Shown here one piece after another: positions 1-64,000 of a stretch of DNA of 64,000 nt (positions are counted from its first letter, which is position 1; every line of letters starts with the position of its first letter). The translations under genes were made by a program, and so were the position numbers. This DNA is from Candidatus Alistipes intestinipullorum (GTDB lineage Bacteria; Bacteroidota; Bacteroidia; Bacteroidales; Rikenellaceae). The DNA is taken from positions 1 to 64,000 of the forward strand of contig DXGO01000121.1 in NCBI GenBank assembly GCA_019113885.1. The letters are read 5' to 3'. The notes below the pieces were generated by a model. The model made no database searches, was not told where the DNA came from, and saw only the letters and a program-made list of their open reading frames with translations.

Positions 1-65
1 GATAAAAAAGAGACGGGTGCAACCTTGCAAAATTGCAACCGAATACATTCGACCTTGAGCCAAAC

Positions 66-100
66 GAAGCCGACCCCAAGAACGCCTTGGGGTCGGTTTC
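66..100. terminator. Rho-independent terminator-like hairpin
   Basis: An 11-bp stem (CCGACCCCAAG at 70-80, CTTGGGGTCGG at 86-96) with a 5-nt loop; flanking bases extend it. It lies just past the stop of the minus-strand peptidase gene and probably ends that transcript, although the trailing U-run is weak. Confidence 0.6.
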
Positions 101-105
101 GTCGA

Positions 106-1122
106 TTAACTATTCTCCTGCAATTTGGGAAGTTGATCCGAGGTCAGCAGCGTATAGACATAGCGCATAATATAATTCACGGCTCGCTCCATGCCCTCCA
201 TATCGAGGCTCTCGGGCGTATCATCCACGGTGTGCAGCGTAGAAATATCCGTCGTGATGAAGAACGAGACGGGAATCATCTGCGAGGCGAAGGCGACATG
301 ATCCGAGGAACCTGCCGACCCCCTGGCCGATAACTCTATACGGAGCGAGTCCGGATTACCGACACACTCCACCACACGGCTCACGGGCGATAGTATCTCC
401 CCTTGCAGGCAGAGTGTATCGCCACGCATACGCCCAAACATCTCCAGGTTGACCATATGGCCTATCGTCACCGAGCTGTCGCGCAACATACGCTCCAGAT
501 GCCGCGACCCGGCCAATCCCATCTCCTCGGCGCCGAAGAGTGCAACTACCAGATCCCGCCTGAAATCGTCGGCATAGGGTTGCAGGCGGCGGGCGATCTC
601 GACCACGGCGGCCGTACCCGAGGCGTTGTCATTGGCTCCGAGCAACTGGTCTCCTGCCGAATATCTCCCGCCCTTGTCGGCCTTGAAGCGTCCCAGATGG
701 TCGTAATGCGCTCCGAGCAGCACCTTCTCCGCATCGGGATAGCGGCTCCGTATTGTCATCACCACATTGTACGAACTGTCGCGCCACTCACCGGCCAGCA
801 CCCGCTCCATGCCGCGACGCACGACTGCGCCATCTATACTGAATGGCACCAGCGCCTTACGCCACAGGGGCACACACCCGACCGTATTCAACTCCGACGC
901 AAGAAAACGCGCCGCACGCAGATCGTTGCCGCTGCCGGCACGGCGGCCTGCCAGGGAGTCGGAACAAAGGGTTTCGATCGTCGCATACATCGCCTTCGGA
1001 TCGCACGCCATCGAGGGTCGGGCCGAACGACTGCACCCCGTCGGAGCAACCATCCAAAGAACGGCCAACACCCCCGGAACGGCAAGCCTCCGACATGAGT
1101 TCAGCCAAAGTCTTAAAAGCAT
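106..1122 (-). CDS. M28-family zinc aminopeptidase, exported lipoprotein
   Basis: The 338-residue protein has a hydrophobic N-terminus ending in a lipobox-like APTGC at about residue 30, so it is probably a periplasm- or surface-facing lipoprotein. The metallopeptidase core shows the M28 metal-site motifs in order: GAHYDHLG, GANDNASGTA, LFGAEEMGLAGS, NLEMFGR and SSDHVAF. The family removes N-terminal amino acids from peptides using two zinc ions. Glu replaces the more common Asp in the NLDMIGR-type motif; some family members tolerate this. It is the last gene of a minus-strand run and is separated by 58 bases from the phosphatase gene upstream. The ATG at 1122 gives the best signal sequence. 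Confidence 0.87.
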   Translation of the reverse strand: MLLRLWLNSCRRLAVPGVLAVLWMVAPTGCSRSARPSMACDPKAMYATIETLCSDSLAGRRAGSGNDLRAARFLASELNTVGCVPLWRKALVPFSIDGAVVRRGMERVLAGEWRDSSYNVVMTIRSRYPDAEKVLLGAHYDHLGRFKADKGGRYSAGDQLLGANDNASGTAAVVEIARRLQPYADDFRRDLVVALFGAEEMGLAGSRHLERMLRDSSVTIGHMVNLEMFGRMRGDTLCLQGEILSPVSRVVECVGNPDSLRIELSARGSAGSSDHVAFASQMIPVSFFITTDISTLHTVDDTPESLDMEGMERAVNYIMRYVYTLLTSDQLPKLQENS

Positions 1123-1180
1123 ATCCGAAATTTATACATTTTTATACATCCCCATTCTCAACCGCATCCTGTACGGACCG

Positions 1181-1726
1181 TTACCTCGACGCGACGAGCG
1201 ACGAGGGGGTGACACCCATGCAATTGCGGGCCCAGTCGCCGTGGGCGCGAAGCACCTGTTCGATGATGTCCCGCACGGCTCCTTCTCCGCCCCGGAATTC
1301 CGAGACGTACCGTGACGCTTCGATTACCTCCATCGCCGCGTCCGCCGGGCATACCGGAATCCCTACTTCGCGCATGCATTCCAGGTCGGGGATGTCGTCC
1401 CCCATGTAAATCGTATCCTGTGGATCGATCCCTTCCCGGGCAAAATACTCCCGCATCGCCGCAATCTTGTCCATGCAGTCCAGGTAGTAATCCTTCACTC
1501 CGAGCATCTGGAGCCGGTGTTCCAGCGTGCGGCCCCGGCCTCCCGAGATGATGCACACCTTGTACCCCGTCTTGATCGCATAGGCCAAGGCATATCCGTC
1601 CTTGGCATTGTAGCGGCGAATAAAGTCTCCGTCGACCGTCGGGATGATGCCCCCGTCGGTCATCACGCCGTCGACATCGAATATGAAGGCCCGGCAGCGT
1701 GCTATATCTTCCTTGAAGTTTCCCAT
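1181..1726 (-). CDS. kdsC: KDO-8-phosphate phosphatase (HAD family)
   Basis: The 181-residue HAD-superfamily phosphatase begins with FIFDVDGVMTDG (nucleophile Asp18, acid/base Asp20), continues with IISGGRG (motif II) and ends with YMGDDIPDLECM (motif IV). It lacks a cap domain, as expected of the tetrameric KdsC/YrbI group, which removes phosphate from 3-deoxy-D-manno-octulosonate 8-phosphate during lipopolysaccharide core synthesis in the cytoplasm. A longer open frame extends upstream, but the ATG at 1726 fits the family start and overlaps the previous gene by 25 bases, consistent with translational coupling. The C-terminal 15 residues beyond the fold are not recognisable. Confidence 0.88.
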   Translation of the reverse strand: MGNFKEDIARCRAFIFDVDGVMTDGGIIPTVDGDFIRRYNAKDGYALAYAIKTGYKVCIISGGRGRTLEHRLQMLGVKDYYLDCMDKIAAMREYFAREGIDPQDTIYMGDDIPDLECMREVGIPVCPADAAMEVIEASRYVSEFRGGEGAVRDIIEQVLRAHGDWARNCMGVTPSSLVASR

Positions 1727-2490
1727 ATGTTTTTGCTGATTTGTTGGTAGAGTTCCAGTAATTCGGGATCGTCGGCCAGCAGTGCCGCATGGCGTTCTAT
1801 CGTCGTGGCGTCGTGCCGTGCGGCCGGGCCCGTCTGTACGTCGGCGGGCGATGTGGCGTCGCATGCTTTGGCGGCGGTTTCGGCCACGAGAGGTTTCAGA
1901 ATGTCGAAATCCAACCCTGCCGAGCGTACGATCCGCTCGCCGAGGGCGTACATGCGGTTGGCGAAGTTGCAGGCGAAGACGGCCGCCAGGTGCACCTTGG
2001 CGCGGCGGGCCGAGTCGGCCTGCAAGACTGTTTGCGAGAGGTGCCGGGCAAAGGCCTCCACGTCGGCCTGCAGGGCGGCATCCGCGGCCTCGACGAAGAT
2101 CGGGATCGCGCGGAAATCCACCGCGCGGCCCTTGGTGAAGGTTTGCATGGGGTAGAAGACCGCGCGGCGGGAGTATTGCTCCGGCAGGGCTTCGAGGGAC
2201 ACGCTTCCGGCGGTGTGGGCGACAACGGCCCCGGAGGGAATCGGCAGCGTGCGGGCCACTTCGCCGACGGCCGAGTCGCTGACGGCGATCAGGTAGAGGT
2301 CGGCCGTCGTGCAAAGTTCCTCGGGCCGGGAGGCGGTTTCGGTGCCGGTCAGTGCGGCGATGGCGCGGCCGCGGGCTTCGTTGCGGGCGTAAAGTTGCCG
2401 CAGTTCCAGGTCGCTGGCGGCGATGGCGCGGGCCAGGGCTTCGGCCAGGTTCCCGCTTCCGATGATGACGGCGCTTTTCAGTGCTTTCAT
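1702..2490 (-). CDS. DUF2520 / Rossmann-like domain protein
   Basis: This 262-residue protein starts with a nucleotide-binding fold (VIIGSGNLAEALARAI) like that of NADP-dependent pyrroline-5-carboxylate reductases, followed by AVSDSAVGEVA and HTAGSVSLEAL. The C-terminal all-helical half matches the DUF2520 arrangement typical of Bacteroidetes, where the gene sits beside kdsC as it does here. The substrate is unknown. The ATG at 2490 overlaps the stop of the BrkB gene by four bases (ATGA), so the two are translated together. An upstream open frame of over 400 codons is only an antisense extension through the BrkB gene. Confidence 0.83.
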   Translation of the reverse strand: MKALKSAVIIGSGNLAEALARAIAASDLELRQLYARNEARGRAIAALTGTETASRPEELCTTADLYLIAVSDSAVGEVARTLPIPSGAVVAHTAGSVSLEALPEQYSRRAVFYPMQTFTKGRAVDFRAIPIFVEAADAALQADVEAFARHLSQTVLQADSARRAKVHLAAVFACNFANRMYALGERIVRSAGLDFDILKPLVAETAAKACDATSPADVQTGPAARHDATTIERHAALLADDPELLELYQQISKNIWETSRKI

Positions 2491-3869
2491 GCTTTTGACG
2501 TATCTTCCGTTTTGCGACGGCCGTGTGTGGGAGTACCGCCGTTTTTCTTTTCTGTCGGAGCTGTCCCCAGCAGGTCGGCCAGCGGGACGTTGTCGGGCGA
2601 CTGGCGGACGGCCTCTTTCAGCTGCTCCAGTTCCTGGTCGATACGTGCCAGATCGGGCGTGGCCTGCAGGTCGATGGTCGTCTGCCCGGTTTGCTCGACG
2701 GCCTCCAGAATGCCGTAGATAGTGATCGTCGAGGTGTCGTGGGCCGGGGCGAAGGCCACTTCGCGCTCCCCGTCGCCGTTGCGTACGGCGATGAGTTGCC
2801 GGGCGGTGACCAGTTGGAAGAGAATGTCGTTGACGATGCGTGTGGGGAGGTCCAGCTGTTGGCGGATGGCCTCGGAGGGCATGGCGCCGCCGCGTTCGCG
2901 GAACCATCGCACGACGATGAGCATGGCTGTGAGCAGCACCTTGCGGCGCTGGTCGTAGCTGATGCGCAGCGATTCGCGCTCCTCGTCGAAACGCGAGATG
3001 TTCTGATAGGCGAACGAGAGCTCCCCTCCGAAGAGGAGGATCTCCCAGGAGGTCTGCATCCAGATGAGGAAGAGCGGCAGGGCGGCAAAGCTGCCGTAGA
3101 TGGCGTTGTAGGAGGTCATCCACCGCTGCACGTAGACGTAGCCCCACTGGAAGAGGATGAAAATCGTGCCTGCAACGATCCCGGCCATCAGGGCGCTTCC
3201 GAACCGTACCTTGGCGTTGGGGATAATCAGGTAAAGGAGTGTGAACATGACCCAGATGATGACCATCGAGGCCAGCCCCGAGAGGAGGTTGAAGTACCAG
3301 CTTCCGTCGAATCCCAACTGGGATTCGATGTAATTGCCTACGGAACTGGCGGCGATCCAGAGGATCGGGACGATCATCACCACGGCGATATAGTCGGTCC
3401 ATTGCCGGGTGATGCTGCGTTCGACCTTGACTTCCCAGATGTTGTTGAAGGCGCTCTCGATCGACCCGAAGACGCGGATCACGGCCCAGAAGAGCATCAG
3501 CAGCGCAACGGTGGCAACGACGCCCCCACGTGTACGGGCCAAGGCATTTTCTGCAAAATCGACCAGGTAATCGATCACCTGAGGTGCCTGGGGAAAGAGG
3601 TCGTGGAGATTCTGGATCAGTCCGTCGGCCAGCCCGAATCCCTTGACCACGGCGAAGACCACCGCTGCGATGGGCACCAGCGACATGAGCGTGTAGAAGG
3701 TCAGGGCCGCCGAGCGCACGATGGTGCCGTGTTCGAGCAGCCCGCGGGCCGTGTAGAAGAGCAGTTTGTATTGCTGCACAAGCCACCGCACAACGGGATT
3801 GCGCCATTCGTGGGTGTCGCGCTGGAAAATCGTGTCGGTGAAGTACGTGAGAATTTCGCTGAATTTCAT
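2487..3869 (-). CDS. YihY/BrkB family inner-membrane protein
   Basis: The 460-residue polytopic protein has six predicted membrane helices between about residues 40 and 270 and belongs to the YihY/virulence-factor BrkB family (formerly mis-called RNase BN). Molecular function is unsettled; transport or lipid-related roles have been proposed. The C-terminal 170 residues are soluble and contain a winged-helix-like stretch around SEAIRQQLDLPTRIVNDIL, then a low-complexity tail. It is first in the run brkB - DUF2520 - kdsC, with a -7 box 22 bases upstream of the ATG. Confidence 0.85.
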   Translation of the reverse strand: MKFSEILTYFTDTIFQRDTHEWRNPVVRWLVQQYKLLFYTARGLLEHGTIVRSAALTFYTLMSLVPIAAVVFAVVKGFGLADGLIQNLHDLFPQAPQVIDYLVDFAENALARTRGGVVATVALLMLFWAVIRVFGSIESAFNNIWEVKVERSITRQWTDYIAVVMIVPILWIAASSVGNYIESQLGFDGSWYFNLLSGLASMVIIWVMFTLLYLIIPNAKVRFGSALMAGIVAGTIFILFQWGYVYVQRWMTSYNAIYGSFAALPLFLIWMQTSWEILLFGGELSFAYQNISRFDEERESLRISYDQRRKVLLTAMLIVVRWFRERGGAMPSEAIRQQLDLPTRIVNDILFQLVTARQLIAVRNGDGEREVAFAPAHDTSTITIYGILEAVEQTGQTTIDLQATPDLARIDQELEQLKEAVRQSPDNVPLADLLGTAPTEKKNGGTPTHGRRKTEDTSKA

Positions 3870-3891
3870 GGGTGCGGGGCGGGTATTCAGA

Positions 3892-3899
3892 CAAATGTA
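3892..3899 (-). promoter_or_regulatory. -7 box TACATTTG for the brkB run
   Basis: This is a perfect match to the Bacteroidetes -7 consensus TAnnTTTG on the minus strand. A TTG lies 20 bases further upstream (3920-3922) as a -33 element. It sits between the methyltransferase stop and the brkB start. Confidence 0.65.
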
Positions 3900-3900
3900 G

Positions 3901-5094
3901 TCATTTTATGCGGATCACCCAAAAATTGCCCCCGATTTTCGTGAAAGCCAGCCGCTGTTCGGCTCCTGCATGGGCCCCCAGGCGTCGCATCAGCTCCTCG
4001 GCTGCGAGCGGGAAATCGCGTTTCAATAGTTCGATCCCGCATCCGCGCAGTTCGCGCCTGAGGCGCTTCGGGTCGTAGGGCTCGATCGCCTCGACGGGCA
4101 ATACGCGCCCGATGACCTGCTGTGGCTCCTCGGAGGCGAATCCGAAGCCGTTGTCGCTCCAGCAGTCGGCCACGCCGCGGAGGTGGAGCCGCGTGAGACG
4201 CGCTTTGCGCAGTGCGACATCGGGCACCACGAGCCAGCGGTAGCGTGTGGGGTCGAAGGCCGGGGGTGCCGGAAGCTCTGCACTCGGGGCGACTTCGGGC
4301 GCGACATCGGCCGACGCCTTCCCCGCGCCCTCGCCCGTCGCCTCGAACGAGCCGCGTCCGATTGCCGTGGCAATGATCCGGGGGCCCGAGCCGTCGTCGT
4401 AGACCATCACTTCCTTGCACTCGTCGCCGAGCGAGACGACCTCCACGCTGCTGCGGGGAAAGAGCCGCAGTGCCTCGTCGACATCGAACAGCGGGGAGTT
4501 TTTCACGCACAGTCGCGCCGAGGCACGCCGTATGAGCGGTCGCAGGGCAAGGATGTCGGGCGAGCAGGCTTCGAGCCGCAGTTGCTTGAGCCCCTTTTCG
4601 GACCGGCGATCGGGGTCGGCGTAGATCCAGTCGAAACGCAGCCCCTCGCGGCGGAGGTACTCCTCGGCCGCGATGTTCACCACCTCGATATTCGTAATCC
4701 CCATTCTGGAAAAGTTCTCTGCGGTGATGCGGGCCAGCATCGGGTCGCGCTCGAGGGCTATCACGCGGCGGAAGCGGCGGCTCAGCGCCAGGGCGTCGAC
4801 CCCCAGTCCGCAGGTGAGGTCCAGTACCGTGTCGCCCCCGATGCGCTTGTGTGCGGCGCATGCCTCGCTTGACGCCTGCTCGAAGGCCCGCGGCGGGAGG
4901 ATGCATTCCGCCGCCGCGTAGGTCGGGAGCTTCTCCGCAGCGCGCGCGAGGTATTTGACTTGCGTGGCCACGAGGCGTGCGTGCGGCACATGGCGGTCCA
5001 TTGCCACGGAGAGCGGATCGCGCCCGCGGCAGGCGTGGATCGCCTCCCGTACCTCGGGAAGGCACAGCAGCTCGTATTCTTCGGCAGTGATCAC
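3901..5094 (-). CDS. Class I SAM-dependent methyltransferase with THUMP-like C-terminal domain
   Basis: The 397-residue protein has a helical N-terminal region (residues 1-80), then a Rossmann methyltransferase core with motif I VLDLTCGLGVDALALS and the DPDRR motif near residue 180. A C-terminal THUMP-like region with the ending GGNFWVIRIK follows. This architecture is common in Bacteroidetes and Firmicutes; the methylated substrate, possibly an RNA, is not established. No ATG lies near the conserved N-terminus. The GTG at 5094 overlaps the comEC stop by four bases (GTGA). A TACCTTTG box ends five bases before this GTG, so the gene may also be transcribed as a leaderless message. Confidence 0.82.
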   Translation of the reverse strand: MITAEEYELLCLPEVREAIHACRGRDPLSVAMDRHVPHARLVATQVKYLARAAEKLPTYAAAECILPPRAFEQASSEACAAHKRIGGDTVLDLTCGLGVDALALSRRFRRVIALERDPMLARITAENFSRMGITNIEVVNIAAEEYLRREGLRFDWIYADPDRRSEKGLKQLRLEACSPDILALRPLIRRASARLCVKNSPLFDVDEALRLFPRSSVEVVSLGDECKEVMVYDDGSGPRIIATAIGRGSFEATGEGAGKASADVAPEVAPSAELPAPPAFDPTRYRWLVVPDVALRKARLTRLHLRGVADCWSDNGFGFASEEPQQVIGRVLPVEAIEPYDPKRLRRELRGCGIELLKRDFPLAAEELMRRLGAHAGAEQRLAFTKIGGNFWVIRIK

Positions 5095-6569
5095 GTCGGC
5101 AAAGGTACGCTTTTTTTCGCTTCGCGGCTCCACGCCGCGAGGGTTGCGAACAGGTAAAGCGCATAAATGACGACCGTATGCGGAGCCGAAAGGGCGTAGT
5201 CGACGGCGCCGCCGGGCAGTGCGGCGGTCGCGCGGGCCAGGAAGTTGATCCCTTCGGCGGCGTGTCCCGCCACGAAGGCGAAGAGGGGTGCCAGCGGCTC
5301 GATCGGAAGCAGCATCCACAACGTACCTGCAAAGACCACGACTCCGCCCAACAGAATGGCCAGCGGGTTGATCAGCAGTCCGGCGAGCGGGATGCTTCCG
5401 AAGGTGTGGGCGATGAGCGGGACGGTTGCGAGGCTGGCGACCAACCCGATCAGGTAGGCGTCGATAACGGCATTGACGAGTCTCCACCGGGTACGGCAGC
5501 GGCGGCAGAGCGGCACGCCCCAGGCAAGGATTCCGGCCACGGCGACGAACGAGAGTTGAAAGCTGATGTCGCCGAGCCAGTTGGGATTCCACAGCAGCAT
5601 GAGGAAGGCAGCCGTGGCGAGGGCGTTCATCCCGACGTACTCCGATCCCGACGCCAGTGCGGTCTGGAGCACCGTGCACATGATGGCGGCCCGCACGGCG
5701 CTGGGTGGATAACCTGCAGCCGCGACGAACAGCCATACGGCCCCGATGGCCAGGAGGTTCTTGACGAGGTGCCCGCGGCGGAGTAGCGGCAACCACCACA
5801 ACAGCGCGTTGATCAGTACGAAGACGATGCCCGTGTGCAGTCCGGAGACGGCCAGCAGATGGGCCAGCCCGCTGCGCGAATAGGCGTCACGCAATTCGGA
5901 GGAGAGTGCGCGGCGCTCCCCGGCGGCCATGCTCTCGACCACGGCGGCCGCTTCAGGACCCATTTCGAGACGCTCGAGCCGTTCAACAGCCCTCCGGTGC
6001 AGGTCCGACGCCGCAGGAGCCAGCCGCTCGAGAATCGCCCGTTCATCGACCCACAATGTCCCGGCGTATCCGCGCCGTTGCATCAGGCGGCGGTAGCTCT
6101 CCGCGCCTCCCCGGAACGGACGCACCGTGCCGCGGCAGCGGAGCCGATCTCCGGGGTGCAGTTTCGTGAGGGAGTCGGTATAGAGTCGTACCCGGGCGTC
6201 GGAGGCTCTCCACGTGCCGTCCGAAGGGTCGCGCCATGCCGTTACCAGGGCGTCGGCCGTGGTGTAGCCTCCCCGGTCGGAAGGGAATCCTTCGAGGGCG
6301 ATTTCATAGGCGGTGACGATCCCTCGGGGTACCGATGGGGCGGGTGTGCGGAGTTGTGCTGCGGCGAATCCGGCCACGAACAGCATGCCGATCGTGGCGG
6401 ACGACGAACGCATCAGCAGTGCGGCGAGCCCTGTCGTGACAAATGCCGCTGCGAGGAACCACAGCGGCAGCGTGTACCAGACGCTCAGTGCGATCCCGGC
6501 GGCAAACGGTGCCAGGAGCTTGAGCATCGGCATGCGGTCGAGACGTTCTGTGAGGCGGCGTATTCCCAT
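5091..6569 (-). CDS. comEC: ComEC/Rec2-type DNA-uptake channel protein, short form
   Basis: The 492-residue membrane protein has two N-terminal helices, a soluble DUF4131-like segment (residues 50-200) and the competence domain, recognised by AVSGLHTGIVF and GYPPSAVRAAIM, followed by about eight helices. ComEC forms the inner-membrane channel for single-stranded DNA during transformation. The C-terminal metallo-beta-lactamase-like domain of Gram-positive ComEC is absent. The open frame begins with a TTG seven codons earlier; the ATG at 6569 is preferred. It lies just downstream of the LacI-type regulator gene and overlaps the methyltransferase gene by four bases. Confidence 0.84.
   Translation of the reverse strand: MGIRRLTERLDRMPMLKLLAPFAAGIALSVWYTLPLWFLAAAFVTTGLAALLMRSSSATIGMLFVAGFAAAQLRTPAPSVPRGIVTAYEIALEGFPSDRGGYTTADALVTAWRDPSDGTWRASDARVRLYTDSLTKLHPGDRLRCRGTVRPFRGGAESYRRLMQRRGYAGTLWVDERAILERLAPAASDLHRRAVERLERLEMGPEAAAVVESMAAGERRALSSELRDAYSRSGLAHLLAVSGLHTGIVFVLINALLWWLPLLRRGHLVKNLLAIGAVWLFVAAAGYPPSAVRAAIMCTVLQTALASGSEYVGMNALATAAFLMLLWNPNWLGDISFQLSFVAVAGILAWGVPLCRRCRTRWRLVNAVIDAYLIGLVASLATVPLIAHTFGSIPLAGLLINPLAILLGGVVVFAGTLWMLLPIEPLAPLFAFVAGHAAEGINFLARATAALPGGAVDYALSAPHTVVIYALYLFATLAAWSREAKKSVPLPT
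5100..5107 (-). promoter_or_regulatory. -7 box TACCTTTG, possible leaderless promoter
   Basis: A perfect TAnnTTTG box lies inside the 3' end of comEC, only five bases before the GTG start of the methyltransferase gene. I see no clear -33 element. Confidence 0.45.
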
Positions 6570-6590
6570 GCAGGAGGGGGCTCGGAACAA

Positions 6591-7634
6591 CTATTCGATG
6601 TTTTCGCGGATCAGAATCTCGATCGGCGTGTGTTTGATGATCTGGTCGTGTTGTCCGTAGAGGATGTATTCCAGCACATACTTGATGCTCTGGTATCCCT
6701 GGAGGTCGGGGCGCTCGGAGAGCAGGAACGAAAGGTAGCCTTTCTTGAGGTATTCGATGTTCTTTTGTGTGACGCCGCAACCGATCACCTTGACGCCCGT
6801 AATGCCGTGGTGTTCGAGGTAGCTGGCGAAGATGTATGACCGGGAGTTAAACACTACGGCGCCGCCGATCTCGTTCTCTTCCGCGAAAAGCCGGTCGAAC
6901 TCCCGCCAGCTTCGCTCGATGTCCTGCGTGTAGTAGTTGGCGTAAAGGAAGCGGTTCTTGCTCGAAATAGTGTCGAAGTATTCGAAGAAACCCTCCTTGC
7001 GCACGACCGTCTGCAGCGAGCTCTCGTTGCCCGAGCGCACGGCGTGGAGGATGGCGATGTCCTTCTCCTCGCCGATGACGTCCGACAGGAGCTTGGCCTC
7101 GATGTATCCGAGTTTCCGGGAGTCGGGGCCGAAAAACGCCCGCTGGTTGCACGTCGGAATCAGCGTGTCGATAAAGACGTAGGGCGTGCCCTGCTCGTCG
7201 AGCCGGCGTGAGAACTGCACGGTCTCCTCGCGGAACGTCGGGCCGATGATCATCGCATCGCACGGGTATTCCAGCGCTTCGCTGTAAGCCTTCCGGCAGG
7301 AGTAGAGGTCGAACTGGTCGTAGTAGAAGATTTTGGTCTCGGTTTGGATTTTCGAGAAGTCGTAGAGCGCCTGGCGGATTCCCTTCTCGATCTGTTCCCA
7401 ATACTCTCCCGGCTGATAGCTCGGGAGCACGATCGCAAGGGTGATTTTGCGTTTTACGCCGATGGACGAAACCAGCAGATTGGGCCGGTAGAGGATTTTT
7501 TCGAGCACCTGCTCGACCTTCTGCCGGCTCTTTTCCGAGACGTCGCCGCGGTTGTGCAGGACGCGGTCGACCGTGCCGACCGACACCCCGGCCATGGCGG
7601 CGATGTCCTTGATCTTATAGCTTTTGCGATCCAT
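6591..7634 (-). CDS. LacI-family transcriptional regulator with periplasmic-binding-like sensor domain
   Basis: The 347-residue regulator has an N-terminal helix-turn-helix (KIKDIAAMAGVSVGTVDRVL, residues 7-26) and hinge region, then a sugar-sensing periplasmic-binding fold starting near ITLAIVLPSYQPGEYW. LacI-type repressors bind palindromes with a central CG and are released by a sugar ligand. Its position 45 bases downstream of nagB, and the CG-centred palindrome TGnTCGAnCA in both promoters of the neighbouring divergent locus, suggest that it controls amino-sugar use; this is inferred. The message may be leaderless, because a TATTTTCG box ends four bases before the ATG. Confidence 0.88.
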   Translation of the reverse strand: MDRKSYKIKDIAAMAGVSVGTVDRVLHNRGDVSEKSRQKVEQVLEKILYRPNLLVSSIGVKRKITLAIVLPSYQPGEYWEQIEKGIRQALYDFSKIQTETKIFYYDQFDLYSCRKAYSEALEYPCDAMIIGPTFREETVQFSRRLDEQGTPYVFIDTLIPTCNQRAFFGPDSRKLGYIEAKLLSDVIGEEKDIAILHAVRSGNESSLQTVVRKEGFFEYFDTISSKNRFLYANYYTQDIERSWREFDRLFAEENEIGGAVVFNSRSYIFASYLEHHGITGVKVIGCGVTQKNIEYLKKGYLSFLLSERPDLQGYQSIKYVLEYILYGQHDQIIKHTPIEILIRENIE

Positions 7635-7638
7635 ACGG

Positions 7639-7646
7639 CGAAAATA
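7639..7646 (-). promoter_or_regulatory. -7 box TATTTTCG upstream of the lacI-type gene
   Basis: One mismatch from TAnnTTTG. It ends four bases before the ATG at 7634, in the 44-base gap after nagB. Confidence 0.35.
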
Positions 7647-7678
7647 CTAAATATTTCCGATTCGCGGCGTATGTTTTA

Positions 7679-8455
7679 TCAAATTCTCAGCGCCGAAGCG
7701 GCTCCCAGGTCGAGAAAAAGGGTGGCGTCGTTGTGTGTGCGGAGAATCGATGCCGGGCATTGTTCCGTGATGGGGCCATAGAGCGTGTCGTGTACCGCTT
7801 TGGCCTTGCGCGCAAGAGGCACGATCCCCACTACGCAACGGCAGGACATCAGCGTCGGGATGGTCAGCGTCATTGCCTGTCGGGGCACGAGCGAGATGTC
7901 GGCAAATTCCCCGTCGTTGACCTGCTGCTGGCGGCACTGTTCGTCGAGGGTCGTGATCTTCACGATCTCGGGGTCGTCGAACCGTGCCTCATGGGGATCG
8001 TTGAAGGCGATATGGCCGTTTTCGCCGATGCCCAGCGAGACGATGTCCAGCGGGGCGGACTCGATCAGTTTCCCGTAGCGGAGGCACTCCTGCCGTCCCT
8101 CCTGGCCGCCCGAGTCCATCAGGTGCACCGCCTTGAAAGGTGCACGGTTGAAAATGGCATTCGACAGGAAGTTGCCGAATCGCTGGGGGGCGTCGGCCGG
8201 CAGCCCGATGTATTCGTCCATGTGGAACGCCTCCACGCGGCCGAATATCTCTTTCCCGGCGTTGCGGATACCTTCCAGAAACTCATCCTGCGAATGAGCC
8301 GCGGCGAACACGGCGCGTGCGGTGGGTTGTCGGTCGAGTATGGTCTTCAGCCGTTGCAGATAGTAGGATGAAGCGGCTTGCCCCATCTGTTGTCTGGTTT
8401 CGTAAATCAGTACGTGCAATTTGTCGACGTAGAAATCCTTGATCAGTCCATCCAT
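7679..8455 (-). CDS. nagB: Glucosamine-6-phosphate deaminase
   Basis: The 258-residue cytoplasmic enzyme converts glucosamine 6-phosphate to fructose 6-phosphate and ammonia, the last step of GlcNAc breakdown. Family motifs include AEAFHMDEYIGLP-like residues (VEAFHMDEYIGL), LGIGENGHIAFNDP with the catalytic Asp/His, and MTLTIPTLMS. An earlier ATG at 8527 would add 24 residues, but it lies upstream of the strong promoter at 8498-8528, so the ATG at 8455 is chosen. It is transcribed divergently from the nagP-nagA operon and is followed by the LacI-type gene. Confidence 0.92.
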   Translation of the reverse strand: MDGLIKDFYVDKLHVLIYETRQQMGQAASSYYLQRLKTILDRQPTARAVFAAAHSQDEFLEGIRNAGKEIFGRVEAFHMDEYIGLPADAPQRFGNFLSNAIFNRAPFKAVHLMDSGGQEGRQECLRYGKLIESAPLDIVSLGIGENGHIAFNDPHEARFDDPEIVKITTLDEQCRQQQVNDGEFADISLVPRQAMTLTIPTLMSCRCVVGIVPLARKAKAVHDTLYGPITEQCPASILRTHNDATLFLDLGAASALRI

Positions 8456-8487
8456 AGTTCTAAACGGGTCGGTAATGTCTATTTCCG

Positions 8488-8497
8488 TGTTCGAGCA
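8488..8497. promoter_or_regulatory. Candidate LacI-type operator, nagB side
   Basis: TGTTCGAGCA matches the palindrome TGnTCGAnCA with a central CG, as is usual for LacI-family operators. It covers the predicted start of the nagB transcript, immediately after the -7 box. A near-identical copy lies in the nagP leader at 8675. Confidence 0.5.
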
Positions 8498-8528
8498 CAA
8501 AAATATGGATTTTGGTTCTTTTTTCAAA
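8498..8528 (-). promoter_or_regulatory. nagB promoter (TTTG-N19-TATTTTTG)
   Basis: On the minus strand the -33 element TTTG (8525-8528) is spaced exactly 19 bases from the -7 box TATTTTTG (8498-8505). This is the textbook Bacteroidetes sigma-ABfr promoter and leaves a leader of about 37-40 bases before the nagB ATG. Confidence 0.75.
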
Positions 8529-8629
8529 AGAAAATCGAAACTATTTTTTAATATAAAGTAAATCAGTATTTTACAGTTTTAATGTCTTATGGCGAATTCT
8601 TTTGTCTGTTATTTTTTTGTCCATATCTG

Positions 8630-8659
8630 TTGCGCGAAATGATTTTTTTACTACCTTAG
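8630..8659 (+). promoter_or_regulatory. nagP operon promoter (TTG-N19-TACCTTAG)
   Basis: TTG at 8630-8632 lies 19 bases from TACCTTAG at 8652-8659, one mismatch from the -7 consensus. The predicted leader to the ATG at 8742 is about 75 bases and contains the second operator-like palindrome. Confidence 0.65.
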
Positions 8660-8674
8660 CGACTGGACAATCTG

Positions 8675-8684
8675 TGATCGAGCA
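8675..8684. promoter_or_regulatory. Candidate LacI-type operator, nagP side
   Basis: TGATCGAGCA fits TGnTCGAnCA and shares ten of eleven bases (TGnTCGAGCAC) with the copy in the nagB promoter. It lies about 15 bases past the -7 box, a position suited to repression. Confidence 0.5.
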
Positions 8685-8741
8685 CGGAATTTTGTCCGAA
8701 TTTGTGCTTCGCGAGAACCTTTGACTGAAACAAAAACCGAT

Positions 8742-10055
8742 ATGAACCCGTCCCTTTCCAAAAGGCAGTATTTTGTCTCCATGGCGATCATGGGGACGCT
8801 GTTCTTCTTCTTTGGCATGATCTCCTGGGTCAACTCCGTGTTGATTCCCTATTTTAAGGTGACGTGCGAATTGTCGCTCGCGCAGGCGTATCTGGTGGGT
8901 TTCGTATTCTATATCGCTTACCTGGTGATGGCGATCCCTTCGTCGATGATGCTCGATGCGGTCGGCTATAAGAAAGGTATCGGCTACGGGCTGTTCATCA
9001 TGGCGCTTGGGGCCCTCTGCTTCGTCCCGGCGGCATTGATTCGCTGCTATGCACTCTTCCTGACGGGGCTGTTCCTGCTCGGCATCGGACTGGCCGTGTT
9101 GCAGACCGCCGGAAATCCCTTTGTGACGATCATCGGCCCCATCGATGCCGCGGCCAAACGGATGTCGGTCATGGGCGTCTGCAACAAGTTGGCTGGAATC
9201 ATTGCCCCGCTGGCGCTTGGCTACCTGATCATTCGGCCGGGCGATGCCGCGCTGTTCGAGCAGGCCGAGGCCGGCGTTCAACTGATCGGCGGACAGGCCC
9301 GGGAGGTCGTGCTCGACGAGATGGCCCGGCGCGTCATCCTGCCCTATTCGGTGCTGGCACTCGTGCTGATCGCCTTCGGATTCTATGTAAGGCGCTCTCC
9401 GCTGCCCGACATCGTCGGGAAGGCAAAAACGACTTCCGGGGAGGATGGCCGCAAGAGCATCCTGAGTTATCCCTATCTGATTCTGGGTGTCGTGGCTATG
9501 GTTTGCCACCTGGGGACGCAGGCGCTTTGCATCAATACGCTGGTGACGTCGTCCGTGTCGCTCGGCACCGAGATCGCGCAGGCCAAATTGCTGCCCTCGC
9601 TGATCCTCTTCTCGACGTTCGTGGGGTTCGCCCTCGGCGCCCTGCTCATCCCCCGCGTGCTGTCGCAGCGTACGGCGTTGAAAATTGCCGCGGCGTTGAA
9701 TCTTGCGGCGTCGGTACTGGTGCTCTGTGTCGGCGGCAACCTCTCCCTCTTTGGGGTCGAGACCCACGCTGCGATGTGGGTGCTGATTTTCATGGGCATT
9801 CCCAATGCCTTCCTCTATTCGGGCATTTGGCCATTGGCGATTCACGACCTGGGCCGCCATACGGGGCTCGGGTCGGCGTGGTTGGTCATGGCCTTGGCGT
9901 CGAGCGGCCTCTTCCCGCTGATCTATGCCGGGGAGGTCTCCCGCCTGGGAAGCGTCCAGTCGGCCTATTGGTTCATGATCCCCTGTTTCGTATTCATTCT
10001 CTATTATGCGTTCCGGGGGTATAAGGTGGAATATTGGACCCGTCGGGGTCGGTAA
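8742..10055 (+). CDS. nagP: NagP-like MFS sugar transporter (FucP/GlcNAc type)
   Basis: The 437-residue protein has twelve predicted membrane helices and belongs to the FucP-type sugar:proton symporters. Its N-terminus (SMAIMGTLFFFFGMISWVNS) and AVLQTAGNPFVTIIGP motif are characteristic. In Bacteroidetes this subgroup includes the GlcNAc permease NagP. The open frame begins earlier with a TTG at 8721, but the ATG at 8742 with an A-rich upstream stretch is preferred. It is the first gene of the locus operon, and its stop codon directly abuts the nagA ATG, so GlcNAc uptake followed by intracellular deacetylation is the likely role. The exact sugar is inferred from context. Confidence 0.85.
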   Translation: MNPSLSKRQYFVSMAIMGTLFFFFGMISWVNSVLIPYFKVTCELSLAQAYLVGFVFYIAYLVMAIPSSMMLDAVGYKKGIGYGLFIMALGALCFVPAALIRCYALFLTGLFLLGIGLAVLQTAGNPFVTIIGPIDAAAKRMSVMGVCNKLAGIIAPLALGYLIIRPGDAALFEQAEAGVQLIGGQAREVVLDEMARRVILPYSVLALVLIAFGFYVRRSPLPDIVGKAKTTSGEDGRKSILSYPYLILGVVAMVCHLGTQALCINTLVTSSVSLGTEIAQAKLLPSLILFSTFVGFALGALLIPRVLSQRTALKIAAALNLAASVLVLCVGGNLSLFGVETHAAMWVLIFMGIPNAFLYSGIWPLAIHDLGRHTGLGSAWLVMALASSGLFPLIYAGEVSRLGSVQSAYWFMIPCFVFILYYAFRGYKVEYWTRRGR

Positions 10056-11237
10056 ATGGTTGCAACGATGAAACAGGCTATTGTGAACGGGCGAATCATC
10101 GCCCCCGGGAAAACCGGTTGCGGATATGTAGAATGGGACGGCGGTGTCATCACCGATGTCGGCTTCGGCGCGTACCGCGGCGAGGCGAAGTCGGTGGTGG
10201 ATGCCGGCGGCGAGTGGGTATCGCCCGGGTTTATCGACATCCACTTGCACGGTGCCGGCGGATACGATTTCATGGATTGCACGGTCGAAGCCTTCTTGGG
10301 GGCGGCGGAGATGGCCGCCCGCCACGGCGCCACGACGATCTTCCCCACGACGCTCGCCAGTACGAACGAAAACCTGTTCGAGGCATTCGATACCTTCCGG
10401 CAGGCCAAACTGCTCAACGAACGGGGTGCCGACATGCCCGGCCTGCACCTCGAAGGCCCCTATTTCGCCTACAACCAGCGCGGGGCACAGGACCCGCGCT
10501 ACCTGCGCGATCCTCGCCCCGAGGAGTACCTGGCCATTCTGGCGGCCAGCGACGATATCCGGCGCATGTCGCTTGCCCCGGAGCTCGACGGGGCGCTTGA
10601 GTTGGGGCGGGTATTGCGTGATCGGGGAATCCTGGCGTCAATCGCCCACTCCGATGCGCTGTTCGAGGAGGCCGTCGAGGCGTTCCGCAACGGATATACC
10701 CATGTGACGCATTTTTATTCATGCACGTCGTCAGTCGTGCGCCGCAATGCCTTCCGCTATGCCGGGATCGTCGAGGCGGCCTATTGGCTTGACGACATGA
10801 CGGTTGAGATCATCGCCGACGGCGTCCACCTGCCGAAGAGCCTGCTGCAGCTGGTCTACAAACTCAAAGGTGCCGACCGAACGGTACTTATCACCGATTC
10901 GATGCGTGCCGCCGGCATGCCCGAGGGCAATTACATCCTTGGGGCACGGGATGCCGGGATGCCGGTCGTCGTGGAGGATGGCGTGGCCAAACTGCCCGAC
11001 CGCAGTGCCTTTGCCGGCAGTGTGGCGACGGCCGACCGGGCCGTGCGGACGATGGCGCGCCTGGCGGAAATCCCGATTCCCGAGGCGGTGCGGATGATGA
11101 CGGCAACGCCGGCGCGCGTGATGCGCGTCGAGGACCGGAAGGGATCGCTTGCCGTCGGGAAAGATGCCGATATATTGATTTTCAATGATAACGTGGAGCT
11201 CCAATGCGTGATTCTCCGCGGCGAAAAACGTTTTTAA
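10056..11237 (+). CDS. nagA: N-acetylglucosamine-6-phosphate deacetylase
   Basis: The 393-residue amidohydrolase-superfamily enzyme removes the acetyl group from GlcNAc-6-phosphate to give glucosamine 6-phosphate for NagB. The metal-binding and catalytic motifs are FIDIHLHGAGGYDF, LHLEGPYF (metal Glu), THFYS and VLITDSMRAAGMPEG with the catalytic Asp. The C-terminus has the usual GSLAVGKDADILIFN. The ATG at 10056 directly follows the transporter stop; a second ATG at 10068 is an equally possible start. GlcNAc kinase, which would make the substrate, is not in the window. Confidence 0.93.
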   Translation: MVATMKQAIVNGRIIAPGKTGCGYVEWDGGVITDVGFGAYRGEAKSVVDAGGEWVSPGFIDIHLHGAGGYDFMDCTVEAFLGAAEMAARHGATTIFPTTLASTNENLFEAFDTFRQAKLLNERGADMPGLHLEGPYFAYNQRGAQDPRYLRDPRPEEYLAILAASDDIRRMSLAPELDGALELGRVLRDRGILASIAHSDALFEEAVEAFRNGYTHVTHFYSCTSSVVRRNAFRYAGIVEAAYWLDDMTVEIIADGVHLPKSLLQLVYKLKGADRTVLITDSMRAAGMPEGNYILGARDAGMPVVVEDGVAKLPDRSAFAGSVATADRAVRTMARLAEIPIPEAVRMMTATPARVMRVEDRKGSLAVGKDADILIFNDNVELQCVILRGEKRF

Positions 11238-11238
11238 G

Positions 11239-12468
11239 ATGTTACCGATGCATTCATTCGTCCGTATGTTGGCGGTATCTTTGCTCATGACCGGCTTCGG
11301 TTCTCCGACGTCGGCATGGGGCGGGGAGGTGCCGTCTTTGTCGTCGGGAGGGGAGGAAGCTGTTCCCGTCAATGTTTCTGTGCTCGATAACGGTTTCCCG
11401 ATTCGGGCCTTTTCGGTGTCGTTGCCTCCTGTGGATCAGGCGGATGTGTTTATGGACTTCGTGGCGAACGACCTGGCTCCCGCGGGGATCAATACGCTGG
11501 TGATCCGGGTGAACTGGGATTACGATTTCGAGTCGCATCCCGAATTGGCCAATCCAAACGGGTGGAACCGCCGTCAGGCGGCGAAACTGGCCGCACTCTG
11601 CCGCGAAAAGGGGATTACGCTCGTGCCGCTGATCAACCTGCTGGGACACCAGTCCTGGGCGGGCAAGGCCGGCAAGTTGCTGCAGGTCTATCCGCAGTTC
11701 GACGAGAAACCCCATGTGAAACTTCCGCAGGAGTATGTCTGGCCCAATCCCGACCGTCTTTACTGCAAGAGTTACTGCCCGAACCATCCGGATGTGCATG
11801 CGGTGGTTTTCGACTGTGTGGATGAAGTCGTTGCAGCGTTCGAGGCGAAGAACTTCCATGCCGGACTCGACGAGGTGTTCGACCTGGCCGATATCAATTG
11901 CCCGCGTTGCGGCGGGCTCGACCCCGCACGGGTCTTTGCCGACGAGGTGAACCGTATTGTCGCCCATCTCCGCCCGCAGGGCGTACGTCTGTGGATGTGG
12001 GCCGACCGCCTGCTCGACGGCCGTCCCGATGCCAGCGGGTTCGGCGAGTGGTCGGCGAGCCTGACCAATACGCATCGTGCGATCGACTGGATCGACCGCT
12101 CGGTCATGATGTGCGACTGGCACTACCGCGATGCGGAGCCCTCGGCCGTCTATTTCGCGATCAAGGGCTTCGACGTCGTTACGTGCGGCTGGGAGCGTCC
12201 CGATATTACGCAGCTGCAGCTCGACGACATGCTCCGTTTCCGGCAACATTCGTCGAAGCATCTGTCGAAACGTTTCAAGGGCTACATGCAGACAGTCTGG
12301 TCGAGCTTCGGACAGTTCCTGGACGAATACCGCAACGGCTCGGACAAGGAGCATTGTGCCGCCGGGAACTACCGCTATTTCAAATCCTATCTGCAGCGCT
12401 TCTCGGCATCCGGAGCGGAGACGTCCGGAGCCCCGGCGTCGGAATCGGCTCCGGAATTCGGAATCTGA
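11239..12468 (+). CDS. Exported GH20-like beta-hexosaminidase, short form
   Basis: The 409-residue protein has an N-terminal signal sequence and a TIM-barrel region resembling the catalytic domain of GH20 beta-N-acetylhexosaminidases. The catalytic Asp-Glu pair appears as FHAGLDE (Asp211, Glu212), where the usual motif is H-x-G-G-D-E. The N-terminal GH20b domain of classical enzymes is missing. A cysteine-rich stretch (DINCPRCGG) follows the active-site strand, as in related single-domain enzymes. It probably releases terminal GlcNAc in the periplasm for NagP import. It lies between nagA and susC in one operon. Family membership is good; the exact substrate is unknown. Confidence 0.72.
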   Translation: MLPMHSFVRMLAVSLLMTGFGSPTSAWGGEVPSLSSGGEEAVPVNVSVLDNGFPIRAFSVSLPPVDQADVFMDFVANDLAPAGINTLVIRVNWDYDFESHPELANPNGWNRRQAAKLAALCREKGITLVPLINLLGHQSWAGKAGKLLQVYPQFDEKPHVKLPQEYVWPNPDRLYCKSYCPNHPDVHAVVFDCVDEVVAAFEAKNFHAGLDEVFDLADINCPRCGGLDPARVFADEVNRIVAHLRPQGVRLWMWADRLLDGRPDASGFGEWSASLTNTHRAIDWIDRSVMMCDWHYRDAEPSAVYFAIKGFDVVTCGWERPDITQLQLDDMLRFRQHSSKHLSKRFKGYMQTVWSSFGQFLDEYRNGSDKEHCAAGNYRYFKSYLQRFSASGAETSGAPASESAPEFGI

Positions 12469-12498
12469 TGAACAACCAACTTACTTAATTCCAATGAT

Positions 12499-15400
12499 AT
12501 GCTGAAACTATTACAATCGAAGATTTGCGGCAGATCGGTGCGCTTGCTGTCCGTATTCGCTCTGTCCGCCCTCTGCTGTTTCACGGCAATGGCACAGCAG
12601 AATGTCACCGTTACGGGTGTCGTGATGAATGAGACGAAGCAACCGATCGTCGGCGCATCGGTCATCCAGGAGGGGACCACCCGCGGTACGACTACGGACT
12701 CGAAAGGCCGTTTCTCGTTGAGCGTGACGAATCCGAATGCCACCTTGCAGGTATCGTTCATCGGAATGAAGTCCGAAAACGTGCCGTTGGCCGGGAAGAC
12801 ATCCGTGGATGTCGTGCTCACGGAGGAGAACGTGGCGGTCGAAGAGGTGGTGGTGACGGCTCTCGGCATCAAGCGCGAGGCCAAGGCGCTCGGTTATGCC
12901 GTCTCGTCGGTCGAGGCCGACGACCTGACTGCCGGCCGGGAGGCGAACATCATGCAGGCCATGATCGGAAAGGTGGCCGGTGTCGACATCTCCACGACCA
13001 CGGCCGGCCCGACGGGTTCTTCGCGCGTGCTGATCCGCGGTAACTCCCAACTCTCGGGCTCGAACCTCCCGCTCTACGTCATCGACGGCATGCCGGTCGA
13101 CAACTCGCAGCTGCAGGGCGCCGATGGCAAATGGGGCGGTTCGGGATACGACTTCGGCGACGTCATGTCGTCGATCAACCCCGAGGACATCGAAAACGTC
13201 TCGGTGCTCAAAGGCCCTTCGGCTTCGGCCCTCTATGGCTCGATGGCCTCGAACGGCGTGGTCATGATTACCACCAAATCCGGGTCGGCCCGCAAGAAGG
13301 GGCTCGGCATCGAGGTATCGTCGAACATCAGCTTTACGACCCTGCTCTCGAAGTTCGACGACTACCAGCGTGTCTACGGCCAGGGCCGCAACGGCTCCAT
13401 TCCTCTGACCGACTCCGACGGCCGCGGTACGACGCAGGTCGCATGGGGTGGTAAGCTCGATCCCAACATTATGATCCAGATCTACAACGGTGAGTGGAAA
13501 CCCTACGGCAACGTGAACAACAACGTGCTGTCGTTCTTCGATACGGGCTTCACGGCACAGAATTCAGTCTCGGTCTCCAATGCCACCGAAAAGACCTCGT
13601 TCCGTTTTGCCGTGACCGACATGCGCAACAAGGATATCGTCCCCAAGTCGGAATTCAACCGTACGAACATCACCATGCGCGGTTCGACGAAACTGGGTAA
13701 GACGGTCTCGGTCGAGGCGTCGGCCTCGTACATCTATGAGGATGTGAAGAACCGTCCGGCCCTGACCGATAACGCCAGCAACATCGGCAATGCGCTGATC
13801 GGTATTGCGCCGAACTTCGACCAGCGCTGGCTGGCCGACTCCTACAAGGATGAGAACGGCAACTACTATCAGTGGAACGGCAGCGACTACCGTTTCAACC
13901 CCTATTGGGTTATCAACGAGATGCGCAACGAGTCGAACCGGTCGCGTCTGATGGGTACGGCCCGCATCTCGTGGGACATCACGCCGTGGCTGAAGCTGGC
14001 CGGGCGCGGCGGACTGGATACCTACAATTTCCGGGCAACGACCTTTTCCCCGATTTCGACGCCCCGGCAGGTGGAGGGCGCCATCAACGAACGGGTGATG
14101 AACGTAACGCAAACCAACCTCGAAGCGACGTTGACCTTCGCGAAGAAATTCGGCGATTTCGACATTAACGCCTTTGTGGGCGCGAGCCTTTTGCGCAACA
14201 AGAACGAGCAGTTTACGACCGAGGGCCTGAAGCAGGTGCTGCCCGGTGTCGACGACATCAACGCCTTCGAGCGTATCTCCACCACCCACGGACTCTACAA
14301 CAAGGAGGTACGGTCGATGTTCGGTTCCGTGAGCTTCGGCTACAAGGGCCTCGCCTACATCGACGCGACGATCCGCAACGACGTCTCCTCGACGCTCAGC
14401 CCCGAGAACCGTTCCTACTGGTATCCGTCGGTTTCGGGCAGCCTGATCTTTTCGGACCTGTTCGACCACGGCGACTGGTTCTCGTTCGGTAAGGTGCGTG
14501 CGTCGTGGGCCAATGTCGGCGGCGATACGGATCCCTACCAGTTGTACCTCGATTTCGGAACCAAAACCTACAAGCTCAACGGCCAGTCGCTCGGCGAGGT
14601 GGCAAGCACCGTGGTCCCCTATTACGACCTCAAGCCTACAGCCAGCTATTCGATGGAGGTGGGTCTCGATGTACGCTTCTTCCAGAGCCGTCTGGGAATC
14701 GACCTGACGCTCTATCAGCAGACGACGAAGGATCAGATCATGAGCTTGCCAATCTCCTCCGGGTCGGGATTCTCCCGCGCCCTGATCAACGCCGGCAAGA
14801 TCCGCAACCGCGGTATCGAGTTGGCCGTCTCGGGCACCCCGATCAAGACGCGTTCGTTCCAGTGGGAGACGACGTTCACCTATGCGACCAACGAAAACGA
14901 GGTGCTTGAGTTGCATCCCGACGTTCCGTCGTACGAGCTGACCGCGGCGCGTTGGGCCAACGCCTATATCTATGCCATGGAGGGCGAGCCCTATGGTGTG
15001 ATCGTGGGCCAGGCAATCGCCCGGACGCCCGAGGGGCGCGTGATCGTCAACGATCAAGGCCTTCCGACCTTCGATACCGATGTCTCCGTGCTGGGCAAGG
15101 GCACCTATGACCATACGCTCGGATGGTCGCACAACATTACCTGGAAGAACCTGAACCTGCGGCTGTTGTTCGATGCCAAATTCGGCGCCGACATGTATTC
15201 GATGTCAATGATGCAGTCGTACTACAACGGTACGGCTACCGAGACCCTCAAGGGCCGTGACGCCTGGTACCGTTCGGAACAGGCGAAGGTGGCGGCTGGC
15301 TCTCCGGCCGACTGGAAAGCCACGGGCGGCTACCTTGTCGACGGCGTCCGCAAGGTGGATGACGGGCAGGGTGGCGTGACCTATGTCGAGAACGATATCT

Positions 15401-15708
15401 ATGTCAATCCGCAGGCCTACTGGCAGTCGTTCCAGGACGTTTCGCCCGAACCGTTCATCATCGACGCCTCCTACATCAAGTTCCGCGAATTGGCCTTCTC
15501 GTTCGACTTCCCGCAGCAGTGGCTGCGCAAGACCCCGCTGGCCGGCGTTTCGCTCACGGCTTTTGCGCGCAATCTCTGCATCCTCTACACCAATGTGAAG
15601 AATATCGATCCCGAGTCGTCCTATTACAACGGAAACGGACAGGGGTTCGAATACGGATCGTTGCCTTCGCGCCGCACCTTCGGCTTCGGTGTCAAAGTTA
15701 AATTCTAA
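12499..15708 (+). CDS. SusC/RagA-type TonB-dependent outer-membrane transporter
   Basis: The 1069-residue protein has a signal peptide (cleavage near residue 33), a carboxypeptidase-regulatory-like beta-sandwich (VTGVVMNETKQPIVGASV onwards, residues 36-115), a plug domain ending near NGVVMITTKSG, and a C-terminal 22-strand barrel ending in the aromatic FGFGVKVKF. SusC proteins form energised pores that import oligosaccharides captured by a SusD lid. It follows the GH20-like gene by 30 bases and precedes susD by 8, so it is clearly in the same operon. The genes around it suggest a GlcNAc-containing oligosaccharide. Confidence 0.95.
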   Translation: MLKLLQSKICGRSVRLLSVFALSALCCFTAMAQQNVTVTGVVMNETKQPIVGASVIQEGTTRGTTTDSKGRFSLSVTNPNATLQVSFIGMKSENVPLAGKTSVDVVLTEENVAVEEVVVTALGIKREAKALGYAVSSVEADDLTAGREANIMQAMIGKVAGVDISTTTAGPTGSSRVLIRGNSQLSGSNLPLYVIDGMPVDNSQLQGADGKWGGSGYDFGDVMSSINPEDIENVSVLKGPSASALYGSMASNGVVMITTKSGSARKKGLGIEVSSNISFTTLLSKFDDYQRVYGQGRNGSIPLTDSDGRGTTQVAWGGKLDPNIMIQIYNGEWKPYGNVNNNVLSFFDTGFTAQNSVSVSNATEKTSFRFAVTDMRNKDIVPKSEFNRTNITMRGSTKLGKTVSVEASASYIYEDVKNRPALTDNASNIGNALIGIAPNFDQRWLADSYKDENGNYYQWNGSDYRFNPYWVINEMRNESNRSRLMGTARISWDITPWLKLAGRGGLDTYNFRATTFSPISTPRQVEGAINERVMNVTQTNLEATLTFAKKFGDFDINAFVGASLLRNKNEQFTTEGLKQVLPGVDDINAFERISTTHGLYNKEVRSMFGSVSFGYKGLAYIDATIRNDVSSTLSPENRSYWYPSVSGSLIFSDLFDHGDWFSFGKVRASWANVGGDTDPYQLYLDFGTKTYKLNGQSLGEVASTVVPYYDLKPTASYSMEVGLDVRFFQSRLGIDLTLYQQTTKDQIMSLPISSGSGFSRALINAGKIRNRGIELAVSGTPIKTRSFQWETTFTYATNENEVLELHPDVPSYELTAARWANAYIYAMEGEPYGVIVGQAIARTPEGRVIVNDQGLPTFDTDVSVLGKGTYDHTLGWSHNITWKNLNLRLLFDAKFGADMYSMSMMQSYYNGTATETLKGRDAWYRSEQAKVAAGSPADWKATGGYLVDGVRKVDDGQGGVTYVENDIYVNPQAYWQSFQDVSPEPFIIDASYIKFRELAFSFDFPQQWLRKTPLAGVSLTAFARNLCILYTNVKNIDPESSYYNGNGQGFEYGSLPSRRTFGFGVKVKF

Positions 15709-15716
15709 AGATTTGA

Positions 15717-17591
15717 ATGGTTATGAAACGAATTTCGATATATCTTGCGTCGCTTGCCGCACTTGCGGTCTGCGGATGCAGCGATTTGACAGAGTTGAAC
15801 ATCAATCCGACCAAGGCCAATGGCTCCATCGATCCGTCGTTGCTGGTTCCCACGATCCAGATGTCCCATTCGCTGGGGCGTCAGAATGCCGCGCGTTTCT
15901 TCTCTTTCCCCGGGGCATGGGTCAACCACTGGAGCGGCTCGTGGGGCAACGTGGAGTATGGCGGCAAGGGTATCCGCAACAATGCCTACAGCGCCCGTTT
16001 GTGGCAGGACCTGTTCTACCCCGAGGCGGTGAAGAACATCGTGGCACTCGAGAATATCTCGGACAACGATCCCGAACTGGTCAATTACAGCGCGATCGCC
16101 AAGGTGCTGCGCGTGGAGACTTTCCTCAAATTGACCGACTGTTACGGTGACGTTCCCTATTTCGAAGGGGGACAGGGATACTACCAGTCGATCTTCTCGC
16201 CGCGCTATGACAGGCAGGAGGATATCTACAATGACTTTTTCAAGCGGCTGGACGAGGCTCTCGCCCAGTTCGACGCCTCGAAACCCTCGCCCACGACGGA
16301 CTGCTATTTTGGCGGCGATGTGGAGAAGTGGCGCCGTTTTGCGGCCTCGCTCAAGCTGCGTGTGGCGATGCGCCTGATCAAGGTGAAACCCGAATTGGCC
16401 CAGGAGAAGGCGAAGGAGGCCTTTTTGTCGGGCGTGATGACGTCGAATGCCGACATCGCGGCCGTGAAACATGCCGAGGATTACGAGACGCTCGGCGCCG
16501 GTAACGGATATGCCGACATCATGTTGCAGGTGACCAGCACCCCCGGACTCGGCATCACGCAGTACAAGATGACCACGGAGTTCTTCAAGGCGCTCTGTGC
16601 GATGGACCCCCAGCAGTATGCAACGCCTCCCTATCGGCGTTATCTGGCACTCGACCCCCGTTTGCTGCTGATTGCGGGCGTGTATGTGACCACTTCGAAT
16701 GCCGGTCTTCCGGCCTGGGCCGATGCGGTCGACGTGACGGAGCTGATGCGTAAGTTCAATGCCGGCTATGTAAGCAACCAGGGTCCGGCCGATCTGGCCA
16801 AGGAGGTCGACGGATACATCAACATCGGTGGTTACCTCACCATTCCGGCGCAGGATTTCAACTATGGCGGCGGTATCCAGTATCCTGGAGAGAATGGCTA
16901 CGAGGGCGAACCGAAGAACCGGAGCGTCTGGGCTCAGGGAATCACCTCCACGATGGTCGACGGTGCTACGTGGATGACCGAAGAGGAGCGTGAAGAGTTG
17001 AAGAAGGCGATCGGCAGCTACACGGTGCCGCATGCCATGTACCGTCTTGCCCCCTCGCGGACGATTATGGCCGTGGACACTCCGTGGATACACATGAGCT
17101 ATGCCGAGACCCAGTTCCTGCTGGCCGAAACCACGGTCCGCGGATGGGGCATCGACTCCGAGACGGCCGCCACGCGTTTTGCAAAGGGGTATGAAGCCGC
17201 AGTGAAGCAGTTCTCGCTCTTCGGCGTGAGCGATGCCGACATGCCTACCGATGCCGAGATTCAGGAGTACCTGAACACCTACCTGCTTCCCGAAATCGAG
17301 GCGGGTGGCACGCGGGCCCTCGAGGAGATCAACAAGCAGATATGGATTCTGCATTTCATGGACCCGATCGAGGCGTGGTCGAACCTGCGCCGTACGAACG
17401 GCATGCCGACGGCCTATTGCAAATGGTACAACCGTTATCCTGCGGAGAACCAGTCCAATGGCTTGTGCCCGATGCGTTTGACCTATCCGGTCGAGGAGCA
17501 GACCAAGAATGCGGCCAACTGGAAAGAGGCTGTCGACCGCATGGGTGGTGCGGATGATTGGACGACGCCCGTATGGTGGGATGTGCAGTAA
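15717..17591 (+). CDS. SusD/RagB-family surface glycan-binding lipoprotein (SusD-like_2)
   Basis: The 624-residue lipoprotein has a lipobox at LAVCGC (acylated Cys21) and the SusD-like_2 signature LTELNINPTKANGSIDPSLL, followed by helix-rich TPR-like repeats. It forms the lid over the SusC pore and binds the incoming glycan at the cell surface. The ATG at 15717 is used; a second in-frame ATG two codons later would leave the signal sequence intact. The next gene starts immediately after its stop codon. Confidence 0.93.
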   Translation: MVMKRISIYLASLAALAVCGCSDLTELNINPTKANGSIDPSLLVPTIQMSHSLGRQNAARFFSFPGAWVNHWSGSWGNVEYGGKGIRNNAYSARLWQDLFYPEAVKNIVALENISDNDPELVNYSAIAKVLRVETFLKLTDCYGDVPYFEGGQGYYQSIFSPRYDRQEDIYNDFFKRLDEALAQFDASKPSPTTDCYFGGDVEKWRRFAASLKLRVAMRLIKVKPELAQEKAKEAFLSGVMTSNADIAAVKHAEDYETLGAGNGYADIMLQVTSTPGLGITQYKMTTEFFKALCAMDPQQYATPPYRRYLALDPRLLLIAGVYVTTSNAGLPAWADAVDVTELMRKFNAGYVSNQGPADLAKEVDGYINIGGYLTIPAQDFNYGGGIQYPGENGYEGEPKNRSVWAQGITSTMVDGATWMTEEEREELKKAIGSYTVPHAMYRLAPSRTIMAVDTPWIHMSYAETQFLLAETTVRGWGIDSETAATRFAKGYEAAVKQFSLFGVSDADMPTDAEIQEYLNTYLLPEIEAGGTRALEEINKQIWILHFMDPIEAWSNLRRTNGMPTAYCKWYNRYPAENQSNGLCPMRLTYPVEEQTKNAANWKEAVDRMGGADDWTTPVWWDVQ

Positions 17592-17969
17592 ATGTCGAAT
17601 TTCAAAAAACGTACGAGAATGAAAATGTTGAAATATATATTGATCCTGATGGTTGGCGTAATGAGCTGCGCATGTAGCGAGGAGGCGGGGAACCCCGAAT
17701 TTGCGGATGACGAACTCTATATCTACGACCAGACGGCCTCGACGCTGACGACCATGGTCGGTGAGGAGTTCAAGATGAGCCTCATCGTATCGCCGAACGA
17801 CGGCTCCGTCGAGTGCTGCTGGCTGCTCGACGAACGTCCGATCAGCTATTCGAAGGATTTGGTATACGTCTTTACCGACCCCGGGACCTATTCGTTGCGC
17901 TTCGAGGCGATTCGCGGCGAACGGGCCATATCGACTCAGTATACGCTTACCGTAACCCCTCGCATCTGA
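17592..17969 (+). CDS. Small PKD-like lipoprotein
   Basis: The 125-residue protein has a signal sequence ending in a lipobox near VMSCAC, then one beta-sandwich of about 85 residues with PKD/Ig features: VGEEFKMSLIVSP, a central Trp in CCWLLDERPISYS, and the final DPGTYSLRFEA strand. Bacteroidetes loci often encode such small surface proteins next to SusD as extra glycan-binding or complex-stabilising subunits. The ATG at 17619 would give a more compact signal peptide and is a possible start. It resembles single repeats of the PKD protein at 20820, suggesting relatedness within the operon. Confidence 0.72.
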   Translation: MSNFKKRTRMKMLKYILILMVGVMSCACSEEAGNPEFADDELYIYDQTASTLTTMVGEEFKMSLIVSPNDGSVECCWLLDERPISYSKDLVYVFTDPGTYSLRFEAIRGERAISTQYTLTVTPRI

Positions 17970-17979
17970 CCTTAGCGTT

Positions 17980-18006
17980 CCGTCGTCCGGGATTCCCGGA
18001 CGGCGG
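17980..18006 (+). promoter_or_regulatory. Intra-operon hairpin after the susCD block
   Basis: Two 13-base arms (17980-17992 and 17994-18006) are complementary with one G-T mispair, in the 60-base gap between the small lipoprotein and the acetyltransferase-like gene. No U-run follows, so RNA stability or attenuation is more likely than full termination. Confidence 0.5.
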
Positions 18007-18029
18007 AATCCTGTAACGCTCCGACGACC

Positions 18030-19178
18030 ATGAAACAAGAACGATTGTTGTCCCTCGATGTCATGCGCGGCATGACGATCGCCGCCATGATTCTGGTGAA
18101 CAACCCCGCCGTGTGGGGCAAGGCCTACGCGCCGTTGCAGCATGCCTTCTGGCATGGCATGACCCCGACGGACCTGATCTATCCGTTTTTCGTCTTCATC
18201 ATGGGCGTTTCGGCCTGGTTCTCGCTTTCGTCCCGTTGCAAGGGGCCCGATTCGGGCGTTTCACGTCACATCGTGCGGCGGAGCGCGGTGATCTTTGCTC
18301 TGGGCCTGCTGTTGCAGGAGATCAGCTATTTCGGATACGGTACGGCGAACTACCTGTCGGGTGCCGTTGCCGAGGGTACGACATGGGCCGAGGCGGTGTT
18401 CCCGTGGCGGACGTTCCGGATCCTCGGGGTGTTGCAGGGGTTGGCGTTGGCCTATCTGCTGGGGGCCTTGTTGTTGGTACGGTTGCGCTTTCGGCACATG
18501 ACCCTGGCGGCCGCCGTGCTGTTGCTGGTGTACCTGGCCGTGCTGCAGTGGGGAAATGGCTATGCCCTCTCGGCGGACAACATCATCGCGCGGGTCGATC
18601 GGGCGGTGCTGGGCGAAGCCCATCTTTACCGGGAGTGGCTGCCCGACGGCTCCCGCCTGGCCTTCGAGCCCGAAGGGTTGCTGAGCACGTTGCCCCGCGT
18701 GGCGCAATTCCTGCTGGGATGCGCCGCAGGCCGGCTCCTGCGCCTGCAGACGGAGGTCCCGCAACGGGTTGCCAGGTTGTTCGTCTTCGGCTCGATCCTG
18801 CTCTTTGCCGGGCTGTTGCTGCAGTACGGCGATCCGCTCAACAAGAAGATCTGGAGCAGCTCCTTCGCGTTGACCACGTCGGGATTTGCCTCACTGCTCC
18901 TGGGCGTGCTGTGCTGGGGAATCGACTGGCGGAAGAAAACACGCTGGACGGGATTTTTCAGGGTCTTCGGGGTCAACCCGCTCTTCCTCTACATGGCCGC
19001 CTGGATACTCTCGGTTATCCTGGGTGTCTTTTCGGTCAAACAATGGTTTTACGGGACGCTGATCGACCCCTGGTTGGGCGATGCCTCGGGATCGCTGGTC
19101 TATTCGCTGTGCTTCGTGCTGCTTGTCTGGGGGCTCGGAGTCGTGCTGTATCGTCGGAAAATATATGTCAAAATCTGA
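18030..19178 (+). CDS. Heparan-alpha-glucosaminide N-acetyltransferase-like membrane protein (NagX/DUF5009 type), copy 1
   Basis: The 382-residue protein has about ten membrane helices and the HGSNAT/YeiB-type N-terminus: LSLDVMRGMTIAAMILVNNP, then HAFWHGMTPTDLIYPFFVF and IMG. His38 corresponds to the conserved lumenal histidine of human HGSNAT, which moves acetyl groups from cytosolic acetyl-CoA across the membrane onto glucosamine ends. A similar role here, re-acetylating glucosamine in the periplasm, is inferred from family and context and is not proven. The next gene, a GH20-like enzyme, starts 7 bases on. Confidence 0.8.
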   Translation: MKQERLLSLDVMRGMTIAAMILVNNPAVWGKAYAPLQHAFWHGMTPTDLIYPFFVFIMGVSAWFSLSSRCKGPDSGVSRHIVRRSAVIFALGLLLQEISYFGYGTANYLSGAVAEGTTWAEAVFPWRTFRILGVLQGLALAYLLGALLLVRLRFRHMTLAAAVLLLVYLAVLQWGNGYALSADNIIARVDRAVLGEAHLYREWLPDGSRLAFEPEGLLSTLPRVAQFLLGCAAGRLLRLQTEVPQRVARLFVFGSILLFAGLLLQYGDPLNKKIWSSSFALTTSGFASLLLGVLCWGIDWRKKTRWTGFFRVFGVNPLFLYMAAWILSVILGVFSVKQWFYGTLIDPWLGDASGSLVYSLCFVLLVWGLGVVLYRRKIYVKI

Positions 19179-19185
19179 ACCTGTC

Positions 19186-20742
19186 ATGAAAAAACTTTTC
19201 CTGAATGTGGCCCTCGTCCTTCTGGCGGTCGTTGCCGACGGACGCTGCTGTGCGGCCCGGACGAAAGAGTTTCCCGTCAGGGCCTTCCACCTCGATTTCC
19301 GCACCGAGGTGATGACCCTCGATGCCATGCGGTCGCTGGTTGACCGCCTCTCCGCACGGGGAATCAACACCCTGGTTATGGAGTGGGAGGCATCGTTCCC
19401 GTTCGACCGGCATGCGGTCCTGTCGAAGAATTCGGCCTTCACGCGCGAGGAGGTGTCCGCGTTCATCGATTATTGCGGGCAACGCGGCATCGAGGTCATC
19501 CCGTTGCAGAACTGTTTCGGCCATTGCGAATACATCCTGCGAAACGAACGTTACCGAAATCTGCGCGAGAGTGTCAAGGACCCTTCGCAGGTCTGCCCTT
19601 CGAAGATCGGGGAGGCGGTGGCGTGCTTCTCGGAGATTTTCGCCGAGGTCGCGGCGCTCCATCCTTCGGACTATTTCCACATCGGGGCCGATGAAACGTA
19701 CCTGCTCGGAGAGTGTGCGGCGTGCCGTGCGAAAGCCGACCGTGAAGGGAAGTCCCGGTTGTTTGTCGATTATGTCAAGGCGATGTGCGACATTGTCCGC
19801 GATCTGGGCAAGACGCCGATGATCTGGGCCGACATCATCCTCAAACACCCCGAGGCGCTCGACGAATTGCCCGATGACCTGATCGTCGTGGACTGGAACT
19901 ATGGCTGGGAGCCGGATCGTTTCGGCAACCTGTCCAATCTGCTATCCCGGGACGTGAAGTTGTGGGGGGCCTCGGCCATGCGGTCGGCACCGGATAACAT
20001 CTATCTCACGCAGTGGAAAAAACATTTCGACAATCTGGCGGTTTATGTGGAGTTTGCCCGCGAGCATGACTATGCGGGAATGATCGAGACCTCCTGGTCG
20101 ACAAGCGGAACATATGGCTACCTGCTCGACGACGGATACGAAATCCTTGAGATGCAGCCGATCCGTCTGGTTTATCCCATGTCGGCCTTCGAGGTGCTCG
20201 AAGCGGCCTGTTGCGAGGCCTTTACGGTAGACGCGCCGTTCGATCCCGAGCCTTTTGTCCGGCGTTATGCCTGCGAGGAACTGGGGCTCGACGATGCCGG
20301 GGCCGACGTCCTGTGGCGCTATTTCACCATGCCGCAGGAGCGTGTGACGGTGACCGCCGCCGGGGCGAAGGATGCTCTCGGCAGGGAGTTGTCCGAAGTG
20401 CTCGACGAGTGCCTGCGCATGCGCGGGGAGTTGTCCCGAATCCACCCGCGCAAACATGCGGATCAGGTGGCGCACTACCTGCTGATGCTGGACCTGCGGA
20501 TCGAGCACCTGCGTTTCCGGGAGATTGAATCCCGCTGTCAGGCCGCGGATTTCGACCGTTCACGGGCTGCGGGCCTGGCTGCGGAGTTGCGCGATCTGCT
20601 TGGGGCCTCCGAGGCGTTGGACCGCAGGTTCTGCCGGCTCAACGAAGGGTACCTGAAACCGCAGGAGATCGAGTACATCAATACGATGCGTACGATGAAG
20701 ATGAAAGCGCTCCATGACCGGTTGACCTCCATTGCGCGGTGA
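19186..20742 (+). CDS. Exported GH20-family beta-N-acetylhexosaminidase-like protein
   Basis: The 518-residue protein has a signal peptide (residues 1-24), then a GH20-type TIM barrel with LSARGINTLVMEWE and the catalytic YFHIGADE (Asp169, Glu170). A helical C-terminal domain of about 170 residues contains a basic/acidic stretch but no recognised carbohydrate module. The family removes terminal beta-GlcNAc or GalNAc by substrate-assisted catalysis. The two GH20-like proteins of this operon differ in length and motif, so they probably act on different linkages. The ATG at 19186 gives the better signal sequence than the in-frame ATG at 19165. Confidence 0.8.
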   Translation: MKKLFLNVALVLLAVVADGRCCAARTKEFPVRAFHLDFRTEVMTLDAMRSLVDRLSARGINTLVMEWEASFPFDRHAVLSKNSAFTREEVSAFIDYCGQRGIEVIPLQNCFGHCEYILRNERYRNLRESVKDPSQVCPSKIGEAVACFSEIFAEVAALHPSDYFHIGADETYLLGECAACRAKADREGKSRLFVDYVKAMCDIVRDLGKTPMIWADIILKHPEALDELPDDLIVVDWNYGWEPDRFGNLSNLLSRDVKLWGASAMRSAPDNIYLTQWKKHFDNLAVYVEFAREHDYAGMIETSWSTSGTYGYLLDDGYEILEMQPIRLVYPMSAFEVLEAACCEAFTVDAPFDPEPFVRRYACEELGLDDAGADVLWRYFTMPQERVTVTAAGAKDALGRELSEVLDECLRMRGELSRIHPRKHADQVAHYLLMLDLRIEHLRFREIESRCQAADFDRSRAAGLAAELRDLLGASEALDRRFCRLNEGYLKPQEIEYINTMRTMKMKALHDRLTSIAR

Positions 20743-20819
20743 CGGCGGCGCCTGGGCGCTTTCGAAAATATATGTCAGAAAGAATATGGAAATCAAATAA
20801 TTATTTAAATTTACGGATT

Positions 20820-22208
20820 ATGAAACAAGTTTTGATGCAAACCCGAATGTTGTTGCTTGGGATGCTCCTCTTCTCGCTGGGCAGTTGCAGTGAGGACAAA
20901 ACGGAGGAGGTCGCCGCCCCGAAGGTGGAATTTACCGTGCCGGACGACACGATAACGGTGACGGTCGATGAACAGGTGACGTTCGGCGCCGTTGTCGAAA
21001 ATGACGTGGAGGCTCAGTATATCTGGTATGTGAACGGCGTGCAGATATCGTCGGAGGCCACGGTGACCCATACGTTCTCCCAAGTGGGGTATTACACGGT
21101 GCGTTGCGAGGTTTATAACGATGGCGGCCGTGTCGCCCGGGTCTACAAAGTGCAGGTTAACGGCATTCCTCTCGCCGTCGAATTCTCCGTGCCGGGCGAG
21201 ACGATCTCGTGCGATCAGGGCGACGAGGTGCGTGTTTCGGTGACGGTCACCGGCGGTGACAAGGCGGTACAGCACTCCTGGAGCATTGACGGTACGGTGG
21301 TTTCGGAGGGCGCCGAATTTGTCCACACCTTCATGGATGCAGGAAGCTTTACACTTACCTATTCGGGCGTGAATGCCGATAAGATGACGGCTACGAAGAG
21401 CTGGGAAGTACAGGTTGCCGAGGTCGAGCTGCCGCTGACCATCGAGTTCACGCCGGCTCCCGGTGCGATCGACTGCCATAGCGGCGACGAGGTGGTGATC
21501 GCCACTTCGGTGCTGGGCGGTGCCGACGGATTGGTTCACGAGTGGAAGGTCGATGGAAACGTCGTTTCGGATGCGGCCGAATTCCGGCAGACCTTCTCCG
21601 ATCTGGGCGAGTATGTGATCTCCTACGTGGGTGTGAACGCCAAGCAGGAGCGTGTCGAGAAAAGCTGGTCGCTGCTGGTGAGCCACCTGGTCGAGGACCT
21701 GGAGGATGCCGTCGATCTGCCGTCGATCCTGCTTGACCAGAATGCGTCGCTCTTCGTGGTGGAAAACCCCCATGTGACTGCGGTCAACGGCAGTGCCAAG
21801 GTGCTTAAGAGCGACATGTCCTCGTCGAGCCACTCCACGTCCGGACGTTTCTTCCTCGACCTGTCCGGTATGACCGACCTCGCATCGTACAGTGCCGTAC
21901 GTGTGAAGGTATGGATCGGCACGAACAGCTATGTGCCCTATCTGCAACTCCTGGATCTTGCAATCAACCGCCGCCCGACGACGCTCAATGGCCAGACCTA
22001 CTCCACGGAGGAAGAATGGCGTCAGATCGTGCGGACGAACGAGTGGAACATCCTCGTTTACGACCTTCCGGAGAGCTACGGCAGGGAGAACCTCGACGGG
22101 GTTGTAACGCTCGACTTCCGCCCGATGTCGGACTTCGTCGGAAACAATGCCGCGGTTGAGAATAACGACCGGATTCTGTACTATGACGATTTCGAATTCC
22201 TGAAATAA
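20820..22208 (+). CDS. PKD-repeat surface lipoprotein with C-terminal beta-domain
   Basis: The 462-residue lipoprotein has a lipobox at LGSCS (Cys23). Three successive PKD/Ig-like repeats of about 85 residues follow, starting near VEFTVPDDTITVT, VEFSVPGETISC and IEFTPAPGAIDC. Each carries a W-x-x-x/V-D-G core and a final (F/V)-x-D-x-G-x-(F/Y) strand. The last 190 residues form a separate beta-rich domain with SGRFFLDLSGMTDLASYSAV, suggestive of a carbohydrate-binding jelly roll. It is probably a surface glycan-binding protein delivering substrate to the adjacent GH18 enzyme, whose gene starts 10 bases on. Confidence 0.78.
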   Translation: MKQVLMQTRMLLLGMLLFSLGSCSEDKTEEVAAPKVEFTVPDDTITVTVDEQVTFGAVVENDVEAQYIWYVNGVQISSEATVTHTFSQVGYYTVRCEVYNDGGRVARVYKVQVNGIPLAVEFSVPGETISCDQGDEVRVSVTVTGGDKAVQHSWSIDGTVVSEGAEFVHTFMDAGSFTLTYSGVNADKMTATKSWEVQVAEVELPLTIEFTPAPGAIDCHSGDEVVIATSVLGGADGLVHEWKVDGNVVSDAAEFRQTFSDLGEYVISYVGVNAKQERVEKSWSLLVSHLVEDLEDAVDLPSILLDQNASLFVVENPHVTAVNGSAKVLKSDMSSSSHSTSGRFFLDLSGMTDLASYSAVRVKVWIGTNSYVPYLQLLDLAINRRPTTLNGQTYSTEEEWRQIVRTNEWNILVYDLPESYGRENLDGVVTLDFRPMSDFVGNNAAVENNDRILYYDDFEFLK

Positions 22209-22218
22209 CCGACCGACT

Positions 22219-23262
22219 ATGAAAAGACCGTTTTTTACCGGGGTGTTGCTCCCCATGACCATGATGATGCTTGCATCGTGCTCCTCATGCTCCACGTCGG
22301 ACGATGACCCGACTCCGGCGCCGCCCAAATCCAAATGTATCGTGGCCGGTTACTCCAATGCCGGGGCCCTTTCGTCGGTTTCTCCGGCCGACTACCCGGA
22401 CATGAAGTACCCGACGCGGGTCTACTGTTTCGGTATTTCGCCCGATACCGAGGGCGCCTGGTTTGTCGACACCCAGCGGGAGCAGCGTCAGAATGCTGTC
22501 CGGGCGGCGATGAACTCCTCGCAGGAGGCCTTCCTGGTGGTCGGGGGCGGAGCCACGGCCGGGAACATGTACCGTATGGGAACGGACCCGGCCAAGCGTG
22601 CGGCTTTCGCCGAGGCGCTGGTCAAATACGCGCATGAGCGGGATTTCGACGGTATCGACGTCGACTGGGAGACTGACTGGTCGGAGGAGCCTTTCCTGCA
22701 CGTCCCGGAGGACGACATGGTGGCCCTGCTGAGTGAGATCCGCGAGCGGATGTCCGAACTCCCGGCCGGCACGAAGCTCCGGCAACTGACGGCGGCGCTT
22801 TCGTCCGGGACGCTCGGACAGTCGATGGGCGGCCGGATCGTCGACTACGTCGATCACATCAACGTGATGATCTACGACACCTACGGAACCGAGGAGGAGG
22901 GCTATCCGCATGCTCCGATGCGCATTGTGGAGTCTACGCTGGCAGGGTATGCTGCGGAAGGGGTTCCCAACTCGAAAATCATCGTCGGGGTTCCCTTCTA
23001 CGGCGGGAACAAACAGGCGACGCCCGTAGCGACGCAGTCTTACCGTACGCTTTGTGCAATGGCCGGCGGAGCGATTACCGCGTCGTCGAACTCCTACGCC
23101 GGGTATGCGTTCAACGGAGTCGACCTGATGAAGGAGAAGACGCAATACGTGCTGGATCACGGGTATGCCGGCATCGTCATCTGGGAACTCTCGCAGGACC
23201 TTCCGTATAAGGAACCGCTGTCGCTGTTGCGGGCGATTAAAAGCGTGGCCGACGAACAATAA
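22219..23262 (+). CDS. GH18-family endo-acting glycosidase lipoprotein (chitinase or endo-beta-N-acetylglucosaminidase)
   Basis: The 347-residue lipoprotein has a lipobox at LASCS (Cys21) and a GH18 TIM barrel with the catalytic DFDGIDVDWE (Glu151 the acid), MIYDTYG and VGVPFYGG. GH18 enzymes cut the beta-1,4 bond between GlcNAc residues in chitin or in the chitobiose core of N-glycans. No carbohydrate-binding module is fused; the neighbouring PKD protein could supply that function. The surface location and the operon imply that it makes the oligosaccharides taken up by SusCD. Sequence alone does not separate chitinase from endoglycosidase specificity. Confidence 0.87.
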   Translation: MKRPFFTGVLLPMTMMMLASCSSCSTSDDDPTPAPPKSKCIVAGYSNAGALSSVSPADYPDMKYPTRVYCFGISPDTEGAWFVDTQREQRQNAVRAAMNSSQEAFLVVGGGATAGNMYRMGTDPAKRAAFAEALVKYAHERDFDGIDVDWETDWSEEPFLHVPEDDMVALLSEIRERMSELPAGTKLRQLTAALSSGTLGQSMGGRIVDYVDHINVMIYDTYGTEEEGYPHAPMRIVESTLAGYAAEGVPNSKIIVGVPFYGGNKQATPVATQSYRTLCAMAGGAITASSNSYAGYAFNGVDLMKEKTQYVLDHGYAGIVIWELSQDLPYKEPLSLLRAIKSVADEQ

Positions 23263-23273
23263 AATCCAGGACC

Positions 23274-24452
23274 ATGACCGAACGGCGCAACAGAATCGAA
23301 TCCATCGATATCTTCCGGGGCCTGACCATGTTTTTCATGCTGTGGGTCAACTCGTTCTGGAGCCTGAGCGAGGTTCCTCACTGGCTGCGGCATGCTGCGC
23401 GTGACGAGGACATGCTGGGCTTCTCCGATACGATCTTCCCGGCCTTTCTCTTCATCATGGGAGCTTCGATCCCGATGGCGATCGAAAATCGCCGGGCAAA
23501 GGGGGATTCCACCGTCGGAATCGTGTGGCATATCCTTACGCGGGCGTTGGCATTGGTCGTGATGGGCCTGCTGACGGTCAATTTCGGCGATGCCTATTCG
23601 GCGGCTGCGACGGGGCTCTCCCGCGGGCTGTATGCCGTATTGATGGTCGTAGGCTTTTTCCTGGTCTGGAATGCCTATCCGAAGGCTGGGAGCGGCTGGA
23701 AAAGAACTGTTTTCCTGTTGTTGCGGGTTGCGGGAGCGGCGTTGCTCATATGGCTGGCCGTGATCTTCCGCGGAAACGACGGGTCCGGGTTCTCGATCCG
23801 CTGGTGGGGTATTCTTGGACGCATCGGCTGGACCTATCTCTTCTGTGCACTGGTGTTCCTGCTGATCGGCAGGCGGCTTGCCCTTCATGTCGGGCTGCTC
23901 GTGGCGCTGGTCGTCGGCGCAATGCTCCAGTCATCGGGACTGCTCCCCGGGAATCTGTTGCCGAACCACCTGACGATCTTTGCGTTCGGGAGCACAGGGA
24001 TGCTCCTGTCGCTGTTGGTCGAGCGTTATGCGGTGGGACGGTCGATCGTACGGTTCTCCTGGATATCCGTCTTGATCGGGGTCGGCATGCTCCTGGCCGG
24101 GATTGTCGCCCATAGGTTCTGGATCATCTCCAAGATCGCCGCCACACCGACCTGGTATTTTTACTGTTGTGCGCTGTTTTTCCCGCTCTTTGCGCTGCTC
24201 TACTACCTGACCGACGTGCGCCGCCACGCTTCGTGGTTCGCATGGGTCAGGCCGGCCGGCATGGCGGCCCTGACCTGCTACGTCGTGGCCTATGCCTGGA
24301 ACCCGTTGAAAAACCTGATCTTTTCCGATCCTCTGTTGCGGCCCGAATTTTCGGTAGGGGTCCCGGGATTGGTCAATTCATTCCTCTATGCGCTGTTGTT
24401 GATCTGGGCCGTGTGGTTGCTTGGGCGCGGAGGCGTGAAGTTGAAGGTTTAG
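23274..24452 (+). CDS. Heparan-alpha-glucosaminide N-acetyltransferase-like membrane protein, copy 2
   Basis: The 392-residue polytopic protein has about ten helices. It shares the HGSNAT-type N-terminus (IESIDIFRGLTMFFMLWVNS) with a conserved His40 and GFSDTIFPAFLFIMGASIPM. It is clearly diverged from copy 1 rather than a recent duplicate. It ends the operon, 11 bases after the GH18 gene, and is followed by a strong terminator. Periplasmic N-acetylation of amino sugars is the family-based hypothesis; a general sugar O-acetylation role is the main alternative. Confidence 0.8.
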   Translation: MTERRNRIESIDIFRGLTMFFMLWVNSFWSLSEVPHWLRHAARDEDMLGFSDTIFPAFLFIMGASIPMAIENRRAKGDSTVGIVWHILTRALALVVMGLLTVNFGDAYSAAATGLSRGLYAVLMVVGFFLVWNAYPKAGSGWKRTVFLLLRVAGAALLIWLAVIFRGNDGSGFSIRWWGILGRIGWTYLFCALVFLLIGRRLALHVGLLVALVVGAMLQSSGLLPGNLLPNHLTIFAFGSTGMLLSLLVERYAVGRSIVRFSWISVLIGVGMLLAGIVAHRFWIISKIAATPTWYFYCCALFFPLFALLYYLTDVRRHASWFAWVRPAGMAALTCYVVAYAWNPLKNLIFSDPLLRPEFSVGVPGLVNSFLYALLLIWAVWLLGRGGVKLKV

Positions 24453-24470
24453 TTTCCGCACATGTGGAAT

Positions 24471-24502
24471 GTCCCCGGAGCGATCGCTCCGGGGACATTT
24501 TT
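24471..24502 (+). terminator. Terminator of the amino-sugar operon
   Basis: A perfect 26-base palindrome (arm GTCCCCGGAGCGA) at 24471-24496 is followed on the plus strand by ATTTTT, giving a strong intrinsic terminator 19 bases after the last gene. The final T-run overlaps the stop of the phage-type lysis gene, so it separates two convergent operons. Confidence 0.85.
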
Positions 24503-24903
24503 CAGGATACGAAGAGTTCCCACCCTTTTGTGACCTCACGGAAGTCGGCCGCCACGCCGTTCTCGACCCGCGAGATGGCTGCCGCCACGGGAATCATCGT
24601 CCGTGCGTCGCGCGTGTCGAGCGCCTCGTCGGGGTCGATGCCCGTGTCGGAGGCCACGGCGCGGATGTAGTTGTCGGTGTGGTTTTCCGAGGGAGGCGCC
24701 CAGCGCGAGATCATGCCGCGCAGGGTGTCGAGCCCGTAGCGCCGCCGGTAGGTGTCCAGCAGCACGAAGATCGCCCGGTAACCCCACGCCAGGGTCTCGA
24801 ACTGCTTGAAGGCGGGGTCGCGTGACGGACGCACCTCGCCGCGGTAGCGGACCTTGGCCCGGCGGATGTTGCCGGGGTTGTTGTTCGACAGGCCCCTACT
24901 CAT
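24502..24903 (-). CDS. Structural protein P5-like phage lytic/virion protein
   Basis: The 133-residue protein starts with SRGLSNNNPGNIRRAKVRYR, the signature of the P5-type family found in Bacteroidetes prophages and named after the peptidoglycan-degrading virion protein P5 of phage PM2. Conserved positions include GYRAIFVLLDTY and the helix around WAPPSENHTDNYI. It probably cuts peptidoglycan at lysis or entry. It overlaps the holin gene by 8 bases, the usual pairing of a lysis cassette, and is the last gene of the block. Confidence 0.78.
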   Translation of the reverse strand: MSRGLSNNNPGNIRRAKVRYRGEVRPSRDPAFKQFETLAWGYRAIFVLLDTYRRRYGLDTLRGMISRWAPPSENHTDNYIRAVASDTGIDPDEALDTRDARTMIPVAAAISRVENGVAADFREVTKGWELFVS

Positions 24904-25321
24904 TGCCCACCTCCTTTCGGATGCGGCGGTGGACGAAACGTCGCATCCACCGGAAGAGCGGGGCGTCGGAGAGCTGTGCGGCGTTCTCGAGGAATGACCA
25001 CAACTCCACGCCGCAGGTGAATCCCGCGAGCAGCCGTGCGAGGTTGAGGTGCATGAAGTCGAGGATACAGGCGTCGATGAGCCAGGCCATGGCGATGGCC
25101 GTTACCGCGAGGGCAAGCTTGAGCACCGTGCGCCAGGCTTTGCAACTTTCGAAATACCAGGGTCTTCCGTCATGTCGTGCGGCGGCACGGTCAGCGGCGA
25201 CCCCCGAGAGGAAGTCGACGGCGATGAAGAGCATCGTCGTGATGACCAGCGGCCCGATCGGGGCAAACAGCGCGGCGACACCCGCCGCCGCGCCGCTAAC
25301 GAATCTGTACAAAGCCTCCAT
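24896..25321 (-). CDS. Phage holin-family protein
   Basis: The 141-residue protein has three to four membrane helices (residues 8-45 and 65-115) and a very basic C-terminus (RWMRRFVHRRIRKE), as in the toxin-secretion/phage-lysis holin family. VITTMLFIAVDFLSG is the best-matching segment. Holins open the inner membrane so that the endolysin can reach the wall. An open frame continues upstream, but the ATG at 25321 starts directly before the first helix. It overlaps the preceding gene by 26 bases. Confidence 0.75.
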   Translation of the reverse strand: MEALYRFVSGAAAGVAALFAPIGPLVITTMLFIAVDFLSGVAADRAAARHDGRPWYFESCKAWRTVLKLALAVTAIAMAWLIDACILDFMHLNLARLLAGFTCGVELWSFLENAAQLSDAPLFRWMRRFVHRRIRKEVGNE

Positions 25322-25769
25322 CGGTCGTACAGCGGTTGAGGATGTCACGGGCGGGGTCGTATTCGGGGTATTCGCTCCGGTGGGTGCGAAGATGGAGGGC
25401 GGCGCGGCGCAGCAGGGCCCGGGCTTCGGCCCGCAGCGTGCGCAGGAGGTCGCGGCGGGCATCGTCGCCGGCCGGCTGTCCCGAGTCGGATTTCGGGGCC
25501 GTCGTGCCGCATTGGCCCGTGCGGAGGTCGAGCCGCGGCTGGAGCGACAGCCGAGTGAAGAGGGCTGCGGGGGCGGCGAGGTAGTCGGCGCGGAAGTCGT
25601 CGTATGCGCCGCCGAGGAGTTTTTCGTAGAGTGCCGTTCCGATGACCGGGACGATGTACCGTTGTTCGGCGGCGGCGATGTCGGCCTCGGTGACGGTGTC
25701 GGTCGGAAGGTAGGCGCCTTCGGCGAAGGCGAGTTTGAGAACTTGGAGGGGTGTGACGAGGGTATTCAT
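25296..25769 (-). CDS. Phage head-completion/connector-like protein (DUF6712-like)
   Basis: The 157-residue soluble protein begins with a helical region containing VTEADIAAAEQRYIVPVIGTALYEKLL, resembling small connector proteins of Bacteroidetes phages encoded next to the portal gene. A Gln/Asp/Pro-rich linker near residue 90 precedes a helical, arginine-rich end. I do not recognise a catalytic motif. Its position directly after the portal gene supports a head-tail joining role; this is inference. Confidence 0.55.
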   Translation of the reverse strand: MNTLVTPLQVLKLAFAEGAYLPTDTVTEADIAAAEQRYIVPVIGTALYEKLLGGAYDDFRADYLAAPAALFTRLSLQPRLDLRTGQCGTTAPKSDSGQPAGDDARRDLLRTLRAEARALLRRAALHLRTHRSEYPEYDPARDILNRCTTDGGFVQIR

Positions 25770-25829
25770 AAGCGAAGGGAGTGGAAGAGGAATGATTGGA
25801 ATGCGATGGACGGTAGCGGTTTGTCGGGA

Positions 25830-27056
25830 TTACCCGATGCTCTGGATGTTGTACTTGGTGATCTCCGAGAGGAATGCCTGCTGCCGCGGGTCTTCCGGGT
25901 CGTAGTCGAGTCCGTCGGCCTTGCGGGCCTCCCAGACCTTCATGTAGATGGGTTTCGAACGGGTTGGCGGGCGGTTGACGATCTGCAGCGACGAGGCGTC
26001 GAGGTGAAGAATCGAGGCGATGACGTTGCGGATCGGCTCGGTGAGTTCGGCCTGTTCGGCGAGGATCACGGTATTGAGTGCCACCTCGTATTCATGCAGG
26101 ATGCGTTCAGCGCTGAAACCTCCGGAGTATTCGAGCCCGCTGAGCGTGCGGAACCACGAATGCGCGACGACGATGTCGCCCACGGCCTGTTCGTGGAGCG
26201 TGTGCCAGTCGCCCTCGTTCTTCGCCTCGATGGGGATGAAGCGGGAGTTGTCGTCGTCGGCGCCGTCGCGGATGACGAACATCACCTGCCCGGGGCTTCC
26301 GGCGAACTTCTGCTCGGCGAGGCGCGCGATGCGTTCGGCGTCGGCCTCGTTGTCGACCGACGAGTCGAGCATCATCACCCCCGAGGGCTGGAACGAATTG
26401 TCCAGCCGCGAGATGTTCCAGCGGTCGGTCTTGTAGGCGATGGCCGAGACGCCGAATCCGGCGATGTAGGGCGGTACGCCGTAGTGCTCGAACATCGGCT
26501 CGTAGTCCTTGTAATGGATCATCGACCGCAGGGTGCCGTCGGGCTGCTCCTCGAACAGCGGGTAGAGCGGCAGGGTCACGGACTCTTCGATTTTGAACGC
26601 CGTCCAGTCGTGGTGCAGCAGAATGTGCTGCGCATCGCGGCTTACGCGGCATCGCGAGGCATCCTGGTGGTAGAGCGAGAGGAAGGCATGGTCGGGGGCA
26701 GTGATGATTTCGAGGAAGGCATTCCCGAAGAGGGCCTTATCAAGAGCCAGTTTGTTGAGTACCTGGCGCAGGCTCTCGCCCTCTCCGTTTACCCGGCGCA
26801 GGAAGGCCGCCAAAGCTGGGTTTCCGGCTTCGTCGCACGTACACCCTTTGCCCGAGATGTAGTCGGCCTTGTCGTTGATGATGCGCCGGTGTGTGGTCGA
26901 GCGCCGTGCCATGAGCGCCAGGGCGGCCGGGAAGAGGTTGTCGTCGCCCCAGCGCCAGAAGCGGTCGTCCTCGACCCGCCGGGTGCCGAGCTGGATGTAA
27001 GGGTCCGTGCGGTCGGAGACCCTGACGGCGGGTTTGAATTTCGGAATCTTCTCCAT
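25830..27056 (-). CDS. Phage portal protein
   Basis: The 408-residue protein has portal-like features. The N-terminal part contains WRWGDDNLFPAALALMA and HRRIINDKADYISGKG. The middle contains the conserved KDYEPMFEHYGVPPYIAG and FQPSGVMMLDS. Near the end a long helix reads SAERILHEYEVALNTVILAE. Portals form the dodecameric ring through which DNA enters the capsid. The open frame runs far upstream through the capsid gene, but the ATG at 27056 begins the recognisable protein. A 65-base gap separates it from the capsid gene. Unusually, portal follows protease and capsid here; the usual order is portal first. Confidence 0.78.
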   Translation of the reverse strand: MEKIPKFKPAVRVSDRTDPYIQLGTRRVEDDRFWRWGDDNLFPAALALMARRSTTHRRIINDKADYISGKGCTCDEAGNPALAAFLRRVNGEGESLRQVLNKLALDKALFGNAFLEIITAPDHAFLSLYHQDASRCRVSRDAQHILLHHDWTAFKIEESVTLPLYPLFEEQPDGTLRSMIHYKDYEPMFEHYGVPPYIAGFGVSAIAYKTDRWNISRLDNSFQPSGVMMLDSSVDNEADAERIARLAEQKFAGSPGQVMFVIRDGADDDNSRFIPIEAKNEGDWHTLHEQAVGDIVVAHSWFRTLSGLEYSGGFSAERILHEYEVALNTVILAEQAELTEPIRNVIASILHLDASSLQIVNRPPTRSKPIYMKVWEARKADGLDYDPEDPRQQAFLSEITKYNIQSIG

Positions 27057-27121
27057 TTTCGGTTGCGTGGTTTTGGCGGAGGCCGCTTCTCGAGGGAGCG
27101 GCCTCCGGGGTTGTACGATGG

Positions 27122-28102
27122 TTAGACGGTTTTGTAGGCGTATGCAATCAGCAGCGGATCGAGCAGCTCGCATCCGGCCATGAAGACGGCCCGCTGGCGG
27201 TTCTCCATCTCGTCGGGGTTGTACCACATGCGAACCTCGTTGCCGGGCATGTCGGCGGTATTGACCGCGAGGATGAGGTTGCGGCGGTCGGTGAGGAAAC
27301 AGAACGTCTGGTGATAGGAGGTGGTGGTGAGGTAGTTCTCGAGGTGCAGGTCGATGACCGGGATGCCGTGGTAGGCGAGTTGCTGACGGCCGTTCATCGC
27401 TTCGGAGTATGCCGAATCGACGCCTTTTGAGTCGAGGTACTTCTCGTAGAGCCGATAGATGTCCGAGGAGACGAAATAGGCCAGCTGTCCCTGCGACTTG
27501 TTGTCGTGCACCCGAGGGTTGGAGTTCTCCCAGAGGTGGTCGAAGAGTGTGGCGACGTAGGCCGGGTCTTCGAGGTCGGTGCCCTGGAAGGAGGTGTTGT
27601 ACAGCCGTTCGTTGTCGGCGCCGTCCTCGATGAGCTTGAGGAACCCGTCGAAGGTGTTGTATCCCGATTCCGATGCGGAGTCTCCGATCCACATCGTCAC
27701 ACGGATGTTTTCGGCCAGCGCCTGACGGAAGAGTGTCGTCTCGGCCTGTTCGAGTTCGGTTCCCGTCAGGTCGTCCATGTTTGCGCCGATCAGCGCTGCG
27801 ACCTTTTCGTAGACCATCGAGAAATAGTCGGCTGCCGAGAAGCCTATTTCGGCTTTTACGCGGCTGAGCTGAATGGCCTTTTCGGTCTTGGTGGCGGCTT
27901 TCCCGCCGGTCCATCCCGAGGCGGTGTATTTCTGCAGCAGGTTGCGGCCTCCGTCCCAAAGCTGGACGTAGGTGGGCTGCGGCATGTTGTAGAGGACGCG
28001 TACGCCGAGTTCGCGGGCCGATTCGCCCGTGAGCATGGGACGGAAGAAGATGTTTTCCAGGTCGGAGCCGGTGTACTGTTTGGCTTGTTCGATGTAGTTC
28101 AT
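27122..28102 (-). CDS. Phage major capsid protein
   Basis: The 326-residue protein begins with a helical arm (MNYIEQAKQYTGSDLENIFF) and has the sequence pattern of Bacteroidetes phage major capsid proteins: VLYNMPQPTYVQLWDGG, TEKAIQLSRVKAEIGFSAADYF, and the C-terminal DPLLIAYAYKTV. Together with the adjacent ClpP-like protease gene it suggests an HK97-like shell. The sequence is uninterrupted and shows no sign of decay. Confidence 0.75.
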   Translation of the reverse strand: MNYIEQAKQYTGSDLENIFFRPMLTGESARELGVRVLYNMPQPTYVQLWDGGRNLLQKYTASGWTGGKAATKTEKAIQLSRVKAEIGFSAADYFSMVYEKVAALIGANMDDLTGTELEQAETTLFRQALAENIRVTMWIGDSASESGYNTFDGFLKLIEDGADNERLYNTSFQGTDLEDPAYVATLFDHLWENSNPRVHDNKSQGQLAYFVSSDIYRLYEKYLDSKGVDSAYSEAMNGRQQLAYHGIPVIDLHLENYLTTTSYHQTFCFLTDRRNLILAVNTADMPGNEVRMWYNPDEMENRQRAVFMAGCELLDPLLIAYAYKTV

Positions 28103-28178
28103 GGTGTTTGTGTTTGATAAGGGGTGAATGGAATGGTGGGAGCAGTCCCGGGGAGCAGCCTTTCGGCCGTTTCGGCAC

Positions 28179-29057
28179 TTACTCGGATTTTCGGAAATGT
28201 TTGACGTCTTCGGCGTAGGCGCGTTCGTTGGCCGAACGGATCGTGTCGCCGTAGGAGGGGTCCTCGCAGGGCTTCGTCCGCGAGGGGAGCACCCGGCATC
28301 GGGCCTCTTCGGCGGCCAGGGCCGAACGCCACAGCGATTGCGGCAGGTCGCTGTCGAAATGGAGGATATTGCGGTCGGGTTCCTGGGGGCACGCTTTTTT
28401 CAGCCCCATGCGGGCCAGCAGGCGGCTCCATCCGTTCGCGAGGTTCCGGGTCGGGATGCCGTTGCGTCCCTCGGCGCGGTCGATGATGCGGTCGGCAAGT
28501 CCTGCGGCGAGGGCCTCTTCGGGCGAGAGCCATCGTCCGTTGCCGTTGTTCTCGGCCATCAGGGCTTCGAACTCCCCGACGGGGCGTCCCGACCGGGCGG
28601 CATAGACGCCTGCGATGCGTGCGTCGGTCTGGCGCAGGAGTTCGATCTTCGAGGCCATTTCGGAGGCGTTGCCTTCGGCTGCGCAGATGGCGTTGTGAAT
28701 CAGGTAGAGGGCGTTTGCCGAGATTTCGCGGCAACCCTCGCTCGCGGCCTGGGCGATGATCGTCGCTGCCGAGGCCGTGTACCCGTAACAGCGGGTCGTG
28801 ATGCGGGCCGGCAGTTGCCGCAGGGCGTCGTGAATCAACAAGGCGTCGTTGACGTCGCCGCCCGTCGAGCGGATGTTGACGACGATCTCTTCGGCGTCGA
28901 TTTCGGCGATGCGGCGCAGCGTGTCGCGGAATCTCTCGTAGGTGGCCACGCGTGCGTCGGGGTCGTCGAACTGCCACTCCTCGGGGATGCCGATGGTCCC
29001 TTCGATGTCGATCTGGCAGCGGCCGTCCGCATGGTCGATTAGAATGTCTGATTTCAT
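28179..29057 (-). CDS. ClpP-like phage head-maturation protease
   Basis: The 292-residue protein has a ClpP/S14 fold at residues 15-200 with VVNIRSTGGDVNDALLIHD, the nucleophile in GYTASAATI (Ser96) and the catalytic His in LIHNA (His121). Phage members cut scaffold and capsid arms during procapsid maturation. The C-terminal 90 residues are charged and probably disordered, possibly an internal scaffold that is cleaved; no separate scaffold gene is seen. Its position directly upstream of the capsid gene is the standard pairing. Confidence 0.83.
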   Translation of the reverse strand: MKSDILIDHADGRCQIDIEGTIGIPEEWQFDDPDARVATYERFRDTLRRIAEIDAEEIVVNIRSTGGDVNDALLIHDALRQLPARITTRCYGYTASAATIIAQAASEGCREISANALYLIHNAICAAEGNASEMASKIELLRQTDARIAGVYAARSGRPVGEFEALMAENNGNGRWLSPEEALAAGLADRIIDRAEGRNGIPTRNLANGWSRLLARMGLKKACPQEPDRNILHFDSDLPQSLWRSALAAEEARCRVLPSRTKPCEDPSYGDTIRSANERAYAEDVKHFRKSE

Positions 29058-29082
29058 GGTTTTGGGTGTGTGGTGGGTGGGA

Positions 29083-29340
29083 TCAGTTTGTTTTTTCGTA
29101 AAAAGCGTTGCGGGCCTTTTCGTAGGAGCAGCAGTACGTGAGGGCGGCAGCCTCGAATGCCTCGCAGCGGGGGATGCCCTGTCGTTGGAGCCGTTCGATT
29201 TCGTGGCGGATGGCCGACCGTTCGCACCGGCGGCGGTCGATGAATCCGACCTCGAACAGCTTCCGGACGGCCTCCTCGGGCGTAAGTCCGTGGATTTCGC
29301 GGAGCGCTGTCTCCGCGAGCAGTTCGTCGAGACGGGTCAT
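29083..29340 (-). CDS. Small helical phage-block protein, unknown function
   Basis: I do not recognise this 85-residue protein. It is predicted to be all helical, with paired segments GLTPEEAVRKLFEVGF and CEAFEAAALTYCCSYEKARN that could form a helix-turn-helix-like unit. It lies 25 bases upstream of the protease gene and 4 bases downstream of the tail-type gene. A small DNA-binding or packaging-adaptor role is possible but unsupported. Confidence 0.55.
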   Translation of the reverse strand: MTRLDELLAETALREIHGLTPEEAVRKLFEVGFIDRRRCERSAIRHEIERLQRQGIPRCEAFEAAALTYCCSYEKARNAFYEKTN

Positions 29341-29344
29341 GGGG

Positions 29345-31708
29345 CTAATCTTCGATCAGTCGGTTGAACGTACAGCGCACGGTTCCCTTCCGGGGATCGT
29401 AATCGTCGATGCTCTCGAGCGTGGCGCGTACCACGCCGGCGCCGGTGTCGATGCGGAACCGGGAGCGGATGTCGGGAACCCCGGTGCCGGGGGAGAAGAG
29501 CGCCTCGAATTCGTGCGGCGCGATGCGCAGCGAGAGGGTGATGCGTTGCCGTGTGGCGTCGCGCCGGGCGTCGCGGTCGTGGAAGCGGTGAAGCCCCTGT
29601 GCGGCGTCACGATCCTCGAAACAAAGCGTGAACGGCTCCATGTCGCTGTCCCCGGCGAAATGGAACGCTGCGAGCGGATAGGAGGCCTGTCCCCAGGGAT
29701 ACCCCCAGCGCTGTCCGTCGGGCAGCGGGTGCAGCCCGGCATAGCGGACGATGCGGGGTGTGAAATTGGTCCCGTCCTCCTCGGCGTTGTCCCGGTCTCC
29801 GACCTGGGGAATGAGGGCCGCCGGGGCGTTGAGATAGCGGCCTGCGGCGTTGAGTGTCGGGCGGAAGAGCGGGTTGCGGAGGGTCTCCTCGCCCATCAGG
29901 GAGGCGTAGGAGTCCGCCGTGAAACTCCACGCTCCGAAGGGCTCCTCGGACTCGGCGTCGAGCCGTGCCACGGGACCGTCCCCCTCCTGGTAACACCACG
30001 TACGCACCTCGTGGGTCTGGGTGACGAGTTCCAGCCGCTCGACCGGCTGCGAGAAGTCCGTGCGGTCGCTCCAGTCGGCATCGACTCCGGCGCCGAAGAA
30101 TGTCTCTGCGGGCTCGATCCAGACGGTCCGCGTGGCCTCCTCGGTAAAGATGCGGAGGTTGAACAGGTGGATCAGCGCTTCCAGTACCTCGGCCTGCCGG
30201 ATGCTGTGGCGGGCGACATCCTCGAAGACGATGTTCGACCCGAACCCCGGGCCCGAGAGGAACCGCGGCCGCAGTGAACACTCCTTGTGGAGGGTCAGCG
30301 TCATTCCCTCTTCGGCGCCTCCGAAATAGATGAGGTTGAAGTATTTGGGCGATGTCGGGGTGATGATCTCCGCGACTGTCCGCAGCCGTACCTCGACGGT
30401 TGTCTGCCCGGTTTCGGCGATGTAGCCGTTGTAGAGGGCCCAGTCCCCGGCGTAGGCGGTCCACTGCCCGGCGGTGTAGACCTGCAACTGCGGAGCCGCG
30501 ACAGTTCCGTCGGAAGGGGTCGTCACCTGGGCCGAGCGTGCCGCAAACGAGCTCCAGACCGTATTCGCCACTCCGTTGCGGGTGTATACCAGCCGGTATT
30601 GCGCCCCCTCCGCATGGTCGAACACGATGACCCGATAGATGAAGTTCGGGACGATTTCGTCGCGCAGGTCCTGGTAGCGGTTCGCCAGTTCGAATCGGAA
30701 CTCCGACCCCGGGCCGAGGTAGATCGTGTCGAAACCCCGGAGGCGGGTGCGGGAGAGGATGCGGTGCTGGGTGGTGTACTTCAGGTAGTATTCGAACCCG
30801 GCGCTCACCTCGGTCGGCGGCGTGAAGAGAATCCTGCCGTAGCTGTCCGTCGAGAAGCAGTTCCCGTTGTTGTAGAGCCCGCTGACAGCCACGCCGTCCT
30901 CGTCGATGCTCCCGGAGGTCGCCGTGTCGACGATGTTTCCCACGGTGTTGGCCACGGCGTTGGGGTTCGCCGAGACGCGTCCCACCTCGTTGGCTGCGGC
31001 TGTGGCGGATTCCAGGCGGCGGGCTGAGAATCCCATGCGGTTGACGGCCGCCGTGGTGTCGCGCGAGGCGTAGGCGCCGCTCATGTAGAGCGAACGGAAG
31101 AACTCCGACTGGAGGAATTCGCTGCGGATGCGGTATCCGGCCTCGTCGAACATGGTCTCGAGCAGCGTGGCGAGGTGCAGGAAAGGGTGGTAGTCGTCCA
31201 CCGAGAGCAGCCGTTCGGCCGGCAGCAGGTCCGTCGAGCTGTTCTGCTGTTCGTACTCGTCGCGCAGGATCGGGAAGAACTTCACCGGCTCGTCGTTGGT
31301 CCAGCTTTCGACGATCGTCGTCGGGGTCAGCGTCCCGCTCCATGCTACGCCGAGCGTGTTGAGCATCCTCCGGGCGATGTTTTCGGCCCACCCGGCCCCG
31401 CCGTCACGTATTTCGATCCGATATCCCTCGTCGGTCGAGGCGAGCAGGCGGACCGTCCCTTCGAGGAGTGTGGCTCCGTCGTCCGACAGTGTGGCCGTGT
31501 GGAGCGAGTCGTTGAAGCGCACGGCGGCCTGGGAATCGGCCGCGTCGTTCAATACCAGATCGTTGCGCGGCGTGCAGGGGATGGTGATTCGGAGCGAACG
31601 GCCTTCGCGGCAGGCATCCGGATCGGAGAGCTTCGCGGCGTCGTAGCCGGGGACGGCGCAATGCTCCGTGCCGAGGTCGCACGGCATTCGGTCGATCGTC
31701 AGTTCCAT
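29345..31708 (-). CDS. Probable phage tail/baseplate hub protein
   Basis: The 787-residue protein resembles large tail proteins of Bacteroidetes prophages. The N-terminal 110 residues are a beta-rich domain (SLRITIPCTPRNDLVLNDAA, then LLEGTVRLLAS). A helical segment rich in Ala/Asn near residue 260, several beta-sandwich-like regions and a C-terminal domain ending in KGTVRCTFNRLIED follow. No enzymatic motif is visible. Assignment rests on pattern and neighbours, so a receptor-binding or hub role is a reasoned guess. Confidence 0.5.
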   Translation of the reverse strand: MELTIDRMPCDLGTEHCAVPGYDAAKLSDPDACREGRSLRITIPCTPRNDLVLNDAADSQAAVRFNDSLHTATLSDDGATLLEGTVRLLASTDEGYRIEIRDGGAGWAENIARRMLNTLGVAWSGTLTPTTIVESWTNDEPVKFFPILRDEYEQQNSSTDLLPAERLLSVDDYHPFLHLATLLETMFDEAGYRIRSEFLQSEFFRSLYMSGAYASRDTTAAVNRMGFSARRLESATAAANEVGRVSANPNAVANTVGNIVDTATSGSIDEDGVAVSGLYNNGNCFSTDSYGRILFTPPTEVSAGFEYYLKYTTQHRILSRTRLRGFDTIYLGPGSEFRFELANRYQDLRDEIVPNFIYRVIVFDHAEGAQYRLVYTRNGVANTVWSSFAARSAQVTTPSDGTVAAPQLQVYTAGQWTAYAGDWALYNGYIAETGQTTVEVRLRTVAEIITPTSPKYFNLIYFGGAEEGMTLTLHKECSLRPRFLSGPGFGSNIVFEDVARHSIRQAEVLEALIHLFNLRIFTEEATRTVWIEPAETFFGAGVDADWSDRTDFSQPVERLELVTQTHEVRTWCYQEGDGPVARLDAESEEPFGAWSFTADSYASLMGEETLRNPLFRPTLNAAGRYLNAPAALIPQVGDRDNAEEDGTNFTPRIVRYAGLHPLPDGQRWGYPWGQASYPLAAFHFAGDSDMEPFTLCFEDRDAAQGLHRFHDRDARRDATRQRITLSLRIAPHEFEALFSPGTGVPDIRSRFRIDTGAGVVRATLESIDDYDPRKGTVRCTFNRLIED

Positions 31709-32670
31709 GAGGCGGATGTTTTACGGGTGGAACGGAAGGCAATCTCCAGGCAGCACATCGCTCCGTGACGCAGGATCGTCGCCTCGTCGGTCGTAATGTC
31801 GACCGGTGTGTAGCCCTCCTCTTCGACGAGCCACACTTCGGGGGCGGCGATCACCCCGGCGAGCGCCTCCAGTACGCTGGTGGACTCGTAGGCCGACACA
31901 AGATGCGTTTCCCGTTCGGAGAGCCACGCGGTGACGACCGGGCCGTCGGCTCCGTAACCGCGGGTTTTGTCGACGCGCAACGTTGTTTCACGCACGACCG
32001 GGAAGGAGTAGTGTTCGATCGACCCGACGTGGCTGCGCCAGGCGAGCCGGACCGCCTCTTCACGGGCCGGGACGAGCGTGTAGACCACCTGCCCGCACAC
32101 GCCGGCATCGACGGTGATCGTCTCGGCGCCGGGGAAATCGCGCGTATCGAGGCGGAAAGGCTGAAGGCCGCTGTTCGACGACCTGTAGTGCTGCGCCGAG
32201 GTCGAATCCGGGCCGACGGCCGTGACGGTTACCGCGAAGGCGGCCTCGGAGAAGATCGTCAGTTCATCGCAGGCTCCTTCGGGGATGAGCCGTTCGCGGG
32301 GCATGGTGGTGAGCAGCGAGGGGCTGCTTGCCGGGGAGTCTCCGGGTAGAAATACCCGGGATGAGGAGGTTGCGACGACGGCTTCGTCGTCGGAAAGGAA
32401 GGCCTTGACCTGAGCTGTTGCACAGCGGCCTGCGGAGTCGACGAATCCCGTGCCGCCTTGCCGCGGTTCGAACCGGAGTCCTCTGCGCAGTGCGGGAGCG
32501 ATGTCGAACGAAGCCTCGGCGACGGAGGCGAAACGCTTGGCTGCCAATACGGAACTGTCCGAGGGGTCGATGACCCGTACCTCGATGTCGGCAGCTGCCG
32601 TGTGCTTTACGGTGTAGAGGAGGGCGTCGCCGAGCGGGGAGTAATGTTGAGGGATTTGGGTAAACTGCAT
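31699..32670 (-). CDS. Phage-block protein of unknown function, possible tail component
   Basis: The 323-residue beta-rich protein starts MQFTQIPQHYSPLGDALLYT and has repeated strands (EVRVIDPSDSSVLAAKRF, ITVDAGVCGQVVYTLV). It is the first gene of the block and overlaps the 787-residue gene by 10 bases, suggesting that the two products work together, perhaps as distal tail and hub. The frame stays open 111 codons upstream, but that stretch is low-complexity repeat sequence, so the ATG at 32670 is preferred. A short inverted repeat (CCGGGTA/TACCCGG) lies within the coding region near 32338-32355. Confidence 0.55.
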   Translation of the reverse strand: MQFTQIPQHYSPLGDALLYTVKHTAAADIEVRVIDPSDSSVLAAKRFASVAEASFDIAPALRRGLRFEPRQGGTGFVDSAGRCATAQVKAFLSDDEAVVATSSSRVFLPGDSPASSPSLLTTMPRERLIPEGACDELTIFSEAAFAVTVTAVGPDSTSAQHYRSSNSGLQPFRLDTRDFPGAETITVDAGVCGQVVYTLVPAREEAVRLAWRSHVGSIEHYSFPVVRETTLRVDKTRGYGADGPVVTAWLSERETHLVSAYESTSVLEALAGVIAAPEVWLVEEEGYTPVDITTDEATILRHGAMCCLEIAFRSTRKTSASWN

Positions 32671-32725
32671 GATGTTTGGAGGGTTGAGAATGGGAGAAGT
32701 GTTTGCCGATGGGCTGTTGTTTGTA

Positions 32726-32869
32726 GGGCAGCTGTCTGCCGAAGTCGCCGTTTGTCGGACCGTCGCTTGCCGGGCCCCCGGTGGTTGGGACTGCTGCTTG
32801 TTGGAGTTTCCGTTTGCCGGCCCCTTCCGGTGGTCGGGGCTGCTGTTCGCCGAAGTCCCCGGTTGCCGG
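32726..32869. repeat. Degenerate tandem repeat, three units of 47-49 bp
   Basis: Units at 32726-32772, 32773-32820 and 32821-32869 share (on the minus strand) CGGCAA-n-CGG near one end and CAGCAG-n-CCC-n-ACCACCGG near the other. They differ at many positions, so the array is old or under weak constraint. It lies in the presumed leader of the phage-type operon. Confidence 0.55.
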
Positions 32870-33076
32870 AGCAGCCGGAGGCGGAAACGGGAAGGAGAAG
32901 AAATCGGATTTTCAACGGCGGATGCCGTGCGGAGCCCGATCGGGCGACGGTCTGTTGATAACAGGATGAAAATTTGTTGAAAAGCGTTGATAACAATCCA
33001 CAAACTAATGGTTTTCAGATGCTACCATGTGTTGATAAATTGCGTGACCGGCGCCGGCCCGCTGTGGATTGCACGA

Positions 33077-33108
33077 CAAATATACGTCGGCGACACCCCC
33101 TTTGTCAA
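33077..33108 (-). promoter_or_regulatory. Candidate promoter of the phage-type block
   Basis: TATATTTG (33077-33084 on the minus strand) is a perfect -7 box with a TTG 21 bases upstream. Transcription from here would give a leader of about 400 bases before the first phage-type gene. Confidence 0.35.
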
Positions 33109-33159
33109 GAGGTTGGTGCACTTTTTCCAGATTTTATGGAAAAACTTCGGGATTTTTCG

Positions 33160-33167
33160 TACCTTTG
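33160..33167 (+). promoter_or_regulatory. -7 box TACCTTTG of the MqnA-like gene
   Basis: A perfect TAnnTTTG match lies 31 bases before the ATG at 33199; no clear -33 element. Confidence 0.6.
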
Positions 33168-33198
33168 TTTCGCAAAACCAACAGTTATACCTTTATGG

Positions 33199-33756
33199 AT
33201 GATGGTCATAGTTCCGCGTATAGCCGTCGTGTCGTGCCTCAGCGCGACGCCATTCATTTATGGTATCCGGCAGGAAGATAGCTTCTCTGCCGAACTCTTG
33301 TTGTTGGATATCCAGGAGACCGTCCGAGCCTTTTCCGAACGCCGCGCCGACATCGCTTTGTTGCCTGCGGGGGCTGTTCCGCACCTTGCCGACGCACGCA
33401 TCGTCACCGAATATTGCATCGGGGGCGTCGCCGCGGAGCTGAAGTCCCTGCTCGAAAGCACTGATCCGCTGGTTGAGGCGTGGAAACCCTACGGCAAGCT
33501 TCCGTGTGCCTTCGCCCTGTGGGTGGCACATCCCGAAGTCTCCTCCGAGACGGTCGAGTCGTTGCGCTCGGCCCTCATCCGCGGGCTCGAACGCCCCTAC
33601 GAGGCGTTGCTCGAATCGCCGTGGGCCGCAGACCCGGGCGAAGCCTACGCGGAACTGTCGCGTTTCGACTACATTTTCGACACTCAGAAAGACAAAGCGC
33701 TCAAAAAGTTCTGGGATTCGGGGCTCAAGGTGGCCCCGAGGACCAATCCCGGCTGA
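33199..33756 (+). CDS. MqnA-like menaquinone-biosynthesis family protein lacking the central lobe
   Basis: The 185-residue protein starts like MqnA (chorismate dehydratase of the futalosine menaquinone route): RIAVVSCLSATPFIYGI, RRADIALLPAGAVP and RIVTEYCIGG. It ends like the family too: YGKLPCAFALWVAHPEV and then the C-terminal helices. About 65-80 residues that normally lie between these parts, including the S-R-T-S region of the second lobe, are absent without a frameshift. MqnA proteins are usually 250-280 residues. Activity is therefore doubtful. ATGs at 33199 and 33202 are equivalent starts. It is followed 74 bases on by corA. Confidence 0.7.
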   Translation: MMVIVPRIAVVSCLSATPFIYGIRQEDSFSAELLLLDIQETVRAFSERRADIALLPAGAVPHLADARIVTEYCIGGVAAELKSLLESTDPLVEAWKPYGKLPCAFALWVAHPEVSSETVESLRSALIRGLERPYEALLESPWAADPGEAYAELSRFDYIFDTQKDKALKKFWDSGLKVAPRTNPG

Positions 33757-33830
33757 AGGGATTAGCGGGCTGCCGTCCCGCCTCTCTTCGGATGGATTCA
33801 CGGATTCAAAGAACTTTCAGAGAGCGACTT

Positions 33831-34814
33831 ATGATTACAATTTACCTCAAGCAGTACAACAAGATCATCCGGAATGCCGACACGCGGCTCTTCGACGAGC
33901 TGGGTTACGACGACATCCTGTGGATCGACATGTTGCTGCCGACGATCAAGGAGCAGAAGGCTGTCGAGAATTTCATGGAGATCAGCCTGCAGACCAAGCA
34001 GCAGGTCGAGGAGATCGAGTCGACGTCGAAATACTCCGAGAACGAGAACGCCATTATCTCCAACGCGAACTTTTTCGTTCCTACGGGCGATTCGTTCATC
34101 GTCGAGCCGGTGTCGTTCATCATCTCGAACGAGGGTGTGCTGGTCTCGGTGCGGAATACCGAGTTCCGGACCTTCCGCGAGACGGAGAAGCGGCTTCAGA
34201 TGAACTACCGGAGCTATTCGACGGGTTACCACCTCTTCATCTCGCTGTTGGAGGTGCGGATCGACTTCGACGCTGACCTTGTGGAGCTGATCGCCAAGCA
34301 GGTGGCGGCGTTGTCACGGGCCATCAACTCCGAGGACTCGATCGACCGCGACGTTCTGCATCGCATCAGCGCCCTGCAGGAGAGTACGATGTCGTTGCGC
34401 GAGAACATTTTCGACCGGCAGCGTGTCCTGTCGGGCATTCTGCGTTCGGAGCGTTTCCCGAACGACATCTATCCGCGCCTGCAGCTGATGATCAAGGACG
34501 TCAACTCACTGATCAACCATGCCGACTTCAGCTTCCAGCGTTTGGACTACATCCAGGACGCGGCGCTGGGTCTGATCAACATCGAGCAGAACGGTATCGT
34601 GAAGATCTTCTCGGTGGCGGCGGTGATCTTCATGCCCGCGACGCTCATCGCGTCGATCTACGGCATGAATTTCAAGGCGATGCCCGAGCTGGAGTGGACG
34701 CTGACACTCGCCAGCGGGCGGGTGATTCCCGTGGGTTACATCTTCGCCATCGTGATGATGATCGTATGCTCGATCCTCACGATCTGGTTTTTCCGTTACA
34801 AGAAGTGGCTGTGA
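33831..34814 (+). CDS. corA: CorA-family magnesium/cobalt transporter
   Basis: The 327-residue protein has a long soluble helical N-terminal funnel and two C-terminal membrane helices. The hallmark YGMN motif lies between them (IASIYGMNFKAMPELEW) and the basic tail RYKKWL ends the protein. It forms a pentameric Mg2+ channel in the inner membrane. The open frame extends far upstream through the MqnA-like gene in another frame, but the ATG at 33831 fits the family. A terminator follows. Confidence 0.93.
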   Translation: MITIYLKQYNKIIRNADTRLFDELGYDDILWIDMLLPTIKEQKAVENFMEISLQTKQQVEEIESTSKYSENENAIISNANFFVPTGDSFIVEPVSFIISNEGVLVSVRNTEFRTFRETEKRLQMNYRSYSTGYHLFISLLEVRIDFDADLVELIAKQVAALSRAINSEDSIDRDVLHRISALQESTMSLRENIFDRQRVLSGILRSERFPNDIYPRLQLMIKDVNSLINHADFSFQRLDYIQDAALGLINIEQNGIVKIFSVAAVIFMPATLIASIYGMNFKAMPELEWTLTLASGRVIPVGYIFAIVMMIVCSILTIWFFRYKKWL

Positions 34815-34860
34815 TACCGGAGCGTGCGGCCTGTGCGGCCGGGGTCCTGCCACATGGGGA

Positions 34861-34892
34861 AAGCCTCCGTCTCCCGACGGGGGCTTCTTTCT
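34861..34892 (+). terminator. Terminator after corA
   Basis: An 11-bp stem (AAGCCTCCGTC / GACGGGGGCTT, one G-T pair) with a 4-base loop is followed by the T-rich CTTTCTTT. Confidence 0.75.
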
Positions 34893-34936
34893 TTGAAAGA
34901 AGAGGCCCGGGACGCGGCATTTTCCGGCGAAATTAG

Positions 34937-34944
34937 TATCTTTG
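34937..34944 (+). promoter_or_regulatory. -7 box TATCTTTG of the flippase operon
   Basis: A perfect -7 match 19 bases upstream of the flippase ATG; -33 element not evident. Confidence 0.6.
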
Positions 34945-34963
34945 CACGTTATAAACCCGTATC

Positions 34964-36433
34964 ATGCTCGAAAAACTGGCCAAACAGACCGCCATCTATG
35001 GCATCAGCACCATTGTGGTGCGGTTCCTGAGCTACCTGCTCACGCCTTACTACACGCGTATTTTCGGCCAGGAGGCGTACGGCATCGTCACCGACGTTTA
35101 TGCCCTGATCCCGCTGGCGCTGACGCTGTTGACCATGGGCATGGAGTCGAGCTATTTCCGTTTTTCGGCCAAGGCCGAGGAGGCGGGCGGCGATGTCCGG
35201 GCGGCCAAACGGCGTCTCTTTGCCACGACCTGGGGCATCACGTCGCTTGCCGCAGGGGTGTTCTTCGTCCTTGTGGTGCTTTTCCGCAACGGGCTCGCCC
35301 GGGCGATGGGTGAGGCGTATGTCGCCCATCCCGAATACATCGTCTGGGTGGGGGCGATCATCCTTTTCGATGTCTGGACGTGCATTCCCTTCGCCCGGTT
35401 GCGTGAACAGGGGCGGGCGCTGACCTTTGTGGGATTCAAGGCGTTGAGCGTGGTTCTGAACGTGGTGCTGGCGGTGGCGTTCGGCGCTGCGGGCCTCTTT
35501 GCCTCGGAGTTCGGCGTGGGATGGGTCTTCGTGGCGAACCTGGCGGCGAGCGCCGTGACGTGGCTGCTGATCCTCGTGACCGTCGACCGCACGGTGCCGC
35601 GCATCGATTGGGTGTTGCTCGGAGCGGTCTTCGTCTACTCGCTGCCGCTGCTCGTGGGTGGACTGACCGGTACGGCCAACGAGTTCATCGACAGGCAGTT
35701 GATCAAGTACCTCGTTCCCGAGGGCGCGATGGCGCAACTGGGTATCTACGGGGCCATTACGAAGATCGCCGTGGTAATGATGCTCTTCTACCAGATGTAC
35801 CGCCTGGCTGCCGAGCCCTTCTTCCTGTCGAACTTCAAGAAGTCGGATTTCGTGGCGATGAATGCCGCGGCACTGAAGTACTACGTGATGGCCTCGATGG
35901 TGATTTTCCTGGTCATCGCCCTGTTCCGCGACCTCTTCGCCCTGATTGTGGGTCGGGACTTCCGCGAGGGCATCTTTATCCTTCCGGTGGTGCTGGGCGC
36001 CAACGTGCTGACGGGCGTCTGGCTCAACCTCTCGTTCTGGTACAAGCGCGAGGAGCGGACCTCGCTGGCCATTGTGGTCACGGGCGCGGGGCTGATAGCC
36101 ATGCTGCTGTTCGGTTTCTGGCTCATTCCGCTGTGGGGTTACTACGGTGCCGCCTGGGCGCGTCTGGCCAGCGAGTCGGCGATGGTGGCCGTCAGCTGGT
36201 GGCTCAACCGGCGGTTCTTCCCCACGCCCTATCCGTGGCGCCGCATCGGCGAGTATGTCGTCACGGCGCTGGCGGTCTTTGCGCTTTGCGAGGGCGTGCT
36301 GCGGTGGACGGACAATAGATGGATCAGTTATGCGTTTAATATAGTGGCCTTTGCGATGTATGCGGCCTACCTGGTCCGCCGCGAGCGGATCGACGTGGGG
36401 GCGATGCTTCGCTCGGTGCTCAAACGGGGATAA
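34964..36433 (+). CDS. Polysaccharide (O-antigen/teichoic-type) flippase, Wzx/MurJ-like
   Basis: The 489-residue protein has about fourteen membrane helices and the N-terminal pattern of the polysaccharide-transport (RfbX/Wzx) family: KQTAIYGISTIVVRFLSYLL, PYYTRIFGQEAYGIV. Such proteins flip lipid-linked sugar units across the inner membrane. No glycosyltransferases or polymerase are adjacent, so it is probably a general flippase rather than part of a capsule cluster. It begins a plus-strand run with a small membrane protein and holB. Confidence 0.87.
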   Translation: MLEKLAKQTAIYGISTIVVRFLSYLLTPYYTRIFGQEAYGIVTDVYALIPLALTLLTMGMESSYFRFSAKAEEAGGDVRAAKRRLFATTWGITSLAAGVFFVLVVLFRNGLARAMGEAYVAHPEYIVWVGAIILFDVWTCIPFARLREQGRALTFVGFKALSVVLNVVLAVAFGAAGLFASEFGVGWVFVANLAASAVTWLLILVTVDRTVPRIDWVLLGAVFVYSLPLLVGGLTGTANEFIDRQLIKYLVPEGAMAQLGIYGAITKIAVVMMLFYQMYRLAAEPFFLSNFKKSDFVAMNAAALKYYVMASMVIFLVIALFRDLFALIVGRDFREGIFILPVVLGANVLTGVWLNLSFWYKREERTSLAIVVTGAGLIAMLLFGFWLIPLWGYYGAAWARLASESAMVAVSWWLNRRFFPTPYPWRRIGEYVVTALAVFALCEGVLRWTDNRWISYAFNIVAFAMYAAYLVRRERIDVGAMLRSVLKRG

Positions 36434-36435
36434 CG

Positions 36436-36642
36436 ATGGGACGCGCAACGGGAGACAAACTGTGGGTTCTGGCGGTCGCCGCGGGTTTCTTCGCCGCGGG
36501 AGTGATCGCCGTGTCGATGGAGCACGGCCCGTGGCGTTCGGCGCTTCTGACCCTGGCGTTCGCCGGGTTGCTGGCGATCGCCCTCCGGCAAACGATGCGC
36601 CGGATGCGAGAAAACGGGAACGACGAAAACGAAAAAAAGTAA
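36436..36642 (+). CDS. Small two-helix membrane protein
   Basis: The 68-residue protein has two membrane helices (about residues 10-27 and 34-50) and a charged, Asn/Glu/Lys-rich tail. I do not recognise a family. It starts 2 bases after the flippase stop and ends 4 bases before holB, so it is very probably translated as part of this operon. Confidence 0.65.
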   Translation: MGRATGDKLWVLAVAAGFFAAGVIAVSMEHGPWRSALLTLAFAGLLAIALRQTMRRMRENGNDENEKK

Positions 36643-36646
36643 AGCG

Positions 36647-37792
36647 ATGCGTTTTGCCGATATAACGGGACAGGAGGAGCTGAAACGGCACCTGGTGCGT
36701 TCGGTGGATACCGGACGGGTAAGCCATGCGCAGCTCTTTACGGGACAGGCCGGTTACGGGGCGTTGCCTCTGGCGGTTGCCTACGTGCAGTACCTCTGTT
36801 GCCGCCACCGCCACGACGGGGACTCGTGCGGCGAGTGCCCCGACTGCCGGCAGATCGCCTCGTTGACGCATCCCGACCTGCACCTGGTCTTCCCGGTGAA
36901 CAAGCAGGGCAAGAAGTCGGGCGAGGTGGTCCGTAGCGACGAGTTCCTGACGCCGTTCCGGGAGCTGTTCGCCGAACGCGGGGGATACTTCACGCCGCAG
37001 GAGTGGTACGACCGGCTCGATTTGGGCAAGACGCTCAAGGGTATGATCTCGGCGCGCGAGGCCGACGAGATCATCCGCAAACTGTCGTTCAAGAGCTTCG
37101 AGGCGGACTACAAGACGATGCTCGTGTGGCTGCCGGAGACGATGAACGAGGAGGCGGCGAACAAGATACTGAAAATTCTGGAGGAGCCGTGGGAGCGTAC
37201 GCTCTTTATCCTGGTCTCGGAGCAGCCCGAGCGGCTGTTGCCGACGATCCTCTCGCGCACGCAGGAGGTGACGGTCCCGCGGCTTGCGCCGCAGACGCTC
37301 GAACGGGTCGCAGCCGAACGGGGAGTCGCCGATCCGCTGCAGGCCCGCGACATGGCGCGTCTGGCGGGCGGGGACCTGTTGGAGTTGGAACGGCTGACAT
37401 CCGGGGAGAATGATGCGCTGCGCAAGGAGGACTTTGATCTTTTCTGCCGCCTGATGCGGTTGAGTTATAACGACAAGCATCTCGAACTGATCGGCTGGGC
37501 CGAGGATGCCGCGCAGCTTACGCGCGAGCAGCAGCGAGCCTTCCTGCGCGATGCGGCGCGTCTTTTGCGGGAGAGTTATATGCTTCATGCCGGAATCCGG
37601 TCGGTTTGCTACCTGTGGGGCGAGGAACTGGCTTTCTGTACGAAATTCGCGCCGTTTGTCGACTCGCGCAACATCGAGCCGTTGATCGACGAGATCGAAC
37701 GGGCTTCGGCGCAGCTGGCCCAGAACGGCAATCCGACGATCGTATTCACTCATTTTGCCTTAAGTGTGAGCAAAATGATAAAACATTTGTAG
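36647..37792 (+). CDS. holB: DNA polymerase III subunit delta'-like clamp-loader protein
   Basis: The 381-residue AAA+ protein starts FADITGQEELKRHLV and carries the zinc-binding cysteines of the clamp-loader family (CGECPDC and an earlier Cys pair). The sensor-1-like ILSRTQEVTV region and the loop EEAANKILKILEEP follow. The P-loop is degenerate (GQAGYGALPLA lacks the Lys-Ser/Thr), as expected of delta', which does not hydrolyse ATP. It helps load the sliding clamp during replication. The C-terminal third is specific to Bacteroidetes. Confidence 0.88.
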   Translation: MRFADITGQEELKRHLVRSVDTGRVSHAQLFTGQAGYGALPLAVAYVQYLCCRHRHDGDSCGECPDCRQIASLTHPDLHLVFPVNKQGKKSGEVVRSDEFLTPFRELFAERGGYFTPQEWYDRLDLGKTLKGMISAREADEIIRKLSFKSFEADYKTMLVWLPETMNEEAANKILKILEEPWERTLFILVSEQPERLLPTILSRTQEVTVPRLAPQTLERVAAERGVADPLQARDMARLAGGDLLELERLTSGENDALRKEDFDLFCRLMRLSYNDKHLELIGWAEDAAQLTREQQRAFLRDAARLLRESYMLHAGIRSVCYLWGEELAFCTKFAPFVDSRNIEPLIDEIERASAQLAQNGNPTIVFTHFALSVSKMIKHL

Positions 37793-37804
37793 CTTTGTAA
37801 CGAT

Positions 37805-38305
37805 ATGGCACGTGTGACCTTGTTATTGGGAGGAAATCTGGGGGATGTGAAGCGCACCCTGCAAACGGCGCAGCAGCTGATCAATGCGCGCGTCGGAGCG
37901 GTGCTTCGCTGTTCGCACCGTTACGAGAGCGAGGCCTGGGGATTCCCGGCTGCCGAGCGCTTCTCGAACCAGGCGCTGGAGGTTTCGACGGACCTTTCGC
38001 CCTACGAGGTACTCGACGAGTGCCAGGAGATCGAAAGGGTGTTGGGCCGCAACCGGGCTGCCGAGGCGGTGGCGAAAGCCTCTTCGGGCATGGCCTACGT
38101 GTCGCGTCCGATCGACATCGACGTGATCTTCTACGACGACCTGGTGCTCGACGACGAGCGGTTGACGATTCCTCACCCGCTGCTTGCCGAACGGGAGTTC
38201 GCCCTGGTCCCGCTGAACGAGATCATGCGCCGTTACCGCCATCCGGTGACAGGGGTCACGGTAGGGGAGATGCTCGCAACGTTGCGTAAAACCGAAACCG
38301 AATGA
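37805..38305 (+). CDS. folK: 2-amino-4-hydroxy-6-hydroxymethyldihydropteridine pyrophosphokinase
   Basis: The 166-residue HPPK transfers pyrophosphate from ATP to 6-hydroxymethyl-dihydropterin in folate synthesis. Diagnostic motifs are LLLGGNLGDVKRTL, the substrate-binding YESEAWGF, and SRPIDIDVIFYDDLVLDD with the metal-binding Asp pair, then IPHPLLAEREFALVPL. It starts 12 bases after holB and overlaps the next gene by four bases. Confidence 0.93.
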   Translation: MARVTLLLGGNLGDVKRTLQTAQQLINARVGAVLRCSHRYESEAWGFPAAERFSNQALEVSTDLSPYEVLDECQEIERVLGRNRAAEAVAKASSGMAYVSRPIDIDVIFYDDLVLDDERLTIPHPLLAEREFALVPLNEIMRRYRHPVTGVTVGEMLATLRKTETE

Positions 38306-39249
38306 AAGGGATGCGATTCCTATACGCTTTGACGGCCGCCATGCTGCTTGCGGGATGCTTCAAGAAGGTGTCCTTGGAGACGGCGTATGTCCTCAAACCG
38401 CAGGTTCAGGAGTTGTCGGGTGATCCCACGCAGGCCGTCACGGGGGTGAAGACCTACGCTTTTGCCGCCGATACGAGCCGCTATACGGTTGCCTCCTACG
38501 AGGACGCCCTGAACGGGATCATCACCCTTCGGGAGAATCCCTCGGAGAAGATTTCGACGCCGTCGGCAACGGGGGAGGCCTATGAGACGGAGGGCGCCGA
38601 GGGATGGTTGCGGATGATGCTCACGCACCCTTCGCAGATGATCGTGGCGGTGGATCCTTCGCGCCGCCTGTATGCCTATACGCAGCAGGAGATCTCCGAA
38701 ACATTGCCGACGCTCTACGTGGCGCTGGTCTTCAAACCGTGGAAGGAGGGGAACTACTACTCGGAGGGTAAATGGCAGTTCTACAATGAGTTCTATACTC
38801 CTCCGGCCAGTGTCGACTGTTTCATTGATCCGAAGATCGAACTCTCCGAAGGGGCCGCTCCGTCTGACATCGAAACGGTGAAGGTCTATGCCTATGCGGT
38901 CGATACGACGTCGTGGTACCTGGCTTCGTACGACGATGCCGTGGCTGGGGTGCTGACCTCGAAGACAGACCCGGAGGTCACGCGCTCGAACCCCAACTTC
39001 CAGGCCTACCTGGATTCGGAATCGGGCCTCTACAAGATGGAGGTTACCGCGGAGCAGCTGATGCTCGTGGTGGCCGACCGTACCGATCGGCTTTACGCCT
39101 ACTCGCAACGTACGGTCGACCTTTCGGGCAACTCTCCGACCTATTCGCTGCTTTTCCGGCCATGGAAACAGGTGTGGGTCGAGAAAGACCCGACCGACGA
39201 TTGGGTGATCGTCAATCCGGCATACGCTCCCGAGACGACCGAACCTTAA
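38302..39249 (+). CDS. Duplicated-domain lipoprotein of unknown function
   Basis: The 315-residue protein has a lipobox LLAGC (Cys19) and two tandem copies of a domain of about 145 residues. Matching landmarks are VKTYAFAADTSRYTVASYEDA versus VKVYAYAVDTTSWYLASYDDA, RRLYAYTQQ versus DRLYAYSQR, and ALVFKPWKEG versus SLLFRPWKQ. I know no function for this domain. It overlaps folK by four bases and precedes another cell-envelope lipoprotein, suggesting an envelope role. Confidence 0.75.
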   Translation: MKGMRFLYALTAAMLLAGCFKKVSLETAYVLKPQVQELSGDPTQAVTGVKTYAFAADTSRYTVASYEDALNGIITLRENPSEKISTPSATGEAYETEGAEGWLRMMLTHPSQMIVAVDPSRRLYAYTQQEISETLPTLYVALVFKPWKEGNYYSEGKWQFYNEFYTPPASVDCFIDPKIELSEGAAPSDIETVKVYAYAVDTTSWYLASYDDAVAGVLTSKTDPEVTRSNPNFQAYLDSESGLYKMEVTAEQLMLVVADRTDRLYAYSQRTVDLSGNSPTYSLLFRPWKQVWVEKDPTDDWVIVNPAYAPETTEP

Positions 39250-39267
39250 CCAGCAGACCGTACACTG

Positions 39268-41307
39268 ATGAAAATCACTCGACGACATACGCTCCGGATG
39301 CTGCGGTTCATGGCCGCATTGCTCTTTGTGCCGGGATTTCTGATCCGCTGTGCGAGCATGATGACCCCGACGGGGGGGCCCCGCGACTCGTTGCCGCCGG
39401 TCATCGTGTCGATGGTGCCCGACAATTTCGTCACCAATTGCCCGACGACGAACTTCGGAAAGATATATATCGAGTTCGACGAATTCGTGCAGCTGAAGGA
39501 TCAGCAGAAGGAGTTCTTCACCTCGCCGCAGATGAAGAAGAAGCCGACGCTGACGCTTCGGGGCCGTGGGGTGGTGATCCAGGTCCGCGACACGCTGGCG
39601 CCGAATACGACCTATGCGCTCAACTTCGGAAGCACGATCTGCGACAACAACGAGGGCAATCCGCTCCATTCGATGCGATACGTCTTTTCGACGGGCCCTA
39701 CGATCGATTCGATGCTCATGTCGGGGTATACGGCCGACAGTTACAAGGCCGATTCGGCCTCAAAGAGTTTCATCTGGTTCTTCCCGGCCGATTCGGTCGA
39801 GGATGTTGCGGAGTACGACTCCACGATCTTCAAGTACCAGCCGGCGGTGATCGCGCGCGCCGAAAACAACGGCATCTTCATCGCGCAGAATCTCAAGCCG
39901 ATCGCCTATCGGGTCTATGCCGTGCAGGACAAGAACGACAACCAGATGTACGAGCCGGAAACCGACCAGGTCGGCTTCATCGAAGGAACGTACAACCCTG
40001 CCGATATGCCCGATTTCGCCCTGTGGTACGACTCCCTGCGCCACTATGTGACGGCCGAGCCGCAGCTCTATTTCCGGATGTTCACCGACCGGGCATTCCG
40101 GCGTCAGCTTCTCTCCCAGAGCGAGCGCCCGGCGCAGCACAAGGCGATGCTCTACTTCGGTGCCGCGAACCCCCGCATCACGCGGCTGCAGTTCGACAGC
40201 ATCCCTTCGGATCGGGTGATCGTCGACCCGCAGACCTCGGGACGCGATACGATCGCGCTGTGGTTCAATGTGCCGTCGGATATGCTTCCCGATACGATCA
40301 AGGGAGAAATCAGTTATTTCAAACACGATACGCTGAACCGGCTGCAGGAGGTTACCGAGCCGCTGAAACTGTCGTGGAAGTTCGTCGAGACGAAGGAGCA
40401 GGAGCGCGAGCGGGAGAAGCTCGAACGCGAGCGGCGCAAGGCCGAGGCGGCGGGCGAGGAGTGGAAGGAGCCCAAGAAGGAGAATCCCTTCAAGTATTCC
40501 GGCCTGAGCGCTACGGGGGAGGTGAATCCGGAGAACCATCTGGTTGTCGATTTCGACTATCCGCTGACGCGCCTCGACTCGTCGCAGCTGTTGCTGACGC
40601 ATACGCTCGAGGACCAGACGATCGTGGATGTCCCGGTGCGCATGGTGCGCGATACGGGCATGTTGCGACGCTGGCACATCCGGGCCGACTGGCAGAAGGG
40701 CGGGCAGTATACGCTGACGATCCCCGAGGGGGCGATTACCGATGTTGCGGGCCAGTCGAACGATTCGATCATCTGCAAGTACACGGTGCTCGATCCGGAG
40801 AAGTTCGCCACGGTGCTGATCCATGTCAAGGGCCGGGACCAGACGAAATACATTGTCCAGCTGCTCGATGGCAGCGGAGCGCTCAAGCAGGAGAAACGCG
40901 ATGTGACCTCGGGTGACCTCCGGTTCAACTATGTTCCCGCGGGAGATATCCGTTTCCGCGTGATCGAGGATGTGAACGGCAACGGCCGATGGGATACGGG
41001 CGACCTTGTGGCGCGGCGGCAGCCGGAGCGTGCGGAGATGTTCGTCAATGACCAGGGCGAGGACACCTTCGCGACAAAGGCGAACTGGGAGGTCGAGTTT
41101 ACGATGGACATGTCGCGGATTTTCGCTCCGGTGACGATGAAGTCTTTGTCGCAGCTGCTCGACAAGCGGGAGATGCAGCGGATACAACGTGAGATGGAGA
41201 AGCGCGCCCAGGAGAAACCGAACCAGAACCGGAACAACCAGTCACAGCAACAGAATACGGGCAGCATGTTCAACTCCGCGGGCAACATGTTCAATACATT
41301 CAGGTAG
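39268..41307 (+). CDS. Ig-like (SbsA-type) domain lipoprotein of the Bacteroidetes envelope
   Basis: The 679-residue protein has a lipobox at FLIRCAS, then an SbsA/Big_5-type Ig-like domain (PPVIVSMVPDNFVT, IYIEFDEFVQL, YALNFGSTICDNNEGN). A long beta-rich middle, a charged Lys/Glu helix near residue 380-405 and a C-terminal Gln/Asn-rich tail (NQNRNNQSQQQN) follow. The family is conserved in Bacteroidetes and often linked to envelope genes, but its role is undetermined. It is followed two bases later by an outer-membrane barrel gene. Confidence 0.78.
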   Translation: MKITRRHTLRMLRFMAALLFVPGFLIRCASMMTPTGGPRDSLPPVIVSMVPDNFVTNCPTTNFGKIYIEFDEFVQLKDQQKEFFTSPQMKKKPTLTLRGRGVVIQVRDTLAPNTTYALNFGSTICDNNEGNPLHSMRYVFSTGPTIDSMLMSGYTADSYKADSASKSFIWFFPADSVEDVAEYDSTIFKYQPAVIARAENNGIFIAQNLKPIAYRVYAVQDKNDNQMYEPETDQVGFIEGTYNPADMPDFALWYDSLRHYVTAEPQLYFRMFTDRAFRRQLLSQSERPAQHKAMLYFGAANPRITRLQFDSIPSDRVIVDPQTSGRDTIALWFNVPSDMLPDTIKGEISYFKHDTLNRLQEVTEPLKLSWKFVETKEQEREREKLERERRKAEAAGEEWKEPKKENPFKYSGLSATGEVNPENHLVVDFDYPLTRLDSSQLLLTHTLEDQTIVDVPVRMVRDTGMLRRWHIRADWQKGGQYTLTIPEGAITDVAGQSNDSIICKYTVLDPEKFATVLIHVKGRDQTKYIVQLLDGSGALKQEKRDVTSGDLRFNYVPAGDIRFRVIEDVNGNGRWDTGDLVARRQPERAEMFVNDQGEDTFATKANWEVEFTMDMSRIFAPVTMKSLSQLLDKREMQRIQREMEKRAQEKPNQNRNNQSQQQNTGSMFNSAGNMFNTFR

Positions 41308-41309
41308 TT

Positions 41310-42122
41310 ATGGCATTGAAACGACATACTGCGGCCGTCGTGCTGCTCATGCTGGGGATGTTGGCCCTGCTTCCGGTGCATGCACAGCACACGCTGGGAT
41401 TCACGGTGGGCACCGGCATGGGCACGGGCCGTTTCCAACCCAAACAGGAGATGCGGACGATGTGGGGTCTCTACAGCGGAGGCCTGACATGGCGTTACTA
41501 CGGTTCCCAGCGGATCGTGGGGGCGTTCGGCCTCGATCTGGAGTTCATCCAGCAGGGCTTTTCGTACGCCATGAACACCTCGCAGGTCGAGGAGCGGAAG
41601 GATTACATCTACTATACGCGGAACATCAATTCTGTGATGCTTCCGGTGGTATGGGCTCCGCATTTCTACATGTTCCGCAACCACGTGCGGGTATACCTCG
41701 AAGCCGCGGCGACCTTCACCTACAACATCTCGTCGACCTACGAGAATGCGCAGGCCAAGGCGTCGGGAAGTACGGACTGGCGTGGCGACTACGTCTTCAA
41801 GGCGCCGCGTGACAACCGCTGGGGGTATGGACTGGCGGGCGGCGGCGGCATTGCCTTTCTGATCGGGCGCTTCGAGCTGAATTTCCGGGCCCGGTATTAC
41901 TATGGGTTGTCGGACATCGTCCGCAACCGGAACCGTTATGCCGACAATGCGGACGACGGGCCGGAGAATCCCTTTTGGTCGACCCCGATGCGCTCGCCGC
42001 TCGACAATATCATGATTTCGGTAGGCTTGAACTACCGGTTCAACAAACAGGGCTTCGAAACCTGGAAACCGCGGCCGAAGCGGGAGAAGAAGGGTCGTGA
42101 AGTCTTTAAATTCGGATTGTAA
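41310..42122 (+). CDS. PorT-like outer-membrane beta-barrel protein
   Basis: The 270-residue protein has a signal peptide cleaved near VHAQ (residue 26) and alternating strands typical of the outer-membrane beta-barrel (PorT-like) family: FTVGTGMGTGRF, YYTRNINSVMLPVVWAP, GGIAFLIGRFELNFRARYYY and MISVGLNYRF. The basic tail after the last strand (KREKKGREVFKFGL) is unusual and would lie in the periplasm. It forms a unit with the Ig-like lipoprotein gene upstream. Confidence 0.82.
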   Translation: MALKRHTAAVVLLMLGMLALLPVHAQHTLGFTVGTGMGTGRFQPKQEMRTMWGLYSGGLTWRYYGSQRIVGAFGLDLEFIQQGFSYAMNTSQVEERKDYIYYTRNINSVMLPVVWAPHFYMFRNHVRVYLEAAATFTYNISSTYENAQAKASGSTDWRGDYVFKAPRDNRWGYGLAGGGGIAFLIGRFELNFRARYYYGLSDIVRNRNRYADNADDGPENPFWSTPMRSPLDNIMISVGLNYRFNKQGFETWKPRPKREKKGREVFKFGL

Positions 42123-42133
42123 AACGCAGAGCT

Positions 42134-42475
42134 ATGGAAACTACCCGGCAACAGAAGATCGCCAAACAGATTCAGAAGGATATTTCGGAAATTTTTCAGA
42201 AGGAGGGTGCGTCGATCGTTCGCGGGACGCTCGTGACGGTCACGGCCGTTCGCGTGTCTCCTGATTTCAGTTATGCGAAGGTCTATGTGAGTGTCTTCCC
42301 CTTTGAACAGAGCGGCGCGATGATGGAGCGCCTGGAGCATCAGAACCGCTTTATCCGGGGCGCATTGGGCCAGCGTATGCGCAACCAGCTGAAGAACATT
42401 CCGGAGATTCAGTTCTTCCTCGACGATTCGCTCGAATATATCGAGCATATCGAGAAGGCGCTCAAGGAGGAGTAA
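42134..42475 (+). CDS. rbfA: 30S ribosome-binding factor A
   Basis: The 113-residue KH-fold protein has the RbfA core: RQQKIAKQIQKDISEIFQ, VTAVRVSPDFSYAKVYVSVF and IPEIQFFLDDSLEYIEHIE. It binds the 30S subunit during maturation of the 16S 5' end and in cold adaptation. It starts 11 bases after the barrel gene. Confidence 0.93.
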   Translation: METTRQQKIAKQIQKDISEIFQKEGASIVRGTLVTVTAVRVSPDFSYAKVYVSVFPFEQSGAMMERLEHQNRFIRGALGQRMRNQLKNIPEIQFFLDDSLEYIEHIEKALKEE

Positions 42476-42503
42476 CCCGGGAAGCAGAACCTCGTTTTCC
42501 CGT

Positions 42504-43730
42504 TTGAACCGCCGCGCCGTGCTTGCCCGCTACTTTGCCCGCCGATACCTGTTCTCCCCGCAGTCGAGGTCCGTCGTAAACCTGATTTCGGGGCTGAGCG
42601 TCGTGTCCGTAGCGGTACCCGTCGCGGCGATGATCATTCTGTTGTCGGTGTTCAACGGTTTCGAATCGCTGGTCAAGTCGATGTACTCGGCTTTCGATGC
42701 CGATCTGACCGTCATGCCCCGGCGGGGCCGGACGTTCCTTCAGGAGTCCGTCGACACGGCGGCCCTGCGCCGCGTGGAGGGCGTTGCGGCGATCTCGTTC
42801 CTGCTCGAGCAGAGTGCGTTGCTCGAACACGGCGACCGCCAGGCTACGGCAACGGTCCGCGGGGTCGACGATGCCTACGGGTCGGTTTTCCCGCTCGGCG
42901 AGGCTGTCTCGTCGGGAGAGTGGCGGGTGCGCCTGGGCGATCTCGAACGGCTGGTTATCGGACAGAGTATGGCCTGGTCGCTGAACATCCGGTCGTTGGC
43001 CGATGCCGACGTGACGCTGTACGCCGTGCGTCGGGGTTCGTTCTCCACGCTGTTGCCGATCGACAACTATACGCGGCGCACGGAGCCCGTCGGGGGAGTC
43101 TATACGCTCGATCTCGACACGGAACGCACCTATGTGCTGTCGTCGTTGCGGCTGGCGCAGGAGCTTTTCGGCTATCCGGGACGCGCCTCGTCCCTCGTGC
43201 TGCGACTGACCCCCGGGGCCGATGCCTCCGATGTGCGGCGTGCCGTGGCTGCCGTGACGGGAGAGGAGTTTACGGTACGGACGCGCGATGAGCTGCGGGC
43301 TTCCTACTATCGGATCATGACCTACGAGAAGTGGGGCATCTTCTTCATCGCGTTGCTGGTTCTGCTGGTCGCGTCGTTCTCGGTCGTGGGGGCCTTGTCG
43401 ATGCTGATCGTCGAGAAGCAGGACGACATCCTGACATTGCGTGCTCTGGGCGCCGACACGGACTTTCTCCGTTCGGTTTTCCGTGCCGAAGGATACCTGA
43501 TTTGTGCCCTGGGAGGAGCGATCGGTCTCCTGTTGGGTGTTGGCGCCAGCCTCATCCAGCAGCATTTCGGGCTGATCGAGATTCCCGCGGAGACCTTTCT
43601 CACGAAGAGCTATCCGGTCGAGTTCCGCTTTGCGGACCTGCTGGCTGTCGTTGCGGCCTTTTCCGCCGTTGCCGTGTTCCTGTCGCACGTTACCGTGCGC
43701 AGTATGATTAAAAATCCCGCACGAAAATGA
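42504..43730 (+). CDS. LolC/LolE-type ABC transporter permease (FtsX family)
   Basis: The 408-residue protein has one N-terminal helix (LISGLSVVSVAVPVAAMIIL), a periplasmic MacB_PCD-like domain at residues 45-260 and three C-terminal helices, the topology of LolC/E and FtsX. In Bacteroidetes it is annotated as lipoprotein-releasing permease; the ATPase partner is not nearby. There is no ATG at the conserved N-terminus: a TTG at 42504 or a GTG at 42519 must be used. It overlaps the next gene by four bases (ATGA). Confidence 0.84.
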   Translation: MNRRAVLARYFARRYLFSPQSRSVVNLISGLSVVSVAVPVAAMIILLSVFNGFESLVKSMYSAFDADLTVMPRRGRTFLQESVDTAALRRVEGVAAISFLLEQSALLEHGDRQATATVRGVDDAYGSVFPLGEAVSSGEWRVRLGDLERLVIGQSMAWSLNIRSLADADVTLYAVRRGSFSTLLPIDNYTRRTEPVGGVYTLDLDTERTYVLSSLRLAQELFGYPGRASSLVLRLTPGADASDVRRAVAAVTGEEFTVRTRDELRASYYRIMTYEKWGIFFIALLVLLVASFSVVGALSMLIVEKQDDILTLRALGADTDFLRSVFRAEGYLICALGGAIGLLLGVGASLIQQHFGLIEIPAETFLTKSYPVEFRFADLLAVVAAFSAVAVFLSHVTVRSMIKNPARK

Positions 43731-44554
43731 AAAAGACCTTATTGCTGGCGTTGACCCTGCTGTTGTTTGCGGGCTCGTGCACGCGCCACAAGATTATTCC
43801 CGACGGGGAGTTGGCGCAGATTTTCCACGATGCGTTTCTGACCAATGCCTACCTCAATAGCGAACGGGTTTCGACCGATTCGTTGCGGTTGTATGAGCCG
43901 ATTTTTGCCCGTTACGGCTATACTACCGAGGATGTTTACTATACGATCGGCAACTTCTCGAAGCGCAAGAGTGCCCGGTTGGGCGATGTTGTCGAGCGGG
44001 CGATCGACATGCTGGAGGAGGAGGGCAAACGATATAGCCGCGAGGTGGCGATTCTCGACACGATCGACCATGTGGCACAGCGCACCTTTACGCGTACGGT
44101 GATGTCGGATTCGCTGATCCGGGTGGGGACGTTGCGCGATACGTCCCTGTTGAATTTTACGTTCGATGTCGAGCCGGGGGAGTATGCGCTGTCGCTGGAT
44201 TATGAGATCGACTCGCTCGACCGTAACGACCGGGGCATCAAGGGAAGCATGTGGCTCGAACGGACCGACGGCTCGCGGGCGAACATCTATACGACGACCC
44301 TGCGCCGTCATCGTTCGGAGCACCTTTCGCGGCGTTTTACGGTCGATACGACCCATCGTCGGCTGCATATTTCGCTGCTGAACTTCAATGACCGGCCGCA
44401 ACGGCCTTCAGTTACGGTCTCCGACCTCGAGGTCGAATACATCCCGCCGAAGGAGGCTGCCGTGGAGCAACTCTACGAGAAGCAACTCTCCATCCGTATC
44501 TTTGCCGATGAATTCTTCCGAGCAGCCGCCCGTCCGGCGGATAGCCTCCAATAG
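43727..44554 (+). CDS. DUF4296 lipoprotein with extra C-terminal domain
   Basis: The 275-residue lipoprotein has a lipobox near FAGSC (Cys18) and an N-terminal DUF4296 helical domain (HKIIPDGELAQIFHDAFLT, then YGYTTEDVYYTI), which covers residues 20-110. The remaining 160 residues form a beta-rich domain (LLNFTFDVEPGEYALSLDYEI) not usually part of this short family. No function is known. It shares the ATGA overlap with the permease gene upstream. Confidence 0.78.
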   Translation: MKKTLLLALTLLLFAGSCTRHKIIPDGELAQIFHDAFLTNAYLNSERVSTDSLRLYEPIFARYGYTTEDVYYTIGNFSKRKSARLGDVVERAIDMLEEEGKRYSREVAILDTIDHVAQRTFTRTVMSDSLIRVGTLRDTSLLNFTFDVEPGEYALSLDYEIDSLDRNDRGIKGSMWLERTDGSRANIYTTTLRRHRSEHLSRRFTVDTTHRRLHISLLNFNDRPQRPSVTVSDLEVEYIPPKEAAVEQLYEKQLSIRIFADEFFRAAARPADSLQ

Positions 44555-44867
44555 GCTTTGGACGCCGCAGGGCGTGGTGCGGTGGCCGCTGGTGACCCTG
44601 TCGGCCGAAGGGCGCATGCTGTCGGTTGAGGAGTGCTCCGATCCCGACCGGCGGGCCGGTACGGAGTTCTATGCCGGACTGCTGGTCTTCGGGTTTCCGG
44701 CCGATTACCGGAGGGCCTTTGCCGAGTTGATTTCCCGTTCCGAGGAACCGCTTATGATAACGCTACCCTTAGTGGTTCTCCCCGAGGGTGGTATCCCTGT
44801 CGTCCTTTCGGGCCTTGATTACGCGACGCTGCGCCTGACGCCCCATGCGCAGGTCCGACCGCTCTGA
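44508..44867 (+). CDS. Short protein resembling an amidohydrolase N-terminal segment
   Basis: The 119-residue protein begins RRIASNRLWTPQGVVRWPLV and continues with EGRMLSVEECSDPDRRAGTE and FYAGLLVFGF, resembling the N-terminal beta segment of chlorohydrolase/cytosine-deaminase-type amidohydrolases. The metal-binding HxH that should follow is missing; the rest (residues 60-119) is unrelated. It overlaps the DUF4296 gene by 47 bases. It may be a remnant, or a stand-alone protein that keeps only this fold. Confidence 0.55.
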   Translation: MNSSEQPPVRRIASNRLWTPQGVVRWPLVTLSAEGRMLSVEECSDPDRRAGTEFYAGLLVFGFPADYRRAFAELISRSEEPLMITLPLVVLPEGGIPVVLSGLDYATLRLTPHAQVRPL

Positions 44868-44934
44868 TTCCGCCCCGTCGTTTTGTTTTTTGCGGCGGCA
44901 GCCCGATACGGCAACCCGCTCTTCCGGAAACAAG

Positions 44935-44964
44935 CCGAGCCCCGAAGTCGACTTCGGGGCTCGG
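44935..44964. terminator. Perfect 30-base palindrome between convergent operons
   Basis: The arm CCGAGCCCCGAAGTC is exactly mirrored. It lies between the plus-strand gene ending at 44867 and the minus-strand epimerase ending at 44990. No U-run follows on either side, but position and strength suggest a bidirectional terminator. Confidence 0.65.
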
Positions 44965-44989
44965 TGCATCGAGGGTAGGTCACCCCGGC

Positions 44990-46111
44990 CTATTCAACCG
45001 AGAAACGGTAGGTGCAGTGGCTCGTGTAGACCTCGCCGGGGCGCAATACGACCGACGGCCATTGGGGTTTGTTGGGCGAGTCGGGGTAGTGTTGGGTCTC
45101 CAGGCATACCGATGCACGGTGGGGATAGGCGATCCCCTGCTTCCCCTTCATGGAGCCATCGAGGAAATTGCCCGTGTAGAGCTGTACGCCGGGTTCGTCG
45201 GTGAAGAGCTCCAGCACGATTCCCGAGGTGGGCGACAGGAGCCGTGCGGCGCATGCCGTACGGTCGCCTGCGGTGTTCAGCACCCAGTTGTGGTCGTATC
45301 CGTGTCCGTTGACGAGCTGCGCGAACGGCTCGTCGATCCGCTTCCCTATGACCGTGGGGGTACGGAAATCCATCGGAGTCCCCTCTACCGGGAGGATTTC
45401 ACCCGTGGTCATAAAGGTTGAGTCCACGGGGGTGTAGCCGTCGGCGTTGATCCACAGCACGTCCTGCATCGACCCCTGGGCCGGTTCTCCCGAGAGGCAG
45501 AAGTAGGAGTGGTTGGTCATGTTGATGATTGTCGGGGCGTCGGTCTCGGCTTCGTAGTCGATCTGCAGGGCGTTGTCGTCGGTGAGCGTATAGGTCACCG
45601 ATGCCGTGACGTTCCCGGGGAAATTCATCTCGCCGTCGGGCGACTCGACGACCATCCGGATGCTGTTCGGCGTCACCTGTTCCACCTCGAAGACCTTGTA
45701 CTGCCATCCTTCGGGCCCTCCGTGCAGACAGTGCCCGTAGTTGTTCTTTGGGAGATCGTAGACCTTTCCGTCCAGTTCGAACCGGCCCTGCCCGATACGG
45801 TTGGCGTAGCGGCCGATCGAAGCGCCGAAGTCGTTCGGATTGTTGCGGTAGTCGTCGATGTTGTCGAATCCGAGCACCACGTCGCGCATCGTACCTTCGC
45901 GGTCGGGGACCATTAACGAAACCAGCCGGCCTCCGAAGTTGGTGATGCAGGCTTCGACGCCGTTGGAATTTTTCAGCACGTAGAGCCCTGTTTCATGTCC
46001 GTCGATCGAGGCCTGGAATGCTGTGGGGTCAAGTCCCGAGAGTGTCTTCTCGGGGGTTGTGGCGCAGGCTCCGGTGAGGAGCGCTGCGACCAGTATCGGA
46101 AAGCGTTTCAT
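44990..46111 (-). CDS. galM: Aldose 1-epimerase (mutarotase), exported
   Basis: The 373-residue protein has a signal sequence with a lipobox-like TGAC near residue 15, so it is probably a lipoprotein. The GalM fold is recognised by ASIGRYANRIGQGRFELDG, the catalytic His in NMTNHSYFCLSG and the catalytic Glu in VCLETQHYPDSPN. It converts alpha and beta anomers of sugars such as galactose or glucose in the periplasm. An upstream ATG at 46135 would add eight residues. The start overlaps the end of the GH2 gene, consistent with joint translation and a role on sugars released by that enzyme. Confidence 0.9.
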   Translation of the reverse strand: MKRFPILVAALLTGACATTPEKTLSGLDPTAFQASIDGHETGLYVLKNSNGVEACITNFGGRLVSLMVPDREGTMRDVVLGFDNIDDYRNNPNDFGASIGRYANRIGQGRFELDGKVYDLPKNNYGHCLHGGPEGWQYKVFEVEQVTPNSIRMVVESPDGEMNFPGNVTASVTYTLTDDNALQIDYEAETDAPTIINMTNHSYFCLSGEPAQGSMQDVLWINADGYTPVDSTFMTTGEILPVEGTPMDFRTPTVIGKRIDEPFAQLVNGHGYDHNWVLNTAGDRTACAARLLSPTSGIVLELFTDEPGVQLYTGNFLDGSMKGKQGIAYPHRASVCLETQHYPDSPNKPQWPSVVLRPGEVYTSHCTYRFSVE

Positions 46112-46124
46112 GGTATGGAGATGT

Positions 46125-47933
46125 TTAGTTGTCATTGAGCGACTGTATGATCCGTTCGTTGACCGTCCGGATGCGGTCGGGCTCGACCTTCATCACCTTG
46201 CGGTCGTAGGTCATCAACCCGTTCACTTCGATTTCGACGTCGGTCGTCTGTGTGTATACCGCTGCGGCGAATCCGCGACGGATCAGCTTCTCCAGCATCC
46301 CGGCATATTCGACATATTGGTCTGTGACCTCCTTCGGGGTGTTGAAGCGTACGTATCCCCAGTTTCTGTCGGGCTCCCAGAGGTGGTCGGGAACGACCAT
46401 CCCGATGCCTCCGTATTCGCCCAGCACTGTGGCGCGGTTGGTGTCCAGGAGAGCCATCGTGGGATGCGGGTAGTGGTGCAGGTCGAGGATGTCGCCCGTG
46501 AGGTAGTGGTTTCCGCCGCTGGCGGGGTTCACCAACCGCGAGGGGTCGTATGCCTGAGTCCATTCTGCGATTTCGCGGGTTTTGAATTGTCCCCACGCTT
46601 CGTTGAAGGGGACCCATACGCCGATCGAGGGGTGTGAACCGAGGGCGTCGATAATCTCTTTCCACTCTTTGCGGAAATTGGCCTCCGAGACGGCCGAACG
46701 GTGCCACTCTTCGCCGGAGAAGTACTGTTCCATCTGCCATTGCGGGCTGCCGTCCCCGTTGGGCATGTCCTGCCAAACGATCATGCCGAGACGGTCGCAA
46801 TGGTAGTACCAGCGGTCGGGCTCGACCTTGACGTGCTTTCGGATCATGTTGAATCCCAAATCCTTGGTTTTTTCGATGTCGTAGCGCAACGCTTCATCCG
46901 ACGGCGCCGTGTAGAGTCCGTCGGGCCACCAGCCCTGATCCAGCGGTCCGAACTGGAAGAGCGGTTCGTTGTTGAGCGTCAGGCGCACGATGCCCTCCTT
47001 GTCGCGGGCGGTGGAGAATTTGCGCATGGCGGTGTAGGAGGCGACCTCGTCGATTTTTCGGCCGTTGCGCAGCAGTGTGATTTTCACGTCGTAAAGGAAG
47101 GGTGAGTCGGGGCTCCAGCATTTGGGACTTTCGACCGCGATCTCCACGGGAACGCCGGCCAGCGCGCGCCCGGTCCCCACCTGGCGATCCCCGTCATAGA
47201 GGCTTACCTCGATCATCTCCCCGCCTGTCGAGTCATTGAGTGACACTTCGGTCCGAAATGTGTTGCGATCCAGGTCGGGGATGATCTTCACCCGGCGGAT
47301 GTACTGTTGCGGCACGGCTTCGAGCCATACGGTTTGCCAGATGCCGCTCACGGGGGTGTACCAGATGCCTCCGGGCCGCTCAACCTGCTTGCCGCGCGGC
47401 TGGTACCCGGCGTCGGTCGGGTCCCAGACACGTACGCGGAGGGAGTTTTCGCCCTTTTTCAGTGCCGGGGTAATGTCGAATTCGAAGGGGGAGTATCCGC
47501 CGGTGTGGTTGCCGACGGCGATGCCGTTAACCCATACGTCGGCTTTCCAGTCGACGGCTCCGAAGTGCAGCAGCACGCGCTGCCCGTTCCAGGCGGACGG
47601 TATATCGAACATCCGTTCGTACCAGAGCTCGTGCTCTTTTCCGAGTCGTTTCCCGACGCCCGAGAGCGACGCTTCCACGGCAAACGGCACGAGGATCTCG
47701 CCGTCGAACTCCTCGGGGGACTCTCCAACCGGCCGGATGGCATAGTTCCACAAACCGTTGAGGTTTTGCCAGGTTTCGCGCACCATCTGCGGTCGCGGAT
47801 ACTCGGGCAGGACGTTCCGGGGATCGAGACGTTCTCCCCATTCCGTGCGGATGCGGTCTTCGGATGGGGCCCATTGGGCCGTGGCGCCGACGGTCATCGT
47901 CAGGGCGAGCAGTACGAGCAAGAGTCTTTTCAT
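46125..47933 (-). CDS. Exported glycoside hydrolase family 2 enzyme
   Basis: The 602-residue protein has a signal peptide (cleavage after ATA-Q), an N-terminal sugar-binding jelly-roll domain (WNYAIRPVGESPEE, LHFGAVDWKADVWVNG), an Ig-like domain and a TIM barrel. The catalytic acid/base is in WVPFNEAWG and a second Glu in VLGEYGGIG. GH2 covers beta-galactosidases, beta-glucuronidases and beta-mannosidases; the exact activity cannot be read from sequence. It is shorter than LacZ-type enzymes and forms a two-gene unit with galM. Confidence 0.86.
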   Translation of the reverse strand: MKRLLLVLLALTMTVGATAQWAPSEDRIRTEWGERLDPRNVLPEYPRPQMVRETWQNLNGLWNYAIRPVGESPEEFDGEILVPFAVEASLSGVGKRLGKEHELWYERMFDIPSAWNGQRVLLHFGAVDWKADVWVNGIAVGNHTGGYSPFEFDITPALKKGENSLRVRVWDPTDAGYQPRGKQVERPGGIWYTPVSGIWQTVWLEAVPQQYIRRVKIIPDLDRNTFRTEVSLNDSTGGEMIEVSLYDGDRQVGTGRALAGVPVEIAVESPKCWSPDSPFLYDVKITLLRNGRKIDEVASYTAMRKFSTARDKEGIVRLTLNNEPLFQFGPLDQGWWPDGLYTAPSDEALRYDIEKTKDLGFNMIRKHVKVEPDRWYYHCDRLGMIVWQDMPNGDGSPQWQMEQYFSGEEWHRSAVSEANFRKEWKEIIDALGSHPSIGVWVPFNEAWGQFKTREIAEWTQAYDPSRLVNPASGGNHYLTGDILDLHHYPHPTMALLDTNRATVLGEYGGIGMVVPDHLWEPDRNWGYVRFNTPKEVTDQYVEYAGMLEKLIRRGFAAAVYTQTTDVEIEVNGLMTYDRKVMKVEPDRIRTVNERIIQSLNDN

Positions 47934-47958
47934 TTCGGGAAGTTTCAGGTTTTCACTA

Positions 47959-47989
47959 CAAAGATAGCGACAATTCCGCTGTCAGAAAG
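47959..47989 (-). promoter_or_regulatory. Promoter of the GH2-galM unit (TTTC-N19-TATCTTTG)
   Basis: TATCTTTG (47959-47966 on the minus strand) is spaced 19 bases from TTTC at 47986-47989. The leader to the GH2 ATG is about 20 bases. Confidence 0.6.
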
Positions 47990-48085
47990 GAGAAAATCCG
48001 GTCACAAATCGCTCCGAATGCGTCAAATTCCCCTTCACCTCTTCCTCCAGCTTCCATTTCCGCAATTCGCCCGGGAGGCGCGGAT

Positions 48086-48982
48086 TCAGATCGGGAGGTG
48101 TTCTTCGACGGTACGTCGCAGGTGACTGCTGTCGAGGTGGGTATAGATTTCGGTGGTCAGGATGCTTTCGTGTCCGAGCATCTCCTGCACCTGGCGGATC
48201 GAGGCTCCCCCTTCGAGCAGGTGGGTGGCGAACGAGTGTCGGAAGGTATGGGGGCTGATGCTCTTTTCGATGCCAGCCTGCCGCACGGCCTGTTTCAGTA
48301 CCGTGAAGACCATCACGCGCGTGAGTTGTTTCCCCCGGTTGTTGAGGAAGAGCACCTCCTCTCCGGCGCGGCTGCTTCGTCGGACCTCGAGGTATTGTTG
48401 GATGCGGTCTCGGGCCGTCGCGCTGATGGGCACGAGACGCTGTTTGTCCCCCTTCCCCACCACACGGACGTAGCCTTCTCCGAAGAAGAGGTCCTGCATG
48501 CGCAGCGAGATGAGCTCCGAGACCCGCAGTCCGCACGAATACAGCACCTCGAGCATGGCCCTGTCGCGCAGCCCCTTGGGGGTCGAGTCGTCGACGGAGG
48601 CGATGATGCGGTCGATCTCCTCGGTGGTCAGGACGTCGGGCAGGTGCCTTCCGAACTTTGGCATCTGGATGAATTCTGCCGGCGACGATTCGACTTTGTC
48701 GTTGAGCACCAGGTAGGCGAAGAAACTCCTCACTCCGCTCAGGGCACGGGCCTGGGAGCTCTTTTCGCGGCCCCGTTCAAAGAGCCAGTCGAGGTATCGC
48801 TGAATCATTTCGGGCTCGACGTGTGCGGGTGCGACGTCGTAACGTCGGAGAATGAAGTGGGCGAACTGCCGCAGGTCGCGCATGTAGGATTCAACGGTGT
48901 TCTGCGCCAACCGTTTTTCGAGTTGGAGGTAGATCCGGTACCGTCGTCCGACCTCGTTCCATTTTTTCGTGTTTTCTGCCAT
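48086..48982 (-). CDS. xerD: Tyrosine recombinase XerD/XerC
   Basis: The 298-residue protein has an N-terminal core-binding SAM-like domain (LEKRLAQNTVESYMRDLRQF) and a catalytic domain with the R-K-H-R-H-Y set: CGLRVSELISL, VVGKGDKQR, HTFRHSFATHL and LGHESILTTEIYTH. It resolves chromosome dimers at dif with its partner. The ATG at 48982 is selected because upstream frames run into the divergent prmA gene. It is transcribed divergently from prmA. Confidence 0.9.
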   Translation of the reverse strand: MAENTKKWNEVGRRYRIYLQLEKRLAQNTVESYMRDLRQFAHFILRRYDVAPAHVEPEMIQRYLDWLFERGREKSSQARALSGVRSFFAYLVLNDKVESSPAEFIQMPKFGRHLPDVLTTEEIDRIIASVDDSTPKGLRDRAMLEVLYSCGLRVSELISLRMQDLFFGEGYVRVVGKGDKQRLVPISATARDRIQQYLEVRRSSRAGEEVLFLNNRGKQLTRVMVFTVLKQAVRQAGIEKSISPHTFRHSFATHLLEGGASIRQVQEMLGHESILTTEIYTHLDSSHLRRTVEEHLPI

Positions 48983-49010
48983 GCGCGACTGTTCGATTCG
49001 AAAGAAATCG

Positions 49011-49018
49011 TACCTTTG
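49011..49018 (+). promoter_or_regulatory. -7 box TACCTTTG of prmA
   Basis: A perfect -7 match lies 33 bases before the prmA ATG, with CTG at 48989-48991 exactly 19 bases upstream as a weak -33 element. Confidence 0.6.
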
Positions 49019-49024
49019 TGAAGG

Positions 49025-49032
49025 CGAAGATA
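49025..49032 (-). promoter_or_regulatory. -7 box TATCTTCG of xerD
   Basis: One mismatch from consensus on the minus strand. It lies 6 bases from the prmA -7 box, so the two divergent promoters compete for the same space. Confidence 0.4.
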
Positions 49033-49051
49033 CGAAAAAAAATATTCGATC

Positions 49052-49879
49052 ATGGATTATATCGTACTCAATGTCGCAGTCGCGGACGCCGCGTACTCCG
49101 AGATTCTCATGGCCGAACTTGCGGACTATCCTTTCGAGAGCTTCGAAAGCGAGTCCGGGCAGCTGAAGGCCTATATCCCTCATGACCGTCTGGCCGACTG
49201 CAAGGCGGAAGTCGATGCCTTGCTGGCACGTTACGGGGTCGAAGGCCGCTATGTGGCCATCGAAACCCAGAACTGGAATGCCTTGTGGGAGAGCAATTTT
49301 CCCGAGGTGGATGTCGAAGGGCGCCTGCGCATTCGGGCGCCGTTTCACGCCCCGGCCCCCGAAGGAGAACCGGAGGTGGTCATCATGCCCCGCATGGCCT
49401 TCGGCACGGGCCATCATGCCACGACGTGGCTTGTTTCGCGGGCATTGCTCGATCTTGACGTCGCGGGGCGCAGCGGACTCGACATGGGCAGCGGTACGGG
49501 GATCCTTTCGATCGTGGCGGTGCTGTGCGGTGCGACGCACGTCGATGCCGTCGACATCGACGATTGGGCCGATGTGAACTGCCGCGAGAATATCGCCGCC
49601 AATGGCGTTGCCGACCGGATCACGCCGCTGCTGGGCGACGTGCGCCGGATCGCCGGACGCCGTTACGATTTCATCGTGGCCAACATCAACCGCAACATCC
49701 TGCTCTCCGACCTTCCGGCCTATGCCGCGGCGCTTTCTGCGGGCGGGGACCTGCTGATGAGCGGTTTCCTCGAGGCAGATGTCCCGGTCCTCGTCGCGGC
49801 GGCCGCGGCCCAGGGCCTCGGACATGTCGCTACGGCGTCGCGTGAGGGGTGGTGCATGATTCATGTGCGTAAATCGTAG
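49052..49879 (+). CDS. prmA: Ribosomal protein L11 methyltransferase
   Basis: The 275-residue enzyme methylates lysines and the N-terminus of ribosomal protein L11 using S-adenosylmethionine. It has the PrmA N-terminal substrate domain (residues 1-80, with WNALWESNFPEV), then the methyltransferase core with MPRMAFGTGHHATTW, the SAM motif LDMGSGTGILSI and the NPPY-equivalent FIVANINRNIL. It directly abuts recO with a one-base gap and is the first gene of a plus-strand run. Confidence 0.93.
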   Translation: MDYIVLNVAVADAAYSEILMAELADYPFESFESESGQLKAYIPHDRLADCKAEVDALLARYGVEGRYVAIETQNWNALWESNFPEVDVEGRLRIRAPFHAPAPEGEPEVVIMPRMAFGTGHHATTWLVSRALLDLDVAGRSGLDMGSGTGILSIVAVLCGATHVDAVDIDDWADVNCRENIAANGVADRITPLLGDVRRIAGRRYDFIVANINRNILLSDLPAYAAALSAGGDLLMSGFLEADVPVLVAAAAAQGLGHVATASREGWCMIHVRKS

Positions 49880-50605
49880 GTGAAGAGTTACAAGGGGCGT
49901 GGCATCGTGCTGCACACGCTCAAATACGGCGACTCGTCGATGGTGGCCTACCTGCTGACCGATGTCGGGGGGCGCCGCAGCTACATGGTGCAGGGGGTCC
50001 GGAGCCACAGCGGCCGGGGCTCGAAACTGGCGCTGTTCCAGCCGATGTTCCCGCTGGAGTTCGAGGGGCTGACGTCGGCCCGGCAACAAATGGACCGTTT
50101 CCGGGAGGTGCGGGCGGGATTTGTCCTGCAGAGCATCCCGTTTGATGTGCGCAAGTCGACCATGGCACTCTTTATGGCCGAGGTGCTCTATCGCCTGGTG
50201 CGCGAGAACGAGCCGAACGAGGCGCTTTTCGATTTCGCCTGGAACTCCGCCGCGGCGCTCGATGCGCTTGACGAGGGGGTTGCGAATTTTCACCTGTGGT
50301 TCCTCTCGCAGCTGAGCTGCCTGCTGGGGTTCCGTCCGGGCAACGAGTACCGCCCGGGGTGGTGGTTCGACATCCGCGAAGGGTTGTATACCTCGACCTG
50401 TCCGCTGCATCCGGGGGTCATGAGCCGGGAGTGCTCCGAACTGCTCGACCGCCTGCTTGCCTGCGAGGTGCGGGAGTTGGGTGGCATCCGTCTTAACCGC
50501 ATGCAGCGCACGGAGTTTCTCAATGCGCTGCTGGCCTATTTCGGTTATCACCTCGATGCGGTAAGTTCGGTACAATCCGTGCACATACTAAAAGAGGTTT
50601 TCTGA
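49880..50605 (+). CDS. recO: DNA repair protein RecO
   Basis: The 241-residue protein has an N-terminal OB-fold (KGRGIVLHTLKYGDSSMVAYLLT) followed by a helical domain with the C-terminal HLDAVSSVQSVHILKEVF. RecO helps load RecA onto single-stranded DNA in the RecFOR pathway. The zinc-binding cysteine cluster of some RecO proteins is absent, as often in Bacteroidetes. A GTG at 49880 is the only start near the conserved N-terminus and directly follows the prmA stop. Confidence 0.88.
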   Translation: MKSYKGRGIVLHTLKYGDSSMVAYLLTDVGGRRSYMVQGVRSHSGRGSKLALFQPMFPLEFEGLTSARQQMDRFREVRAGFVLQSIPFDVRKSTMALFMAEVLYRLVRENEPNEALFDFAWNSAAALDALDEGVANFHLWFLSQLSCLLGFRPGNEYRPGWWFDIREGLYTSTCPLHPGVMSRECSELLDRLLACEVRELGGIRLNRMQRTEFLNALLAYFGYHLDAVSSVQSVHILKEVF

Positions 50606-50629
50606 CGTTTTTTCGAAAAGGAGAGACCT

Positions 50630-51013
50630 ATGAGACGCATTTTGTATGTTGCGGCGTTTATCACGACGCTGTCGGTTGCGGGCCAGGAGCCGACGATCCC
50701 ATCGCGTCGGAGTTTGCGGCCCGATTCGTTGCGCACGGCGACGCTTCCGTTGCCCGATACGATGGAGCAGATGATACCATGGCAATCCGATTATCGGTAC
50801 ATGGAGCCGCTTGAGACGCATCCGGTCGTATCGATGTCCTCGTTGCTGACGGTCATCGAGGAGCACCTTCCGGCGCAGGTGACGGTGCTTGACAACAACA
50901 TGCTGCGTTTGAACCGGCGGTTCCTGCTCTCCAACGGTCAGGCGTGGAACCACGGGCCGTTCCCTGACTCCTTCCTCGACGCGCGGACGATTTCGATGCC
51001 CCTGCCGCGTTGA
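50630..51013 (+). CDS. Small exported protein of unknown function
   Basis: The 127-residue protein has a signal peptide (cleavage near VAGQ, residue 19) and a mature part without recognised domains, including PTIPSRRSLRPDSLRTATLP and a conserved-looking MLRLNRRFLLSNGQAWNHG. It follows recO by 24 bases. An envelope location is the only supported inference. Confidence 0.65.
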   Translation: MRRILYVAAFITTLSVAGQEPTIPSRRSLRPDSLRTATLPLPDTMEQMIPWQSDYRYMEPLETHPVVSMSSLLTVIEEHLPAQVTVLDNNMLRLNRRFLLSNGQAWNHGPFPDSFLDARTISMPLPR

Positions 51014-51141
51014 CCGCCGGGCGGTGTATTGCCTGCCGCCTGAGATATTTCCCTGTCGCAGCGTATTTTTTAGGTATTTTCGCGTATTGCTCGTGCGCGG
51101 CGAAATTCGCATTTTTGCATCGGAAAAATTGCGAACCGCCT

Positions 51142-52215
51142 ATGAAACGGATTTTTACGCTTCTGATGTTGTTGTCTGCATTGGGAACCCGTGCCGGTGT
51201 GCCGACAGATCATCCGACGGGGGATTGCGATGTACAGTTTGCACGCCTGGATTCGGAGGTCGACTCGCTGAAGGCCCGGGCTTCGGGATGGGACCGTTTC
51301 CAGGCGGCGCTTCCCGCCATTTCGGGCTATGTGCAGATGGGCTACGAATGGTCCGAGGATGCGTCGACATTCTTCATCAAGCGGGTACGCCTGACGCTGG
51401 CGGGCGAGATCACGCCCAAACTTGACTACCGCGTACAACTCGAGTTCGCCTCTCCGAAGGTGGTCGATGCGGTGTTGCGCTACCGGCCGCTCGAGGCGCT
51501 CAATTTCCAGCTGGGCGAATACAAGATTCCCTTCTCGATCGAGAACACTGTCTATGTTCCGTTGAAGTATGAATTCATCGAGTATCCGCTGGCGCTGCGC
51601 CGGCTGATGGGTTTCAACGACGTCTGCGGCCTTTCGGCTACGGGGCGCGACATGGGTGTGATGGCTTACGGAAGCTTCCTGCGCCACGACGGCGAGCACG
51701 TCGTCAACTACAACATCGGCGTTTTCAACGGCGAGGGAATCAACTCCCGCGACCGGAACCGTTCGAAGGATTTGGTTGCCCGGCTGACGCTGTGTCCCGT
51801 GGCGGGGCTTCAGATCGCCGGGTCGGGATACTGGGGCGAATATGGCCCCGACTACCTCGAGCGGGTCCGCTACGGTGCGGGCATCTGTTACGATCGCGGT
51901 CCCGTGGTGCTGCGCTACGAATATATCTATGGTACGACGGGCCTTCCCGATAATGGCGGGACGCTGGAGAGCGATGGCTGGTATGCCGTCGGAGGCTGGC
52001 GGGTGACGCCGGAGGTGATGCCCGTAGTGCGTTACGATACCTTCTGCGAGAACCGCGACGTGCGTGCGACGCGCCAGACCAACTATACGGCGGGCGTGCT
52101 GTGGGTTCCCGTGCGGCGTCTCCGCTGTCAGCTCAACTATACCTATGAGGATTATGCGTCGGCGTCGGTTGCGAACCGCAACGTCGTGTGCCTGATGCTC
52201 ACGGGCATTTTCTAA
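51142..52215 (+). CDS. Phosphate-selective (OprO/OprP-like) outer-membrane porin
   Basis: The 357-residue protein has a signal peptide (cleavage near TRAG), a short coiled-coil-like linker (FARLDSEVDSLKARA) and a porin barrel with FFIKRVRLTLAGEITPKLDYRVQLE and QLGEYKIPFSIENT, matching the porin-P family. Such porins trimerise and favour anions. The ATG at 51142 gives the best signal sequence; an upstream open frame from 51010 does not. Confidence 0.84.
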   Translation: MKRIFTLLMLLSALGTRAGVPTDHPTGDCDVQFARLDSEVDSLKARASGWDRFQAALPAISGYVQMGYEWSEDASTFFIKRVRLTLAGEITPKLDYRVQLEFASPKVVDAVLRYRPLEALNFQLGEYKIPFSIENTVYVPLKYEFIEYPLALRRLMGFNDVCGLSATGRDMGVMAYGSFLRHDGEHVVNYNIGVFNGEGINSRDRNRSKDLVARLTLCPVAGLQIAGSGYWGEYGPDYLERVRYGAGICYDRGPVVLRYEYIYGTTGLPDNGGTLESDGWYAVGGWRVTPEVMPVVRYDTFCENRDVRATRQTNYTAGVLWVPVRRLRCQLNYTYEDYASASVANRNVVCLMLTGIF

Positions 52216-52233
52216 TCAACTGTTGATTAACCT

Positions 52234-53520
52234 ATGAAACAATTTCTCGAAAAACTCCGCGTCGAGGACTGGGTGGTGGTCTGGGTCTCGATTCCGCTGC
52301 TGGTGGCTGCGGCATTGGTGCCCGCCGCGATGCCGCGTGTGCCGTCCACGTTGATCGGCGAGGTGGCCTGGTACAACATTGCGCTGCTCTTCGTGATTGT
52401 CCTGGCGGTGCTTTACGTGGGCAGCCTGCTCCTGCGCCGTCCGCTCAAGGGCATGTTGCCGTCGCTGGTCGTGGTCTTCGCCGTGTCGCTGCTGGCGCAG
52501 CTTGTCGCCAAGATTCCCGTCGTGGCCTACTACGGTTTCGAGTCGGTCTTCTTCTCGGTACTCTTCGGATTGCTGATCCGCAACGTGTGGCATGTCCCCG
52601 CGTGGATGAAGCCGGCCATCCAGGGCGAGTTCTTCATCAAGATCGGCGTCGTATGCCTCGGAGCCACGATCCTCTTCAGCGACGTCATGAAGTCGGGCAT
52701 CTTTGGATTGTTGCAGGCCATCCTGGTGGTTGCCGTCGTATGGTTTTTCGCGTTCCGTGTTTCGCGGCGGCTGAAGGTCGACGAGCGTTCGGCGATGATC
52801 CTTTCGAGCGGTGTCTCGATTTGCGGTGTTTCGGCCTGCATCACGGCGGCGCGCGTGGCGGGTGGTGACGACCGCAAGCTCTCCTACATCGTCTCGCTGG
52901 TGCTGATCGTCGTCGTGCCGATGATCTACCTCATGCCGTGGCTGGCGGATTGGATTCTTCCGCACCTTTTCGCTCCCGAGGTGGCCGAGGAGGTTGCCGG
53001 GGCGTGGATCGGCGGAACGATCGACACGACGTCGGGCGTTGCCGCGTCGAGCATGATTGTCGGGGAGGTCGCCAACCAGCATGCCGTCATCATCAAGGCG
53101 GCGCAGAACGTTCTGATCGGCGTCGTGGCCTTTTTCATTGCGCTCTACCTCTCCGCGCGGCGCGGTACGGGTGCGGGCCGGCAGCTTCCTTCGCTGGGCA
53201 TCGTCTGGGAAAAGTTCCCGAAATTTATCTTGGGGTTTGTTGCGGCCTCGTTGGTCTTCAGTCTGTTGCAGTCGGGCGGATTCTTCGTTCCCGACGCCCG
53301 GGGGAAACTGGTCGAACCGGGTGTGGCGAAGATGTTCTCGACGGTCTTCTTTTCGCTGGCCTTCGTCTGCATCGGGCTCGACACGCGGCTGAAGGAGATC
53401 GTCTCGCGCGAGAACCGCAACATCCTCTGGTCGTTCCTCACGGCCCAGACGTTCAATATCGTCGTGACGTTCGTGATTGCCTGCCTGCTGTTCGGCATTT
53501 TGAAGCCGATGTGGGCGTAG
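52234..53520 (+). CDS. YeiH/UPF0324-family membrane transporter (putative sulfate exporter)
   Basis: The 428-residue protein has about eleven membrane helices and the family motifs FSVLFGLLIRNVWHVP, GVVCLGATILFSDVMKSG, SSGVSICGVSACITAA and the repeat-related GGTIDTTSGVAASS. The family is annotated as putative sulfate/anion exporters, without strong experimental proof. It follows the porin gene by 18 bases, suggesting joint anion handling, and precedes a strong terminator. Confidence 0.85.
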   Translation: MKQFLEKLRVEDWVVVWVSIPLLVAAALVPAAMPRVPSTLIGEVAWYNIALLFVIVLAVLYVGSLLLRRPLKGMLPSLVVVFAVSLLAQLVAKIPVVAYYGFESVFFSVLFGLLIRNVWHVPAWMKPAIQGEFFIKIGVVCLGATILFSDVMKSGIFGLLQAILVVAVVWFFAFRVSRRLKVDERSAMILSSGVSICGVSACITAARVAGGDDRKLSYIVSLVLIVVVPMIYLMPWLADWILPHLFAPEVAEEVAGAWIGGTIDTTSGVAASSMIVGEVANQHAVIIKAAQNVLIGVVAFFIALYLSARRGTGAGRQLPSLGIVWEKFPKFILGFVAASLVFSLLQSGGFFVPDARGKLVEPGVAKMFSTVFFSLAFVCIGLDTRLKEIVSRENRNILWSFLTAQTFNIVVTFVIACLLFGILKPMWA

Positions 53521-53536
53521 GGCCCGACTACGGGTT

Positions 53537-53575
53537 AAAAAGGGCTGATTCTCGAAACAGAATCAGCCCTTTTTT
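53537..53575. terminator. Bidirectional terminator, yeiH-type gene / ygiQ-type gene
   Basis: A 16-bp stem (AAAAAGGGCTGATTCT, mirrored at 53559-53574) with a 7-base loop gives U-runs in both directions. It overlaps the stop codon of the minus-strand radical SAM gene, so it serves both convergent transcripts. Confidence 0.85.
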
Positions 53576-55440
53576 GTCGCAGGCCCTTTGGGGCGGTTTT
53601 TCCCATTTTGCGGAACAGGTCCTTTTGCCGTTCGGCCCGCCGCCGGATTCGCGGTAAATCCCTTGTTGCGGGTTGTCGTTCGTGTCCCGTTTCCCGCACG
53701 CGGGCGGTTTTGCCCCGGAGCTCCGTTCCTCGCCGCTCCTCGATTCGCAAAGAAATAGCTCTTCTGCCGCCGCTTCTCCTCCTGCGAGCGTGCTACATAG
53801 ACCTTCTCGTGGGTATAGGGGTTCTCGCCCGTGCAGAACATCACCGACGAGAGGGTCATCGGCGTGGGTGTCAGGTCCTGCACCTGCTCCAGGGTGAAGT
53901 GCAGATGCCCCAATACCTTGTCGGAGAGTGCCTTCATGTCGTGCTCCGTACAGCCGGGGTGCGACGAGATGAAGTAGGGGATCAGCTGATAGGGCAGGTT
54001 CTCCTGCCGGCAGATGCGTTGGAAGTCGGCGTTCAACTGTTCGAAGAGTGCGAACGGCGGTTTGCGCATCAGTTGCAGGACATGCTCTTCGGTGTGCTCG
54101 GGGGCAACCTTAAGCCGTCCCGAGGTGTGGTGGCGGATGACGGTTTCGAGGTAGGGCGAGGCATCGAAGAGGTCGTAGCGGATGCCGCTTCCGACGAAGG
54201 CCTTCTTGATCCCCTTCACGGCCCTGATCTTCTCGTAGAGCGCGAGCAGGGGCCGATGGTCGTTGTCGAGGTTCGGACAGCGTTTCGGGTGGAGGCACGA
54301 CGCCCGGCGGCACTTGGCGCAGAGCGCCCGGTCGCGACCTCCCATGCGGTACATGTTGGCCGACGGGGCCCCGATGTCCGAGAGATAGCCCTTGAACCCG
54401 GGCATTTTTGTGATACGCTCCACCTCTTCGAGGATCGACCGTTCGCTGCGCGAGTGGATGAACTTTCCCTGGTGGGCCGAGATGGTGCAGAACGAGCACC
54501 CTCCGAAACAGCCGCGGTGGATGTTGACCGAGAATTTGATCATCTCCCAGGCGGGGATGTCCCCCTTGCCGCGGTAGCGCGGGTGGGGCGCCCGCTCGTA
54601 GGGGAGGTCGAACGAATGGTCGAGCTCTTCGGTCGTAAGGGTGGCGTGCGGCGGTGTCACGACGACATAGCGGTCGCCCACGGCCTCGACCAGCGTTGCG
54701 ACGGGCTCCATGAGGTTGCTTTGGGTCTCGATGACGGTGAAGTTCTCGCCGAAGGCCTTCGGGTCGCGTACGCACTCCTCATAGGGGTGCAACTGGATCG
54801 TCGTCGCGGGATCGAGGCGCTCGACATAGGTCCGGTCGGCGAGGAAGGCCACCTGGCGGATTTTGCGCAGCAACTTGGCGTTGTACCCGTTGCGCATGGC
54901 CCGCGCGACCTCCTGTACGACCCCTTCGCCCATGCCGTAGATAAGCAGGTCGGCCCCTGAGTCGACGAGCACCGAGGGGAGAATCCGGTCACTCCAGTAG
55001 TCGTAGTGGGTGAAGCGCCGCAATGAGGCCTCGATGCCTCCGACGACTACCGGGATGTGGGGATACAACCGTTTGAGAATCTGCGTATAGACGGTCACTG
55101 CGCGGTCGGGGCGGAATCCTGCCTTCCCGCCGGGCGTGTAGGCGTCGTCGTGGCGCAGCCGGAGGTTGGCGGTGTAATGGTTGACCATCGAGTCCATGGC
55201 CCCGGCCGAGACGCCGAAGAAGAGACGCGGGGCGCCGAGCTTGGTGAAGTCGCGCAGGTCGTCCCTCCAGTTGGGCTGCGGGACGATGGCCACGCGATAC
55301 CCTTCGGCCTCGAGCAGCCGTCCCACCACCGCGGCGCCGAAGGCGGGGTGGTCGATGTAGGCGTCGCCCGAAAAGAGGATGACGTCCAACTGCTCCCATC
55401 CGCGTTCGCGGACCTCCTTGACGGTTGTCGGCAGAAACAT
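53563..55440 (-). CDS. YgiQ-family radical SAM protein
   Basis: The 625-residue protein has an N-terminal region with GDAYIDHPAFGAAVVGRLLE, then the radical SAM iron-sulphur motif CFGGCSFC (CxxxCxxC) around residue 310. YgiQ-type helical regions and a C-terminal DUF3362-like stretch end near PYTHEKVYVARS. A positively charged, Gly/Asn/Arg-rich tail of about 60 residues follows. The reaction of the family is unknown. An upstream alternative start at 55491 would lie inside the aminotransferase gene; the ATG at 55440 fits the family. Confidence 0.86.
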   Translation of the reverse strand: MFLPTTVKEVRERGWEQLDVILFSGDAYIDHPAFGAAVVGRLLEAEGYRVAIVPQPNWRDDLRDFTKLGAPRLFFGVSAGAMDSMVNHYTANLRLRHDDAYTPGGKAGFRPDRAVTVYTQILKRLYPHIPVVVGGIEASLRRFTHYDYWSDRILPSVLVDSGADLLIYGMGEGVVQEVARAMRNGYNAKLLRKIRQVAFLADRTYVERLDPATTIQLHPYEECVRDPKAFGENFTVIETQSNLMEPVATLVEAVGDRYVVVTPPHATLTTEELDHSFDLPYERAPHPRYRGKGDIPAWEMIKFSVNIHRGCFGGCSFCTISAHQGKFIHSRSERSILEEVERITKMPGFKGYLSDIGAPSANMYRMGGRDRALCAKCRRASCLHPKRCPNLDNDHRPLLALYEKIRAVKGIKKAFVGSGIRYDLFDASPYLETVIRHHTSGRLKVAPEHTEEHVLQLMRKPPFALFEQLNADFQRICRQENLPYQLIPYFISSHPGCTEHDMKALSDKVLGHLHFTLEQVQDLTPTPMTLSSVMFCTGENPYTHEKVYVARSQEEKRRQKSYFFANRGAARNGAPGQNRPRAGNGTRTTTRNKGFTANPAAGRTAKGPVPQNGKNRPKGPATKKG

Positions 55441-55447
55441 GACGGTA

Positions 55448-56743
55448 TTATTTGGGTGATTTTTCGGATGCCCCGACGGGTGCGTCGCCACCGGAGTGCT
55501 CCTGCCCGAGTGCGGCCACGGCGTCGCGCAGCTGGCAGAGTGCGCGTCGGATTACGGCGCGCGGGGCCGCGACGTTCAGGCGCATGAATCCCTCGCCCTG
55601 GGGGCCGAACATGGCCCCGTCGTTGAGGGCCAGGCGTGCGCCGTCGACAAAGAGCCGTACCAGCGCGTCGTGGGGCAATCCGAGCCTGCGGCAGTCGAGC
55701 CATACGAGGAACGACGCCTGCGGGCGCAGGGGGCGGATGGCGGGAATCTCCCGGGCGCAGAATCCGATCACCTCCTCGACGTTGCCCTCGACGTAGCGGA
55801 GCATCTGCTGCCGCCACGCCTCGCCGTGGCGGAAGGCCGCGACGGTGGCAATGGGGGCGAAGAGGTTCGGGCTTTCGAACTCATTGGCCTCGAGCCAGGA
55901 GAAGAACTTCCGGCGCAGCGTCTCGTCGGGGACGATGGCGTAGGAGCTGACGATCCCGGCGATGTTGAACGTTTTGGTCGGGGCGCCGAAGGTGATGCTG
56001 CAGCGAGCGGCGGTCTCCGAGACCGAGGCGAAGGGAATGTGGCGGTTTCCCCAGAGGGCCATGTCGCAGTGTATTTCGTCGGAGATGACGATTAGGTTGC
56101 GGGCGGCGCAGAAGTCTGCCAGGCGGCTGAGCGTCGCACGGTCCCAGACGATGCCGCCGGGGTTGTGGGGATTCGAGAGGATGAGCATCCGGCACTTGGC
56201 GTCGACGACGCGCTCGAGGTTTTCGAAATCCATCTCGTAGGAGCCGTCTTCGCGTTCGCGCAACGGGTTGAAGACCACTTGGCGGCCGTTCCCCTGGGGC
56301 ACGAGGCGGAAGGGGTGGTAGATCGGCGGCTGGATGACGACCTTCTCGTCCTCGGCGACGAACCGGTTGACGGCCAGCCCGATCCCCTTGACGATGCCCG
56401 GGATGTAGGCGATCCACTCGGGCCGCACCTCCCAGCCGTGGTGCGAACGGATCCAGTCGATGATGGCCGGACGGTAGTCCGCGGGTTCGAACGTATACCC
56501 GAATACCGGGTGCTCCAGTCGTTTGCGGAGTGCCTCTACGATGAAATCGGGGGTTTCGAAATCCATGTCAGCGACCCACATCGGCAACAGGTCCGTGCGG
56601 CCGAAGGGCTCCTTCAGGGCGTCGAATTTGACGCTGTCGGAGCCGTGGCGGTCGATGATGCGGTCGAAGTCGTAGCGAGTCGTTCCTTCCGATGCCGGTG
56701 CGGCGGCCGGGGAGCCCGAGGTGTTGCAGACGGTTTTTTCCAT
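55448..56743 (-). CDS. MalY/PatB-family PLP-dependent aminotransferase (cystathionine beta-lyase-like)
   Basis: The 431-residue fold-type I PLP enzyme has PMWVADMDFETPDFI, the Asn-binding LSNPHNPGGIVWD, ISDEIHCDM and the PLP lysine in FGAPTKTFNIAG. The MalY/PatB group cleaves cystathionine or cysteine-S-conjugates and sometimes acts as aminotransferase. The first 22 residues are a variable extension before YDFDRIIDRHGSDSVKFDA. It starts 38 bases after rluD and ends 7 bases before the radical SAM gene start. Confidence 0.87.
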   Translation of the reverse strand: MEKTVCNTSGSPAAAPASEGTTRYDFDRIIDRHGSDSVKFDALKEPFGRTDLLPMWVADMDFETPDFIVEALRKRLEHPVFGYTFEPADYRPAIIDWIRSHHGWEVRPEWIAYIPGIVKGIGLAVNRFVAEDEKVVIQPPIYHPFRLVPQGNGRQVVFNPLREREDGSYEMDFENLERVVDAKCRMLILSNPHNPGGIVWDRATLSRLADFCAARNLIVISDEIHCDMALWGNRHIPFASVSETAARCSITFGAPTKTFNIAGIVSSYAIVPDETLRRKFFSWLEANEFESPNLFAPIATVAAFRHGEAWRQQMLRYVEGNVEEVIGFCAREIPAIRPLRPQASFLVWLDCRRLGLPHDALVRLFVDGARLALNDGAMFGPQGEGFMRLNVAAPRAVIRRALCQLRDAVAALGQEHSGGDAPVGASEKSPK

Positions 56744-56781
56744 GGCGGTATGCGGTTTCTGCCGGACGCGTTGCCCGGATT

Positions 56782-57933
56782 TCATTCTTCTTCCCGAATG
56801 GTGTAGGCCTCCCATTTGGCCAGCAGGGCCTTGAAATCGGCGGGCAGGTCGCTTTCGAAAAGCATCTGACGGTGCGTGGCGGGGTGCTCGAAGCCCAGCA
56901 GCCGGGCGTGCAACGCGTGGCGGGGCATCAGGGCGAAGCAGTTCTCGATGAACTGCCGGTATTTGGCGAAGGTCGTGCCCTTGAGGATGCGGTCTCCGCC
57001 GTAGCGCTCGTCGTTGAAGAGCGGGTGGCCGATCCAGGCCATGTGAACGCGGATCTGGTGTGTGCGGCCGGTCTCGAGACGGCACTCCACGAGGGTCACG
57101 TATCCGTAGCGGCGCAACACCTTCCAGTGCGTTACGGCGTGCTTGCCGTCCGAGCCGTCTGCAAAGACATACATCTTTTGTCGTTCGCGGGGGCTGCGGC
57201 CGATGTTTCCGGTGATAGTTCCCTCGTCCTGGTCGAAGTTGCCCCACACGAGGGCCACATAGCGGCGCTGGATCGTGTGGTCGAAGAACTGCTTGGCCAG
57301 CCGCGCATGGGTCACCTCGTCCTTGGCGATGACGAGCAGCCCCGAGGTGTTTTTGTCGATGCGGTGTACCAGCCCCGCGCGATTCTGCTCCTCGGCCAGA
57401 ATCCCCTGCCGGTTGAGGTGGAAGGCCAAGGCGTTGACCAGCGTGCCGCTGTAATTCCCCACACCGGGGTGTACGACCATCCCGGCGGGTTTGTCGACCA
57501 GCAGCAGGTGCTCGTCCTCATAGGGAATCACCAGCGGGATATCCTCGGGAATGAGTTCCGTTTCGCGCCGCGGGTATGGCAGCACGATCTGGATGCGGTC
57601 GAGGGGTTTGACCTTGTAACTCGATTTGGCGGCTTTTCCGTTGACGAGGATGTTGCCGCTGTCGGCTGCCGCCTGAATCCGGTTTCGCGAACAGTGCTCC
57701 ATTCTTACGGTCAGGAACTTGTCCAGCCGCATGGGGGTCTGTCCCTTGTCGGCCGTCACGGCGAAGTGCTCGTAGAGCCCGGCCTCCTCGTCCTCTTCGC
57801 CTTCGGCAGCCTCCTCCAGATCGGGGTCGGCCGGCACCTGCGGACCTTCGTGCAGTCTCTTCCGCAACTCCTGTCCGGGATCCTGTGCCGCCTCCTGCAT
57901 TCCGGGCGTATCGTTATGTCGCGGATCGTACAT
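56782..57933 (-). CDS. rluD: 23S rRNA pseudouridine synthase RluD family
   Basis: The 383-residue protein has an acidic N-terminal extension (residues 1-60), an S4 RNA-binding domain (MRLDKFLTVRMEHCSRNRIQ), and a catalytic domain with the pseudouridine synthase signature GLVHRIDKNTSGLLV (catalytic Asp) and LETGRTHQIRVHMAWIGHP. RluD-type enzymes modify helix 69 of 23S rRNA. It overlaps the PASTA gene by one base; the PASTA-RluD pair is conserved in Bacteroidetes. Confidence 0.9.
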   Translation of the reverse strand: MYDPRHNDTPGMQEAAQDPGQELRKRLHEGPQVPADPDLEEAAEGEEDEEAGLYEHFAVTADKGQTPMRLDKFLTVRMEHCSRNRIQAAADSGNILVNGKAAKSSYKVKPLDRIQIVLPYPRRETELIPEDIPLVIPYEDEHLLLVDKPAGMVVHPGVGNYSGTLVNALAFHLNRQGILAEEQNRAGLVHRIDKNTSGLLVIAKDEVTHARLAKQFFDHTIQRRYVALVWGNFDQDEGTITGNIGRSPRERQKMYVFADGSDGKHAVTHWKVLRRYGYVTLVECRLETGRTHQIRVHMAWIGHPLFNDERYGGDRILKGTTFAKYRQFIENCFALMPRHALHARLLGFEHPATHRQMLFESDLPADFKALLAKWEAYTIREEE

Positions 57934-58901
57934 CAGTCGAAAAAGTCGTCTTCGGTTTGACGCCGTGGGTTCTCGGAAGCCTCCTCGCGCGGCGCGGCGA
58001 GCGTGTCGTCGAACGACAGCTCCGCCAGCGAATCGGCCCGTTGCTGTTCTTCGATTTTACGCTCTTCGGCTGCTGCCGCGGCCTGCTTCTCGGCTTCGGT
58101 GCGGTGCTTGTCCAATTTGTCTTCGTCGAGTGTGAGCCGCAGGGAGACTTTCGATCCCAATCCTGCACTGCGTTCGGCTCCGGGGGTCTGGAGGTAGACG
58201 CGCGCATCCTTTTGGTTGAGGAGGTTGATCCCTTCATCGAAGTCGATGCGCCCGATGTTGAGCCCCAGTTCCCAGAGGCGGCTCTTCGCCTGGGCGAGGG
58301 GGTATCCCACGACCTGGGGCACGATCGTCGTCCCGGCGCCCTCCTCGACGCCGACATAGAGCGTCACGCCCGACCCCATTTCGGCTTCGATGCGGCTTTT
58401 CGGGGTGACGGGACGTCCGTCGAAGTACTCTTCGAGGACGTAGTTGGTGGCCATGTCGGGGCGGTATATGAGTTCCGCGATCTCGAGTCCGGCGATTTCG
58501 AGCATGTTCTTGGCCTGACGCAGCGAGCGGTCGGCCACATAGGGAATCTGGACCATCTTTTGCCGGAAGGAGTTGATCGTGACGTAGATCGTCCGTCCGG
58601 GCTTCACCTCCACGCCTCCTTCGGGCAGTTGGTCGAGGATGATGCCGCCCTCGTAGGCCGGTACGAACAGCGAATCGTTGATATGGATCCGGAGGTCGTA
58701 TTTGCGGGCGATCTCGCAGGCCTTTTCGAGCGGGAATCCCGAAAAATCGGGAACGTTCCGTCGGGCTCCGTGGCGGGTGCCGATCTGCATGAGGAGATGC
58801 GCGGCGATGGCCATGGCGAGGATAATGGCTGCGATCAGGACGATGTTCCAGAGCAACGGGCGTTGCCTGAGCCGGGAGATGAAGGTTTCACGCTTTTTCA
58901 T
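57933..58901 (-). CDS. Membrane-anchored PASTA-domain protein
   Basis: The 322-residue protein has a short cytoplasmic start, one membrane helix (WNIVLIAAIILAMAIAAHLL), and three PASTA domains. These start near RRNVPDFSGFPLEKACEIA, VQIPYVADRSLRQAKNML and IVPQVVGYPLAQAKSRLW. A charged Ala/Glu-rich tail follows. PASTA domains bind peptidoglycan stems; here there is no kinase domain. The ATG at 58901 replaces an upstream open extension. It lies between the LptF/G-type gene and rluD. Confidence 0.87.
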   Translation of the reverse strand: MKKRETFISRLRQRPLLWNIVLIAAIILAMAIAAHLLMQIGTRHGARRNVPDFSGFPLEKACEIARKYDLRIHINDSLFVPAYEGGIILDQLPEGGVEVKPGRTIYVTINSFRQKMVQIPYVADRSLRQAKNMLEIAGLEIAELIYRPDMATNYVLEEYFDGRPVTPKSRIEAEMGSGVTLYVGVEEGAGTTIVPQVVGYPLAQAKSRLWELGLNIGRIDFDEGINLLNQKDARVYLQTPGAERSAGLGSKVSLRLTLDEDKLDKHRTEAEKQAAAAAEERKIEEQQRADSLAELSFDDTLAAPREEASENPRRQTEDDFFD

Positions 58902-58912
58902 GGTCGGGGATG

Positions 58913-60016
58913 TTATTTCGGGGCCTTGCGGTAGAGGTATATGGCGATGCCGAGGTAGATGATGTTCGGGAGCCATACGGCCAGACCGGGGGGCAGGGAG
59001 CCGCTTTTGGCGAACTCCTCGAAGAAACGGTTGAAGAGGATGTACGAGAAACAGAGTCCCGTACCGATTCCGATGTGGAGACCGGTGCCGCCGCGGACCT
59101 TACGCGACGAGAGCGAGACGCCGATCAGGGTGAGGATGAATGTCGAGAGCGGGTAGGCATACCGGGCGTGCTGCTCGACCTTGATGATGTTGACCGAGTC
59201 GGAACCTTTGGCCTGTTGTTGGTGGAGGAACTCGTTCAGCTCGGAGATGTTCATGGTCTGGATCAGGTCGTTGATTTCGCCCAGTTCGGAGATGTCGAGG
59301 TTGATGAGGGTGTCGAGGTTCCGGTACTGTTCGAAGGTCTCCATGCCGAGTGAGTCGAATTGCCGTTTGATGTATCGCGAGGCAGTCCAACGCCGGGTTT
59401 CGGGGTTGAATTTGGCGTCGGAGGCTTCGAGTGAATGGGTCATGGTGCCGCCGACATACCGTTCGAGGGCGAAGAACGAAGCCTGGTGTCCGCCGTCGTT
59501 GTACCCTCGGACATAGGCGAAGGTGCCGGGTTCGATCTGGCGGTAGATGTGGTAGTTGTATTTGGTATTCTGCTTGCGCTTGATGTACTGTTGCTCGAAG
59601 GCGACGATGTGGCGTTGCGAGAGGGGTATGAGCCAGAGGTTGAGGGTCAGCGAGAGAGACCCGATGATGAGCGCTCCGAGGAAGTAGGGCCACATGAGCC
59701 TTCGGAACGACATGCCGCCGGAGAGCATGGCGACGATTTCGGTCTGATAGGCCATCTTCGAGGTGAAGAAGATGCAGGCGATAAAGGTGAACAGACCGCT
59801 GAACTGGTTGATGAAGAAGGGGATGAAGTTGAGGTAATACTCGAAGATCACCTCCTTGAACGGGGCGTGCAGTTCGGTGAAGTCGTCGACCTTCTCGACA
59901 TAGTCGAAGACCACGACGATGACGATGATCATCGAGATGGCGAAGAAGTAGGTCATCAGGAACTTCCCGAGTATGTAGCGGTCCAGGATTTTGAATCCGG
60001 GGAATTTCAGTCTCAT
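58913..60016 (-). CDS. LptF/LptG-family lipopolysaccharide export permease
   Basis: The 367-residue protein has six membrane helices, three at each end, flanking a periplasmic beta-jellyroll domain (residues 110-260), as in LptF/LptG (YjgP/YjgQ). LKFPGFKILDRYILGKFLMT is the typical start. LptFG move lipopolysaccharide from the inner membrane to the periplasmic bridge. A TTG three codons earlier is less likely than the ATG at 60016. A TACATTTG box ends six bases before this ATG. Confidence 0.88.
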   Translation of the reverse strand: MRLKFPGFKILDRYILGKFLMTYFFAISMIIVIVVVFDYVEKVDDFTELHAPFKEVIFEYYLNFIPFFINQFSGLFTFIACIFFTSKMAYQTEIVAMLSGGMSFRRLMWPYFLGALIIGSLSLTLNLWLIPLSQRHIVAFEQQYIKRKQNTKYNYHIYRQIEPGTFAYVRGYNDGGHQASFFALERYVGGTMTHSLEASDAKFNPETRRWTASRYIKRQFDSLGMETFEQYRNLDTLINLDISELGEINDLIQTMNISELNEFLHQQQAKGSDSVNIIKVEQHARYAYPLSTFILTLIGVSLSSRKVRGGTGLHIGIGTGLCFSYILFNRFFEEFAKSGSLPPGLAVWLPNIIYLGIAIYLYRKAPK

Positions 60017-60022
60017 AGCCCA

Positions 60023-60030
60023 CAAATGTA
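60023..60030 (-). promoter_or_regulatory. -7 box TACATTTG of the LptF/G-type gene
   Basis: A perfect match six bases before the ATG, implying a start at or next to the first codon. The -33 position is not matched. Confidence 0.45.
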
Positions 60031-60038
60031 CGACATTT

Positions 60039-60055
60039 CGCGCGAATTTCGCGCG
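60039..60055. repeat. 17-base palindrome upstream of the LptF/G-type gene
   Basis: CGCGCGAA and TTCGCGCG flank a central T, just upstream of the -7 box. It could be an operator or RNA hairpin; no U-run follows. Confidence 0.4.
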
Positions 60056-60185
60056 CTTTCCCTCAAATAATGAGCGGATGCGGCGCCTCGGGCTTTTTCC
60101 TGCCGCGGGTATGCCTCCGGGAAAGGCCGTCTCCGGAACTTCAGGAAGCGACCTACCCGGCGCAGTTTCCGTCTCCGGATGTGGC

Positions 60186-61316
60186 TCAGAGCCTGCGGGT
60201 GAGGCGTGGGACGATCGCCTCCTTCCAGGGCTTGAAATCCCCGGCGAGGATGTGCTCGCGGGCCATCGTCACGAGGCGCAGGTAGAAGGCGATGTTGTGC
60301 AGTGAGGCGATCTGCGCAGCGAGCATCTCGCCGCAGGTGCAGAGGTGGTGCAGGTAGGCCTTCGAGTAGAGCGTGTCGACGAAGGCCGTGCCCTCGGGGT
60401 CGATGGGCGAGAAGTCGTCCTCCCACTTCTTGTTGCGGATGTTGATGATCCCCTCGGCGGTGAATAGCTGCCCGTTGCGGCCGTTGCGCGTGGGCATCAC
60501 GCAGTCGAACATGTCGACGCCGCGCTCGATCGCCTCGAGGATGTTCACCGGAGTTCCGACGCCCATCAGGTAGCGGGGCCGGTCTTCGGGCAGGATGGCG
60601 TTGACCACCTCGATCATCTCGTACATCACCTTGGTGGGCTCGCCGACGGCCAGGCCGCCGATGGCATACCCGTCGGCGTCGTACTGTTTGACGTTTTCGG
60701 CGGCATGGGCGCGGAGGTCGGGGTAGGTGCATCCCTGTACGATGGGGAACAGGGCCTGGTAATGGCCGTATCTGGGAGCCGTCTGGCGGTATCGGTTGAA
60801 GCAACGGTCGAGCCACCGTTCGGTCAGGGCGAGCGACTTGGCGGCGTATTCGCGCGGGGCATCGCCCGGGGGGCACTCGTCGAAGGCCATCATGATGTCG
60901 GCACCGATCGTGCGCTCGGTATCGATCACGCTCTCGGGGGTGAAGAGGTGCTTCGATCCGTCGATGTGCGAGCGGAAGTGGCATCCCTCTTCGGTGAGCT
61001 TGCGGCACGCGGCGAGCGAGAAGACCTGAAAGCCTCCGCTGTCGGTGAGCATCGGGCCGTCCCAGGTCGAGAAGCGGTGTACGCCTCCGGCGCGTTCGAG
61101 AATCTCCATGCCTGGGCGGAGGTAGAGGTGGTAGGTGTTCGCGAGGATGATTTGGGCATGTGCTTCGTCCCGCACGTCGCGGTGGAAGATACCCTTGACG
61201 GTGGCTGCCGTGCCTACGGGCATGAAGATCGGGGTGCGGATGACGCCGTGGTCGGTAGTCAGCTCTCCGGCCCGTGCGCGGGAGGCTGCGTCTTTTTTCT
61301 GAAGGGTGAATTTCAT
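60186..61316 (-). CDS. tgt: tRNA-guanine transglycosylase, Bacteroidetes form
   Basis: The 376-residue TIM-barrel enzyme exchanges guanine 34 for preQ1 in tRNA. It has TPIFMPVGTAATVKGI, the catalytic Asp in LTDSGGFQVFSL, the GGLAVGEP region and the nucleophile in FDCVMPTRNGRNG. The zinc-binding CxCxxC that follows in E. coli Tgt is replaced here by GTAFVD; only the final His (SLHN) remains. The ATG at 61316 fits the family start. It is separated from the LptF/G-type gene by 169 bases. Confidence 0.92.
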   Translation of the reverse strand: MKFTLQKKDAASRARAGELTTDHGVIRTPIFMPVGTAATVKGIFHRDVRDEAHAQIILANTYHLYLRPGMEILERAGGVHRFSTWDGPMLTDSGGFQVFSLAACRKLTEEGCHFRSHIDGSKHLFTPESVIDTERTIGADIMMAFDECPPGDAPREYAAKSLALTERWLDRCFNRYRQTAPRYGHYQALFPIVQGCTYPDLRAHAAENVKQYDADGYAIGGLAVGEPTKVMYEMIEVVNAILPEDRPRYLMGVGTPVNILEAIERGVDMFDCVMPTRNGRNGQLFTAEGIINIRNKKWEDDFSPIDPEGTAFVDTLYSKAYLHHLCTCGEMLAAQIASLHNIAFYLRLVTMAREHILAGDFKPWKEAIVPRLTRRL

Positions 61317-61330
61317 AGTCTGCTGTTGGG

Positions 61331-61338
61331 CAAAAATA
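61331..61338 (-). promoter_or_regulatory. -7 box TATTTTTG of tgt
   Basis: A perfect -7 match 14 bases before the ATG, leaving almost no leader. Confidence 0.5.
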
Positions 61339-61351
61339 CGCAAAATATTTC

Positions 61352-61359
61352 TATCTTTG
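61352..61359 (+). promoter_or_regulatory. -7 box TATCTTTG of the glycosyltransferase operon
   Basis: A perfect match 16 bases before the ATG at 61376; TTG at 61326-61328 is 23 bases upstream, longer than the usual 19. Confidence 0.55.
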
Positions 61360-61375
61360 CACATATTTTGTCAAT

Positions 61376-62530
61376 ATGCAATTTGTCGATTCATTTCTGG
61401 CGTCTTACGGCTGGGAGGGAGCGGCGCTCGGCGGGGCGATGCTCCTGATGTTCGGCCTGCAGCTCTACTACTATATTTTCATCTATGGCCGTATTCCCGG
61501 CTACAAGAACAACCGGCGGGAGGTGACGTTGCCGACCGAACCTCCGGTATCGGTCATCGTGCCGCTCTTTTCGGAGGACTACTCGTTTGTCGAGGAGCGC
61601 CTGCCGCTGATCCTGGCGCAGAGTTATCCCGATTTCGAGGTGGTGATCGTCTATGTGGGCCACGATACTGACTTCTACGAGGACCTCACCCTGCTCAAGG
61701 CGTCGTTCCCGCAGATCGTGACGACGAAAATCCACCTTGACCCGCGGTTCCCGATCTCCCGCAAGATGGCGCTCAACGTGGGTATCAAGTCGGCGCATTA
61801 CGAGCACCTGATCTTCACGTCGACCGATGCCGTGCCGCAGACCGACCGGTGGCTGTCGCTCATGGCCAAGGGGTTCATGCGCGGGGAGATCGTGGTGGGG
61901 TACTGCGGATTCGAACGTGCGAAGGGATTCACGAACTACCTGATGCGTACGTGGCGGATGATGCACGCCGTGGACTGGATCGCTCGGGCGGTGCGCCGCC
62001 GGCCCTACCGGGGTACGCTCCACAACTTCGGTTTTACCAAACGGCTCTATTTCGGGGCCAACGGATTCAGCCACCTGAACATGAACATCGGCGAGGATGA
62101 CCTCTTTCTGCAACGGGTCATGACGCGCGACAACGTCAGTGTCATCCTTTCGCCGCGGGCCATGCTGCGTGAAAAGGTGTGGGGCGGCATGAAATGGTGG
62201 ATCGGGCAACTGCGCTATTACGGGTCGTCGTTCCGCTTCTATCCGCGCGGTGTGAAGTGTTATGTCCGCTGGGAGCTGATCTCGCGGGTGCTCTTCTTCG
62301 TTGCGGTGATCGTCGCGCTGGTGGCGATGCCGCTGGAGTACAAACTCGTTGCGGCGGGTTTGCTGCTGTTGCGATATGTTGCTGTTGCCGTCGAAGTCCG
62401 CCGGATCGCACGGCGTCTGGGTGAAGGAGGTATGGTGTTGCGTTATTTTCTGTATGACCTTCTGAGCCCGCTGTGGGCGGCAGTACTGGGTGTGCTGCTG
62501 CTGCGCCGCGACGACCGCGTATGGAGATAG
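61376..62530 (+). CDS. Membrane-associated family 2 glycosyltransferase
   Basis: The 384-residue protein has an N-terminal membrane helix (residues 18-38), a GT2 catalytic domain (PPVSVIVPLFSEDYSFVEER, the DXD-like FTSTDAVP, and GEDDLFLQR) and two C-terminal helices (residues 300-350). Such enzymes add sugars to lipid or polysaccharide acceptors at the inner membrane. The acceptor cannot be read from context. It overlaps the sigma factor gene by 10 bases. Confidence 0.83.
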   Translation: MQFVDSFLASYGWEGAALGGAMLLMFGLQLYYYIFIYGRIPGYKNNRREVTLPTEPPVSVIVPLFSEDYSFVEERLPLILAQSYPDFEVVIVYVGHDTDFYEDLTLLKASFPQIVTTKIHLDPRFPISRKMALNVGIKSAHYEHLIFTSTDAVPQTDRWLSLMAKGFMRGEIVVGYCGFERAKGFTNYLMRTWRMMHAVDWIARAVRRRPYRGTLHNFGFTKRLYFGANGFSHLNMNIGEDDLFLQRVMTRDNVSVILSPRAMLREKVWGGMKWWIGQLRYYGSSFRFYPRGVKCYVRWELISRVLFFVAVIVALVAMPLEYKLVAAGLLLLRYVAVAVEVRRIARRLGEGGMVLRYFLYDLLSPLWAAVLGVLLLRRDDRVWR

Positions 62531-63084
62531 CTGACTATATCGTTGCCGATGACCATGAGCTGGTCCGTCGGGCGCTCGATGGTGACGATACGGCTTTCGA
62601 GTATCTGTTCAATCGCTATCGGGATGCGATCCACAGCCTGTTCGTGCAGCGGTTGGGCGGGACGAACGACGCTGACGACCTGTTGCAGGAGACCTTCATC
62701 AAGGTCTACATCAACCTCCACCGCTACAGTGCCGACTATACCTTCGGACAGTGGGTCTATACCATCGCGCGCAATACGTTCATCGACTACGTGCGGCGCC
62801 GGCAGGAGGACCTTCCGATCGACGAGCGCTTCACGGCCCCGGCCTCGAATGCCCCGACGCCCGAGGAGAGTTTCATCAACCTGCAGCAGCGGACGCAGAT
62901 CGAGCACTATCTCGAACGGCTGACGCCGCGTTACCGTCAGTTGATCGTCATGCGCTTTTTCGAGGAGTACTCCTACGAGGAGATCGCCGCGAAACTGTCG
63001 TTGCCGCTGGGGACGGTGAAGACGCAGATACACCGGGCCCGTGAGCAGATGTGCCGCATGATCGTTGAGGGTGAGAAGCATTGA
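62521..63084 (+). CDS. ECF-type sigma-70 family RNA polymerase sigma factor
   Basis: The 187-residue protein has sigma region 2 (YLFNRYRDAIHSLFVQRLGG, DLLQETFIKVYINLHRY, FGQWVYTIARN) and region 4 (LTPRYRQLIVMRFFEEYSYE, LPLGTVKTQIHRAREQM). It directs RNA polymerase to a small regulon. No anti-sigma gene follows; rsmG is next. The ATG at 62521 overlaps the glycosyltransferase stop, so the two are co-translated. Confidence 0.9.
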   Translation: MEIADYIVADDHELVRRALDGDDTAFEYLFNRYRDAIHSLFVQRLGGTNDADDLLQETFIKVYINLHRYSADYTFGQWVYTIARNTFIDYVRRRQEDLPIDERFTAPASNAPTPEESFINLQQRTQIEHYLERLTPRYRQLIVMRFFEEYSYEEIAAKLSLPLGTVKTQIHRAREQMCRMIVEGEKH

Positions 63085-63167
63085 GCCGCCTCCTGTGCGG
63101 GGCGTGTTCGGAAATCTCCGCTACCCGTCTTTTCCGACTTTGTGCTGCCCGCCGTAATACAACGTTT

Positions 63168-63791
63168 ATGGAATTGATAGAAAAATACTTCCCCGACTTG
63201 ACGCCGCTCCAGCGGGAGCGGTTCGCCGCCTTGTGGGACCTTTACGCCGACTGGAATGCCAAGATCAACGTCGTCTCGCGCAAGGACTTCGACCAGCTCT
63301 ACTTGCGGCATGTGCTCCACTCGCTGGCCATCGCCAAGGTGTGCCGGTTCGATGCCGGGGCCCGTGTGTTGGACGTTGGTTGCGGCGGGGGATTCCCGTC
63401 GGTGCCGCTGGCCATTCTCTTTCCGGAGACGCGCTTCACGGCGGCTGATTCGATCCGCAAGAAGATCACCGTAGTCGAAGGGGTTGCGGCGAGCCTCGGA
63501 TTGACGAACCTCACCCCGCGGTGCGTGCGGGTCGAGACCCTTGCCGAACGGTACGACTATGTGGTTTCGCGGGCTGTCACGGCGATGCCGGAATTTGTGA
63601 AGTGGGTGTGGACGAAGCTCGAGCGGGGACAGCACGGGACGCTGCCCAACGGGATTCTCTACCTCAAGGGCGGAGACCTTGCCGAGGAGTTGGCCCGCAC
63701 AGGCCTACGGTGGGATATTTACGACATCCCGGCCTTCTTCGACGAGGAGTTCTTCGAGACGAAGAAGGTGGTTTATACCCCTAAAAAATAG
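63168..63791 (+). CDS. rsmG: 16S rRNA (guanine-527 N7)-methyltransferase
   Basis: The 207-residue methyltransferase modifies G527 in the 530 loop of 16S rRNA. It shows WNAKINVVSRKDFDQLYLRH, the SAM motif LDVGCGGGFPSVPLAILFP and VVSRAVTAMPEFVKW. The open frame extends upstream to 63081, but the ATG at 63168 starts the conserved protein. It follows the sigma factor gene by 83 bases. Confidence 0.92.
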   Translation: MELIEKYFPDLTPLQRERFAALWDLYADWNAKINVVSRKDFDQLYLRHVLHSLAIAKVCRFDAGARVLDVGCGGGFPSVPLAILFPETRFTAADSIRKKITVVEGVAASLGLTNLTPRCVRVETLAERYDYVVSRAVTAMPEFVKWVWTKLERGQHGTLPNGILYLKGGDLAEELARTGLRWDIYDIPAFFDEEFFETKKVVYTPKK

Positions 63792-63799
63792 GCTTTGCC

Positions 63800-64000
63800 G
63801 TGTTGCCCGATCCGTTACTGTGGTTGCTGCCAGCGGTTTTCGTGCTTCACGAAGTCGAGGAGACCGTCTTTTTGCCGGCCTGGCTGCGACGTCACAGGTC
63901 GGAACTGATGTCTCGATTCCCGCGTTTGTCCGGCCGTCTGCTTCCCCGCCTTGACGGAATCTCCCGGAAGGAGTTTGCCATTATGGCCGTTGAAGAGTCC
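63800..64000 (+). CDS. HXXEE-domain membrane protein, partial at window edge
   Basis: The visible 67 codons begin with a GTG at 63800 and read WLLPAVFVLHEVEETVFLPA, the first H-x-x-E-E signature of the HXXEE domain family, a group of small membrane proteins of unknown function. The gene starts 8 bases after rsmG and continues past the window. Confidence 0.65.
   Translation, partial: MLPDPLLWLLPAVFVLHEVEETVFLPAWLRRHRSELMSRFPRLSGRLLPRLDGISRKEFAIMAVEES

Follow-up and report, generated by a model that had tools for sequence, protein, structure and literature searches.

Proteobacteria have a LacI-type NagR. In Bacteroides, a related member of the order, the ROK-family protein NanR (BT0433) has been predicted to regulate the genes for sialic acid and GlcNAc (PMC3878776). 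In Bacillus, NagR is a GntR/HutC protein and represses nagP and nagAB (PMC6141813). In addition, local LacI-family regulons of sugar catabolism have been described. Their regulators combine an HTH with a sugar-binding domain, the site is an even CG palindrome near the start of the adjacent catabolic gene, and autoregulation is probable; most LacI regulators are autoregulated, with even palindromes with a central CG as their sites (PMC4052901). Furthermore, a recognition code of LacI proteins has been reported, in which residue AA-55 is the strongest correlate of base NT-2, an Arg at AA-20 is paired with G at NT-6, and a central CG accompanies a hydrophobic AA-54 (PMC2978694).

In this study, we analysed the nag locus of Candidatus Alistipes intestinipullorum in a stretch of 64,000 nucleotides (hereafter the window). 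Judging from sequence, the two palindromes between nagB and nagP very probably serve as operators for the LacI-family regulator whose gene lies at 6591-7634; this regulator would be a local autoregulating repressor of amino-sugar genes. This is a local LacI regulon of a known kind, and the regulon itself is previously undescribed in the literature that we searched. It agrees with the regulons of PMC4052901 in the domains of the regulator, the form of the palindrome, the location of the site and the probable autoregulation. However, the species, the targets and the palindrome (CCGTGnTCGAnCACGG) differ from those regulons and were not found in the literature searched, and no LacI-type GlcNAc regulator of Alistipes was found there.

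The regulator shares with NanR the control of amino-sugar catabolism. However, NanR belongs to the ROK family, and the regulator adjacent to nagB has LacI and Peripla_BP_4 domains only, which makes this a non-orthologous replacement. A domain search of the window regulator found neither a GntR HTH nor a UTRA domain, and with the Bacillus NagR, a protein of another family, the regulated function is all that the two systems have in common. The code of PMC2978694 is shared in its three correlations (NT-2 with AA-55, Arg AA-20 with G NT-6, hydrophobic AA-54 with CG). However, it was derived from TVSR-type helices, whereas the proteins here are TVDR-type proteins of Bacteroidales, three of which are without the canonical residues in the hinge. 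The outcome is a concrete regulon with a predicted operator for amino-sugar use in Alistipes, distinct from the ROK control predicted in Bacteroides.

The nag locus and its intergenic palindromes

The regulator gene (6591-7634, minus strand) encodes a protein of 347 aa. It has an N-terminal LacI HTH domain (PF00356, 59.1 bits against a cut-off of 27) and a periplasmic-binding-protein-like effector domain (Peripla_BP_4, PF13407, 96.1 bits against 35.1; solved relative 3gbv). On the same strand, the nagB gene (7679-8455) encodes a NagB-like protein of 258 aa from the glucosamine-6-phosphate deaminase family (PF01182), and the structurally solved proteins related to it are GlcN6P deaminases. The gap between the two genes is 44 bases (7635-7678), one fewer than the sequence-only reading had counted, and they probably form one operon.

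On the plus strand follow the genes for a NagP-like MFS GlcNAc transporter (8742-10055; NF046060, 294.9 bits, below the cut-off of 625), the GlcNAc-6-phosphate deacetylase NagA (10056-11237; TIGR00221, 264.6 bits, above the cut-off of 225.65), a GH20 family protein (11239-12468; PF00728, 30.8 bits) and a pair of SusC-like (12499-15708) and SusD-like (15717-17591) proteins assigned by Pfam. The plus-strand genes at 18030-24452 (NagX/HGSNAT-like, GH20, PKD protein, GH18 and DUF5009; Pfam/NCBIfam) are probably the remainder of the nagP-led locus, as judged from strand and spacing only. As to the earlier names, nagA alone passes its NCBIfam equivalog cut-off; nagP and nagB fall below theirs, and "nagB" is a divergent NagB-like gene (TIGR00502, 120.8 bits against 236.9).

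The divergent nagB/nagP intergenic region is 286 bp long and AT-rich, and it includes the palindromes GTGTTCGAGCAC (8487-8498) and GTGATCGAGCAC (8674-8685). The two 10-mers first noticed here lie exactly where they had been placed, and they are better given as these 12-mers in a 16-bp frame, CCGTG-N6-CACGG. The predicted nagB-side operator (8485-8500, minus strand) reads TTGTG-CTCGAA-CACGG, with the core GTGCTCGAACAC at 8498-8487, and the predicted nagP-side operator (8672-8687, plus strand) reads CTGTG-ATCGAG-CACGG, with the core GTGATCGAGCAC. Both sites are even and CG-centred, in agreement with the claim that they have the form of LacI-family operators. In addition, Arg at AA-20 and G at NT-6 go together in the window regulator and its predicted site.

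Promoters of the Bacteroidetes type have TAnnTTTG at -7 and TTTG near -33 (PMC7366714), and both nag promoters fit the arrangement TTG-19-bp-TAnnTT. For nagB, the predicted -7 box is TATTTTTG (8498-8505, minus strand), a TAnnTTTG match 19 bp downstream of the predicted -33 element TTTTG (8525-8529, minus strand), which has counterparts in relatives. For nagP, the predicted -7 box is TACCTTAG (8652-8659, plus strand; TACCTTTA in the relatives G109 and G112), and the predicted -33 element TGTTG (8628-8632, plus strand) stands 19 bp before it and is kept in both relatives. It had been claimed that both palindromes lie just downstream of the predicted starts. This holds for the nagP-side site, which begins some 14 bases beyond the -7 box, but not for the nagB-side site, which abuts its -7 box and therefore spans the predicted +1.

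One explanation for the two palindromes is that they are chance matches, common in a GC-rich genome through TCGA-rich codons. The 10-mer TGNTCGANCA is indeed over-represented in the window (9 observed against 1.4 expected). The seven copies elsewhere in the window are apparently all in genes (long open frames), and TCGA-rich codon pairs are probably the source of the excess. Because of these matches in open frames, the operator question could not be decided from sequence alone, and the 10-mer by itself was dropped as genome-wide evidence since its matches in genes are too numerous. However, only 0.004 copies of TGNTCGANCA are expected in the AT-rich intergenic region; at least two copies appeared in 1 of 20,000 dinucleotide shuffles of the region, and two 12-mers in none. 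At least two CG-centred palindromes of the same shape, whatever their sequence, appeared in 4.5% of the shuffles, and by this measure the two palindromes by themselves are borderline. Elsewhere in the same genome there are five other copies of the 12-mer GTGnTCGAnCAC, every one within an ORF, and we therefore claim no further targets of the regulon in this genome.

Regulator orthologs and loci without the regulator

Orthologs of the regulator (at least 50% identity) were sought in 180 genomes of the genus and in other members of the family. They were found in seven of the 180 genomes and in two relatives outside the genus but within the family. The search of orthologous promoters, which the sequence-only reading had set as the test that could refute it, did not refute it: at all nine loci the divergent promoter next to the regulator contains the palindrome, although these loci are related and do not represent nine independent events.

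Four of the nine species (the own genome, G109, G112 and G213) have the same nag layout, with the palindromes in the same position. The nagP-side site has an aligned counterpart in the three relatives, with one half degenerate in G213. On the nagB side, GTGCTCGAACACGG is the only fully invariant block of 14 bp (14/14) in the four-species intergenic alignment, in which 26% of the columns are invariant. Chance is refuted by this conservation together with the agreement of the nine loci, and we regard its probability as negligible.

Two details of these loci may be recorded here. In G213, the GH20 gene between nagA and susC was not detected, and an operator-like sequence, CCGTTATCGAGCACGG, is found just before susC (L173:6002-6017). 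In G112, nagP was matched as two adjacent pieces in different frames (L172:11639-12914; 12598/12600), reflecting a frameshift or else an error in the assembly.

The other five orthologs (G209, G065, G115, G242 and G243) are in a different locus, Nramp transporter-GH88-PL22-nagB. It includes GH88, a PL22-like protein, an Nramp-family transporter where the contig reaches that far and, in some genomes, a NagB-like gene after these. These loci keep the same palindrome in their divergent promoter. The NagB-like gene (57-60%) of G115, G065 and G243 belongs to the Nramp-side operon or lies further downstream on the same strand; in G209 and G242 the contig or stretch ends, so that the gene is not seen near every regulator. 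The NagB-like gene is the only gene besides the regulator that is present in both locus types. The same regulator type on two unrelated glycan loci points to a shared hexosamine signal. In addition, an Nramp-family membrane protein replaces the sugar transporter under the same operator (L072:4481-5716, L175:13893-15131, L221:14216-15451), and the cargo of this protein may be a sugar or uronate product rather than a metal.

The palindrome and the regulator strictly co-occur. The 16-mer GTGNTCGANCACGGAA is present in 9 of the 180 genus genomes. Five of them are among the seven regulator-bearing genomes, always with the 16-mer in the promoter, and four are among the 173 others, always with it in ORFs (Fisher p 1.7e-6, a value that ignores relatedness and so overstates the evidence). 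The two regulator-bearing genomes without the exact 16-mer have one-base variants instead. Furthermore, 19 nag loci without the regulator had no promoter palindrome, and TGNTCGANCA was found there in long open frames only.

These results bear on a second explanation, namely that the palindromes bind some other factor, such as a Crp-like or ROK regulator, and that the LacI gene is a mere neighbour. Such factors are predicted in Bacteroides, where the ROK protein NanR is assigned to GlcNAc and sialic acid and a Crp-like palindrome of 22 bp is common to several sugar operons (PMC3878776). However, the Crp-like consensus (wwwTATGTTnTAnAACATAwww) is unlike our palindromes, and the palindrome tracks the LacI regulator across loci with different enzyme genes and is absent without it. 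With the two observations of the next section that point the same way, we consider another factor very improbable.

Hinge residues and the palindrome centre

Three further orthologs, from Bacteroides oleiciplenus (L070), a Prevotella MAG (L071 = G671) and G662, are placed within the motif clade by the tree. They keep the TVDR core of the recognition helix, but the hinge of the window clade, PNLxVSSIGVKR, is replaced by unrelated and mutually divergent residues. In each of them an exact CCGTG-N6-CACGG precedes the start of the regulator by 63-66 nt; it is the sole such match within the 14-20 kb that were searched, and its centre is AA, AT or TT, not CG. Half-sites and spacing are unchanged, and the change is confined to the part that the hinge reads in known LacI structures (PMC2978694). 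Furthermore, all nine CG-centred orthologs have Arg at AA-20 (the R of TVDR) and a hydrophobic AA-54, as is known for LacI proteins; AA-54 is Ile in all nine, and Lys or Val in the three without CG.

The regulator is tied to the palindrome because the centre of the palindrome changed exactly where the hinge segment diverged. From the sequences, this parallel change, which counts as one evolutionary event, is hard to explain unless the regulator binds the site, and it speaks against another factor. The self-contained circuit of palindromes and adjacent LacI-type regulator, which the sequence-only reading had thought likely, is thus supported from several sides: the nine loci, the loci without the regulator, the invariant nagB-side site and the joint change of hinge and centre. 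Whether reading of the central CG requires the hinge helix is a question for which the hinge-degenerate lineage offers a natural test. An order-wide search for more orthologs of this kind gave no species beyond the three.

Near the paralogs of the regulator, TGNTCGANCA was found in genes only. A looser search picked up sister palindromes, GTGnnCGnnCAC, ahead of the paralogs' own genes, which again argues against another factor. For 80 distinct TVDR-type regulators, GTGnnCGnnCAC was sought within about 450 nt upstream, and in those that have it the base beside CG follows AA-55: Ala goes with G (17 G/G, 2 mixed) and Ser with A (12 A/A, 2 T/A, 1 T/T). In the window clade, Gly at AA-55 goes with T beside CG in 9/9 operon promoters. 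In a tree with the hinge masked, the pattern of AA-55 and NT-2 needs only about three label changes. Thus, it is consistent with a code and is not proof of one, and the counting of these cases as dozens of independent events was rejected.

We tentatively suggest, at slightly less than even confidence, a TVDR-type code in Bacteroidales. The helix would read the constant GTG/CAC and the hinge would read the centre, with AA-55 setting the base beside CG (Ala-G, Ser-A, Gly-T). One lineage of the nag clade would have lost the canonical hinge residues and the central CG and kept the half-sites and the spacing, a natural dissection of DNA reading by LacI proteins. With such an operator series, the targets of many uncharacterised LacI proteins of Bacteroidales would be predictable from one hinge residue.

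A paralogous LacI regulator in the own genome (L189, G000:C50) has a perfect palindrome, TGTGTGCGCACACA, about 92-101 nt upstream, with a centre unlike the one in the nag operator. Most distinct relatives of L189 with Ala at residue 55 have the identical 14-mer upstream as well.

Proposed repression and inducer

The regulator would bind directly to the two predicted sites, with one dimer at each site when the inducer is absent. The dimer across the +1 of the nagB-regulator operon would block that promoter, and the dimer just downstream of the +1 of the nagP-nagA-GH20-susCD operon would block the other. The regulator, probably co-transcribed with nagB, would also control its own expression. Repression rather than activation is suggested by the position of the sites and by the habit of the family.

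A third explanation is that the regulator binds the sites but is an activator or a dual regulator, or loops between them, and is not a simple repressor. There are two sites in each intergenic region, and their distance is 187, 186, 187 and about 189 bp in the window, L171, L172 and L173 (the last being G213), although the length of the region ranges from 284 to 332 bp; looping could be the cause of this near-constant distance. However, the sites are on or just downstream of the predicted +1 in both nag promoters, which is the usual position for a repressor. Thus, we consider this third explanation unlikely, though less so than another factor, and prefer simple repression.

For the proposed repressor, the inducer is a guess. 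Release from the sites would be caused by an amino-sugar metabolite, and the likeliest candidate is a hexosamine phosphate that the NagB-like enzyme makes or uses. We chose the substrate of this enzyme or a close metabolite because no enzyme gene other than the NagB-like one is common to both locus types. From its sequence, the substrate of the NagB-like protein may be other than GlcN6P. The protein contains the motif GIGENGHIAFND, its score is well under the nagB equivalog cut-off, and a second NagB homolog (32%) is present elsewhere in the own genome.
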